DNA from: Alphaproteobacteria bacterium
GTDB lineage: Bacteria > Pseudomonadota > Alphaproteobacteria > SP197
Reading direction: 5' to 3'
Assembly (NCBI GenBank): GCA_016869675.1
Contig: VGDP01000027.1
Location: 1-43,088 of the forward strand
DNA length: 43,088 nt
The notes beneath the pieces were generated by a model. It was not told the DNA's origin. It ran no database searches and saw nothing but the letters and a program-made list of their open reading frames with translations. The position numbers and the translations under genes are program-made. Positions 1 through 43,088 of the stretch are shown here, piece after piece (the stretch's first letter is position 1; every line of letters starts with the position of its first letter).

Positions 1-1
1 C

Positions 2-114
2 GGTATCCATGTGGGGCCCATGCGGCAATCTGGCGGGCGTCGAGCAGCCGCGATGAACGTTGCTGGCCGCTGCGAGCATCGCCAGCGGCCGTTTGAGGCT
101 GCTGATTGGTCCGT
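2..114 (-). repeat. ~113 bp direct repeat, copy 1
   Basis: This sequence recurs at 4573-4685 in the same orientation with about six mismatches (roughly 95% identity counted by eye). Both copies begin at GGTATCCAT and end at GATTGGTCCGT. It is probably the 3' end segment of the same IS3-family element, because each copy is joined to a different part of the transposase genes. Confidence 0.85.
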
Positions 115-430
115 TTTCGGTCATCAAGACGCACGCCTCCTGTCGTTGCCCTTGTCGCGGACACTCGTCGTGCACCCCTTCAATGAATCTCGCGGCGAAG
201 CAACTCTGCTGTGGCTCGCCGAGTCGCGATGCAATGTCAGGCGACGATTGTTCCTCCTGTCAGCACAAGACGGTGCGCGAGGTCAGCTTGGTCTCATTGT
301 CGCTGACCATCTGTTGCGCGTAGCCGCGCGTCTCGGCGATACGATGGAGTTCACGCCCAACCTGCGTGCGGGAGAGCGAGGTGTCAACCGCCAGGGCCAG
401 GCACTTGCGCGCGTAGGCGTGGGCGCTGGG
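2..430 (-). mobile_element. IS3-family (IS407-type) transposase orfB remnant
   Basis: Read on the minus strand, about 430 down to 180 encodes a recognisable internal part of an IS3-family OrfB (DDE integrase). It has an ARKCLALAVDTSLS-like stretch, then RELHRIAETRGY, then VSDNETKLTS, which corresponds to the VSDNGTELTS block around the second catalytic Asp. Where the family has a Trp codon there is TGA (260-262). The frame then continues as QEE...GEPQQSCFAARFIEG, matching the family's GxPQQNxFxESFIG, where the third acidic residue is replaced by Ala. The N-terminal part of OrfB and all of OrfA are missing, and the distal part jumps into the 113 bp sequence shared with 4573-4685. This is a dead copy. 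The window starts within or at the edge of it, so the left boundary is not known. Confidence 0.75.
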
Positions 431-1235
431 CTCGCCTGAGCACGAGTTGGGCGAGGACGAGAAGCGCCACCGTGACCGCGAGTACGACCGTGGCGATCGC
501 ATTGATCTCGGGCGTCACGCCCCGCCGGATTGAGGCGAAGACATAGAGCGGCAGCGTCACCTCGCGGCCGTTGACGAAGCTCGCCACGACGTAGTCGTCG
601 AAGGAGAACGTGAACGCCAGCAGAAACCCGGCCAGGATCGCGGGCGCGATCAGGGGCAGGGTGACCTGGCGAAATGTGCCCCAGGGCGTGGCATTGAGAT
701 CCGCTGCCGCTTCCATCAGGCTCGCATCCATACCAGCCAGCCGTGCGCGCACGATGACCACGACCAGCGCCATGTTGAACAGGGTGTGCGCCGCGACGAT
801 CGAGCCCCAGCCCAGATCGAAGCGCGGCGCGTCGAGCCACACCGCCTGGAGAAGAGGGTTGACCGCGTCGCGCACAGTCGCGATCGCGATCAGGGTTGCA
901 ATGCCGATGACGATGCCCGGCACCATGAGGGCGACGTAGATCAGGCCATCGTAGAGGACACGGCGCCAGCCGGTGACCCGTTGCAGGGCGAGCGCGGTCA
1001 TGGTGCCCATGACCGCCGCCATGCACGCCGAGGTTAAGGCGATCGACAGGCTGTTGCCGAGCGCCTCGACCATCAGCCGGTTTCCGAACGCGGTCCGGTA
1101 CCACTGGAGTGAGAAGCCGGTGAAGCTCGACGCTTGGCGCCCGGCGTTGAACGAGATCAGCACGATCAGGCCGATCGGCGCGTAAAGAAAAAGGTAGACG
1201 AGAAGCGCGTAGGCGCTGAGACCTCGGCCCTTCAT
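384..1235 (-). CDS. potC: ABC transporter permease, PotC-like (polyamine type)
   Basis: Inner-membrane permease of a spermidine/putrescine-type importer, working with the PotB-, PotD- and PotA-like products of the same operon. The start ATG at 1235 overlaps the potB stop codon (ATGA), so translation is probably coupled. The 283-residue product opens with a membrane segment (YALLVYLFLYAPIGLIVLISF) and carries the EAA loop EAAADLNATPWGTFRQVTLPL that docks to the ATPase. Several further hydrophobic segments follow. The last ~15 codons (after about LVLRRAQ) lie in IS3-derived sequence, so the original C-terminus has been replaced or shifted. This tail follows the last membrane helix and may be harmless. 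Substrate is inferred from family; other polyamine/opine-like cations are possible. Confidence 0.85.
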   Translation of the reverse strand: MKGRGLSAYALLVYLFLYAPIGLIVLISFNAGRQASSFTGFSLQWYRTAFGNRLMVEALGNSLSIALTSACMAAVMGTMTALALQRVTGWRRVLYDGLIYVALMVPGIVIGIATLIAIATVRDAVNPLLQAVWLDAPRFDLGWGSIVAAHTLFNMALVVVIVRARLAGMDASLMEAAADLNATPWGTFRQVTLPLIAPAILAGFLLAFTFSFDDYVVASFVNGREVTLPLYVFASIRRGVTPEINAIATVVLAVTVALLVLAQLVLRRAQRPRLRAQVPGPGG

Positions 1236-2149
1236 AGCAAGGAGACTTCGCGCGTCGCGCCCTGGTGCTTGGCCCAGCGCGTCGCAAGCCCGACCGCGAC
1301 GATCATGATGACGACCAGCGCGATGGCTACGGCGGAACCGAACGGCCAATTGCGCGATTGCAGGAACAGGTCGACCAACGCGTTGCCGATGAAGAACACC
1401 TTGCCGCCACCAAGCAACTGCGGAATCAGGTACTCGCCCATGAGCAGAATGAACACAAGCAGGCAGCCGGTGACCACACCCGGCAGTGAAAGCGGCAGCG
1501 TGACCCGGCGGAAGGTGGCGATCGGATCGGCGTAGAGGTCGGCGGCCGCCTCCAGCAGACGTTTGTCGAGACGCTCCAGGCTCACATAGATCGGGAACAC
1601 CATGAGCGGCAGATAGCCGTAGACGATGCCGATCAGCACCGCGGTCGGCGTGTTGATCAAACGTACACCCTCGATGCCCACGACCGCGAGCCAGGACGGG
1701 ATTCCCTTACCCGACAGCAGGATGATCCAGGCGTAGGTGCGCAGCAGAAAGCTGGTCCAGAACGGAAGAATGACCAGGACCAGGAGCATCAGCTTGGCGC
1801 GCTTGACCTTGACCGCCAGGAAGTATGCGAGCGGGTAGGCGAAGACGAGACAGAGCAGCGTGCCCACCGGGGCCAGCGTCAGGGTGTTGGTGAACGCGGT
1901 CAGTCGCGCCGGAAGGTTGAGATAGTTGGCGAAGGTGAAGCCGGCCTGGTAGCCGCCGGCCGGCGCCCGCTCGCCGAGTGAGAAGACGAGGACGACGACA
2001 AGCGGCATGACGAGAAGCGCCACGAACCACAGCGTCGAGGGTGCCAGCAGCAGGGCTGTCACGATGGCCCTGCGGCGCCCCGGTCCCGCGCGCTTCATCA
2101 CAGGAAGCGCGCCTGCTTCCCCAATGGGAAGCAGGCGCTTAGTCTCCAC
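1232..2149 (-). CDS. potB: ABC transporter permease, PotB-like (polyamine type)
   Basis: Second permease subunit of the polyamine-type importer, 305 residues. After a charged N-terminus the first membrane helix (ALLLAPSTLWFVALLVMPLVVVLVFSL by composition) begins near residue 32, followed by a periplasmic loop and further helices. The EAA motif EAAADLYADPIATFRRVTLPL lies in the C-terminal half. An alternative ATG 17 codons in (MKRAGPG) would also give a complete permease; the upstream start is kept because it sits only 6 bp after the potD stop. The 3' end overlaps the potC start by 4 bp. Function is by family similarity; the partner genes on both sides make the assignment strong. Confidence 0.87.
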   Translation of the reverse strand: METKRLLPIGEAGALPVMKRAGPGRRRAIVTALLLAPSTLWFVALLVMPLVVVLVFSLGERAPAGGYQAGFTFANYLNLPARLTAFTNTLTLAPVGTLLCLVFAYPLAYFLAVKVKRAKLMLLVLVILPFWTSFLLRTYAWIILLSGKGIPSWLAVVGIEGVRLINTPTAVLIGIVYGYLPLMVFPIYVSLERLDKRLLEAAADLYADPIATFRRVTLPLSLPGVVTGCLLVFILLMGEYLIPQLLGGGKVFFIGNALVDLFLQSRNWPFGSAVAIALVVIMIVAVGLATRWAKHQGATREVSLL

Positions 2150-2155
2150 GTTCGC

Positions 2156-3286
2156 CTAGGCCGACTTGAAGCGCGCGAACAACTCGGCCCGCGCCTCGTT
2201 GGTGATCAAGCCCGTGGCCCCGAACTCGAGCGGTGCCAGAACCTCGGCCGCGGGGTAGAGGATCGGATCCTCGAGCAGTTCCTTCGGCAGCAGCGCGTTG
2301 GTGCGCGCGTCGGTCGACGGATAGCCGTGGAACAGCACCTCCTTCGCGTTGATGTCCGGCGTCACGAGATAGTCGATCAGGGCGTAGGCGCCCTTCACGT
2401 TCGGCGCGTCCGCCGGGATCGCGTAGAAGTCGGTCCAGATCTCGCCGCCCTCTCGGCCGAGCACGTACTGCATGGCCGCGTTCTCGCGTCGGAGCTGCAC
2501 CGCGTCGCCGGTCCAGCAGATCGACATGATTGCATCGCCGCTCAGCATCGAGGGCTTGTAGTCGGAGTTGATGCCGAACAGATGCGGTTTGACCGCGAGC
2601 AGCAGCTCCTCGGCCTTGGCCAGTTCGGCCGCGTCAATCGAGTTGAACGAATACCCGTAGTACTTGAGCGCGTTGCCGATGGTCGTGAGCTGGTAGTCAT
2701 GCACCATGACCCGGCCCGAGTGGGTGGTCTGGGTCAGGTCCCAGAACTCCTTCCAGGTGGTCGGCCCCTCGGTCACCTCGGAGCTGTTGATGACGTAGCC
2801 CGTGGTGCCCCAGTCCTTCGGCACGGCGTAGACTGTGCCATCAACCGCGCCCTCGCCGGTGAAGCGTGTGTCGTGGGCGGAAGGATCGTGGTTGGGGATC
2901 TGCGCCAGGTCGAGCGGCTGGATCAGGTTCTGACTGGCGTAGTCACGGATCGTATAATTGGTCGGCACCAGCACGTCGTAGCCTGCGGCGCCCGCTTGGA
3001 GCTTCGCCATCATCTCCTCGTTCGAACCGAACACGGTCATCTCGACCGTGGCACCGGTCGCCTGGGTGAACACCTCCAGGTTGGCCGGATCGTGGTAGCT
3101 CGGCCAGGTGCACAGACTGACCCGGTCGCCGATGTCGCCGGCGAACGCACGGCGCGGGCGTAGCCCGAGCTCAGTCGCCAGCACAGCGGACGCGACGCCG
3201 AGACCGGTGGCGCCCAGAAATTGACGACGGCTGATCGAGCCCTGCTGGTAGCGGCGGAGGTGATAAAGGAACTCACGCTTGTTCAT
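2156..3286 (-). CDS. potD: Periplasmic substrate-binding protein, PotD/PotF-like
   Basis: Captures the polyamine-type substrate in the periplasm and delivers it to the PotBC-like permease. The start MNKREF at 3286 is chosen over an ATG five codons upstream because GGGAG lies just before it. The N-terminus has a twin-arginine-like signal (SISRRQFLGATGLG) followed by a hydrophobic stretch, so export may be through Tat rather than Sec. The mature part has the family's YDVLVPTNY, the PKDWGTTGYVIN block and CWTGDAVQL; in PotD/PotF the Trp and Asp at this place hold the amine. Length (376 residues) is usual. Spermidine, putrescine or a related cationic amine is likely; the exact ligand cannot be read from sequence. 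Confidence 0.86.
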   Translation of the reverse strand: MNKREFLYHLRRYQQGSISRRQFLGATGLGVASAVLATELGLRPRRAFAGDIGDRVSLCTWPSYHDPANLEVFTQATGATVEMTVFGSNEEMMAKLQAGAAGYDVLVPTNYTIRDYASQNLIQPLDLAQIPNHDPSAHDTRFTGEGAVDGTVYAVPKDWGTTGYVINSSEVTEGPTTWKEFWDLTQTTHSGRVMVHDYQLTTIGNALKYYGYSFNSIDAAELAKAEELLLAVKPHLFGINSDYKPSMLSGDAIMSICWTGDAVQLRRENAAMQYVLGREGGEIWTDFYAIPADAPNVKGAYALIDYLVTPDINAKEVLFHGYPSTDARTNALLPKELLEDPILYPAAEVLAPLEFGATGLITNEARAELFARFKSA

Positions 3287-3328
3287 GGTCGTCTCCCTCA
3301 ATGTTGGTCGATCGTGAAGCCATGGGCA

Positions 3329-4453
3329 TCACACGTCGGCAAGCGCCAACGCGCTTTCGTTCTCCCACCCGAAGCGGACTGGCGTGTCCGGAACCAGGTC
3401 GCCGCGGACGCTGATCGCCGCCTTGGGTGCGCGCGCCAAGATGCGTCCAAGATCGCCCTGGACCGCGAACTCGATTTGATCGCCGAGGAAGATCCGGCTT
3501 TCGATGTGGCCCTCGAACATTTGGTCGAGCGGCGTGGGCGCGGGATCGCCGCCGGGCCAGAGCTGGATCGCCTCGGGCCGCACAGCGATGACGGCCGCTT
3601 CGCCGACCGCCAAGCCTGGGCCGCCGGCAGACAGGGGGGCGGCGAGCACGCGGCCGTCGTCGAGCCTGACCGAGGCCCGATCGTCCTGCCGCTCCACCAC
3701 ACGGCCGGCGAGGAAGTTGGTTTCGCCCACGAAGCCAGCGACGTAGCGGTTGACTGGCGCATCGTAGAGTTCATTCGGCGCACCGAACTGGACGATACGT
3801 CCGTCGCGCATGATCGCGACCGAGTCCGACATCGACAGCGCTTCCTCCTGGTCGTGAGTCACCAGGATGAAGGTGATGCCCACGTCGCGCTGCAGGGTCT
3901 GCAGCTCGAACTGCATGTCGCGGCGCAGCTTGCGGTCGAGCGCCGAGAGCGGTTCGTCGAGCAAGAGGACGGTCGGCCGATTGATAAGCGCGCGGGCCAA
4001 TGCCACCCGCTGCTGTTGACCGCCGGAAAGCTCCCACGCGCGCCGGTCGCCGTAGCCAGCGAGGCGGACGAGGGCGAGCGCCTCGTCGACGCGGCGCCCA
4101 AGCTCGGCGCGTGTCGGGCGCGGGCTGCGCTGACGCAGCCCGAACGCCACGTTGGCGAATACATCGAGATGGGGGAAAAGGGCGTAGTGCTGAAACACCA
4201 TGTTGACCGGGCGCCGGTACGCCGGCACCCCGCCCATCCCGACGCCGGCGACGAGGACGTCGCCCTCGTCGGGCTGCTCGAACCCCGCAATCAGGCGCAG
4301 CGACGTCGTCTTGCCGCAACCAGACGGGCCGAGAAAGGAATGGAACGAGCCCTTGGTGATGGCAAAGCTCACCCCATCAACCGCGCGCACCGGCCCGAAG
4401 CGCCGGTGGACCCCGCGGAACTCCACGTCGGGCATGCCATCCCCTGATGCCAC
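3329..4453 (-). CDS. potA: ABC transporter ATPase, PotA-like
   Basis: Cytoplasmic ATPase that powers the PotBCD-like importer, 374 residues. The nucleotide-binding domain shows Walker A GPSGCGKTT (residues 42-50), the signature LSGGQQQR, Walker B VLLLDEPLSALD and the switch His in LVTHDQEEAL. The C-terminal ~130 residues form the TOBE regulatory domain typical of PotA/FbpC/MalK-type ATPases. The GTG at 4453 has GAGGGGG a few bases upstream; an ATG at 4435 (MPDVEF) with AGGGG before it is almost equally good. First gene of the operon potA-potD-potB-potC; its promoter should lie in the ~120 bp between here and the IS remnant at 4573, where I see no convincing -35/-10 pair. Confidence 0.88.
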   Translation of the reverse strand: MASGDGMPDVEFRGVHRRFGPVRAVDGVSFAITKGSFHSFLGPSGCGKTTSLRLIAGFEQPDEGDVLVAGVGMGGVPAYRRPVNMVFQHYALFPHLDVFANVAFGLRQRSPRPTRAELGRRVDEALALVRLAGYGDRRAWELSGGQQQRVALARALINRPTVLLLDEPLSALDRKLRRDMQFELQTLQRDVGITFILVTHDQEEALSMSDSVAIMRDGRIVQFGAPNELYDAPVNRYVAGFVGETNFLAGRVVERQDDRASVRLDDGRVLAAPLSAGGPGLAVGEAAVIAVRPEAIQLWPGGDPAPTPLDQMFEGHIESRIFLGDQIEFAVQGDLGRILARAPKAAISVRGDLVPDTPVRFGWENESALALADV

Positions 4454-4572
4454 GTCGCCCCCTCATGCCCCAACCGTGACTGCGCCGGCAACCTTCGCCT
4501 TGCGCGATCGGACAACTCAACGTTCATCACTCAACCGACGTTCCCCGGATGAACCCTGGTTCCGAGCATCAG

Positions 4573-4685
4573 GGTATCCATTTGGGGCTTATGCGGCAAT
4601 CTGGCGGGCGTTGAGCAGCCGCGATGAACGTTGCTCGCCGCTGCGAGCATCGCCAGCGGCCGTTTGACGCTGCTGATTGGTCCGT
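4573..4685 (-). repeat. ~113 bp direct repeat, copy 2
   Basis: Second copy of the sequence at 2-114, same orientation, about six mismatches. Together the two copies bracket the whole potABCD operon. On the minus strand it is joined directly to the first ~40 codons of an IS3-family orfA instead of to orfB as in copy 1. Confidence 0.85.
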
Positions 4686-4861
4686 CACCCCGATCGACCG
4701 GATCGCTTCACCCAGCGATCCGCCCCGACCCACCAGAACCTCAACCTCACTCAGCTTGCCGATGATCTCCTCGGTCGAATGCCGTTTCTTGGGCATCTCC
4801 CGCCTCCTCTTGAATCGCCATACGATGATACTCGCTGGACCACTTCAATGGGGGCAGGTCA
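4573..4861 (-). mobile_element. IS3-family remnant: orfA start joined to element end
   Basis: On the minus strand an ATG at 4796, preceded by GGAGGCGGGAG, begins MPKKRHSTEEIIGKL and continues through EVLVGRGGSLGEAIRSIGV. This is the helix-turn-helix start of an IS407-group OrfA. After about 40 codons the frame runs into the 113 bp repeat, so the rest of orfA and all of orfB have been deleted. The outer end TGACCTGCCCCCATTG at 4861 looks like an IS3-family terminal inverted repeat (starts TGA) and touches the stop codon of the aminotransferase gene. I do not see a matching terminal repeat at the other end. It encodes no working transposase. Confidence 0.75.
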
Positions 4862-4862
4862 G

Positions 4863-6143
<1,281 letters not shown>

Positions 6144-6718
6144 TCAAGGATTCCCGCGCCCGCGCTCCATCGCCTCGCGCAAGAGGCGCTCGGTGACGGC
6201 GTACTGCTCGTCGCGGGCCAGCCCGTCGCGCGCCGCCATGGGCAGGAGCGGGATGCTCCCTTTGGCCTGCTTTCCGCGATCCAGGCGCGCACGTGCGTGG
6301 CGATCGCGTCCGGATCATTGACCACGACGCCGGCGTCGACTTCACGCAGGATGCGCGCGGGCACGCCGTCCTCGACGCCGAGCCCCAGCACGGGCCGGCG
6401 CGCGCCCAGGAACTCGAACAGCTTGCCGGGCACGTTGCCGCGTTCGAGCGGGTCGTTTCACTGCAGCAGCAGCACATCGGCGTTCATCTGCACGTCGATG
6501 GACTCGGCGTAGGGGATCCGGCCGTTGATGCCGACGCGGTCGGCCACGCCGTGGCGCTCGGCCATGGCGCGCAGGCTGGCGGGATCGGCGCCGTAGAACT
6601 CGACGCGCACGGCGTCGCGTCCGGGCATGCGCGCCAGCGCCGCGAACAGCGGCGAGGGGTCGCGCCGATCCGTCTAGAGAACGCCCGTTTAGACGATGTG
6701 CAGCACCGCAGGATCGCT
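6144..6718 (-). pseudogene. Decayed glycosyltransferase (GT4-like), C-terminal part
   Basis: One minus-strand frame reads (stop)TGVL(stop)TDRRDPSPLFAALARM, then VRVEFYGADPASLRAMAERHGV, then MNADVLLLQ(stop)NDPLERGNVPGKLFEFLGARRPVLGLG. This is the nucleotide-sugar-binding half of a GT4-type glycosyltransferase. In-frame stops are at 6689-6691 (TAA), 6674-6676 (TAG) and 6458-6460 (TGA, at the place of the Trp of LLQWNDP). Near 6271-6274 the frame shifts by one base in a short A run (minus strand). The other frame then continues KGSIPLLPMAARDGLARDEQY to a stop at 6144-6146. The N-terminal acceptor domain is absent and the coding sequence joins the nucleoside hydrolase remnant at about 6710-6725. 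Four independent lesions make this a secure pseudogene. Confidence 0.85.
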
Positions 6719-7309
6719 TGCCCGGCGCGTGACATCGAGGGGAACCAGGGTGATCGGCGCGCCCGAGCGAAACACCATCGCCGCGGCATGCGGGTCGACG
6801 TAGATGTTGAACTCGGCGAAGGGCGTCATGTTGCCCAGCGCGAAGCCGCCGCCCATGATGACCAGGCGCTCGACCCGCTGGGCGAGACGCGGTTCCATGG
6901 CCAAAGCGACGGCCAGGTTAGTCAGGAGCGTCAGCGCCGCGATCGTCACGGGCCGCGGCGCACTCATCACCGCTTCGACCAGATGGGCGGCGCCGTGTCC
7001 AGGCGCGGGCTCGGTTTTCGGTGCGGCGAGTCCTCCGCCCTCGATCCCGGAGATGCCGTGGATGTCCTCGGCCTTCTCCTGCGGGCGGAGCAGCGGCAAG
7101 GGACACCCCGCGCGTACCGCGATGTCGGTTCGCCCGAAGGCTTCCAGGATCGCCGGCGCGTTTGGCGTGGTGCGCTCAAGCCCGACGTTGCCGCCGACGG
7201 TCGTGATGCCCCGGTCGATCGCGAGTTCCGACGAGGCCGCCGCCAGCCAGATCGCGACCGCGTCATCCTTGCCGGGATCACAGTCGATAATGACTCGCTG
7301 GGCGGACAT
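6689..7309 (-). pseudogene. Truncated inosine-uridine-type nucleoside hydrolase
   Basis: The intact family cleaves the N-glycosidic bond of nucleosides. Starting at ATG 7309 (GAGAGGGG just upstream) the product reads MSAQRVIIDCDPGKDDAVAI, which is the family's Ca-binding DxDPGxDD motif with Lys in place of the usual His/Ile. It continues with TTVGGNVGLERTTPNA, IHGISGIEGGG and VIMGGGFALGN...AEFNIYVDPHAA. After VPLDVTRR it should continue for another ~90-100 residues, including the second active-site His/Asp block. Instead it changes at about 6710-6725 into the start of the glycosyltransferase remnant and stops at 6689-6691. At 206 residues it is about two thirds of normal length. It is probably inactive, because the C-terminal Ca ligand (Asp in the DALA/DP-type region) is missing. 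Confidence 0.75.
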
Positions 7310-7456
7310 TACCCCTCTCGCTTTCGTGCGTAAACGAGCGCGGACCGATGTGACACCTGAGGCTCCCGTGAAGCGACGCGCGACGTTAGCAGTGCCCATC
7401 GCGTGTCTGAATGGATATCATCACGCTTTCCGGGTTCGTCGAAGGGGGGGACAGGG

Positions 7457-8233
7457 GTGGGAGCGGGTCGGCTGTCGGGCAGAAACGCGATCGTGTCGGG
7501 AGGTGCCGACGGCGCGGGTGGCGCGGCATCCGACCTGTTCGCGCGCGAGGGCGCGGCCGTCGCCATCGTCGACATCCAGCGAGAGGCCGGCGAGGCGCGC
7601 GCCGAGGCGATCCGCGCCCGCGGCGGCGAGGCGTTCTTCGTCGAGGCGGACGTCTCGTCGGCGGATCGGGTCCAGGCCGCGGTCGTCGAGATCGACCGCC
7701 GATTCGGTGGGCGGATCGACATTCTTTTCAATCACGCCGGGACCCTGGTGGTGAAGCCATTCCTGGAGACGACCGAGCGGGACTGGGATTGGCTAATGGC
7801 CGTGAACGTCAAGTCCATGTTCCTGATGACCAAGGCCGTGCTGCCTTCGATGTTGCGCCACGGCGGCGGAGCGATCGTCAACACATCGTCGATATCAGCG
7901 GTGGCGGGAACCCCCATGGAAGTGCTCTACTGCACCACCAAGGGGGCTTGCCACATGTTCACCAGGGCGATCGCGACCGAGTTTCGCGACCAGGGTGTCC
8001 GTTGCAACGCGGTCTGCCCCGGCTTCATTCGTACCAACCACGGCCTGCGTGAACTCCAGCAGTTGCGCGGCTATGGCGTGGATGTGACCGAGGACGATCT
8101 GCGCCGGTTGCAGGGACGCATCTGCGAACCGGAAGAAGTCGCCAATGCCGCGCTCTTCCTGGCCGGTCCCGAGGCGAGCTTCGTCAACGGCGAGACGTTG
8201 TTCGTGGACAACGGCATGCTGGTCCGGACCTGA
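7457..8233 (+). CDS. Short-chain dehydrogenase/reductase (SDR)
   Basis: NAD(P)-dependent oxidoreductase of the classical SDR family, 258 residues; substrate unknown. The GTG at 7457 is chosen because a strong purine run (GAAGGGGGGGACAGG) precedes it and it gives the usual SDR N-terminus. A GTG 18 codons upstream is possible but would add a non-homologous tail. The cofactor loop is SGGADGAG (residues 14-21), a variant of TGxxxGxG; NHAG at 92-95 replaces NNAG. Catalytic Ser is in NTSSIS near 145, and Tyr158 and Lys162 form YCTTK. VNG is near the C-terminus as usual. Eight bases separate it from dctQ, so it is probably co-transcribed with the TRAP transporter and may oxidise the imported compound. 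It is divergent from the truncated nucleoside hydrolase. Confidence 0.87.
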   Translation: MGAGRLSGRNAIVSGGADGAGGAASDLFAREGAAVAIVDIQREAGEARAEAIRARGGEAFFVEADVSSADRVQAAVVEIDRRFGGRIDILFNHAGTLVVKPFLETTERDWDWLMAVNVKSMFLMTKAVLPSMLRHGGGAIVNTSSISAVAGTPMEVLYCTTKGACHMFTRAIATEFRDQGVRCNAVCPGFIRTNHGLRELQQLRGYGVDVTEDDLRRLQGRICEPEEVANAALFLAGPEASFVNGETLFVDNGMLVRT

Positions 8234-8240
8234 CGCGCCG

Positions 8241-8750
8241 ATGCCGGGCTGGGTCGTCGCGTACGTTCGCTTCGTCGAGCCGATCAGCCGGCGCGTCGGC
8301 CGAGCGTCGATGTACCTCATCTTCGTGATGATGGCGGTGCTGTTCTATTCGTCGGGCACCAAGGCCCTGAAGGTGCCGGCGATCTGGACCCTCGACGTCT
8401 CCGAGTTCCTGATGGTGTCGTACTTCCTGATCGGCGGCGCCTATGCCCTTCAGATCGACGGCCATGTCCGCATGGACCTGCTTTACGGCAGCTGGTCGCA
8501 GCGGACCAAGACCCGCTGGGACGTGATGACGTCGTTCTTCCTCGTCTTCTATCTGGGCGTGCTGCTCTACGGCAGCGTGGCTAGCACGATCTACGCGTTC
8601 GAGTTCGGCGAGCGCGCATTCTCCGCGTGGCGGCCGTACATGTGGCCCGTCAAGTGCGTCATGACGTTCGGCATCCTGCTGACGCTGCTGCAGACCATCG
8701 CGACGTTCTTCCGGGATCTCGCCAACGCGCTCGGGAAGCCGTTGCCATGA
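8241..8750 (+). CDS. dctQ: TRAP transporter small membrane subunit, DctQ-like
   Basis: Small four-helix subunit of a tripartite ATP-independent periplasmic transporter, which uses the sodium/proton gradient to import an organic anion captured by the DctP partner. The 169-residue product has hydrophobic segments around residues 22-40, 55-70, 90-115 and 130-155. It also has the DctQ pattern: SEFLMVSYFLIGGAYALQIDGHVRMDLLY corresponds to the family's conserved second-helix block ending in ..HIRVD... The start ATG at 8241 follows the SDR stop closely; no strong ribosome site is visible, which suggests translational coupling. Its stop overlaps the dctM start (ATGA). Confidence 0.88.
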   Translation: MPGWVVAYVRFVEPISRRVGRASMYLIFVMMAVLFYSSGTKALKVPAIWTLDVSEFLMVSYFLIGGAYALQIDGHVRMDLLYGSWSQRTKTRWDVMTSFFLVFYLGVLLYGSVASTIYAFEFGERAFSAWRPYMWPVKCVMTFGILLTLLQTIATFFRDLANALGKPLP

Positions 8751-10069
8751 GTTACGACTACATCGCGCTCCTGATGTTCTCGACCATGATGGTCCTGCTG
8801 CTGACCGGGCAGCGCGTGTTCGGCGCGATCGGCTTCGTCGCCGCGGCATCGGCGTTGCTGCTGTGGGGCGACGGCGGCTCGGAGATGGCCTTCAGCTCCG
8901 TCGTCAAGGTGATGAAGTGGTACCCGCTGCTCACCCTGCCGATGTTCATCTACATGGGCTACATCCTGTCGGAGTCGCGCATCGCCGACGACCTCTACCA
9001 GATGTTCCACGTCTGGATGGGCCCCGTGCGCGGCGGCCTTGCGATCGGCACTGTCGGGCTGATGGTGATCATTTCGGCGATGAACGGGTTGTCCGTGGCG
9101 GGCATGGCGATCGGCGCCACGATCGCGCTGCCCGAGCTGCTGCGTCGTGGCTACGACAAGGTCATGATCACCGGGGTCATCCAGGCCGGAAGTTCCCTCG
9201 GCATCCTTATCCCGCCGAGCGTGGTCCTGGTGCTCTACGGCATGATCGCGCGCCAACCCGTCGGCCAACTGTGGCTCGCAGGCGTGATTCCCGGCCTCAT
9301 GATGGCGGGGCTGTTCGTCGTCTACATCGCCGTGCGCTGCATGATCCAGCCCAGGCTCGGCCCTTCGCTGCCGCCGGCCGAGCGCAACATTCCCTGGTCG
9401 GCGAAGCTGGCCCTGCTGCGTGCCGGCATCCTGCCGCTCGCCATCTTCGTCGCGATGACCGGCCTGTTCGTGCTGGGCATCACCAGCCTGGTCGAAAGCT
9501 CGGCCGTGGGCGCCGCCGCGGCCACCATCGCCGCCTGGCTGCGCGGACGGCTCAATCGCCACGTCATGGAGGAGACGCTGCGCAAGACGCTGGGTGTCAC
9601 CTGCATGTTCATGTGGATCATCCTGGCAGCTCTCTGCTTCGGCGCCGTGTTCGACGGGCTCGGCGCGGTCAAGGCGATCGAAGGGTATTTCCTCGGCCAG
9701 TTGCACCTGACTCCCTGGGAAGTGCTCATCATGATGCAACTCTCCTACATCATCATGGGCATGTTCCTGGACGATACGGCCATGCTCGTGATCGTCGCCC
9801 CGCTTTATGTGCCCCTGGTCGGCGCACTCGGTTTCGACCTGATCTGGTACGGCGTCCTCTACACCATCACCTGTCAGATCGCCTACATGACGCCACCCTT
9901 CGGCTACAACCTGTTTCTGATGCGCGCCATGGCGCCACCCGAGATCAACATCTTCCACATCTACCGATCGATCATTCCCTTCGTTCTGGTCATGATGCTG
10001 GCCCTGGCGATCGTCATGGCCTTCCCGGATCTGGCGCTGTGGCTGCCGCGCACGCATTACGAGGGTTGA
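8747..10069 (+). CDS. dctM: TRAP transporter large membrane subunit, DctM-like
   Basis: Main translocation channel of the TRAP transporter, 440 residues with about a dozen hydrophobic segments. ATG at 8747 overlaps the dctQ stop. Family features include LLLTGQRVFGAIGFVAA at the start, MFIYMGYILSESRIADDLYQ, the GGLAIGTVGLMVIISAMNG block and GSSLGILIPPSVVLVLYG, the conserved re-entrant hairpin with the ion site. The second repeat has MFLDDTAMLVIVAPLYVPL and MTPPFGYNLFLMR. Together with dctQ and dctP it forms a complete transporter. The closest recognisable class is the mannitol/chloroaromatic type, but a ligand cannot be named with confidence. Confidence 0.92.
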   Translation: MSYDYIALLMFSTMMVLLLTGQRVFGAIGFVAAASALLLWGDGGSEMAFSSVVKVMKWYPLLTLPMFIYMGYILSESRIADDLYQMFHVWMGPVRGGLAIGTVGLMVIISAMNGLSVAGMAIGATIALPELLRRGYDKVMITGVIQAGSSLGILIPPSVVLVLYGMIARQPVGQLWLAGVIPGLMMAGLFVVYIAVRCMIQPRLGPSLPPAERNIPWSAKLALLRAGILPLAIFVAMTGLFVLGITSLVESSAVGAAAATIAAWLRGRLNRHVMEETLRKTLGVTCMFMWIILAALCFGAVFDGLGAVKAIEGYFLGQLHLTPWEVLIMMQLSYIIMGMFLDDTAMLVIVAPLYVPLVGALGFDLIWYGVLYTITCQIAYMTPPFGYNLFLMRAMAPPEINIFHIYRSIIPFVLVMMLALAIVMAFPDLALWLPRTHYEG

Positions 10070-10143
10070 CGGGCACGCGACCAGGTCCGGGTGGATCGAG
10101 ATCCATTGGCGCGGGTAACCCTGAGCCAACGGAGCGTGGGAGG

Positions 10144-10157
10144 GCGGCCGAGGCCGC
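10144..10157 (+). other. Perfect GC stem-loop between dctM and dctP
   Basis: GCGGCC-GA-GGCCGC forms a perfect six-base-pair palindrome in the 119 bp gap before dctP. Such hairpins between TRAP membrane genes and the binding-protein gene can protect the 3' message or attenuate, letting the binding protein be made in excess. That role is inference; in GC-rich DNA a short palindrome may also be chance. Confidence 0.3.
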
Positions 10158-10188
10158 AAAGGCGAGTTCAACAGAAAGGGAGTGCATC

Positions 10189-11247
10189 ATGACGACGAGC
10201 AACAGACGCAATTTCGTCAGGAAGGCGGGTGTCGCCGCCGCCGCCGCGGGCGCGGCGACCATCGGGGCGCCAACCGTTCTGCGCAGCCAGACACCAATCC
10301 GCTGGCGGCTGCAGACCTATGCCGGTTCGACGCTGGGCCAGTTCGTTACGAAGCCCCTGGTCGACGCCTTCAACGAGGTCGCCAAGGGCGAGATGGAGAT
10401 CGAGCTCTACTATGCCGATCAGCTCGTCCCGACCGGCGAGCTGTTTCGCGCCCTGCAGAGCGGCACCATCGACGCGGTGCACTCGGATGACGACTCGATG
10501 TCGGCGCCGGTGGATATCGCGGTGTTCGGTGGCTACTTCCCGTTGGGCACCAAGCACGCGCTCGACGTGCCGACCCTGTTCCACCAGTACGGCTTCGCCG
10601 ACATCTGGCGTGAGGCCTACAGCGAGGTCGGCGGCGTCGTCTGGCTGTCGGCGGCGGGCCAGGATCCCTGCAACTTCAACACCAAGAAGCCGCTCAAGAG
10701 CCTTTCGGACCTGAGCGGCCTGCGGCTCTACACGTTCCCGACGGCCGGGCGCTTCCTGGCCAAGTACGGGGTGATCCCGGTGTCGATCCCCTACGAGGAC
10801 GCAGAAGTGGCTGTCCAGACGGGCGAACTCGACGGCATGGCTTGGTCCGGCATCACCGAGGACTACACGGTAGGCTGGGCCAACGTGACGAAGTACTTCC
10901 TCACCAACAACATTTCCGGTGCCTGGATCGGTTCGTTCTACGTCAACGAGAAGCAGTGGTCCGACCTGCCGGCGCACCTCAAGCAGGCGTACCTGTCGTG
11001 CGTCGAGGCGAGTCACACCTACCGCAACCAGTGGTACTGGGGCGGCGAGGCGAAGCTCAGGGCGACCGGCGACAAGCTTGAGCTCACGGCCATCCCGGCC
11101 GAGGAGTGGCGTCAGGTCGAGGAGGACGCCAAGGTGTTCTGGGAGGAGATCGCCCAGACCAGCGAGCGCGCCGCGAAGGTGGTGAGCATCTTCAAGGAGT
11201 ACAACCAGATCATCGTCGCCGCGGGGACCCCGTACACCTGCGGCTAG
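10189..11247 (+). CDS. dctP: TRAP transporter solute-binding protein, DctP/TakP-like
   Basis: Periplasmic binding protein that captures the TRAP substrate, 352 residues. ATG at 10189 follows AAAGGGAG. The N-terminus SNRRNFVRKAGVAAAAAGAATIGAP is a twin-arginine-type signal with an alanine-rich core, ending before about residue 31. The mature domain starts IRWRLQTYAG and keeps the family's GLRLYTFPTAGRFLAKYGV segment, in which the conserved Arg of GLR(L/I) normally binds the ligand carboxylate. ELDGMAWSGI and a long C-terminal helical tail also match. A carboxylate such as a 2-oxo acid is therefore likely but unproven. It is the last gene of the SDR-dctQ-dctM-dctP unit; a strong hairpin follows 5 bases after the stop. 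Confidence 0.9.
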   Translation: MTTSNRRNFVRKAGVAAAAAGAATIGAPTVLRSQTPIRWRLQTYAGSTLGQFVTKPLVDAFNEVAKGEMEIELYYADQLVPTGELFRALQSGTIDAVHSDDDSMSAPVDIAVFGGYFPLGTKHALDVPTLFHQYGFADIWREAYSEVGGVVWLSAAGQDPCNFNTKKPLKSLSDLSGLRLYTFPTAGRFLAKYGVIPVSIPYEDAEVAVQTGELDGMAWSGITEDYTVGWANVTKYFLTNNISGAWIGSFYVNEKQWSDLPAHLKQAYLSCVEASHTYRNQWYWGGEAKLRATGDKLELTAIPAEEWRQVEEDAKVFWEEIAQTSERAAKVVSIFKEYNQIIVAAGTPYTCG

Positions 11248-11252
11248 AATCC

Positions 11253-11295
11253 GGGCGCTGGCGGGGCGCGCCTCTGCGAGGTTCCGCCAGCGCCC
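11253..11295. terminator. Bidirectional stem-loop terminator
   Basis: GGGCGCTGGCGG (11253-11264) pairs perfectly with CCGCCAGCGCCC (11284-11295) around a 19-base loop. It lies between the convergent ends of dctP (11247) and the transpeptidase remnant (11302), with a short T-rich stretch (TTCGTCTT) on the plus-strand side. A factor-independent-type terminator serving both directions is the simplest reading. Confidence 0.75.
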
Positions 11296-11301
11296 TTCGT
11301 C

Positions 11302-11895
11302 TTACGCGATGCGCACCTGATAGCCGAGCCGGCGCTGGGCCGTGGCGACGACCAAGGCCCAATCGACCGCGTTCGCGGCCTCGCCCGCCACGGCCAGGAT
11401 GCGGTCCTTGATGTCGGGCGCGGGGCTCGGCGTGAAGTGGCCCAGCCGCCCCAGTTCGTTGAGCTGGGCGCGGGTCCGATGGACTTCGAGGTAGAGCCCA
11501 CCTTGATGCCAGCCCAGCTTGACCGCCTGGCTGACGGTCGTGACCTGTGTGCCGACCATTATGGTCGGATAGACCAACTCGATGTCCTCGGGGTAGAGGC
11601 GGATGCAGCCGCGGCTGACCAGCCTGCCCACGCCCCAGGGCTTGTTGGTCCCATGCATGGCGTAGGTCGGCCAGCCGAAATAGAGCGCGTAGGCGCCCAT
11701 GGGATTGTCGGGGCCGGGAGGCACGGCGGCGGGAAGCGTGGGGTGGTCCGCGCGCGTCACCTGGTCCGCGTCGTCCAGGTTCACGGGTCGGCCAGCGCCG
11801 GCACCGATCAACCCCGCCAGGTCGAGCATGCGCCGGGGCGCACTGGTCAGCACGACCTGCACGGCCACGGTGAACACCGGGCGTTGCCGCCGCAT
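11302..11895 (-). pseudogene. Chimeric L,D-transpeptidase (YkuD) C-terminal half
   Basis: YkuD/ErfK L,D-transpeptidases cross-link peptidoglycan or attach lipoproteins in the periplasm. From about 11763 downward the frame gives ADHPTLPAAVPPGPDNP, then YALYFGWPTYAMHGTNKPWG, then VGRLVSRGCIRLYPEDI. This keeps the catalytic pair His (HGTN) and Cys (SRGCIR). The C-terminal part YLEVHRTRAQLNEL matches the family. The N-terminal export signal and first part of the catalytic domain are missing. In their place the same reading frame runs back into a polysaccharide deacetylase remnant. An ATG at 11895 would give 197 residues without an export signal, so even if translated it would probably not reach its substrate. 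Confidence 0.7.
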
Positions 11896-12255
11896 GTAGT
11901 ACGTGCAGGCGTAGAGCGTCGCGGGCAGGCCTTAGGCGGCGAGCGCGTCCACCATGTGGCGGTACGTGCCGTACCAGCCGTCGTCGATGGTGATCACGGT
12001 CGCGCAAGCGGGCAGCGTGCCGGCGGCCAGCCGTTCGACCGCCTCGTCGAGCCCGAGCACAGGATAGCCGAGCGAGGCCAGCAGCCGCATGCGCGCGCGG
12101 AAGGTTTCGGGCCGCATGAACAGGTAGTTGCCGAACGTGCCCTCGCCCAGCCAGACGCCGTGGTAGCAGAGGATGCGCAACGAGCGCCGGGTCAGCAGTC
12201 GGCTCAGGCCGAACAGCCCCACGGCCTTGGCGGCGCGCAGCAGAGCCAGCTTCAC
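11764..12255 (-). pseudogene. Truncated polysaccharide deacetylase, nonsense-interrupted
   Basis: Intact relatives remove acetyl groups from chitin-like polymers or peptidoglycan. The ATG at 12255 starts MKLALLRAAKAVGLFGLSRL, then RILCYHGVWLGEGTFGNYLF, and VITIDDGWYGTYRHMVDALAA. The last block contains the TxDDG motif with the metal-binding Asp and catalytic Asp. A TAA at 11932-11934 interrupts it, but the same frame continues GLPATLYACTYYMRRQRPVF and LDLAGL, as expected for the family. At about 11763 it changes into the C-terminal half of an L,D-transpeptidase. About half of the deacetylase, including the His-x-x-x-His region, is gone. Both a deletion fusion and a nonsense mutation are needed to explain it, so function is very unlikely. 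It lies 10 bp downstream of the ligase gene at 12266. Confidence 0.75.
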
Positions 12256-12265
12256 CGGGCGGTGC

Positions 12266-13597
12266 TCACACGTTCAGCAGCAGGTGCTCGCGCTCCCACG
12301 AGCTGATCACCGCCTGGTAGGCGTCGTGCTCGGCGTTCTTGACGTCGAGCAGCAGCTCGACGAAACGCTCGCCGAGGATGCGCTTCAGGCTCTTGCTGTC
12401 GCCCAGCTTGTCGAGCGCGTCGGGCAGGTAGCGCGGCAGGCCGTGGGCGCGTGTGTAGCCCGACCCGGTGATCGCCTTGGCCGGTTCCAGGTCGTCGACC
12501 ATGCCGAGATAGCCGCACGCCAGCGAGGCGGCAATCGCCAGGTACGGGTTGACGTCGGCGCCGGCGACCCGGTTCTCCACGCGCCGGCCCTCGGGCCCCG
12601 AGCGCGGCACGCGCAGGCCCACGGTGCGGTTCTCGCGCGCCCAGTGGACGTTGATCGGCGCGTCCGAATCGCGCAACAGCCGGCGGTACGAGTTGACGTA
12701 GGGCGCCAACAGCGGCATGGCCGCGGGCAGATGCTTCTGCAGACCGGCGATGTGGGCGTGGAACAGCGGCGTGTCGTTGCCCTCGGCGTCGGCGAACAGA
12801 TTCTTCCCCGTCGCCACATCCATCACGCTCTGGTGGATGTGCATGGCCGAACCGGCCTCCTGCTCCATGGGCTTGGCCATGAAGGTGGCGTAGATCTTGT
12901 GTCGCAGCGCGGCCTGGCGCACCGTGCGCTTGAACAGGAAGGCCTCGTCGGCGACCAGCACCGGGTCGCCATGGTTGAAGTTGATCTCGATCTGCGCCGC
13001 GCCCGCCTCGTGGCTCAGCGTGTCGATGTCGATGTTCTGCGCCTCGCAGTAGTCGTAGACCTCCTCGAACAGCGGGTCGAACTCGTTGACCGCGTCGATG
13101 CCGTAGGCCTGCCGGCCGGTCTCGGGCCGGCCCGAGCGGCCGATCGGCGGCTCCAGGGGATAGTCCGGGTCGGTGTTCACCGCGACCAGGAAGAACTCGA
13201 GCTCGGGCGCCACGACCGGGCGCCAGCCGCACTCGGCGTACAGCTTGATGACGCGGTCCAGCACGGTCCGCGCGGCGATGTCGACGGGCGCGCCGTCGGC
13301 ATAGACGCAATCGCAGATGACCTGGGCGGTCGGCTCCTCGTACCAGGGCACCAGGCGGATGGTGCGCTTATCGGGCACCAGTTCGATGTCGGGCGAGGTG
13401 ACGTCGACCGCGTCGCTGTCCGGGTTCTCGCCGGTCACCGTCTGGCCCAGGATCGACTCGGGGATGCGCAGCGTCCCTTCGCCGATCGTCTTGATGAACT
13501 TGGCTGCCGGCAGGATCTTGCCGCGCGGGATGCCCGCCAGGTCCGGGACGAGGCACTCGACCTCGTCGACCCGGTGTTCCTTAAGCCACGCGTCCAT
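12266..13597 (-). CDS. Glutamine-synthetase-family ligase (PuuA-like)
   Basis: ATP-dependent ligase that joins glutamate to an amine. Members of this clade next to a PuuD-type hydrolase usually make gamma-glutamylputrescine or related gamma-glutamylamides rather than glutamine. The 443-residue protein has the catalytic-domain blocks of the family: PELEFFLV (first metal/ATP Glu), EAGAAQIEINFNHGDPV, AGSAMHIHQSV (ATP His), NVHWARENRTVGLRVP and RRVENRVAGADVNPYLAIAA (the glutamate-binding Arg/Glu region). The start ATG at 13597 lies inside the last codons of the upstream amidotransferase-like gene (17 bp overlap), so the two are translationally linked. True glutamine synthetase is less likely because of the shorter N-terminal domain and the partner gene. 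Substrate amine not determinable. Confidence 0.85.
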   Translation of the reverse strand: MDAWLKEHRVDEVECLVPDLAGIPRGKILPAAKFIKTIGEGTLRIPESILGQTVTGENPDSDAVDVTSPDIELVPDKRTIRLVPWYEEPTAQVICDCVYADGAPVDIAARTVLDRVIKLYAECGWRPVVAPELEFFLVAVNTDPDYPLEPPIGRSGRPETGRQAYGIDAVNEFDPLFEEVYDYCEAQNIDIDTLSHEAGAAQIEINFNHGDPVLVADEAFLFKRTVRQAALRHKIYATFMAKPMEQEAGSAMHIHQSVMDVATGKNLFADAEGNDTPLFHAHIAGLQKHLPAAMPLLAPYVNSYRRLLRDSDAPINVHWARENRTVGLRVPRSGPEGRRVENRVAGADVNPYLAIAASLACGYLGMVDDLEPAKAITGSGYTRAHGLPRYLPDALDKLGDSKSLKRILGERFVELLLDVKNAEHDAYQAVISSWEREHLLLNV

Positions 13598-14387
13598 GGA
13601 CCACCGCGCGCGCGCGCCGTGCCATGCGCTCGCGCGCGGCGGCGCCGAACGCCTCGAACAGGGCGATCGACAGCTTGTCCTCCCAGAACAGCCATTCCGG
13701 GTGCCACTGCACCGCGATGGCGAAGGAGCGCGCGTTGCGCACGCGCACGGCCTCGATCATGCCGTCGGGCGCGCGCGCCTCGATCTCCAACCCGGGGGCG
13801 AGGCGCTCGATTCCTTGTTCATGCAGGGAGTTGACGCGCCATGTCTGCATGCCCGAAAGCCGGGCCAGCGCGCCACCGGGCGTCAGTTCGATCTCATGGG
13901 CGTGGGCGTACTTGACGTCGCGCGGCTCGTCGGGCGGGCTGCGGTGGTCGCGCAGTCCCGGCTGTTCCTGGACGTGCTGGTGCAGCGTGCCGCCCAGGGC
14001 GACGTTCAGCTCCTGGATGCCGCGGCAGATCGCCAGCATGGGCACGCCTTGGTCGAGCGCGCGGCGGATCATGGGCAGGGTCACGTTGTCGCGCTGCGGG
14101 TCGTGCAGCGTACCGGGGCGGCTGGGCGTGCCCTCGTAGTGGTGGGGCTCGACGTTCGACGGGCTGCCGGTCACCAGGATGCCGTCCAGCCGGTCGATCA
14201 TCGCGTCCAGGTCGTAAAGCTCGGCGGGCGCCGGCGCGTCGGGACCCGGCCCGAACGCCGGCATCAGCACGGGTAGCGCGCCGGCCCCGCGCGCCACCGC
14301 CGTGATGTACTTCTCGCCGACGCAGTGGAACGGCGTCGTCGCGATGTCGCGCGTGTCGCACGGTATGCCGACCAGGGGCAGGGACAT
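13581..14387 (-). CDS. Class I glutamine amidotransferase-like hydrolase (PuuD-like)
   Basis: Hydrolyses gamma-glutamyl-gamma-aminobutyrate or a similar gamma-glutamylamide, releasing glutamate; in the Puu pathway it acts after the ligase encoded next door. Starting at ATG 14387 (GAGGATTCTC upstream) the 268-residue product begins MSLPLVGIPCDTR. The nucleophile Cys121 is in MLAICRGIQELNVALGG, and VQWHPEW near residue 240 supplies the His and Glu of the triad. GILVTGSPSNVEPHHY and HDPQRDNVTLPMI match the PuuD family closely. A start 22 codons upstream is open but adds a non-conserved tail. It is first gene of a two-gene unit with the ligase and is divergent from the desaturase-family gene at 14465. 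Confidence 0.87.
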   Translation of the reverse strand: MSLPLVGIPCDTRDIATTPFHCVGEKYITAVARGAGALPVLMPAFGPGPDAPAPAELYDLDAMIDRLDGILVTGSPSNVEPHHYEGTPSRPGTLHDPQRDNVTLPMIRRALDQGVPMLAICRGIQELNVALGGTLHQHVQEQPGLRDHRSPPDEPRDVKYAHAHEIELTPGGALARLSGMQTWRVNSLHEQGIERLAPGLEIEARAPDGMIEAVRVRNARSFAIAVQWHPEWLFWEDKLSIALFEAFGAAARERMARRARAVVHGRVA

Positions 14388-14464
14388 GAGAATCCTCGGA
14401 AACGGGGCCCGAAGCGCCAGATTGCCTTCCCTCCGACGACTGTCAAGGTTCATATGGAGTAACC

Positions 14465-15262
14465 GTGATCCTGGATGTCGAGACCCTTATCGCCTGGAAG
14501 GCCGTCGCGGTCGGCACCGTGCTGGTCGGCCTGTTCGTCGCCGAGCGGTTGTGGCCGGTGGCGCCGCGCCCGGCCCCGGCGTGGGGCCGGGTCGGGCGCA
14601 ACGGTATCCTGTGGGGGATCACCGCGGCGCTCTCGGTCGCCTTCGTGGTGCCGCTCACCTCATGGGCGGCCGGCCATGGTTGGGCCTGGCGGCCGGCCTG
14701 GTGGTCGGGCTGGGCGGGCCTGGCGGCCGATGTCGTCCTGCTGGACCTGCTGATCTACTGGTGGCACCGGGCCAACCACACGGTGCCGCTGCTGTGGCGG
14801 TTCCACGCCGTGCACCATCGGGACCGCTTCCTCGACACCACCAGCGCGCTTCGCTTCCACGCCGGCGAAGTCATCCTGTCGGCGTGCGCGCGCGCCGTGG
14901 TGATCCTAGCGCTCGGTTTCCCGCTGGCGTCGATCCTGGTGTTCGAGGCCGTGCTCCTGGCGGCGACGCTGTTCCACCATTCAAACCTGCGCCTGCCTCC
15001 GGCGTTCGAGGCGGCGCTCGCCCGCGTCGTGATCACGCCCTCGCTGCACTGGGTGCATCACCACCGCCGGCGGGCGGACACCGATTCGACCTATGGCACA
15101 CTTCTCAGCGTGTGGGACCGGCTGTTCGGTTCGACCAGCGCGACGCGCCGCTCTCCGACCATGGCGATCGGCGTCGAGGGCGTGGATGAGACGGACACGA
15201 TCGGCCTCCTGCTGGCGCCGTTCAGGCCTCAGCCGACGCCGCGCGCCAGCCGCGGCAGGTAG
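14465..15262 (+). CDS. Sterol desaturase / fatty acid hydroxylase family membrane protein
   Basis: Integral-membrane di-iron oxygenase that hydroxylates or desaturates lipid chains; 265 residues. The GTG at 14465 follows GGAG at a normal distance. Three to four hydrophobic segments flank the histidine clusters that bind the two irons: HRANH near residue 101, HAVHH near 114 and HWVHHH near 199, in the family's order. The downstream D-T-YGTLLSVWDRLFGS block is also typical. Because a sphingolipid-type operon lies just beyond on the other strand, hydroxylation of a membrane lipid or sphingoid base is an attractive idea, but carotenoid or hopanoid substrates are equally open. The last 34 bases overlap the convergent MATE gene. 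Confidence 0.85.
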   Translation: MILDVETLIAWKAVAVGTVLVGLFVAERLWPVAPRPAPAWGRVGRNGILWGITAALSVAFVVPLTSWAAGHGWAWRPAWWSGWAGLAADVVLLDLLIYWWHRANHTVPLLWRFHAVHHRDRFLDTTSALRFHAGEVILSACARAVVILALGFPLASILVFEAVLLAATLFHHSNLRLPPAFEAALARVVITPSLHWVHHHRRRADTDSTYGTLLSVWDRLFGSTSATRRSPTMAIGVEGVDETDTIGLLLAPFRPQPTPRASRGR

Positions 15263-16554
15263 CGGCCGAGCAGCGCCACGCGCGCGATCATGAACAGCAC
15301 GTAGGCGCTCCACAGCCCGTGGTTGCCGAGCCACGGCACCAGCGCGGACGCCGCGGCGATGAACGCGATGAGCGCCAGCATCATGGCGTTGCGCATCTCG
15401 GGGCCGCGCGTGGCGCCCATGAACACGCCGTCCAGCAGGAACGCCCAGGCGCCGATCAGCGGCGCGATCGCCACGTAGGGCATGTAGTCGCGCGCGGCCG
15501 CGCGCACCTCGGGCAGCACGGTCATGATGTCGATGAAAACCCCGCCCAGGACCAGCAGCAGGGTGACCAGCACCACCGCGAAGCCGCCGACCCACAGGGC
15601 GGCGGCGCGCACGGCGGCGCGGAACTGGTCGCGGGCGCGCCGCCCCACCGCCTGGCCAACCAAAGCCTCGGCGGCGTCGGCGAACCCGTCGAGCACATAG
15701 CCCGCCAGGGTGTGGAAGTTCATCAGCACCGCGTTGGCGGCCAGCGTCACGTCGTCGAGGCGCGCGCCGAACACCGTGAACAGAGAGAACGCGCTTATCA
15801 GCGCCAGGTTGCGCAGCAGGATGTCGCGGTTGAGGCCGGCCATGCGGCGCAGCGCGCCGCGATCGAGGATCTGACGCCGCCGCCACGCGCCGGACACGCC
15901 GGTCAGCGCGCGGCGCAGGGCCACGAGCCCGACGGCGGCGCCGATATACTCGGCGATCACGCTGGCGGCGGCGACGCCCCGCACGCCCCAGCCCAGGTCG
16001 AGCACGAACCACAGGTCGAGCACGATGTTGGTGCCGTTGGTCGCGAGCATGAGCGCGAGCGCGCCGCGCGGCCGTTGCAGGCCGGTCAAGGCGCCGAGCA
16101 GGGCGTAGCCGGCCAGCGTCGCCGGCGCACTCAGGAGCCGGATGCCGGCGTAGTCGACGGCGTGGCCCTCGACCCCGGTCGAGGCGCCGGCCAGCCGCAG
16201 CAGGGACGCCAGCAAGGGCAGCAGGATCGCGATCAGGCCAACGCCGGCGACGGCCACGATCAGGCCGGCGCGGGCCAGCACCGCGCGCATCTCGTCGCCG
16301 TCGCGCGCGCCCAGCGCCTGGGCCATGGGGCCGCTGGTCCCGCCGCGCAGGAAGCCGAAGCTCCAAAAGACGTAGCCGAACAGCAGCGAGCCGACCGCGA
16401 CACCGCCCAGGTGCGTCGGCGAATCGAGCTGGCCGACCACCGCCGTGTCGACGATGCCCAGCAGCGGCACGGTGGCGTTGGCCACGATCAGCGGCGCCGC
16501 CAGCCGCCCCACGCGGCCACGCCAAGCCGACGGCGTCGTTGGGTCTTCGGTCAC
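15229..16554 (-). CDS. MATE-family multidrug/lipid exporter (DinF-like)
   Basis: Inner-membrane exporter of the MATE fold that moves cationic drugs or other small molecules out with Na+ or H+ influx. From GTG 16554 the product has 441 residues, a standard MATE length. There are about twelve hydrophobic segments in two six-helix halves. The start LAAPLIVANATVPLLGIVDTAVVGQL and FGFLRGGTSGPMAQALGARD are characteristic of the DinF subgroup. The long open frame upstream of 16554 has no MATE similarity and no good ribosome site, so the later start is preferred even though its own ribosome site is weak. It follows the serine palmitoyltransferase gene by 73 bp on the same strand and could be in the same transcript. 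Confidence 0.85.
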   Translation of the reverse strand: MTEDPTTPSAWRGRVGRLAAPLIVANATVPLLGIVDTAVVGQLDSPTHLGGVAVGSLLFGYVFWSFGFLRGGTSGPMAQALGARDGDEMRAVLARAGLIVAVAGVGLIAILLPLLASLLRLAGASTGVEGHAVDYAGIRLLSAPATLAGYALLGALTGLQRPRGALALMLATNGTNIVLDLWFVLDLGWGVRGVAAASVIAEYIGAAVGLVALRRALTGVSGAWRRRQILDRGALRRMAGLNRDILLRNLALISAFSLFTVFGARLDDVTLAANAVLMNFHTLAGYVLDGFADAAEALVGQAVGRRARDQFRAAVRAAALWVGGFAVVLVTLLLVLGGVFIDIMTVLPEVRAAARDYMPYVAIAPLIGAWAFLLDGVFMGATRGPEMRNAMMLALIAFIAAASALVPWLGNHGLWSAYVLFMIARVALLGRYLPRLARGVG

Positions 16555-16627
16555 GGTTTGGCGGCGCGACGCGCCGCGCGCGCCATTCCCGTGGTGGGTT
16601 GCGCTCGAGACGCCCGGCGGCGGGACG

Positions 16628-17842
16628 TCAGACGGCGGCGGCCTGGCGCACCTTGAGCACGCCCAGCTTCTCGCCCACGTGCTCGAAGACCTCGACGATC
16701 CGGCGGATCTGCGGCCGGGTGTGCGCCGCCGAAATGCTGCAACGAAGGAGCGCGATGCCGTTGGGCGTCGCGGGCGGCAGGGCCAGGTTGACGTAGACGC
16801 CGTTCTCGAGCAGCGCGCTCCAGAACTGGATCGTGGTCGCGACATCCTGGAGCTGCACCGCCACCACCGGACTGATCTGCGGGCCGACCACGAAGCCGCG
16901 CCAGGACAGGCCGTCGTGCAACGCGCGCGCGTTGCCCATCAAACGGGTGCGCAGCTCGGGCCGGCGCACCAGCACCTCGAGCGCCTTGAGCACCGAGGCC
17001 ATGGTGCTGGGCGGCAGCGACGCCGTGAACATGTACGGGCGGCACGCCACGCGCAGCACATCGAACTCGTCGTGGTCCGAGACGCAGAAGCCGCCGACGG
17101 CGCCCAGGCTCTTGCTGAACGTGCCGACCACGAAGTCGACGTCGGCCTCGACGTCCGCCTCCTCGGCCAGACCACGGCCCGTGCGGCCCAGCACGCCCAT
17201 GGAGTGCGCTTCGTCGACCATCAGATAGGCGCCGTGCCGGCGCTTCACCTCGACGAAGGCGGCCAGCGGCGCGCGGTCGCCCAGCATGCTGTAGATGCCT
17301 TCGGCGATGATCAGGCGCGCACCGCCGTCCTCGGGCAGGCGCCGCAGGCGGCGGTCCAGGTCGTCCGCCTCGTTGTGGCGGAACCGCGTCACCTTCGCGC
17401 CGCCCAGCCGGCAGCCGTCGTAGATGCTGGCGTGGCAATCGGCGTCGATGATCAGGTGATCGTTGGGCCCGGCCAGGGTCGAGATCATGCCGAGGTTGGC
17501 CTGGTAGCCGGTCGAGAACACCATGCAGTGCCGCCGGCCGAAGAACGCGGCCAGCGCGTCCTCGAGCTGCCGATGGGCCGCGTACGAGCCGTTGGCGATG
17601 CGCGAGCCGGTGGTGCCCGTGCCTTCCTCGTGCAGCGCCGCGACGGCGGCCTCGACGCACTCGGGGTCGAAGGTCAGGCCCAGATAGTTGTTGGTACCGA
17701 CCATTAGGGTCGGCCGGTTGTCGATGATCGCCTCGGTCGGCGACAGCACGCGGTCGATGGCGACCTTGAAGGGGTTGTGGCCGCTCTGGGCGAGACCGCG
17801 ATAGGTCTCGGCCAGGGACGCGAACTTCGCGTACAGGCTCAT
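16628..17842 (-). CDS. spt: Serine palmitoyltransferase (alpha-oxoamine synthase)
   Basis: PLP enzyme that condenses L-serine with a long acyl thioester to form 3-ketosphinganine, the first step of sphingolipid synthesis. The 404-residue protein is collinear with bacterial SPT of the Sphingomonas type: NRPTLMVGTNNYLGLTFDP, FSTGYQANLGMISTLAG, DADCHASIYDGCRLG (His137 stacks on PLP), DEAHSMGVLGRTGRG (Asp210, His213) and the Schiff-base Lys244 in GTFSKSLGAVGGF. RPYMFTASLPPS is a block that favours SPT over biotin-type KAPA synthases. The acyl carrier protein gene ends 2 bp before its start, the pairing known for bacteria that feed SPT from acyl-ACP. 5-aminolevulinate synthase or KAPA synthase are unlikely alternatives given these blocks. 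Confidence 0.87.
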   Translation of the reverse strand: MSLYAKFASLAETYRGLAQSGHNPFKVAIDRVLSPTEAIIDNRPTLMVGTNNYLGLTFDPECVEAAVAALHEEGTGTTGSRIANGSYAAHRQLEDALAAFFGRRHCMVFSTGYQANLGMISTLAGPNDHLIIDADCHASIYDGCRLGGAKVTRFRHNEADDLDRRLRRLPEDGGARLIIAEGIYSMLGDRAPLAAFVEVKRRHGAYLMVDEAHSMGVLGRTGRGLAEEADVEADVDFVVGTFSKSLGAVGGFCVSDHDEFDVLRVACRPYMFTASLPPSTMASVLKALEVLVRRPELRTRLMGNARALHDGLSWRGFVVGPQISPVVAVQLQDVATTIQFWSALLENGVYVNLALPPATPNGIALLRCSISAAHTRPQIRRIVEVFEHVGEKLGVLKVRQAAAV

Positions 17843-17844
17843 GG

Positions 17845-18099
17845 TCAGGCCGCTTCCTTCTTGATCCGGTCGATGGCCATGGCCAGATCGCGCACGGTCT
17901 GGATCTCCGGCAGGTGATTGAGCGAGATGGACACGTCGAAGCGATCCTCGAGCATCATCAGCAGGTCCATCTCGGCCAGAGAATCCAGGTTGAGATCACG
18001 CTTGAGCAATGTTGCCTCGTCGATCTTGAAACGACCCTTGGTGGCGCCTGTCAGCAGCTCGCCGATCGTGCCGACGATCTGCTGGTAGGTCTCGGTCAT
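17845..18099 (-). CDS. Acyl carrier protein for sphingolipid synthesis
   Basis: Small carrier (84 residues) that presents the acyl chain on a phosphopantetheine arm. The attachment Ser sits in RDLNLDSLAEMDLLMMLEDRF, the standard DSL motif at the start of helix 2. The start MTETYQQIV at 18099 (GGAG upstream) matches the usual ACP length; an ATG 20 codons earlier is open but would add a non-conserved tail. It is 2 bp from the serine palmitoyltransferase start, so it is probably the dedicated acyl donor for that enzyme rather than the housekeeping FabF/FabH carrier. Confidence 0.88.
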   Translation of the reverse strand: MTETYQQIVGTIGELLTGATKGRFKIDEATLLKRDLNLDSLAEMDLLMMLEDRFDVSISLNHLPEIQTVRDLAMAIDRIKKEAA

Positions 18100-18361
18100 G
18101 AACGACGGGGCTCCGGCGAACGCCTCTCCCCCGTACGGCGGCTCATTTAGTAGGGTCATGGCTCGGTCAACAAATTGTCATGATAAACAATCAAATTTAG
18201 GATCTTTTCTCAAGCGCAGGCCCAATCGGCGGCGCACGCCCGGAACGGCCGGCAAATGCGACGAAAAGGTCTGCGAAGTCAGCACTTTGAGCGCAATCGA
18301 GGCGGCCCGGAGAGGGGCCAAGGGCCGATCAAAATGTGTTAACGCGTGTTACAAGGGGCAT
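18100..18361 (-). promoter_or_regulatory. Relatively AT-rich leader, candidate acp-spt promoter
   Basis: About 260 bp with no gene between the rhomboid gene and the acyl carrier protein gene. Around 18170-18215 the base composition is clearly more AT-rich than elsewhere in the window (minus strand: TTGAGAAAAGATCC, then TTTGATTGTTTATCAT). A TTGAGA/TGTTTA pair 18 bases apart could be a sigma-70 type promoter, but the match is weak. The placement of the dip just before a two-gene operon is the main argument. Confidence 0.35.
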
Positions 18362-18384
18362 GATTGTCTCACCGTGACACAATC
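18362..18384 (-). terminator. Stem-loop over the rhomboid stop codon
   Basis: GATTGTCTCA (18362-18371) pairs with TGACACAATC (18375-18384) with a single mismatch around a 3-base loop. The arm includes the rhomboid stop codon. No T run follows on the minus strand, so it may be a weak or Rho-assisted end for the long hydrolase-MFS-TfoX-rhomboid unit. Confidence 0.4.
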
Positions 18385-19268
18385 CGCGACCCGGTTCGGC
18401 CCGACGGACCACCGGTCCGGTCGATGGTCCGGTTGCGGACCGCGCCCGTGACGGCGCGGGCAGGCGTGGGCGGTCCCGATGACGACTTGGCGGCGCGCGT
18501 CGTCGGCCGCGTCGTTCGGCCGCCCCACGGAGCCGCCACCGCGCCGCGCCGCGCCGGTTGGCCGGGCCGCGTGAACAAGGGCACGCCGCGTGGGCGTAGG
18601 AGCAGCAGCAGTGCCATGCCCGCGACGAAGCCGCCGACGTGGGCGGACCACGCGACCTCGGCCTCGCCGAGCGTCGGGCGGCCGTCCTGGCCCAAGCCGC
18701 CGGCCACCTGGATGCCCTGGAACACGAACCAGAAGCCCAGGAACAGCCAGGCCGGCACCTTGAACGTGCGGAACAGGAACGGTGGCACGATCATGCGCAC
18801 GCGGGCGAAGGGATAGAGCAGCAGATAGGCGCCGAGCACGCCCGAGATCGCGCCGCTCGCGCCGACCAGGGGGACCCCGGAGGCCGGGTCGCTGGCTACG
18901 TGAACGGCGGTCCCCACCAATCCCGCGAGCAGATAGAGCGCCAGGAAGCGGCCGTGGCCCAGGCGATCCTCGACATTGTTCCCGAATATCCACAGGTACA
19001 GCATGTTGCCGCCCAGGTGCAGCCAGCCGCCGTGCAGGAACATCAGGGTCACCACCGACAATTCGGGGCGGAAACCCTGGAGGAACGGCTCGACCGCGAT
19101 CCGGCCGGTCAGCACCGCGGGTACCATGCCCAGGGTGTAGGCCGCCCACTCCCGCGTGCCGGGACCTAAGGACATCAGCCAGACGAAGGCGCCGATGCAC
19201 GCCGCGATCAGGGCGAGCGTCAGAATCGGCGAGCGCGTGGTCGGGTTGTCGTCGTGGATCGGGATCAT
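18369..19268 (-). CDS. Rhomboid-family intramembrane serine protease
   Basis: Membrane protease that cleaves transmembrane segments of other proteins; 299 residues. The conserved FLHGGWLHLGGNMLYLWIFG (His79, His84, Asn88 oxyanion region) is followed by GASGAISG with the catalytic Ser138 and by SAHVGGFVAG with the catalytic His210. There are six to seven hydrophobic segments. After about residue 225 the protein carries a ~75-residue hydrophilic, Pro/Arg/Gly-rich tail that is unusual and has no recognisable domain. ATG at 19268 overlaps the stop of the TfoX-domain gene. Its substrate is unknown. Placement at the end of a transporter/hydrolase unit may be incidental. Confidence 0.88.
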   Translation of the reverse strand: MIPIHDDNPTTRSPILTLALIAACIGAFVWLMSLGPGTREWAAYTLGMVPAVLTGRIAVEPFLQGFRPELSVVTLMFLHGGWLHLGGNMLYLWIFGNNVEDRLGHGRFLALYLLAGLVGTAVHVASDPASGVPLVGASGAISGVLGAYLLLYPFARVRMIVPPFLFRTFKVPAWLFLGFWFVFQGIQVAGGLGQDGRPTLGEAEVAWSAHVGGFVAGMALLLLLRPRGVPLFTRPGQPARRGAVAAPWGGRTTRPTTRAAKSSSGPPTPARAVTGAVRNRTIDRTGGPSGRTGSRIVSR

Positions 19269-19549
19269 GGCTCAGGGTAGCCGACAGGGCGGTGCTCGGC
19301 CATGGCCTCGGCGCGCAGGGTCTCCTTGAGGTCGGCGGGCAGACGCGTCCAGGGCAGGGGGAGCAGGGCACCGGCCAGGGCCCACAGGGCGTTCAACGAA
19401 GTGTGGCGTGGGTCCGCCGCCTTGAGCCGGCGATAGGCCTCGACCGCGCCGACACGGCGCAGCGCCGCCTCGTCGGCGATGCCGAGCGCGACGAGCCGGC
19501 GCGCCGTTTCGGGGCCGATGTTGCGCAAGTGCGCGAGCGTGCGGCTCAT
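19265..19549 (-). CDS. TfoX C-terminal domain protein
   Basis: A 94-residue protein consisting only of the TfoX/Sxy C-terminal domain: LRNIGPETARRLVALGI (a helix-hairpin-helix-like start), ADEAALRRVGAVEAYRRLKA and SLNALWALAGALLPLPW. In gammaproteobacteria full-length TfoX regulates competence. Stand-alone C-terminal domains are widespread in alphaproteobacteria with no settled function. Both ends overlap neighbours by 4 bp (ATGA with the MFS gene upstream and the rhomboid gene downstream), so it is translated as part of that message. Confidence 0.82.
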   Translation of the reverse strand: MSRTLAHLRNIGPETARRLVALGIADEAALRRVGAVEAYRRLKAADPRHTSLNALWALAGALLPLPWTRLPADLKETLRAEAMAEHRPVGYPEP

Positions 19550-20760
19550 GCGGTGGCGAGCGTCGGCGTCCTTGGTCCATCCCGGATCGTGAGCGCGATC
19601 GCGCCGGCCAGCAGCGCCAGTACCAGCGCGATGATCCAGACCCAGACATAGCGGGCGAACAGATCGAACAGCACGCCGGCCAGGATCATGCCGGTCGCCG
19701 CGCCGAGGCTGTGACCCATGAACAACACGCCGAGCGCGAGCCCCATGATGCCGACGCCAAGCTGACTTGCGACGATCCCGGCGATGACCGGAAAGACCGA
19801 GAAGTTGAGCAGGCCGAACATGGCGGCGAACAGGAACAGCGCGGGCGGATTGCCCGCGATCCCCATGAGCACCACGAACGACAGCGCGCGCAGCACGAAG
19901 ATCGCGGCCAGCAGGGTCGGCCGGTGCATGCGGTCGACCAGCCAGCCGGTCAGGATCATGCCCGCCAGATTGCCGGCGGCGAGCACCGAGAAGGCGCGCG
20001 CGCTCTCGAGCGGCACGTAGCCACACAGCGCCGCGTAGGGGAACAGGTGGGTCTCGACGACGCCGGTGGTCGTGAAGCCGCACAGCGTGAAGCTGGCGAA
20101 CAGTGCGCGGAACGTGTGGCTGCGCGCGAGCCGGCGCAGCCGGTCGCCGAGCGATTCACGCGCCTGCGCGGCGTGCAGCGTCACCGGCGTGCGCCGGCCG
20201 GTGACCAGCCAGACCGCCGGCATCAGCAGCAGCGCGAGGGCGGCGTTGGCGGCGAAGGGCAGGTTCCACGCCACGTTGGCCAGCAGCCAGGCCATGACCG
20301 GGATGAGCAGGAGTTGGCCGGCCGTCGAACCGGCGATCGCCAGCGCGGTCGCCAGGCCGCGCCGGGTCGCGAACCAGGCGGCGACCACCGCGGCGATGAC
20401 GTGCTGGGCGACGAAGCCGTAGCCGATGCCGCCGAGCACGCCGAGCGCGGCCAGGAACTCCCAGCGCGTGGTGGCGCCGTAGGCGACGAGGCCGGTGCAG
20501 GCCAGACCGGCGAGCCCGGCCAGCAGGACCGGGCGCGCGCCGAAGCGATCGGCCAGATTGCCGGCCAGGGGCGAGGCGATCGCCGTGGCCGCCAGCGCGA
20601 TCGCGCCGGCCGAGGACGCGAAGGCGCGCGTCCAGCCGAACGTCTCCTCCCACGAGGTCATGGTCAGGCCCAGCAGCGCGCGCCCGGTGAAGCTGACGGC
20701 GAGCGCGCCGAAGCCGACCGCGACTACGGCCCACGCGCGGCGCCCCGGCGCCGGGCTCAT
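19546..20760 (-). CDS. Major facilitator superfamily transporter
   Basis: Twelve-helix secondary transporter, 404 residues. The ATG at 20760 shares a base with the stop of hydrolase A (TGATG), a typical coupled arrangement. It has GNLADRFGARPVLLAG after helix 2 (the MFS signature GxLaDrxGrrxxl) and GWLVDRMHRPTLLA at the matching place of the second half. The sequence resembles the oxalate/formate-antiporter-like and monocarboxylate-like MFS clades (WEETFGWTRAFASSAGAI, GGIGYGFVAQHVIAAVVAAWF). Given the translational coupling with a CocE/NonD hydrolase, it may import that enzyme's substrate or export its product. Confidence 0.87.
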   Translation of the reverse strand: MSPAPGRRAWAVVAVGFGALAVSFTGRALLGLTMTSWEETFGWTRAFASSAGAIALAATAIASPLAGNLADRFGARPVLLAGLAGLACTGLVAYGATTRWEFLAALGVLGGIGYGFVAQHVIAAVVAAWFATRRGLATALAIAGSTAGQLLLIPVMAWLLANVAWNLPFAANAALALLLMPAVWLVTGRRTPVTLHAAQARESLGDRLRRLARSHTFRALFASFTLCGFTTTGVVETHLFPYAALCGYVPLESARAFSVLAAGNLAGMILTGWLVDRMHRPTLLAAIFVLRALSFVVLMGIAGNPPALFLFAAMFGLLNFSVFPVIAGIVASQLGVGIMGLALGVLFMGHSLGAATGMILAGVLFDLFARYVWVWIIALVLALLAGAIALTIRDGPRTPTLATA

Positions 20761-22781
20761 CACACCAGCTTGCGCGGCACCGAGCGCGTCCAGGAGCGCG
20801 CGAACACGCGACGTTCGCCGTCGAAGGCCTCGAGGTCCGCCTCGATCTGGAAATGGCTGGCCGTCGCGGTCATGACCGTGCGCGCCTCGATGCGCGGGTG
20901 CCAGCCGTCGTGGCCGAGCGCCAGCGTCATGGTGTTGGCGTGGCGCGCGCTCAAGGGGTCGCGCGCGTCGATGCTGTAGCGGGTCGCCTTGGCGAAGCGC
21001 GCATCGACGCCGATCGCCTCGATGCGCTCCGTGCCCTCATCGCGCATCACCGTGTAGGTGGTCAACCCCGTGGCGAGATCCTGATCGACGCCCCGCTGCG
21101 CGATGCGCGGCGTAAGGCGCGTGCTGAGCCCCGGCGCGGCCATGGCGGGCGGCGGGAACGCGACGGCCACATCCTCGGGGCGCGGCGCGCGCGCCGGCAG
21201 GGTCAGGCGCGAGGCCCCGGCGGCGATCGCGAGCGTCGCGGCTACGGGCGCGGGCCAGACGATCGGCCAGTAGCAGGTCGAGACGGCGAGCCGCACGCGG
21301 TGGCCCGGCGCGAAGGCGTGGCCACAGTCGTTGAGCTGGACGCGCACGCGCTCGGCCTTGCCGGGCTTGAGTGGCCGCGGCCGCGCGTGCCCGCGCCGGT
21401 GGGTCAGGTTGAGCACGCCGAACGAGACGCGCAGCGACGTGCCGTCGGGCGCCACGTCGCACAGGCGGACCACGACCGTGGCGACCGGCCGGTCGGCCGC
21501 GACCGTCAGCTCGACCACCGGCGCGCCCAGGATTTCGAGGGGCGCGTCGAGCGGCGCGGCATCGAACACGAGCGACTTGCCGTCGTCCTCGCGCTGGTCG
21601 TGGGGCAGCTCGGGCGTCTGGCCGCCCAGGCCGTAGGCGCACCATTCGCCGCCGGCCAGGCCGGTGGTCTGCGGCGAGCAGGCGGTGAGCACGCGCTTGG
21701 CACCGGCGCGCGCGGCCAGCCCGTCGTGGTTCAGGTGCAGGACGCTGGCGCCGACGCCGGGCCCCGGCCACGCCCGCTCGGCCACCCAATGGCCCGGCCG
21801 TTCAGGATGGTGGGAGCACGGCGGCACGTAGTGCTGCACCCAAGCGCGCAGCATGGGTTCGTCCATGATTCCGGTCGCGCGGCCCTTGAGCCAGTGGTCC
21901 CAGAAGCGCAACGCCTCCTGCAGGAAGCCGATGGCCGGGCCGGGGATGCCGTCGTAGGGGTAGGTATGGCCCCACGGCCCGACGATGCCGAGGCGCGGGC
22001 ACGCCAGGTTGGCGAGCACCCGGAACACCGCGTTGGAGTAGCCGTCGGCCCAGCCGCCGATGGCCATGACCGCGCAGCGGATCGCACCGTAGTCCTCGCA
22101 GACCGAACCGTGCTTCCAGTAGCCGTCGCGGAACGGATGGCGCAGCCAGGTCTCGAAGTAGGGTGTCACCGCGTCGATCCGCGCGCGCCACGTCTCGCGC
22201 CAGCCGTCGCCGACCACGTGCGGGTCGGGCGCGCGGCCCATGATCGCGAAGAACGCCGTGCCCCAGTTCAGGTTGTCGTTGAGCAGCGCGCCGCCCATGT
22301 AGTGCATGTCGTCGGCGTAGCGATCGTCGGTGAACGCCACCGGGATGATCGCCTTCAGCGCGGGCGGCCGGCGCGCCGCGACCTGCAGGCAGTTGAACCC
22401 GCCCCACGAGATGCCGGTCATGCCGACGCTGCCGTTGCACCAGGGCTGCGCCGCCAGCCAGGCGATCGCGGCGACGGCGTCGTCCTGCTCCTGCTTCGTG
22501 TATTCGTCGATCAGAATGCCCTCGGAATCGCCCGAGCCGCGGATGTCTAGGCGCACGCAGGCGTAGCCGTGGCCCGCCCAGTAGGCGTGCATGGGATCGT
22601 CGCCGAGTCGGGTGCCGTCGCGCCGGCGGTAGGGGATGTACTCCAGGATCGCCGGCACCGGATCGCGCTCGGCGTCCTCGGGCAGCCAGACGCGCGCCGC
22701 CAGGCGCACGCCGTCGGGCATGGGTATCCACACGGTCTCCAGCTCGTGGACCTTGCGCGGGAACGCGGTGACGATGGTCAT
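20760..22781 (-). CDS. CocE/NonD-family hydrolase, paralogue A
   Basis: Alpha/beta hydrolase of the X-Pro dipeptidyl-peptidase/cocaine esterase (S15) superfamily, which cleaves esters, amides or acyl-peptide bonds; 673 residues. Catalytic residues read directly: Ser125 in GISWGGF, Asp246 in GGWADGYSNAV, His272 in GPWGHTYP, with the oxyanion Tyr51 in YIPYRRRD. The N-terminal ~300 residues form the hydrolase plus cap domain. The C-terminal ~250 residues match the jelly-roll domain of the family (LEILGAPVVELTVAADRPVA, VRLCDVAPDGTS). No export signal, so it is probably cytoplasmic. It is third in a tandem of three paralogues and coupled to the MFS gene. Substrate unknown. Confidence 0.88.
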   Translation of the reverse strand: MTIVTAFPRKVHELETVWIPMPDGVRLAARVWLPEDAERDPVPAILEYIPYRRRDGTRLGDDPMHAYWAGHGYACVRLDIRGSGDSEGILIDEYTKQEQDDAVAAIAWLAAQPWCNGSVGMTGISWGGFNCLQVAARRPPALKAIIPVAFTDDRYADDMHYMGGALLNDNLNWGTAFFAIMGRAPDPHVVGDGWRETWRARIDAVTPYFETWLRHPFRDGYWKHGSVCEDYGAIRCAVMAIGGWADGYSNAVFRVLANLACPRLGIVGPWGHTYPYDGIPGPAIGFLQEALRFWDHWLKGRATGIMDEPMLRAWVQHYVPPCSHHPERPGHWVAERAWPGPGVGASVLHLNHDGLAARAGAKRVLTACSPQTTGLAGGEWCAYGLGGQTPELPHDQREDDGKSLVFDAAPLDAPLEILGAPVVELTVAADRPVATVVVRLCDVAPDGTSLRVSFGVLNLTHRRGHARPRPLKPGKAERVRVQLNDCGHAFAPGHRVRLAVSTCYWPIVWPAPVAATLAIAAGASRLTLPARAPRPEDVAVAFPPPAMAAPGLSTRLTPRIAQRGVDQDLATGLTTYTVMRDEGTERIEAIGVDARFAKATRYSIDARDPLSARHANTMTLALGHDGWHPRIEARTVMTATASHFQIEADLEAFDGERRVFARSWTRSVPRKLV

Positions 22782-22855
22782 GGTGGGCTGCGATCCTTCG
22801 GCAGTGGGTTCGGGGTAGCGGCGGTGGCCGATGCAACGGCCATCGCCACCTTACG

Positions 22856-24880
22856 TCAAACGAGATCGCGCGGGATGCGCGCGTCCCAGCGCTTCTCGGC
22901 CACGCGCTCGTCGCCGTCGTAAGCGTTGAGCTCGCCCTTGACCAGGAAGTGATCGCGTGTGGCGGTCACGACCGTGCGGGCGGCGGTGCGCACGCGCCAG
23001 CCCGGGCGGGCGTACTCGGTCGTCCGCCACATCTCGGTGCGCGCGCTCAAGGGATCGTCGTCGCGCACCGACAGCGCCTCGCCGGTCCAGTAGCCGACCT
23101 CTAGCCCGATCCTGGTCATGCGGTAGCGCCCGACGTCCTCCTGCACGCGCAGCGTCGTGGTGCCGGTCAGCACGTCGCGTTCGAGCACGCGGCGCGACAC
23201 CGACGGCTCGAGCTGCTCGCGCTCGACACCCGGCGCCAGCTCGACCTCGGGGAACAGCGTCATGGCGGCGTCGGCCTCGCGCGGCGGCCGCTCGGGCAAC
23301 TCGAGCTTGCTCGCGCCCGCATGAAGCGTGAGCGTCACTGGCTCGGGCGCGGGAAACACCATAGGCCAGTACGTGGTGGAGATCGCGACCCGCAGCCGGT
23401 GTCCGGGGTCCACCGCGTAGGCGATGTCGTTGAGCTGGACACGCACCGTGGTGCGCTGTTTGGGCACCATGGGCTTCGGGAACTCGTGGCTGTCGCGGTG
23501 CGTCAGGTTCAGGAGGCCGTATGTGATGCGCGTGACCTCGCCCTGCGGCGCGACCGTGCCGAGCCGCACGGCGACGAAACCCACCGGCTTGTCGATGGCC
23601 AGGTCGAGCTGGACGACCGGCGCCCCCAGGATCTCGAGCCGTTCCGCGAGCGGCGGCGAATCGAAGACCAGCGAGCGGCCGTCGTCCTCGCGCTGGTCGG
23701 TCGGGAACTCCGGGCCCGTGCCGCCGGTGCCGTAGGGGCACCATTCGCCGGCGGCGAGGCCGACGGTCTGCGGCGACACGGTCGTCAGCGCGGCTTCGGC
23801 CCGGGCGCGCCGGCCGAGGCCGTCGTGGTTCAGCGTCCAGAGGCGCGTCTTGATGCGCGGGCTGGGCCACTTGGTCTCGCCGACCCAGCGCCCCGGGCAC
23901 GTCTCGTAGAAGCCCTTGGCGGGGACTTTCTCCTGCATCCAGACGCGCAGCATCGGTTCGTCCATGATGCCGGTGGCCTGGCCCTTCAGCCAGTGATCCC
24001 ACCAGCGCAGCCCTTCCTGCAGGAAGCCGATCGCCGGGCCGGGGATAGCGTTGTGCGGGAACTTGTGCGCCCACGGCCCGATCAGGCCGAGGCGCGGTGT
24101 CCTGAGGTGTGCCAGCATGCGCGGAATGGCGTTGGAGTAGCCGTCCAGCCAGCCGCCCACCGCGAACACGGCGCAACGCACATCGTCGTAGTTCTCGCAG
24201 ATCGAGCCGTGCTTCCAGAACGCGTCGCGGCGCTGGTGGCGCATCCACTCCTCGACGGGGAACGCCGCGGCCGCCAGCCGCTCGCGGTACATGGCGCGCC
24301 AGCGCTCGCCGACCAGCGCCGGGTCCGGCGCGCGCGGCAGCCAGCCGAAGAACGTGGTGCCCCAGTCGACGTTGTCGTTGAGCAGGCAGCCGCCCATGTA
24401 GTGCATGTCGTCGGCGTAGCGGTCGTCCGTCGAGCACGACGTGATGATCGCTTTCAGCGCCGGCGGCCGGCGCGCCGCGACCTGCAGGCTGTTGAAGCCG
24501 CCCCACGAGTTGCCGATCATGCCGACCGCGCCGGTGCACCAGGGCTGGGCGGCCAGCCAGGCGATGGCGTCCACCGCGTCGTCCTGCTCCTGCTCCAGGT
24601 ACTCGTCGACCATGACGCCGTCGGATTCGCCCGAACCGCGCATGTCGAGCCGCACCGTGGCGTAGCCGTGCCCGGCCCAGTAGGGGTGCATGGGCTCGTC
24701 GCGCAGCGCCGTGAAGTCGCGCTTGCGGTAGGGGATGTACTCCAGGATCACGGGCACGGGTTTGCGCTCGGCGTCCTCGGGCAGCCAGACGCGCGCGGCC
24801 AGCCGCGCCCCGTCGGGCATCGGGACCCAAAGGTTCTCGATCTCGCGCACGGGGCGCGGAAAACGGTTGACGATCTTCAC
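22856..24880 (-). CDS. CocE/NonD-family hydrolase, paralogue B
   Basis: Second tandem paralogue, 674 residues, fully collinear with A over the first 280 positions. Triad: Ser125 in GNSWGGF, Asp246 in GGWLDGYSN, His272 in GPWAHKFP; Tyr51 in YIPYRKRD. The residue before the nucleophile is Asn here instead of Ile, and the cap region (EWMRHQRRDAFWKHGSICEN) also differs, which suggests a changed substrate pocket. GTG start at 24880 gives the same N-terminus (VKIVNRFPRPV) as the others and has GGGAG upstream. It is 16 bp from the end of paralogue C and 74 bp from the start of A, consistent with one transcript. The C-terminal jelly roll is intact. Confidence 0.88.
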   Translation of the reverse strand: MKIVNRFPRPVREIENLWVPMPDGARLAARVWLPEDAERKPVPVILEYIPYRKRDFTALRDEPMHPYWAGHGYATVRLDMRGSGESDGVMVDEYLEQEQDDAVDAIAWLAAQPWCTGAVGMIGNSWGGFNSLQVAARRPPALKAIITSCSTDDRYADDMHYMGGCLLNDNVDWGTTFFGWLPRAPDPALVGERWRAMYRERLAAAAFPVEEWMRHQRRDAFWKHGSICENYDDVRCAVFAVGGWLDGYSNAIPRMLAHLRTPRLGLIGPWAHKFPHNAIPGPAIGFLQEGLRWWDHWLKGQATGIMDEPMLRVWMQEKVPAKGFYETCPGRWVGETKWPSPRIKTRLWTLNHDGLGRRARAEAALTTVSPQTVGLAAGEWCPYGTGGTGPEFPTDQREDDGRSLVFDSPPLAERLEILGAPVVQLDLAIDKPVGFVAVRLGTVAPQGEVTRITYGLLNLTHRDSHEFPKPMVPKQRTTVRVQLNDIAYAVDPGHRLRVAISTTYWPMVFPAPEPVTLTLHAGASKLELPERPPREADAAMTLFPEVELAPGVEREQLEPSVSRRVLERDVLTGTTTLRVQEDVGRYRMTRIGLEVGYWTGEALSVRDDDPLSARTEMWRTTEYARPGWRVRTAARTVVTATRDHFLVKGELNAYDGDERVAEKRWDARIPRDLV

Positions 24881-24896
24881 GGCCGGGCTCCCAGGG

Positions 24897-26912
24897 TTAG
24901 ACCAGATCGCGGGGCATACGCACGGATTCGCTGCGCGCGGCGATGCGCCGACCGTCCTCGAAGGCGTCGAGTTCGGCGTGGATGAGGAAAGCGTCGCGCG
25001 TGGTGGTCAGGGTCGTGCGCGATTCGTGCACCACGTCCCAATCGGCGCGTCGGTAGCTGAAGCGGTAGACCACCTCGGCCACGGCGCCGTCGGGATCGTC
25101 GGCGTGGACGCGGAACAGCTCGCGCCGCCACGAGCCGTACTCCAGGTCGATGTCCTCGATGCGCACGCGCCCGGTGTCGAAGATCACCTCGCACTCGGTC
25201 GCGCCGGTAGCCACGAGGCGGCGGACGACCTGGCTGGCGCGGCCAGGCTCGATCTGGCTCGCGCGCATGGCGGGGCCCTGCTCGGGCGGCTGGAAGCGGA
25301 CGGCCGCGTCCTCGGGGCGTGGCGCGCGCACCGGCAGGGCCAGGCGCGAGGAACCGGCGAAGACCGTCAGCGTCACCGGCTCGGGCGTCGGCCAGGCGAT
25401 CGGCCAGTACGCGCTGGACAGCGCGACGCGAATGCGGTGCCCGGCGGGGAAGCGGTGCGCGACGTCGCCGAGCGCCACGCGCACGGTCATGCGCCGCCCG
25501 GGCTCGACCGGCTTGGGCGCCGCGTGGCCATCGCGGTGGGTCAGGTTCAAGAGACCGTAGGTGACGCGCGCCGAGGAGCCATCGGGCGCCACGTCCAGAA
25601 GCCGCGCGGCGACCATGGCGACCGGGCGGTCCGCCGCCACCTCCAGCGTGAGGACCGGCGCGCCCAGGATCGCGAGCGGCGCCGCCAGCGGCGCGCTGTC
25701 GAACACCAGCGACCCGGCGTCGTCGATGCGCTGGTCGGTCGGCAGGTCGGTGCCGGTGCCGTGGCCGCACCACTCGCCGCCGGCCTGGCCGGTGTCCTGC
25801 GGCGAACGTACGGTCAGCGCGACCTCGGGACCGGGCCGGTCGGTCAGACCGCGCGCGTCGAGAACGAGCTCGAGCGGGGCGCGGCCGTCGGTCGGCGGCC
25901 ACACGGGCTCGGCGACCCACTGGCCCGAGCGCTCGGCGTAGCCGGGCCGCGGCGGATCCCAATCGTGCAGGAAGGCGCGCAGCATCGGCTCGGCCATGAT
26001 CCCCGTGTCGCGGCCCTTCAGCCAGTGGTCCCACCAGCGCAGCATCTCCTGCAGGATGCCGACGGCGGGACCGGGCAGTCCCTCGTGGCCCCAGAAATGC
26101 GCCCACGCGCCGATGATCGCCTGGCGCGGCACGCTGAGCCCCGCCAGCAGGCGCGGTATGGCGTTGGTGTAGGAATCAGCCCAGCCGCCCAGCAGCATCA
26201 CCGGGCACGCGATGGCGCCGTAGTCCTCGCAGACCGAACCGTGCGCCCAGTAGGCGTCGCGCCGCTGGTGGCCGAGCCAAGTGGCCAGGAACACCGGCAG
26301 CGCGTCGAGCCGCCGCCGCCACGCTTCGCGCCAGCCCGGGCCCACCACCGCCGGGTCGGGCGGCGCGGCGGCACGGCCCCACATGGTCGCGGCCCACGAG
26401 AAGTTGTCGCCCAGCACGCAGCCGCCCATGTAGTGCACGTCGTCGGCGTAGCGATCGTCGGTCGAGCAGCAGCTGACGATCGCGGCCAGCGCTGGCGGCC
26501 GGCGCGCGGCGACCTGCAGGCTGTTGAAGCCGCCCCACGAGATGCCCATCATGCCAACCTTGCCGGTGCACCAGGGCTGGCGCGCCATCCAGGCGATGAC
26601 CTCGAGCGCGTCATCATGCTCCTGCACCGTGTACTCGTCGGTCAGCAGGCCCTCGGAATCGCCCGATCCGCGCAGGTCCACACGGACGCAGGCGTAGCCG
26701 TGCCCGGCCATGTGCGCGTGCTTGGGCTCGTCGCGCGCGCGCGTGCCGTCGCGCCGGCGGTAGGGCACGTACTCCAGGATCGCCGGCACGGGATCGCGCT
26801 CGGCGTCCGCGGGCAGCCACAGGCGCGCCGCCAGGCGCACGCCGTCGGCCATGGGGATCCACTGGGTCTCGACCAAGCGCACGGCGCGCGGGAACGTTGT
26901 GACGATCTTCAC
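24897..26912 (-). CDS. CocE/NonD-family hydrolase, paralogue C
   Basis: First gene of the tandem set, 671 residues from GTG 26912, chosen because it aligns with the starts of the other three and has a GGGGG ribosome site. The longer open frame upstream adds 49 residues without similarity. Triad Ser125 (GISWGGF), Asp246 (GGWADSYTNAI), His272 (GAWAHFWG). The His block has GAW where the others have GPW, and the loop after it differs most among the four, so the pocket entrance is probably distinct. C-terminal domain LAILGAPVLTLEVAADRPVA matches the family. It is divergent from the TIM-barrel gene, so regulation may be shared through the ~150 bp gap. Confidence 0.87.
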   Translation of the reverse strand: MKIVTTFPRAVRLVETQWIPMADGVRLAARLWLPADAERDPVPAILEYVPYRRRDGTRARDEPKHAHMAGHGYACVRVDLRGSGDSEGLLTDEYTVQEHDDALEVIAWMARQPWCTGKVGMMGISWGGFNSLQVAARRPPALAAIVSCCSTDDRYADDVHYMGGCVLGDNFSWAATMWGRAAAPPDPAVVGPGWREAWRRRLDALPVFLATWLGHQRRDAYWAHGSVCEDYGAIACPVMLLGGWADSYTNAIPRLLAGLSVPRQAIIGAWAHFWGHEGLPGPAVGILQEMLRWWDHWLKGRDTGIMAEPMLRAFLHDWDPPRPGYAERSGQWVAEPVWPPTDGRAPLELVLDARGLTDRPGPEVALTVRSPQDTGQAGGEWCGHGTGTDLPTDQRIDDAGSLVFDSAPLAAPLAILGAPVLTLEVAADRPVAMVAARLLDVAPDGSSARVTYGLLNLTHRDGHAAPKPVEPGRRMTVRVALGDVAHRFPAGHRIRVALSSAYWPIAWPTPEPVTLTVFAGSSRLALPVRAPRPEDAAVRFQPPEQGPAMRASQIEPGRASQVVRRLVATGATECEVIFDTGRVRIEDIDLEYGSWRRELFRVHADDPDGAVAEVVYRFSYRRADWDVVHESRTTLTTTRDAFLIHAELDAFEDGRRIAARSESVRMPRDLV

Positions 26913-27061
26913 GGGTGACCCCCAGGGCAGCGGGCGTCGATGATGGCGGGCCGGCGCGGACGGCGTCAACGGGGCCGCACGTCCTGGATACAGAATTGCG
27001 CGCTGGATCACGCGCGCCGTTCGTGCTCCGATGACGGGTGGACGCGGCACGGGGGCCACGG
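26913..27061. promoter_or_regulatory. Divergent intergenic region of the hydrolase locus
   Basis: About 150 bp separate the divergently transcribed paralogue C and the TIM-barrel gene, so promoters for both the hydrolase-MFS-TfoX-rhomboid unit and the TIM-barrel/DUF1989 unit should lie here. An imperfect dyad CTGGATACAG at 26984-26993 might be a regulator site, but no clear -35/-10 boxes can be read. Confidence 0.35.
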
Positions 27062-27946
27062 GTGCGCCTCGGCATCTTCACCGGCTACTACGATGACCCG
27101 CTCGAGACCTGCGCGGCGCGCATCGCCGCCGCCGGCTTCGACCTGGTGCAGCTCGACTTCAAGTTCCCCGACATCGCGACGACGACCGAGGCGATCACGT
27201 CGGACGCCTGCGCGCGCATCCGCCAGGCCTTCGCCACGCGCGGCATCGGCTTCGCCGCCGTCTCGGGTTACGTCAACCTGGTGGCGCCCCAGGCGGCGCG
27301 CAAACGCGCCACGCGCGACCGTCTGGCGCGCATCCTGGCGCTGGCGCCCGAGCTCGGCTCGCCCTTCGTGGTCACCGAGACCGGGACCAAGCACCCGGAG
27401 GACGACTGGGCGCCGCACGCGGATACGGCGCGCCCCGGGGTCTACGAGGAGTTCCGCGACGAGATCGGCGCGATGGCCGAGATCGCCCACCGCCACGGCG
27501 CGGTGGTGCTGATCGAGGGCGCGGTCGGCAACGTCATCGACACGCCGGCCGCGGTGGCGCGGCTGTTCCATGACGTGCCCTCGGCCGCGCTCGGCCTGCT
27601 CATGGACCCGACCAATTTCCTCGACGCGTCGAACCTGGGCGACCAGCACCGCGTGATCGAGAGCTTGTTCGCGCCCGCCATCGCGCCGCGCGTCCACGTC
27701 GCCCACGCCAAGGACGTGCGCCGCGTCGGCCCGGACGGCGAGCGTCGCGAGCGGCACAACCACCTGCCGGTGCCCGACGCCCGCGCCGAATGGCCGGCGG
27801 CGAGCCTGGGCGCGATGGACTACGACCTCTACCTGCGCCTGCTCGCGCGCCATGACCCGGACATCGCGCTGATCCTCGAGCACATCGAGGCGACCGACGT
27901 GCCCCACGCGCGTGCCTTCGTCGAGGCGAAGCTGGGGACGAGATGA
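27062..27946 (+). CDS. Sugar-phosphate isomerase/epimerase-like TIM barrel
   Basis: Member of the AP-endonuclease-2-type TIM-barrel superfamily (xylose isomerase-like), 294 residues from the GTG at 27062 (GGGGG upstream); a GTG eight codons earlier is also possible. The metal-binding residues of the fold can be placed: Glu in VLIEGAVGNV, Asp in GLLMDPTNF, His in VHVAHAKDV and Glu in LILEHIEAT. Such proteins isomerise sugars, inositol derivatives or hydroxy-acids; nothing in the sequence fixes the substrate. Its stop overlaps the DUF1989 start (ATGA), so the two are translated together and probably act in one pathway. It is divergent from the hydrolase tandem. Confidence 0.8.
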   Translation: MRLGIFTGYYDDPLETCAARIAAAGFDLVQLDFKFPDIATTTEAITSDACARIRQAFATRGIGFAAVSGYVNLVAPQAARKRATRDRLARILALAPELGSPFVVTETGTKHPEDDWAPHADTARPGVYEEFRDEIGAMAEIAHRHGAVVLIEGAVGNVIDTPAAVARLFHDVPSAALGLLMDPTNFLDASNLGDQHRVIESLFAPAIAPRVHVAHAKDVRRVGPDGERRERHNHLPVPDARAEWPAASLGAMDYDLYLRLLARHDPDIALILEHIEATDVPHARAFVEAKLGTR

Positions 27947-28554
27947 GCGGCGTCATTGACATCACGGTCCCCGCCGGCGGCTCGTGGTCGGGCGTGGTTG
28001 CGCGCGGGAGGGTGTTGCGCGTCGTCGATCTGGAGGGGCGGCAGGGTGTGGACTTCCTGTGCTACGGGCATCCCGGCACCGAGGAGCGCTATCACGCCGC
28101 CAACACGCTCAAGAAGGCCGGTACGCTGCGCCTCACCACCGGCCACACGCTCTACTCCGACGCGGCGCGGGCGATGTTCACCGTCGTCGCCGACAGCTAC
28201 GGGCTGCACGACACCATCGCCGGCTGTTGCTCCGCGCCCTCCAACCGGCTGCTCTACGGCGTCGAGAACGTGCCCGGCTGCCGCGAGAACTTCCTGAAGG
28301 AGCTGGCGCGCCACGGCCTGGGGCGCGAATCGGTCGTCGCCAACGTCAACTTCTTCTGCGACGTGCCGGTGCACGAAGGCGGCCGGCTGGAGCCCCTGAC
28401 CTTCCGCCCGGCCACCAGCCGGCCGGGCGACCACGTGGACCTGCGCGCGGACATGGATTGCCTCGCGGTGATCTCCAACTGCCCGCAGGTCAACAACCCG
28501 TGCACGGCCGGCTCGCCGACGCCGATCCGCGTCCTGGTGATCGAGGGCGGGTGA
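27943..28554 (+). CDS. DUF1989 (urea carboxylase-associated) family protein
   Basis: A 203-residue protein with the DUF1989 fold signatures: GRVLRVVDLEGRQGVDFLCY near the start, HDTIAGCCSAPSNRLLYG in the middle, VNFFCDVPV and the C-terminal SRPGDHVDLRADMDCLAVIS followed by NCPQVNNPC. Paralogues of this family are the urea-amidolyase-associated proteins, and some act in guanidine/carboxyguanidine breakdown. The many conserved Cys/His residues suggest metal binding. Here no urea carboxylase or allophanate hydrolase is nearby, so a role outside urea metabolism is likely. Partnership with the TIM-barrel gene is indicated by the 4 bp overlap. It converges on paralogue D with 28 bp between them. 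Confidence 0.85.
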   Translation: MSGVIDITVPAGGSWSGVVARGRVLRVVDLEGRQGVDFLCYGHPGTEERYHAANTLKKAGTLRLTTGHTLYSDAARAMFTVVADSYGLHDTIAGCCSAPSNRLLYGVENVPGCRENFLKELARHGLGRESVVANVNFFCDVPVHEGGRLEPLTFRPATSRPGDHVDLRADMDCLAVISNCPQVNNPCTAGSPTPIRVLVIEGG

Positions 28555-28582
28555 AGGCACGAGCGAGGCTAGGGGCGAGGGC

Positions 28583-30616
28583 CTACATCCCGTCGCGCGG
28601 GATGGCCGAGGTCCACTCGCGGCTGAACACGCGCGCCTCGCCATCGTAGGCGTCGAGCTCGGCCACCATGTGGAACGTGGTCGCGTCCGACCACATGCGC
28701 GTGCGCGCCTTGAGCCGGATGCGCCAGTCGCCGCGCGCCATGGTGTACTCGTGCTCGATGTAATGGCTGGCGCATAGGGGATCGTCCGGATGGATCGTCA
28801 TGACCCGGTCGATGGTGTGGCCGAGCGTCAGGCCGATCTCGTCGATCAGCGTCTCGGCGGCGCCATCGAACAGGCCGCCGTCGTTGTACACGCGGTAGGC
28901 GACCTCGCCGGTCGCCAGGTCGTGGTGGATGGTGCGCTCGTAGCGCCCCGGGCGCACGGTCGTGGTCTTGAGGCGCGGCGCGCACGCGGGCGGGTCGAAG
29001 GCGCGCAGGCGGTCGTCCGCCTGGTCGGCCGCGCGCACCGGCAGCGTCACGCGGCCGGCACCGGCGAACAGCGTCAGCGTGACCGGCTGCGGGCTCGGCC
29101 AGACCAGCGGCCAGTAGGCGGTCGAGACCGCCAGCCGGATGCGATGGCCGGTGGCGAACACGTGGCTCGCGTCGTTGAGTTGCACACGGACCGTCATGCG
29201 CTGGCCGGGCACAATGGGAACCACGGTGCCGTGGTTGTCGCGGTGGGACAGGTTGGCTAGGCCGTACGTCACGCGCGCGACCTGGCCATCGGGCGCCACG
29301 TCGCACAGACGCACGGCGACGAACGCGCTCGGCCGGTCGACGGCGAGGGCCAACTCGACGACGGGCGCGCCGAGGATCGCTACGGCCTCGTCCAGCGGCG
29401 GGCCGTCGAACACCAGGCTGCCGCCGTCGTCGGCGCGCTGATCGGTCGGCATGTCGCCGACGATGGCAAAGCCCGAGAAGTCGCCGCCCGCCAGGCCCAC
29501 CGTCTCGGGCGAGCGATGGGCGAGCGCCCGCTCCGGTCCGGGCGCGTCGGCGAGTCCGTCGGCGTTGACGTGCAGGGTCCGAGGTCGGGTGCGCGGGGTT
29601 GGCCACACGGGCTCGGCGATCCAGCGGCCGGGCATGGCCGCGTGGAAGCCGGCGGGCGGCGCCCAATCCTGCTGCCAAACGCGCAGTGTGGGTTCGTCCA
29701 TCACGCCGTTGGCCTCGCCCTTCAACCAGTGGTCCCACCAGCGCTTGCATTCCTGGAGGAAGCCGATGGCGGGCCCGGGCACGCCGTCCTGCGGGTAGAG
29801 GTGCGCCCACGGCCCGACCAGGCCCTTGCGTGGCACGCTCAGGCCGGCCAGCAGGCGGAACACGGCGTTGGAGTAGCCGTCGGCCCAGCCGCCCACCGCG
29901 AACACCGGGCACTGGATGGCGCCGAAGTCCTCACAAACCGAGCCATGCTTCCAATAGCCGTCGCGCCACTGGTGCCTGAGCCACGGGTCGGGCAGGAACG
30001 GGTTCGCTTCGAGCCGTTCCAGCCACTGGGCGCGCCAGCCCTCGCCGACGATCGCCGGATCGGAGGGCCGGGCGCTGAAGATCAGCATCACCGTGCCCCA
30101 CATCAGGTTGTCGTTGAGCAGGCAGCCGCCCAGGTAGTGGATGTCATCGGCGTAACGGTCGTCGGTCGACATCACCGTGACGATGGCGCCCAGCGCCGGC
30201 GGCCGGCGCGCCGCGACCTGCAGCGCGTTGAAGCCGCCCCACGACTTGCCCATCATGCCGACCTTGCCGGTGCACCAGGGCTGCGCCGCCAGCCAGGCGA
30301 TAACCCCGAGCGCGTCGTCGTGCTCCTGCTTGGTGTACTCGTCGTGCATCAGCCCGTCGGATTCGCCCGAGCCGCGCATGTCCACGCGCACCGCGGCGTA
30401 GCCGTGGCCGGCGAACCACGGGTGCATGGCTTGGTCGCGCCCGCGCATGTAGTCGCGCTTGCGGTAGGGGATGTACTCGAGGATCGCCGGCACGGGGTTG
30501 CTCTCGGCGTCCTCGGGCAGCCAGGCGCGCGCGGCCAGCCGCGTGCCGTCGGCCAGCGGGATCCACAGGTTCTCGATGTGGCGCACGGGGCGCGGCAACG
30601 CGGTGTCGATGCGCAT
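28583..30616 (-). CDS. CocE/NonD-family hydrolase, paralogue D
   Basis: Fourth paralogue, 677 residues from ATG 30616 (GGAGGGA upstream), separated from A-C by the TIM-barrel/DUF1989 pair. Triad Ser125 (GKSWGGF), Asp246 (GGWADGYSN), His272 (GPWAHLYP), Tyr51 (YIPYRKRD). The Lys before the nucleophile is unique to this copy. The strand from 150-210 (MSTDDRYADDIHYLGGCLLNDN) is nearly the same in all four, which shows a recent common origin. C-terminal jelly roll VAILGAPVVELALAVDRPSA is intact. It is a single-gene unit, divergent from the GFA gene, so it may be expressed under different conditions from A-C. Confidence 0.88.
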   Translation of the reverse strand: MRIDTALPRPVRHIENLWIPLADGTRLAARAWLPEDAESNPVPAILEYIPYRKRDYMRGRDQAMHPWFAGHGYAAVRVDMRGSGESDGLMHDEYTKQEHDDALGVIAWLAAQPWCTGKVGMMGKSWGGFNALQVAARRPPALGAIVTVMSTDDRYADDIHYLGGCLLNDNLMWGTVMLIFSARPSDPAIVGEGWRAQWLERLEANPFLPDPWLRHQWRDGYWKHGSVCEDFGAIQCPVFAVGGWADGYSNAVFRLLAGLSVPRKGLVGPWAHLYPQDGVPGPAIGFLQECKRWWDHWLKGEANGVMDEPTLRVWQQDWAPPAGFHAAMPGRWIAEPVWPTPRTRPRTLHVNADGLADAPGPERALAHRSPETVGLAGGDFSGFAIVGDMPTDQRADDGGSLVFDGPPLDEAVAILGAPVVELALAVDRPSAFVAVRLCDVAPDGQVARVTYGLANLSHRDNHGTVVPIVPGQRMTVRVQLNDASHVFATGHRIRLAVSTAYWPLVWPSPQPVTLTLFAGAGRVTLPVRAADQADDRLRAFDPPACAPRLKTTTVRPGRYERTIHHDLATGEVAYRVYNDGGLFDGAAETLIDEIGLTLGHTIDRVMTIHPDDPLCASHYIEHEYTMARGDWRIRLKARTRMWSDATTFHMVAELDAYDGEARVFSREWTSAIPRDGM

Positions 30617-30713
30617 GGTGTCCCTCCCGCGCCGGACAGTAGCACGGCGGGGTGGCGCGGCCGCGACCCGCGACCTAAGGTTGCCGCCGGCCCGTGCCGG
30701 GGAGGGAACTGCC

Positions 30714-31148
30714 ATGCAACGAACCGCGGTCTGCACCTGCGGACAGCTGTCGGTGACCGTCGCGGGCGACCCCGCGTTCCACGGCCTGTGCAGTTGCCTG
30801 GAATGCCAGAAGCTGACCGGTAGCGCGTTCAGCTACTCCGGCTACTGGCCCAAGGAAGCGGTGCGCCGCATCGCGGGCGAGAGCAAGTCGTGGCGGCGCG
30901 GTTCCGACTCCGGGCGCTGGCTCGACCAGCACTTCTGCCCGACGTGCAGTTGCGCGGTGTTCGGCTACGCCGAGTTCGCGCCGGACATGATCAACGTCTC
31001 GATCGGCAATTTCACCGATCCCGGGTTCCCGCCACCGACTTACGCGGTGTGGAACGAGCACCGGCACCCCTGGGTCGCGCTGCCGGACGCGTGCACTAGC
31101 CGGCCGTGGCGGTCCGGCACCGAGGAGGGCGGCGATGACCAGGGCTGA
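30714..31148 (+). CDS. GFA-family (glutathione-dependent formaldehyde-activating-like) zinc protein
   Basis: A 144-residue protein of the GFA/CENP-V superfamily. The zinc-binding cysteines are all present: CTCG at residues 5-7, CSCLECQ near 26-31 and CPTCS near 78-82. Despite the family name, most members are not proven to act on formaldehyde. ATG 30714 has GGAGGGA before it. The 3' end overlaps the decarboxylase gene by 14 bp, so the two are co-translated; a link to amine or aldehyde chemistry is possible but not shown. Confidence 0.85.
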   Translation: MQRTAVCTCGQLSVTVAGDPAFHGLCSCLECQKLTGSAFSYSGYWPKEAVRRIAGESKSWRRGSDSGRWLDQHFCPTCSCAVFGYAEFAPDMINVSIGNFTDPGFPPPTYAVWNEHRHPWVALPDACTSRPWRSGTEEGGDDQG

Positions 31149-32586
31149 TCCCACCGCCACGCCGGACCAGGCGCGCCTCGAGCTAGCGCCCGAGGCGATG
31201 CGCGCCTTCGGCCACGCGGTGGTCGACGCCATCGTCGATCGCCTCGCCGACCAGGCGTCGCTCAAGGTCACCACGCGCAAGACGCGCGCCGAGCTGGACG
31301 CGCTGCTGTGGCAGGACCCGCCGGCCGGCCCGACCGACCCCAACGCCGTGCTCGCCCGCGTGGTCGAGCACGTGCTGGGCAACTGCATGATCCCGAGCCA
31401 CCCGCGCTTCTTCGCCTTCGTACCCGGGCCGTCCTCGTTCGTCGGCGCCATGGCGGACGCGCTGGTCGCCGGGTTCAACCCGTTCGCCGGCACGTGGTTC
31501 GAAAGCTCGGGCGCGGCCGAGGTCGAACTCCTGACCATCGACTGGCTTCGCCGTGCCTTCGGCCTGCCCGAGGGCGCGGGCGGCCTGTTCGTCAGCGGCG
31601 GTTCGGTCGCCAACCTGACCGCGCTGGCCGCGGCGCGCCACATGAAGCTGGCCGACCGGGTGGCCGGCGCCGTGGGCTACGGCTCGGCCCTGGTCCACGG
31701 CTCGCTCGACAAGGCGTTCCACATCCTGGGCTTCGGGCGCGAGCAGTTCCGCCGCCTGCCGGTGGGCGACGACGGCCGGCTCGTGCCGGGCACCGTGGCC
31801 GAGGCGGTCGCGGCCGACCGCGCGCGCGGGCTCAGGCCCTTCCTGATCATCGCCAACGCGGGGACCACGAACACCGGCGCCGTCGATCCGCTGCCCGCGC
31901 TGGCTGACTTGGCGGCGGCCGGAGGGCTGTGGCTGCACGTGGACGGCGCCTACGGCGCGGCGGTGGCGCTCACCGCGCGCGGCGCGGCCGCGCTCGACGG
32001 CCTGGGCCGCGCTGATTCAGTGGTGGTCGATCCGCACAAGTGGCTGTTCCAGCCCTACGAGATCGGCGCCGTTCTCGTGCGCCAGCGCGACTGGCTCAAG
32101 CGCACGTTCCAGAGCGAGGCCGACTACATGCAGGATACGGAGCCGCTCAACCGCGAGATCAACTTCTGCGACCACGGCATCCAGCTCACGCGCGGGTTTC
32201 GCGCGCTCAAGCTGTGGATGACGGTGCAGGTGCACGGCATGGACGCGATCCGCGCGGCGATCGAGCACGGGCTCGGCTTGGCCGAGCACGCCGAACAGCT
32301 GTTGCGCGCCGACCGCCGGTTCGAAGTCATGACGCCGGCCTCGCTCGGCGTCGTTACGTTCCGATACGTGGGTCAGGGCAAGGGCGCGGGCAACCTGGAT
32401 GCGCTGAACCGGGCCATCGTCGGCGCCATGATCGAGGATGGCTTCGCGCTGGCGACCTCGACCCAGGTGCGCGGCGCGACGGTGCTGCGCTTCTGCACCG
32501 TCAACCCGCGCACCAGCGAGGGCGACATGGCCGCAGTGATCGAACACATCGCGATGCTGGGCGCACGCATCGCGGACAAGAGCTAG
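31135..32586 (+). CDS. PLP-dependent group II amino-acid decarboxylase
   Basis: Removes the carboxyl group of an amino acid to give an amine; 483 residues. Group II (aromatic L-amino-acid/glutamate-type) features are present: HPRFFAFVPGPSSFVGAMAD at the substrate side, SGGSVANLTAL for phosphate binding and His189 in VHGSLDKAF that stacks on PLP. NAGTTNTGAVDPL, Asp270 in LHVDGAYGAA and the Schiff-base Lys302 in DPHKWLFQPYE complete the set. The usual HVDAAYAG is HVDGAYGA here, a modest change near the cofactor. The preferred amino acid cannot be predicted; some clade members act as amine oxidases or aldehyde synthases. ATG 31135 has GAGGAGGG upstream. Its stop overlaps that of the convergent VOC gene. 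Confidence 0.87.
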   Translation: MTRADPTATPDQARLELAPEAMRAFGHAVVDAIVDRLADQASLKVTTRKTRAELDALLWQDPPAGPTDPNAVLARVVEHVLGNCMIPSHPRFFAFVPGPSSFVGAMADALVAGFNPFAGTWFESSGAAEVELLTIDWLRRAFGLPEGAGGLFVSGGSVANLTALAAARHMKLADRVAGAVGYGSALVHGSLDKAFHILGFGREQFRRLPVGDDGRLVPGTVAEAVAADRARGLRPFLIIANAGTTNTGAVDPLPALADLAAAGGLWLHVDGAYGAAVALTARGAAALDGLGRADSVVVDPHKWLFQPYEIGAVLVRQRDWLKRTFQSEADYMQDTEPLNREINFCDHGIQLTRGFRALKLWMTVQVHGMDAIRAAIEHGLGLAEHAEQLLRADRRFEVMTPASLGVVTFRYVGQGKGAGNLDALNRAIVGAMIEDGFALATSTQVRGATVLRFCTVNPRTSEGDMAAVIEHIAMLGARIADKS

Positions 32587-33068
32587 GCGGCGGGCTTGCC
32601 GGCCTGCCAGCGGTCGAGCTTGGCGCGCGCGGTTGAGCCCGCGTGCCGCATGTGCGCGTCGTGGTCGGGACGCTTGGCGGTCAGCTCGATCACGTAGCCG
32701 TTGGGATCGCGGAAGTAGATCGAATCGATGAAGCCGTGGTCCGAGACGCCGCGCGTCTCGAGGCCCGCAGCCTTGCCCTTGGCGAACATGCGGTCCAGGT
32801 CCTCGCGCGTCACCTCCAGAGCGATGTGGAGGTCGAAGTCGTGCTGGTCCTTGAAGGCGAAGGGCATGTCCGGCGCCTCGAAGAACGCCAGGAATGAGCC
32901 ATCGTCCAGGCGATAGAACGTGTGCAACGTGCGCGTCGCACGGCCGCTCTTGGTCTCCTTGATCTCCAGCGTCTCGGCCAGCGGCAGGCCGAGGAAGTCC
33001 TCGTAGAAGCGCCGCGTCGCCTCGGAATCGCAGCAACGGTAGGCGTTGTGATGCAACCCCTTGATCAT
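32583..33068 (-). CDS. VOC-family (glyoxalase/dioxygenase fold) protein
   Basis: A 161-residue vicinal-oxygen-chelate protein with two beta-alpha-beta-beta-beta modules. Likely metal ligands are His near residue 6-7 (KGLHHNAYRC), His in DFDLHIALEV and Glu in RDPNGYVIELTA, the classic end of the second module. Family members include glyoxalase I, ring-cleavage dioxygenases and fosfomycin resistance enzymes; the DPNGYVIEL block only proves the fold. ATG 33068 is chosen for its excellent ribosome site GGAGGAAG. It is 12 bp from the glutathione S-transferase gene, so the pair could act together on glutathione adducts. Confidence 0.85.
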   Translation of the reverse strand: MIKGLHHNAYRCCDSEATRRFYEDFLGLPLAETLEIKETKSGRATRTLHTFYRLDDGSFLAFFEAPDMPFAFKDQHDFDLHIALEVTREDLDRMFAKGKAAGLETRGVSDHGFIDSIYFRDPNGYVIELTAKRPDHDAHMRHAGSTARAKLDRWQAGKPAA

Positions 33069-33079
33069 GGCTTCCTCCA

Positions 33080-33766
33080 TCAATGCTTCTGCGACCACAC
33101 GTGCTGGATGTAACCGCGCACGTCGGCCGCCGGTTCCAGGTAGGCCTTGCCCAGCGCCGTCTCCATGGCGCCGAGATAGGTCTTGGCCCACGCGGGCAGT
33201 GGGTAGTCGATCACCGGCAGGAACTCGAGGGTCGCGGCGAGCCGGATGTCCGCGATCGACGGGTTGGCGCTACCGATGAACGGGCCCTTGCCGATGAAGG
33301 CCGCATGGAAAACCTTCAGCGGCTCGGCGATCGCGGCGGTCGCCGCCGTGCGCGCCGCGTCCTTGGCCGCGTCGGAAGCGTCGCTGGCGCCGACCTCGCC
33401 CGGATAGAGCGGAAACCCGAGCGCCGGGTACGTCGCGCGCGCGACCAACTGGTAGAGCGTGCCGGTCAGGCAGAACATGGCGCTGTCGACCTGGGCGCGC
33501 TTCGCAGGCTCGGTCGGGTACAACGTCGTCAGCCCATGCTTGTTGCTGAGGTACTGCATGATCGCGCAGCTCTGCCACAACGCGCCCTTGGGAAGGTCCG
33601 GCGTCTCCAGCATGGGCGTCATGTGCGCCGGGCACTTGGCCAGGAACGCCGGCGAACGCGTGTGGCCCCAGGCGTCGATCTCCTCGGTCTCGAGCCCGGC
33701 CGCGCGCATAAACACGCGCGCCGCCATGTTGTTCACGCTGGGTTTCAGGATGTGCAGCTTCAGCAT
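33080..33766 (-). CDS. Glutathione S-transferase family protein
   Basis: A 228-residue two-domain protein. The N-terminal thioredoxin-like domain begins LKLHILKPSVNNMAARVFMRAAGL and has the cis-Pro/gamma-glutamyl site TPMLETPDL followed by LWQSCAIMQYL, where Gln-Ser takes the place of the usual Glu-Ser that binds glutathione. The C-terminal helical domain has PSIADIRLAATLEFL, the conserved N-capping box of GSTs. The catalytic Ser/Cys near residue 10 is SVNN, which fits theta/beta-like enzymes. Function: conjugation or removal of glutathione on an unknown compound. It is the upstream partner of the VOC gene. Confidence 0.83.
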   Translation of the reverse strand: MLKLHILKPSVNNMAARVFMRAAGLETEEIDAWGHTRSPAFLAKCPAHMTPMLETPDLPKGALWQSCAIMQYLSNKHGLTTLYPTEPAKRAQVDSAMFCLTGTLYQLVARATYPALGFPLYPGEVGASDASDAAKDAARTAATAAIAEPLKVFHAAFIGKGPFIGSANPSIADIRLAATLEFLPVIDYPLPAWAKTYLGAMETALGKAYLEPAADVRGYIQHVWSQKH

Positions 33767-33939
33767 CGCGCGCCTCGTGGGATGAAAGCGAGAATTTTTG
33801 GGTCCTGGCCGGCGGCGCCCACGGCCCGCGCGAACCGCCCAGGATCCCCATGAAAACTAACCGAGCCGGCGAAGTCGTGTTCCGATAGCATCGGCCCCGT
33901 CGCCGCCCACCGGGACGCCAACGCAGAGGACCCAGAACC

Positions 33940-34533
33940 ATGATCCAGAACCGAGTTCTCGCGGCCCTTGCCGTCGCCTGTGTCGTCGGTGGCGTCGTGG
34001 CCGGGGCGCCGGCCGGCGCCGAAGAGGCGGTCGACGCCCAGATCGCAGCGCTGCAACAATCTCTGGCCAAGTACAACGACGTCTATGCCGCCGTGCGTGA
34101 CGGCTATTTCTCGACCGTCGGTTGCGTCCACTACAGCGGCGAGACAATTGAAGGGCACATGACCTACGCCGAGGGCGCGATGGGTGTCCACTTCTTAAAT
34201 CCGGCGTACATCGGGCCCACGCCGGATCCCGAGCGCCCTCCGATCCTGCTCTACGAGCCCGACGGCGATACGATGCACCTGGTCGGCGCCGAGTGGTTCG
34301 TGCTCCTGGCCATCGCGAACGAGCGGCCGACCTTGTTCGGCCAGGCCTACCAGGGCCCCATGGAGGGACACGAGCCCCTGCTGCCGCGGGAGGTCGCCCA
34401 CTACGACCTGCACGCCTAGCTGTTCCGCGACAACCCGCTCGGGATGTTCGAGCCGACCAACCCGAACGTGGTTTGCGAAGGTCAGCCGTTCGCCCTGCTC
34501 GAGGAGCCAACGAAGATCGTCGCCGAGCCCTAG
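33940..34533 (+). pseudogene. Secreted hypothetical protein, interrupted by TAG
   Basis: ATG 33940 starts a 159-residue product with a Sec signal peptide (MIQNRVLAALAVACVVGG, cleavage near APAGAEE). The body reads YNDVYAAVRDGYFSTVGCVHY and LNPAYIGPTPDPERPPILLY, and ends VAHYDLHA before TAG at 34417-34419. The same frame continues LFRDNPLGMFEPTNPNVVC to a second stop at 34531-34533. From memory of this uncharacterised secreted family, HYDLHAW(L/I)...NPxGMFxPTNPNV is its conserved end, so the TAG stands where a Trp is expected (TGG to TAG). Loss of ~37 conserved residues probably inactivates it, but the truncated form could still fold. No function is known. Low similarity elsewhere was not tested. 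Confidence 0.65.
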
Positions 34534-34551
34534 GGTCGGTCAAGTCGGGCG

Positions 34552-35715
34552 TCAGCGCGGGGCGGCGTCCAGGCTGCGCGGCAGCGCCAACGCGGCCAAG
34601 ACCTCGACCGCCACGGCCGCTCCGAGGATCGCGTAGAGGGCGTCGAATCCCCAACCGTCGTGGACCCAGCCGACCAGCGGCACCGCGGCGACGCTGATGC
34701 CGAGCGAAAGCTGGTAGACGACGGCGTAGACGCGCGCGCGCCAGCGCGCCGGCGTGACGCGCGCGACCAGGGTGTCGCCGACCGGGATCAAGCCGAACAC
34801 CAGCAGCATGGCGATGCCGGCCATGACGATGCCGGCCATGCCCGACGCCAGCGCGACGCCGCCCAGCGCCACCGCCTCGGCCAGCAGCAGGCCGACATAG
34901 AGCCGGCGCATGGGGACGCGGTCGAGCAGCGTGCCTACGACGATCTGGGCGAAGCCCGCGATGCCGAGCACCACGGTCGCCGCGATGCCCGCGCCTGCCG
35001 GCGTCGCGGTGTCGACGAAGCCGACCATCAGCTTGGGCAGCGACACGGTGGTGGCGGTGAAGACGACACCGCCCGTCGTGGTGGCGATGGTCAGCACGGC
35101 GCCGACGCGCCACAGCGACGCCCGCGTGAGCGAGACCGTTGGTCCGGTCGCTGCCTGGTCCTCGCGACGGCGTCCATCGGGTGCCACCAGCAGGGCGTAG
35201 CCCAGGCCGAGCAGCGCCACGACGATGCCCGGCACCGCGAACGCGCCCAGCCAGTCGCCATGGGCGAGCAGCACCGCGGTCGCGACCGGCGCGGCGGCCA
35301 GGCCCAGGTTGCCGCACACGCCGTTGATGCCCATGGCGCGCCCGAGCTTGCCGGGCGCGGTCTCGGCCACCAGCGCGACCCCGATCGGGTGGTAGATCGC
35401 CGCGGCGAGGCCGATGGCGAACAGCCCGGCGCCGATGGCGAGCGGCGTCGTGGCGAACCCGGTGCCGATTGCAGCGGCCCCGAGGCCGACGAAGCAGACG
35501 ATCATCAGGTTGCGCCGGCTCATCCGATCGCCCAGCCAGCCGACTGGCAGGGTCAGCAGCGCGATCGCGACGTAGGACCAGGTCGCCAGCCCGACCAGCG
35601 CGCCGTAGCTGGCGCCGGAGCGCGCCTCGAGCGCGATCACGGCCGTGGGGTAGATCATCAGCAGGAAATGAGTCGCGGCGTGGCCGACATTGAGAAAGGC
35701 GAAGGGCAGGGTCAT
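34552..35715 (-). CDS. MFS exporter (fosmidomycin-resistance-like)
   Basis: Twelve-helix transporter, 387 residues from ATG 35715, where the first helix starts (MTLPFAFLNVGHAATHFLLM). An upstream ATG at 35769 is open but adds a non-conserved leader. The signature GWLGDRMSRRNLMI follows helix 2, and IYHPIGVALVAETAPGKLGRAMGINGVCGNLG is characteristic of the Fsr/fosmidomycin-resistance group. GTLLDRVPMRRLYVG is the equivalent loop of the second half. It is divergent from an AraC-family regulator with 77 bp between them, the arrangement of a regulator with its target efflux gene. Drug or metabolite exported unknown. Confidence 0.86.
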   Translation of the reverse strand: MTLPFAFLNVGHAATHFLLMIYPTAVIALEARSGASYGALVGLATWSYVAIALLTLPVGWLGDRMSRRNLMIVCFVGLGAAAIGTGFATTPLAIGAGLFAIGLAAAIYHPIGVALVAETAPGKLGRAMGINGVCGNLGLAAAPVATAVLLAHGDWLGAFAVPGIVVALLGLGYALLVAPDGRRREDQAATGPTVSLTRASLWRVGAVLTIATTTGGVVFTATTVSLPKLMVGFVDTATPAGAGIAATVVLGIAGFAQIVVGTLLDRVPMRRLYVGLLLAEAVALGGVALASGMAGIVMAGIAMLLVFGLIPVGDTLVARVTPARWRARVYAVVYQLSLGISVAAVPLVGWVHDGWGFDALYAILGAAVAVEVLAALALPRSLDAAPR

Positions 35716-35792
35716 GGCGCGGGCGAAGTCCTTGGTTCCGGTCGAATGTCGCGCAAGGCACGGCAGCATCGCCTTCGATAGAATGACGTGCC

Positions 35793-36554
35793 ATGTCGAG
35801 AAAAGGACACGCGACACCAGCCGCGATCTCGGCCTTCACCGAGGACTACGTGCACGGCGCCGTCATCGCGCCCCATCGGCACAAGGCTGGTCAGCTCCTC
35901 TACTCGGTCACGGGGGTGATGACCGTGGCGGCCGCCGAAGGGCTGTGGGTCGTGCCGCCCCAGCGCGCCGTATGGATCCAGCCGGGCCGGCGCCACGCCG
36001 TGCGGGCGTCGGGGCGGGTGGCCATGCGCGCGCTGTTCGTCCACGGTGGCGCGGCGCGGCGACTGCCGCGCGCCTGCACGGTGATCGCGGTGACGCCGCT
36101 GCTGCGTGCCCTGGTCCTCGGCCTCAACGAGCGTCTGGGCGCGCGCCGCCACGTGACGACGCGGCATCCCATGGCGGCGCTCGCACTCGCCAAGCTGGTG
36201 CTGATGGATCAGGCGCCCCTGCATTTGCCCATGCCCACAGATCGCCGCGCGCGCCGCGTGGCGGATGCATTGATGGCCGATCCGACGGACGCGCGTCCAC
36301 TCGCGGCCCACGGTCGCACCGTCGGCGCCAGCGGCCGTACGCTCGCCCGCCTGTTCGTCGCCGAAACGGGTATGAGCTTCGGCCGCTGGCGCCAGCAGCG
36401 TCGTCTGATCGCCGCGCTCGAAAGTCTGCCACAGGGCCGTCCGGTCACCGAGGCGGCGCTCGACGCCGGCTACGCCACCCCGTCGGCCTTCTGCGCCATG
36501 TTCCGCCGCGCGCTCGGCACCTCGCCCAGCCGGTTCTCCCGCGACGAGGGCTGA
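35793..36554 (+). CDS. AraC-family transcription regulator
   Basis: A 253-residue regulator with an N-terminal cupin sensor (PHRHKAGQLLYSVTGVMTV and VVPPQRAVWIQPGRRHAV) and a C-terminal double helix-turn-helix. The first recognition helix is VGASGRTLARLFVAETG followed by FGRWRQQRRL; the second is EAALDAGYATPSAFCAMFRRALGTSPSRF, the AraC signature. The cupin-plus-AraC architecture and the divergent MFS exporter match the NimR-type arrangement, in which the regulator controls the efflux gene. It lies 14 bp upstream of the proline racemase gene on the same strand, so it may also influence that gene. Confidence 0.88.
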   Translation: MSRKGHATPAAISAFTEDYVHGAVIAPHRHKAGQLLYSVTGVMTVAAAEGLWVVPPQRAVWIQPGRRHAVRASGRVAMRALFVHGGAARRLPRACTVIAVTPLLRALVLGLNERLGARRHVTTRHPMAALALAKLVLMDQAPLHLPMPTDRRARRVADALMADPTDARPLAAHGRTVGASGRTLARLFVAETGMSFGRWRQQRRLIAALESLPQGRPVTEAALDAGYATPSAFCAMFRRALGTSPSRFSRDEG

Positions 36555-36568
36555 TCTATAGTCCACCC

Positions 36569-37582
36569 ATGACCGGACCGGACCGCCCGCACACCTTCTT
36601 TTGCATCGACGGCCACACCTGCGGCAACCCGGTGCGCCTGGTCGCCGGCGGCGGGCCGGCGCTGCGGGGCCGCACCATGAGCGAGCGGCGCCAGGATTTC
36701 CTCGCCCATCACGATTGGATCCGCCGCGCCCTGATGTTCGAGCCGCGCGGCCACGACATGATGTCGGGCTCGATCCTCTACCCGCCGCTGGCCGAGGGCT
36801 GCGACGTGGCGGTGCTGTTCATCGAGACCTCGGGCTGCCTGCCCATGTGCGGGCACGGCACCATCGGCACGGTGACCTCGGCGCTGGAGCACGGCCTGGT
36901 GACGCCGGCGGTCGACGGCACGCTCAGGCTCGACGTGCCAGCGGGGGTCGTCACCGCGACCTACCAGCGCGACGGCCGCTTCATCGACCGCGTGCGCATC
37001 GCCAACGTGGCGAGCTACTTGGCGGTGCCCGAACTCACGGTGACGTGTCCCGGGCTCGGCGAGCTGGTGGTCGATATCGCTTATGGCGGCAACTTCTACG
37101 CCATCGTCGAGCCCCAGCCGTCCTATGGCGGGCTCGAGTCGATCAGTGCCGGCGACGTGCTGCGGCTCAGCCCCGTGCTGCGCCGGGTCATCAACGAGTC
37201 GATCGAGGTCGTCCACCCCGACAACGCCACCATCAAGGGCGTCAGCCACATCCTGTGGACCGGCCGGCCACGCGCGCCGGGGGCGCACGCGCGCAACGCG
37301 GTCTTCTACGGCGACAAGGCGATCGACCGCAGCCCGTGCGGCACCGGTACCTCGGCGCGCATGGCGCAGCTCGCGGCCAAGGGCAAGCTGCGCGTGGGCG
37401 ATGCGTTCGTTCACGAAAGCATCATCGGCAGCCTGTTCGAGGGCCGCGTCGAGTCTGCGGCCAGCGTCGGCAACGTCGCGGCGATCATGCCCTCGATCGC
37501 CGGTTGGGCGCGGGTCACCGGCCACAACACCATCGTGGTCGATCCGCGCGATCCCTTCGCGCTCGGCTTCCAGGTGCAGTAG
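36569..37582 (+). CDS. Proline racemase / 4-hydroxyproline 2-epimerase family
   Basis: Cofactor-independent enzyme that inverts the alpha carbon of proline or hydroxyproline by two opposed cysteines. Both are present in the 337-residue product: Cys94 in LPMCGHGTIG and Cys257 in RSPCGTGTSARM, so this is an epimerase/racemase and not the dehydratase type, which has Thr at the first place. The substrate-binding blocks DGHTCGNPVRLVAGG, AYGGNFYAIVEP and HPDNATIKGVSH are intact. By family, 4-hydroxyproline 2-epimerase is more common than proline racemase in alphaproteobacteria. A GntR regulator follows. None of the other hydroxyproline-catabolism enzymes (D-amino-acid dehydrogenase, deaminase) is in the window. 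Confidence 0.87.
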   Translation: MTGPDRPHTFFCIDGHTCGNPVRLVAGGGPALRGRTMSERRQDFLAHHDWIRRALMFEPRGHDMMSGSILYPPLAEGCDVAVLFIETSGCLPMCGHGTIGTVTSALEHGLVTPAVDGTLRLDVPAGVVTATYQRDGRFIDRVRIANVASYLAVPELTVTCPGLGELVVDIAYGGNFYAIVEPQPSYGGLESISAGDVLRLSPVLRRVINESIEVVHPDNATIKGVSHILWTGRPRAPGAHARNAVFYGDKAIDRSPCGTGTSARMAQLAAKGKLRVGDAFVHESIIGSLFEGRVESAASVGNVAAIMPSIAGWARVTGHNTIVVDPRDPFALGFQVQ

Positions 37583-37654
37583 TCGGTTCGACACGCGACA
37601 TTTCGGTGGACGGGCTCCGCGTCAGCGCTCAAGATCGCCTGATCCGCAGAATGA

Positions 37655-37666
37655 TGCCTTGAGGCA
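37655..37666. promoter_or_regulatory. Short dyad upstream of the GntR gene
   Basis: TGCCT-TG-AGGCA is a five-base dyad about 34 bp before the GntR start, followed by a run of ten G. GntR/FCD regulators often bind such dyads near their own promoter, so it is a candidate autoregulatory operator. The match is short and could be chance. Confidence 0.25.
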
Positions 37667-37699
37667 CAACGCGGGGGGGGGCAAAACGGGGAGGGGCGC

Positions 37700-38425
37700 A
37701 TGGCGAAACGACCGGCGGCGGCGCGCGGGGGGGGCCGAGGGCCTTCCCCAGGCAAGGTGGCGCGCGGGGTGAAGCACAAGCTTCTGGCCGAGGAAGTCGC
37801 CAACGCTCTGGTCAAGAAGACCGCGCGCGGCCTGTTCGAACCCGGCCAGAGGCTGATCGAGACCGATGTCGCCAAGACGCTGGGCGTCAGCCGCCTGCCG
37901 CTGCGCGAGGCGATCAAGGCGCTCGAATCCCAGGGCGTGGTCAAGAGCACGCCCCATCGAGGCACGCGGCTGATGTCGGTGGACGAGACGCGGCTCAACC
38001 AGCTCAATCAAGTCCGCCGCGCGCTCGAGGTGCTCGCGCTCGAATGCGCGCTGCCGCGTTTTCACGAGGATCCGAAGAACCTGCGGCCGCTCGAACGGGT
38101 GATCGCGGCCATGGAACGCGCGGCGCGCCGGCGCGACCGACTCGCCATGGCGCAGCTCGATGTCCGCTTCCACCACGAACTGTGCGCGGCCTCGGGCAAC
38201 GAGGTGCTGGCCACCCTGTGGAACGGGTTGCGGCGCCAGCTTACCATCATCTTCGGGTTGCCCTGGCTCGGCAACCCGGACTGCGACGAATACCTGGCCG
38301 AACACGTGAAGGTGCTGCACTCGTTCCGCACCGACCCCATCAACCGGGCGCGGACCGTCCTGATCCACCACATCAATGCCGGCTGGCGTGTGCAGCGCCT
38401 GCGCGAACGGCGCACCGCCGCCTAG
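37700..38425 (+). CDS. GntR-family (FCD) transcription regulator
   Basis: A 241-residue regulator. After a basic Gly/Arg-rich leader the winged helix spans about residues 28-85: LFEPGQRLIETDVAKTLGVS, then RLPLREAIKALESQGVV and the wing STPHRGTRL. The FCD ligand-binding domain fills residues 95-225, with QLDVRFHHELCAASGN carrying an Asp and His of the usual metal/ligand site. FCD members sense small organic acids or amino-acid derivatives; the neighbouring racemase suggests an imino-acid metabolite but this is inference. Ribosome site GGGAGGGG precedes ATG 37700. Its last bases overlap the convergent cytochrome c gene. Confidence 0.87.
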   Translation: MAKRPAAARGGGRGPSPGKVARGVKHKLLAEEVANALVKKTARGLFEPGQRLIETDVAKTLGVSRLPLREAIKALESQGVVKSTPHRGTRLMSVDETRLNQLNQVRRALEVLALECALPRFHEDPKNLRPLERVIAAMERAARRRDRLAMAQLDVRFHHELCAASGNEVLATLWNGLRRQLTIIFGLPWLGNPDCDEYLAEHVKVLHSFRTDPINRARTVLIHHINAGWRVQRLRERRTAA

Positions 38426-38808
38426 GGCGCGGTCGCCTCGGCCAGATAGGCGATCAGGTCGGCCCGCTCGGCGGCGTCCTTGATGCCGGCGAAGCCCATC
38501 TTGGTGCCAGGTACGACACCGCGCGGATCGGCGAGGAACCGGTCGAGCGTCGCCGCGTCCCACACCAGACCCCAGTCCTTCATGGCGCCCGAGTAGGCGT
38601 AGTCCTCCAGGCTGCCCGCCGCGCGGCCGAACAGGCCGGCGTGGCGCGGCCCGACGCGGTTGCGCGCGATGGCGTGGCAGCCGGCGTAGCGGGCGTAGAT
38701 CGATTTGCCGCGGGTCGCGTCGCCCTCGACGCGCGCCGCGCCGGCACCAAGCGTCAGCAGGACGGCGAGGGCCAGCGCCGCCCGCGCCAACGTCGTTGTC
38801 GTCGTCAT
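38422..38808 (-). CDS. Cytochrome c-like protein with damaged heme motif
   Basis: A 128-residue exported class I cytochrome c-like protein: signal peptide MTTTTTLARAALALAVLLTLG, heme region near residue 41, the ARNRVGPRHAGLFGR block and the distal ligand Met104 in GTKMGFAG. In the family (cytochrome c2/c550-like, GxxxFxxxCxxCH) the motif here should be CAGCH, but the codon at 38686-38688 is TAC, giving Tyr41-Ala-Gly-Cys44-His45. Only one heme thioether could form. This may be a decayed gene or a single-cysteine cytochrome like those of some protists; the rest of the fold is intact. It lies 84 bp downstream of the ferritin-like gene on the same strand, suggesting one transcript. Confidence 0.8.
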   Translation of the reverse strand: MTTTTTLARAALALAVLLTLGAGAARVEGDATRGKSIYARYAGCHAIARNRVGPRHAGLFGRAAGSLEDYAYSGAMKDWGLVWDAATLDRFLADPRGVVPGTKMGFAGIKDAAERADLIAYLAEATAP

Positions 38809-38837
38809 GGCGAACTCCCGGAAGCAAGGGCGCCCAA

Positions 38838-38870
38838 GGGCCGGAACGTTGGGGTATCGCGTTCCGGCCC
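38838..38870 (-). terminator. Perfect 11 bp stem-loop between ferritin-like and cytochrome genes
   Basis: GGGCCGGAACG (38838-38848) pairs perfectly with CGTTCCGGCCC (38860-38870) over an 11-base loop, in the gap between the ferritin-like gene and the cytochrome gene. No T run follows on the minus strand, so it may be a partial terminator, an attenuator or an mRNA-stabilising hairpin that lowers cytochrome expression. Confidence 0.5.
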
Positions 38871-38891
38871 CGCCGGGTGCTGGGGCTGCGC

Positions 38892-39485
38892 CTAAGCGAT
38901 GAACGCGCCCTGGACCGGGTTCTCGCCCAGCGCGCTGAGCAGGATCGACCAGTGCTGGGCCTCGGCGCCCATGATGCTGGCCGCCGCCTGCGCCAGGTCG
39001 CGGTTGGCGAACACCGGCACCGCGCCCAGATACGCGCTGGCCGCGCCCTGCTCCAGGCCGGCCGCGAAGCGCAGCACGTCGGCCTCGCTCTTGAGCTGGT
39101 CGACCGGGAACTGGTAGTCGGCCACCGCCATCATCGCGGCGGGCGTGCCGCCTAGCTTGACGATCGTCGAGGACAGCACCTCGGCGTGGCTCTTGTGGTC
39201 GCTCTGGAAGCCGACCGCGACCTTCAGCACACCCTGTGTCAGCAGCCCGCTTTCGGCACCCACTTGGTAGGCGGCGATCGCCTCGTGCTCGAGCCCGAGG
39301 GCGGTGTTGAGGATGGCCACGTCATCGGCCGGGTCGGCGGTCGAGGAACTGGCCGCCATGGATTCGCAGCCGGCGATCAGCGCGACCGCGACGGCCGACA
39401 GGGTCGCCTTGCCGCCGCCGGACAAGAGGGCACGGCGGCCGACGACGAGCGCGTCGCGGGCGGGGATAAGCAGGGCAGAAGTCAT
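38892..39485 (-). CDS. Ferritin-like domain protein, exported/lipoprotein
   Basis: A 197-residue protein. The N-terminus has a twin-arginine-like pair (VGRRALLSGGGKATL) and a hydrophobic core ending LIAGC (Cys40), a plausible lipoprotein cleavage site, so it is exported. The four-helix-bundle body has helix motifs LGLEHEAIAAYQVGAESG, VGFQSDHKSHAEVLSSTI, RFAAGLEQGAASAYLGA and IMGAEAQHWSILLSALG. These give the Glu/His pairs of a ferritin-like di-iron centre (two E-x-x-H-like sites). Such proteins are widespread next to cytochrome genes, and roles in iron handling or peroxide defence are assumed. Start 39485 has GGAGACG upstream; the longer frame upstream has no similarity. Confidence 0.8.
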   Translation of the reverse strand: MTSALLIPARDALVVGRRALLSGGGKATLSAVAVALIAGCESMAASSSTADPADDVAILNTALGLEHEAIAAYQVGAESGLLTQGVLKVAVGFQSDHKSHAEVLSSTIVKLGGTPAAMMAVADYQFPVDQLKSEADVLRFAAGLEQGAASAYLGAVPVFANRDLAQAAASIMGAEAQHWSILLSALGENPVQGAFIA

Positions 39486-39652
39486 CGTACGTCTCCGAAC
39501 ATCGTAAGGGATAGGTCGAGGCAGAGGATCGGCGCCAAGGCCCCCCCTGGCTGCCCCGGAAACGCGCATCAAGATCGGCGTCTCGACAGGCATTACGTGG
39601 TGCGCGCGCCGTTGAATGCGCGGCTCACGCATCCGTGATGGCGGATGTCGAT

Positions 39653-39793
39653 CTACTCGTAGATCTCGCTGCGGATGTAGACCAGCGCGCCGCGCTCGGA
39701 GCGGATCGTCGCGTGCGTCGTGCCGCGCGGCGCGAATTGATAGTCACCCGCTACCAGCCGCTGGGCTCCGATCAGCGCCGTGTTCGACGCCAT
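39653..39793 (-). pseudogene. Cupin C-terminal fragment
   Basis: The minus-strand frame reads LVAGDYQFAPRGTTHATIRSERGALVYIRS, the second half of a cupin beta-barrel (anti-sigma/ChrR-like or quercetinase-like), with the GDxxxxPxGxxH motif. An ATG at 39793 gives only 46 residues, and the frame continues upstream to about 39883 without the metal-binding HxHxxxE first motif. No start with a good ribosome site is seen. It is probably a remnant of a ~110-residue gene. The 430 bp from 39486 to 39915 otherwise hold nothing that I can recognise. Confidence 0.5.
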
Positions 39794-39915
39794 GATCGTG
39801 CTTCCCCAATCGGGCCATTCAAGCGACGGGGCGGCCCCTGTCAAGCTGGCCGTGCGCGTGACACGTGCGCGTGACTCAAGCACAATCGCCGGCGCTGCAC
39901 AGCCGAGGGGGCACC

Positions 39916-41076
39916 ATGACGGAGTGGCCGACGACGCCGGTCGACATGCTCGCGCGCCTGGTGGCGTTCGACACCACGAGTCGCGATTCCAACCTCGCGC
40001 TCATCCGTTACGTCGCGGACTTCCTGGGCGCGCTTGGCGTGGCGGTGACGCTCACCCACGACGACGACGGGCACAAGGCGAACCTGTTCGCCACGCTGGG
40101 CAGCGGTACCCAGGGCGGTATCGTGCTGTCGGGCCACACCGACGTGGTGCCCGTGGACGGCCAGCCGTGGACCAGCGATCCGTTCGCCCTGACCGCCAAG
40201 GGCTCGCGGCTTTACGGCCGTGGCACGTGCGACATGAAGGGGTTCCTGGCGACGGCGCTGGCGCTGGCGCCCGAGATCGTGCGCCGCCGGCCGCGCGTGC
40301 CGGTGCACCTGGCGCTGTCCTACGACGAGGAGGTCGGCTGCATCGGCGTCAACCGCCTGATCGCCCAGGCAGTGCGAAGCGGTGTGCGGCCGCGCGCCGT
40401 GATCGTCGGTGAACCGACCGACATGAAGGTGGTCGACGCCCACAAGGGCATCTATGCGTTCCGCACCACGGTCACGGGGCGCGAGGCCCATTCGTCCCTG
40501 ACGCACCGGGGCGTCAACGCCATCCTGGTCGCCGCCGACCTGATCGGGTTTCTAGGCCGGCTGGCCGACGAGATGGCGGGGCGCGCGGCGCCCGAAACCG
40601 GTTTCGATCCGCCCTACACCACGGTCCACGTGGGCACCATCAAGGGCGGCACCGCGCTCAACATCGTGCCCCGGCGCTGCGCGTTCGCGTGGGAATACCG
40701 GCTGATGCCCGGCGCCGACGAGCACGAGGTGATCCGCCGCTTCGAGGAGCACTGCGCCGGCCTGCTGCCGGGCTTGCGCGCGCGCGCCGAGGAGGTCGCG
40801 ATCGAGACGGTGGCGACCAACACCGTGCCGGGCCTCGACCCCGAACCCGGCTCGGCCGCCGAGACGCTCGCCTTCGCGCTGGCCGGCAGCAACCGTGCCT
40901 TCAAGGTGCCCTACGGCACCGAGGCCGGGCTGTTCCAACGCGCCGGCATGGCGACCATCGTGTGCGGCCCCGGCTCGATCGACCAGGCGCACAAGCCCGA
41001 CGAGTTTGTCGAGCGCGCCCAGATCGACGCGTGCGAGGCGTTCCTGCGCCGCCTGATCGACCACGTCTGCGCCTGA
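39916..41076 (+). CDS. M20-family acetylornithine deacetylase (ArgE-like)
   Basis: Zinc-dependent hydrolase that removes the acyl group from an N-acyl amino acid; 386 residues. Metal ligands and catalytic residues are in place: His74-Thr-Asp76 in LSGHTDVVPVDG, Asp106 in GRGTCDMKGF, catalytic Glu138/Glu139 in YDEEVGC, GEPTDMKVVDAHKG, and His near the C-terminus in DQAHKPDEF. The dimerisation domain has VNAILVAADLIGFL. ATG 39916 is preceded by GAGGGGGCACC. True ArgE makes ornithine for arginine synthesis. In this position, 6 bp before an amine-dehydrogenase-like gene, it might instead deacylate a modified amino acid for catabolism. Confidence 0.87.
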   Translation: MTEWPTTPVDMLARLVAFDTTSRDSNLALIRYVADFLGALGVAVTLTHDDDGHKANLFATLGSGTQGGIVLSGHTDVVPVDGQPWTSDPFALTAKGSRLYGRGTCDMKGFLATALALAPEIVRRRPRVPVHLALSYDEEVGCIGVNRLIAQAVRSGVRPRAVIVGEPTDMKVVDAHKGIYAFRTTVTGREAHSSLTHRGVNAILVAADLIGFLGRLADEMAGRAAPETGFDPPYTTVHVGTIKGGTALNIVPRRCAFAWEYRLMPGADEHEVIRRFEEHCAGLLPGLRARAEEVAIETVATNTVPGLDPEPGSAAETLAFALAGSNRAFKVPYGTEAGLFQRAGMATIVCGPGSIDQAHKPDEFVERAQIDACEAFLRRLIDHVCA

Positions 41077-41082
41077 GGCTCC

Positions 41083-43088
41083 ATGACCCGCGATCCGCGC
41101 TACGACATCCTGTTTGAACCCGTCCGCATCGGCCCGAAGGTCGCCAAGAACCGGTTCTACCAGGTGCCCCACTGCAACGGCATGGGCCACGCCTACCCGC
41201 GCAGCCTGGCCGCCATGCGCGGCATGAAGGCCGAGGGCGGCTGGGCCGTGGTCGCCACCGAGGAGACCGAGATCCATCCGACCTCGGACGTCTCGCCGTT
41301 CCACGAAGGCCGCCTGTGGGACGATAGCGACATCCCGGCCTTCGCCCTGATGACCGAGGCGGTGCACACCCACGGCGCGCTGGCCGCGATCGAGCTGGTG
41401 CACAACGGCATGGTGGTGCCCAACCGGCAGAGCCGCGAGGCGCCGCTCGCCCCCTCGGCGCTGGTCGGGCCGGGCTACGACCCGGTCCAGGCGCGCGCCA
41501 TGGACCTGGCGGACATCCGCGCGCTACGCGGCTGGTTCCGCGAGGCGGCGATGCGCTCGCGTACGGCCGGGTTCGACGTGGTCTACGTCTACGCCGGTCA
41601 CAACCTGACCATCCTCGAGCACTTCCTGCACCGGCGCACCAACCAGCGCGTCGACCATTACGGCGGCAGCCTGGAGAACCGCGTGCGCCTGTTCCGCGAG
41701 GTGCTGGAGGACACGCGCGCGGCGGTCGGCCACGACACGGCCATCGCCGTGCGCTTCGCCGTGGACGAGCTGATGGGCGCCGCCGGGCTCGAGGTCGCCG
41801 AGGCCAGGGACGTCGTCGCCATGCTGGCCGAGCTGCCGGACCTGTGGGACGTCAACGTGGCCGACTGGTCGAACGACTCCACCACGTCGCGCTTCACGCC
41901 CGAAGGGTCCCAGGAGGAATGGATCCGCTGGGTCAAGCAGGTGACGACCAAGCCGGTGGTCGGCGTCGGCCGCTTCACCTCGCCCGACACCATGGTCAGC
42001 CAGATCCGCCGCGGCATCCTGGATTTCATCGGCGCCGCGCGCCCCTCGATCGCCGACCCGTTCCTGCCGCGCAAGATCGAGGACGGGCGCATCGACGACA
42101 TCCGCGAATGCATCGGCTGCAACGTCTGCGTCACGTACGACTATCAGGGCGCGCCCATGCGCTGCACCCAGAACCCGACCATGGGCGAGGAGTGGCGGCG
42201 CGGCTGGCACCCCGAGGTCATCGTGCCGAAGCGTTCGGAGGCGCGCGTCCTCGTGGTCGGCGCCGGCCCGGCGGGGCTGGAGGCCGCGCGCGCGCTCGGC
42301 CAACGCGGCTACGAGGTGCACCTGGCCGAGGCCGGCGAGGAGCTGGGCGGGCGCGTGGCGAGCGAATGCCGCCTGCCAGGTCTGGCGTCGTGGGGCCGCG
42401 TGCGCGACTGGCGGGTGGGGCAGATCGCCAAGTTGCCCAACGTCACGGTCTACCGCGCCAGCCACATGAGCGCGGCGGACGTCCGCGACGTGGGCGCGAG
42501 CCATGTGGCGATCGCGACCGGGGCGACATGGCGGCGCGATGGCATCGGCCGCCACCATGCCACTGCGGTGCCAGGCTTCGAGCACGCGCAGGTCTTCACC
42601 CCCGACGACATCATGATGGGCCGCCTGCCTTCCGGCCCGACCGTCGTGTTCGACGACGACCACAACTACCTGGGCGGCGTGCTGGCTGAGCGCCTGGTGG
42701 CGGTGGGGCTGGCGGTGACCCTGGTCACGCCCGCCTCGGTCGCCTCCAAGTGGACCGAATTCTCGCTCGAGCAGCCGCGCATCCAGCGCCGGCTGATCGA
42801 GCTCGGCGTTGCGATCCAGGTCAGCCGCGCCGTGGTCGGCTTCTCCGGCGACCACGTCGAGACCGCGTGCGTCTTCTCGGACCGGCGCGAGACCATCCCG
42901 TGCGCGGCCGTCATCACGGTCACGGCGCGCGTGCCCGAGGACGCGCTCTACCACGACCTGGTCGGCGATCCGTACGCCCTGCGCTCGGCCGGTATCGCGG
43001 CCGTGCGCGCTATCGGCGATGCCTACGCGCCGGGGCTGATCGCCCAGGCGGTCTATGAAGGCCATCGCTACGCCCGCGCGCTGGACGA
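41083..43088 (+). CDS. Trimethylamine/dimethylamine-dehydrogenase-family flavoprotein (partial)
   Basis: Iron-sulfur flavoprotein that oxidatively demethylates or deaminates an amine; ATG 41083, 668 codons present, the C-terminal ~50 residues lie beyond the window. N-terminal FMN barrel: PHC at residues 29-31 (Cys31 aligns with the Cys that forms 6-S-cysteinyl-FMN in TMADH), YVYAGH keeps the catalytic Tyr/His, and ADWSND keeps the active-site Trp and Asp. The 4Fe-4S site is complete: CIGCNVC...C near residues 346-364, followed by QNPTMGEEWRRGWHP. Then comes the ADP/FAD-binding GAGPAGLEAARAL domain. Two residues of the TMADH amine bowl are changed (Tyr60 to Glu, Trp355 region to Asp/Tyr), so the substrate is probably not trimethylamine. 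Confidence 0.87.
   Translation, partial: MTRDPRYDILFEPVRIGPKVAKNRFYQVPHCNGMGHAYPRSLAAMRGMKAEGGWAVVATEETEIHPTSDVSPFHEGRLWDDSDIPAFALMTEAVHTHGALAAIELVHNGMVVPNRQSREAPLAPSALVGPGYDPVQARAMDLADIRALRGWFREAAMRSRTAGFDVVYVYAGHNLTILEHFLHRRTNQRVDHYGGSLENRVRLFREVLEDTRAAVGHDTAIAVRFAVDELMGAAGLEVAEARDVVAMLAELPDLWDVNVADWSNDSTTSRFTPEGSQEEWIRWVKQVTTKPVVGVGRFTSPDTMVSQIRRGILDFIGAARPSIADPFLPRKIEDGRIDDIRECIGCNVCVTYDYQGAPMRCTQNPTMGEEWRRGWHPEVIVPKRSEARVLVVGAGPAGLEAARALGQRGYEVHLAEAGEELGGRVASECRLPGLASWGRVRDWRVGQIAKLPNVTVYRASHMSAADVRDVGASHVAIATGATWRRDGIGRHHATAVPGFEHAQVFTPDDIMMGRLPSGPTVVFDDDHNYLGGVLAERLVAVGLAVTLVTPASVASKWTEFSLEQPRIQRRLIELGVAIQVSRAVVGFSGDHVETACVFSDRRETIPCAAVITVTARVPEDALYHDLVGDPYALRSAGIAAVRAIGDAYAPGLIAQAVYEGHRYARALD

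Follow-up and report, generated by a model that had tools for sequence, protein, structure and literature searches.

A local cluster of four CocE/NonD hydrolase genes within a lineage-wide expansion in an uncultured aquatic alphaproteobacterium

Gene organization of the hydrolase locus

The stretch of DNA analysed in this work (the window, 43,088 nucleotides) is a whole contig, C27, of the 3.49-Mb genome of an uncultured water-living alphaproteobacterium that is assembled in 97 contigs. Positions 20760-30616 hold four intact genes, all on the minus strand, for CocE/NonD (S15) hydrolases of about 670-677 residues, i.e. H1 (20760-22781, 673 aa), H2 (22856-24880, 674 aa), H3 (24897-26912, 671 aa from the GTG start that was chosen, a longer ORF with upstream starts being possible) and H4 (28583-30616, 677 aa). 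The open reading frames and their S15 and TIGR00976 matches bear out the four collinear hydrolases that a reading of the sequence alone had proposed, to which we add a gene pair on the plus strand that separates H4 from H3. This pair encodes a xylose isomerase-like TIM-barrel protein (27062-27946; PF01261, E 7e-23), divergent from H3, and a DUF1989 protein (27943-28554; PF09347, E 3.8e-55), and the two genes overlap by 4 nt.

The H3, H2 and H1 genes run head to tail into a gene for an MFS transporter (19546-20760, minus strand; PF07690, E 3.5e-44), the stop codon of H1 overlapping the start codon of the MFS gene by 1 base (TGATG). H3 and H2 are separated by 16 bp and H2 and H1 by 74 bp, and the latter spacer (22782-22855, minus strand) contains a GC-rich stable stem-loop (z -2.57) without a U-tract. 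It is plausible from this arrangement that H3-H2-H1-MFS lie on one transcript, with H2-H1 as its weakest link. No RNA elements or tRNAs were found within the window. In the NCBIfam scan the MFS protein reached no equivalog cut-off; its top scores, all below cut-off, were to monocarboxylate/organic-anion carriers, and efflux models scored weakly.

Beyond H4 lies a gene for a PLP-dependent decarboxylase (31135-32586, plus strand; PF00282, E 3e-58), followed by a flanking block (34552-41076) that encodes a further MFS protein, AraC-type and GntR-type regulators, a 4-hydroxyproline epimerase and an acetylornithine-deacetylase-like protein. The left flank (3329-14387) carries polyamine-type ABC transporter genes and TRAP-type transporter-like ORFs, as well as a glutamine-synthetase-like (PuuA-like) gene and a PuuD-like gene that give it an amine-catabolism flavour. 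At 16628-18159, on the minus strand, a serine palmitoyltransferase gene (665 bits against a cut-off of 500 bits) adjoins a small acyl-carrier-protein-like ORF, and these two likely serve bacterial sphingolipid synthesis.

Family membership and active site of H1-H4

All four proteins match Peptidase_S15 (E 3e-67 or better) together with PepX_C, and they score 240-249 bits against TIGR00976 (CocE_NonD), the highest value being that of H1, above the curated cut-off of 66.3. The triad Ser125, Asp246 and His272 (H1 numbering), which the sequence-only reading had placed at identical positions in the four copies, is indeed shared by them and is invariant across 137 aligned members of the ~670-residue subfamily to which they belong. 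The corresponding segments align with the serine, aspartate and histidine segments of the cocaine esterase CocE from Rhodococcus, and a putative oxyanion Tyr is found within EY(I/V)PYR in each of H1-H4, aligned with the NPY of CocE (CocE Tyr44). The likeness to CocE, at about 25% identity, extends to the three-domain fold, whereas the nucleophile elbow is G-X-S-W-G in the window enzymes and G-V-S-Y-L-G in CocE.

The residue preceding the nucleophile, at position 124, is Ile, Asn, Ile and Lys in H1, H2, H3 and H4, respectively, just as had been claimed. Over the 137 subfamily sequences, however, this position holds I in 91, K in 25, N in 8, L in 6, S in 4 and G in 3, and the residue follows the clade across the whole subfamily. 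Therefore the variation did not arise in this locus, and the pre-nucleophile residue was rejected as a unique trait because it is common to whole clades.

The differences that had been noticed in the cap proved to be paralogue-specific and conserved between orthologues. Position 124 and the cap positions 149, 180, 181, 207 and 208 are kept between orthologues and differ among the paralogues, positions being counted here when they are the same in orthologues and show three or more kinds of residue among the four paralogues. Identity in the cap is 58% between paralogues versus 77% between orthologues, and in the C-terminal domain it is 34% versus 59%. Such a residue pattern is what one would expect if the enzymes had distinct specificities that have been maintained, which is an argument and not a proof, and H1-H4 likely act on different substrates.

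Scores against the PRK05371 PepX models were 18-108 bits, far below the cut-offs of 642-881 bits. PepX (6nff, 1lns) has the same S15 and PepX_C domain order and a similar fold (Z 22-24), but the window proteins begin directly at the S15 core, which leaves no space for an additional N-terminal domain. A crude hydrophobicity check revealed no apparent signal peptide in the copies of this genome, which fits cytoplasmic hydrolysis after uptake.

Predicted structure and the C-terminal beta domain

The AF2 model of H2 (pLDDT 96.1) matches CocE (1ju3, 1l7r) over residues 7-533, with Z of about 30, an rmsd of 2.3-2.6 A over 486-491 residues and about 24% identity. The matches that come after CocE are SACOL2612 of S. 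aureus, alpha-amino acid ester hydrolases (1mpx, 2b9v; same fold with Z of about 26, and a lower sequence score) and PepX. The core, helical cap and jelly-roll domains are thus assigned by the model in H2 and by alignment in H1, H3 and H4.

Compared with CocE, the window enzymes add a C-terminal all-beta domain of about 130 residues, which is present in all of H1-H4 and in H2 comprises residues ~545-674 (22859-23248, minus strand). This domain has eight strands and was modelled with a pLDDT of 96.5 when folded alone. It gave no Pfam match and no PDB sequence match, and a Foldseek search with the domain alone against the PDB and viral models returned nothing at E <= 0.001. An axonemal chain gave the best structural Z, 9.1, a likeness that may reflect only a common sheet arrangement; the others were 7.7 or less and mostly to open beta sheets or barrels. 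Within the bacterial family a profile of the domain matches almost only CocE-type reading frames, and nearly all members of the ~670-aa CocE subfamily there carry the domain. It is the least expected feature seen at this locus.

H1-H4 are old paralogues of an expanded subfamily

The genome contains 15 CocE-type S15 matches, among them 12 intact copies and 1 disrupted copy of the ~670-residue subfamily, so that H1-H4 represent 4 of 13 copies. The remaining two are better described by the general CocE model, and neither matches the subfamily C-terminal domain. The 13th copy, on contig C13 of this genome (G000; L137, about 6586-8414), is split into two reading frames, has an in-frame TGA and is either a pseudogene or an assembly error. 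Further tandem pairs lie on contigs C62 and C57. Subfamily matches were detected in all 16 genomes of the bacterial family, with 4-15 in each, some of them fragments, whereas in a sample of 289 genomes of the class only 37 had any such match.

H1-H4 are 55-58% identical to each other. For each of them a Lake Baikal relative of a second genus (G004) has a one-to-one orthologue, and the content of contig C37 in this relative agrees with the Baikal-deep-G51 MAG record SHVY01000020. The orthologues of H2 (75%), H3 (71%) and H4 (67%) are all on C37, and that of H1 (68%) is on contig C38, giving an orthologue range of 67-75%. In a maximum-likelihood tree of 45 rows each of H1-H4 pairs first with its own counterpart of the Baikal relative, and the four are scattered over different parts of the tree without forming a clade. 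H2 groups with the C57 pair, and the H4 clade also includes sequences from Halomonas, Myxococcota and Rhodothermota. Forcing H1-H4 and their orthologues into one clade cost 163 lnL units (AU p 1.9e-92). The separate clades and the AU test, together with the identity of 55-58% between paralogues against 67-75% between orthologues, indicate that H1-H4 are old paralogues that were brought or kept together.

The neighbourhood is partly conserved in a second genus

Contig C37 of the Baikal relative keeps the order acetylornithine-deacetylase-like protein, GntR-type regulator, 4-hydroxyproline epimerase, MFS protein, PLP decarboxylase, H4, DUF1989 protein, TIM-barrel protein, H3 and H2. The PLP decarboxylase orthologue (65%) adjoins that of H4, the TIM orthologue (67%) lies at the same position, and the DUF1989 orthologue is 77% identical. 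Three intervening genes were named by eye or by weak matches: one amidohydrolase-like and one Rieske-type gene between H4 and the DUF1989 gene, and a beta-lactamase-like gene between H3 and H2. Directly downstream of the H2 orthologue, and convergent with it, are nitrile hydratase beta, alpha and accessory genes (L139:1747-3285). No transporter gene is directly adjacent to the H2/H3/H4 module in this genome, and the TIM marker gene was absent from the 14 other family genomes searched, so that 2 of 16 carry it.

The orthologues of H1 and the MFS gene (66%) adjoin each other on C38. A rhomboid-like gene neighbours them, as it does in the window, yet there they lie beside hemC and tsaD. Since H1-MFS occupies a separate locus there, two modules, H1-MFS and H2/H3/H4, are supported, and one system with one transporter is not. 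The proposed coupling to the MFS transporter is supported for H1 by the 1-base overlap and by an adjacency kept in the second genus. As grounds for refuting it, the sequence-only reading had named a neighbourhood conserved nowhere else together with paralogues scattered in relatives, and the outcome was divided: a second genus does keep the neighbourhood, but the paralogues are indeed scattered.

Another orthologous CocE pair shared by two loci (L136:6317-12952 and L182:2901-9487) adjoins trimethylamine-methyltransferase-like, glycine-betaine-monooxygenase-like Rieske, RidA-like and HpaB-like genes, and it is possible that this is a quaternary-amine cluster.

The DUF1989 protein of the window shares its domain with the carboxyguanidine deiminase and UAAP proteins, and its closest named model is UAAP2, although it stays below the cut-offs of TIGR03424 (212 bits against 284.7) and TIGR03425 (173 against 206). 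Unlike the UAAP and CgdAB proteins, it is paired with a TIM-barrel protein, and no urea or guanidine carboxylase was found among the window proteins scanned. The DUF1989 family includes the carboxyguanidine deiminase CgdAB (PMC11271267) and also a domain of TMAO demethylase (PMC12560246).

Transporter genes accompany copies of the subfamily

Among 145 neighbours of subfamily copies in the bacterial family, a neighbour being a protein encoded within two genes of a copy, SBP_bac_5 occurred 8 times, MFS_1 8 times, BPD_transp_1 7 times and EamA 5 times, counts that ignore shared ancestry. None of these four was among the families listed (two or fewer each) for 141 control proteins encoded on stretches taken at random from genomes of this bacterial family, several of the stretches being from fragmented MAGs. 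The suggested link to transport is thus upheld for the subfamily in this bacterial family, as an over-representation uncorrected for shared ancestry. Trimethylamine-methyltransferase-like, N-formylglutamate-amidohydrolase-like and DUF1989 proteins also recurred, 3 times each. In a blast-based survey, oligopeptide-type ABC genes lay at most 6 kb from a copy, often directly adjacent, in 39 of 105 loci from several phyla, including those of Labrys, Dongia, Methylocapsa and Desulfosarcina; this proportion is biased, because the queries were drawn from such loci, and it too is uncorrected for shared ancestry. The adjacency of transporter genes supports a general logic of import followed by hydrolysis.

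Discussion

We consider it reasonably probable, at about 0.7, that cytoplasmic CocE/NonD enzymes have expanded throughout this lineage, that the locus is one place where they are concentrated, and that each paralogue cleaves a different ester or amide imported by transporters encoded close by. The enzymes are of an ordinary kind in an expanded lineage, and their neighbourhood is partly conserved in one other genus. The alpha/beta-hydrolase core with its Ser-His-Asp triad and oxyanion Tyr would be the predicted catalytic unit of each enzyme; the helical cap would shape the pocket for the acyl and leaving groups, and a jelly roll and the extra beta domain typical of the subfamily would complete the protein. 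Small esters or amides would be taken up by transporters encoded nearby, each paralogue most likely hydrolysing a different one. H1 and the MFS protein would act as one transport-and-hydrolysis module, and the TIM-DUF1989 pair together with H2, H3 and H4 as another. The products would enter general amine, amino-acid and C-N catabolism, a destination suggested by a neighbourhood rich in decarboxylase, 4-hydroxyproline epimerase, acetylornithine-deacetylase-like and PuuA/PuuD-like genes. Here we infer the catalysis and the substrate differences of H1-H4, and likewise the direction of transport by the MFS protein.

The sequence-only reading went further and saw in H1-H4 and the MFS transporter one dedicated pathway for importing and splitting a single family of compounds. 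The physical clustering of the genes would agree with such a pathway, as would the order of H2, H3, H4 and the TIM-DUF1989 pair and the large flank kept in the second genus, but it is made unlikely by the location of H1-MFS beside hemC and tsaD in that genus, by the placement of the four enzymes in separate clades and by the many subfamily copies in family genomes most of which are without the TIM marker gene. With 4 of the 13 genome copies at this locus, a single dedicated four-enzyme system is not supported; the proposal is borne out in part, and what is left of the supposed undescribed operon is a local cluster in an expansion that spans the lineage. Searches of the literature on CocE/NonD clusters, on their expansions and on peptidase S15 in connection with transporters yielded nothing about this subfamily; a CocE/NonD hydrolase expressed in acesulfame-grown Shinella was not associated with acesulfame hydrolysis (PMC11500405).

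A role of H1-H4 as peptidases, X-Pro or aminopeptidase-like as in some S15 members, that trim imported oligopeptides also appears improbable. PepX and 4pf1 are among the fold matches and oligopeptide-type ABC genes are frequent neighbours, whereas the scores against the Xaa-Pro dipeptidyl-peptidase models are far too low and the H1 module of the window has an MFS transporter instead of an oligopeptide-type ABC system. The oligopeptide-type ABC class, moreover, also carries opines, nickel and other small compounds, which counts against a peptidase.

The hydrolases might instead inactivate toxic esters or beta-lactam-like compounds, the products being exported by the MFS protein. We regard such detoxification or resistance as very unlikely: the fold is common to CocE, alpha-amino acid ester hydrolases and related enzymes, and MFS_1 also covers exporters, but the best, sub-cut-off scores of this MFS protein are to monocarboxylate/organic-anion carriers, the neighbouring genes are catabolic and other subfamily copies accompany ABC importers with binding proteins. 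Recent and still redundant tandem duplication, which adjacency and equal length might suggest, is rejected by the tree and the AU test and deserves practically no credence in view of the 55-58% identity, the separate clades and the orthologues in another genus.

Beyond the reading preferred here, of a local concentration of substrate-specific hydrolases, a broader and rather doubtful proposal is that the unannotated C-terminal beta domain marks the ~670-residue subfamily as a branch of its own among the CocE/NonD enzymes, which has radiated in uncultured aquatic Alphaproteobacteria into a dozen substrate-specific, transporter-paired hydrolases for an unrecognised class of dissolved organic esters or amides, for example amine or betaine conjugates. 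The conserved C-terminal beta domain would merit a family entry of its own, and the paralogues, if their differences are as proposed, would offer a natural set of variants with defined elbow and cap differences for mapping specificity in the CocE fold. If the substrates of the paralogues truly differ, the lineage would show how a single hydrolase family, through many copies linked to different transporters, came to exploit dissolved organic compounds in lakes and seas.
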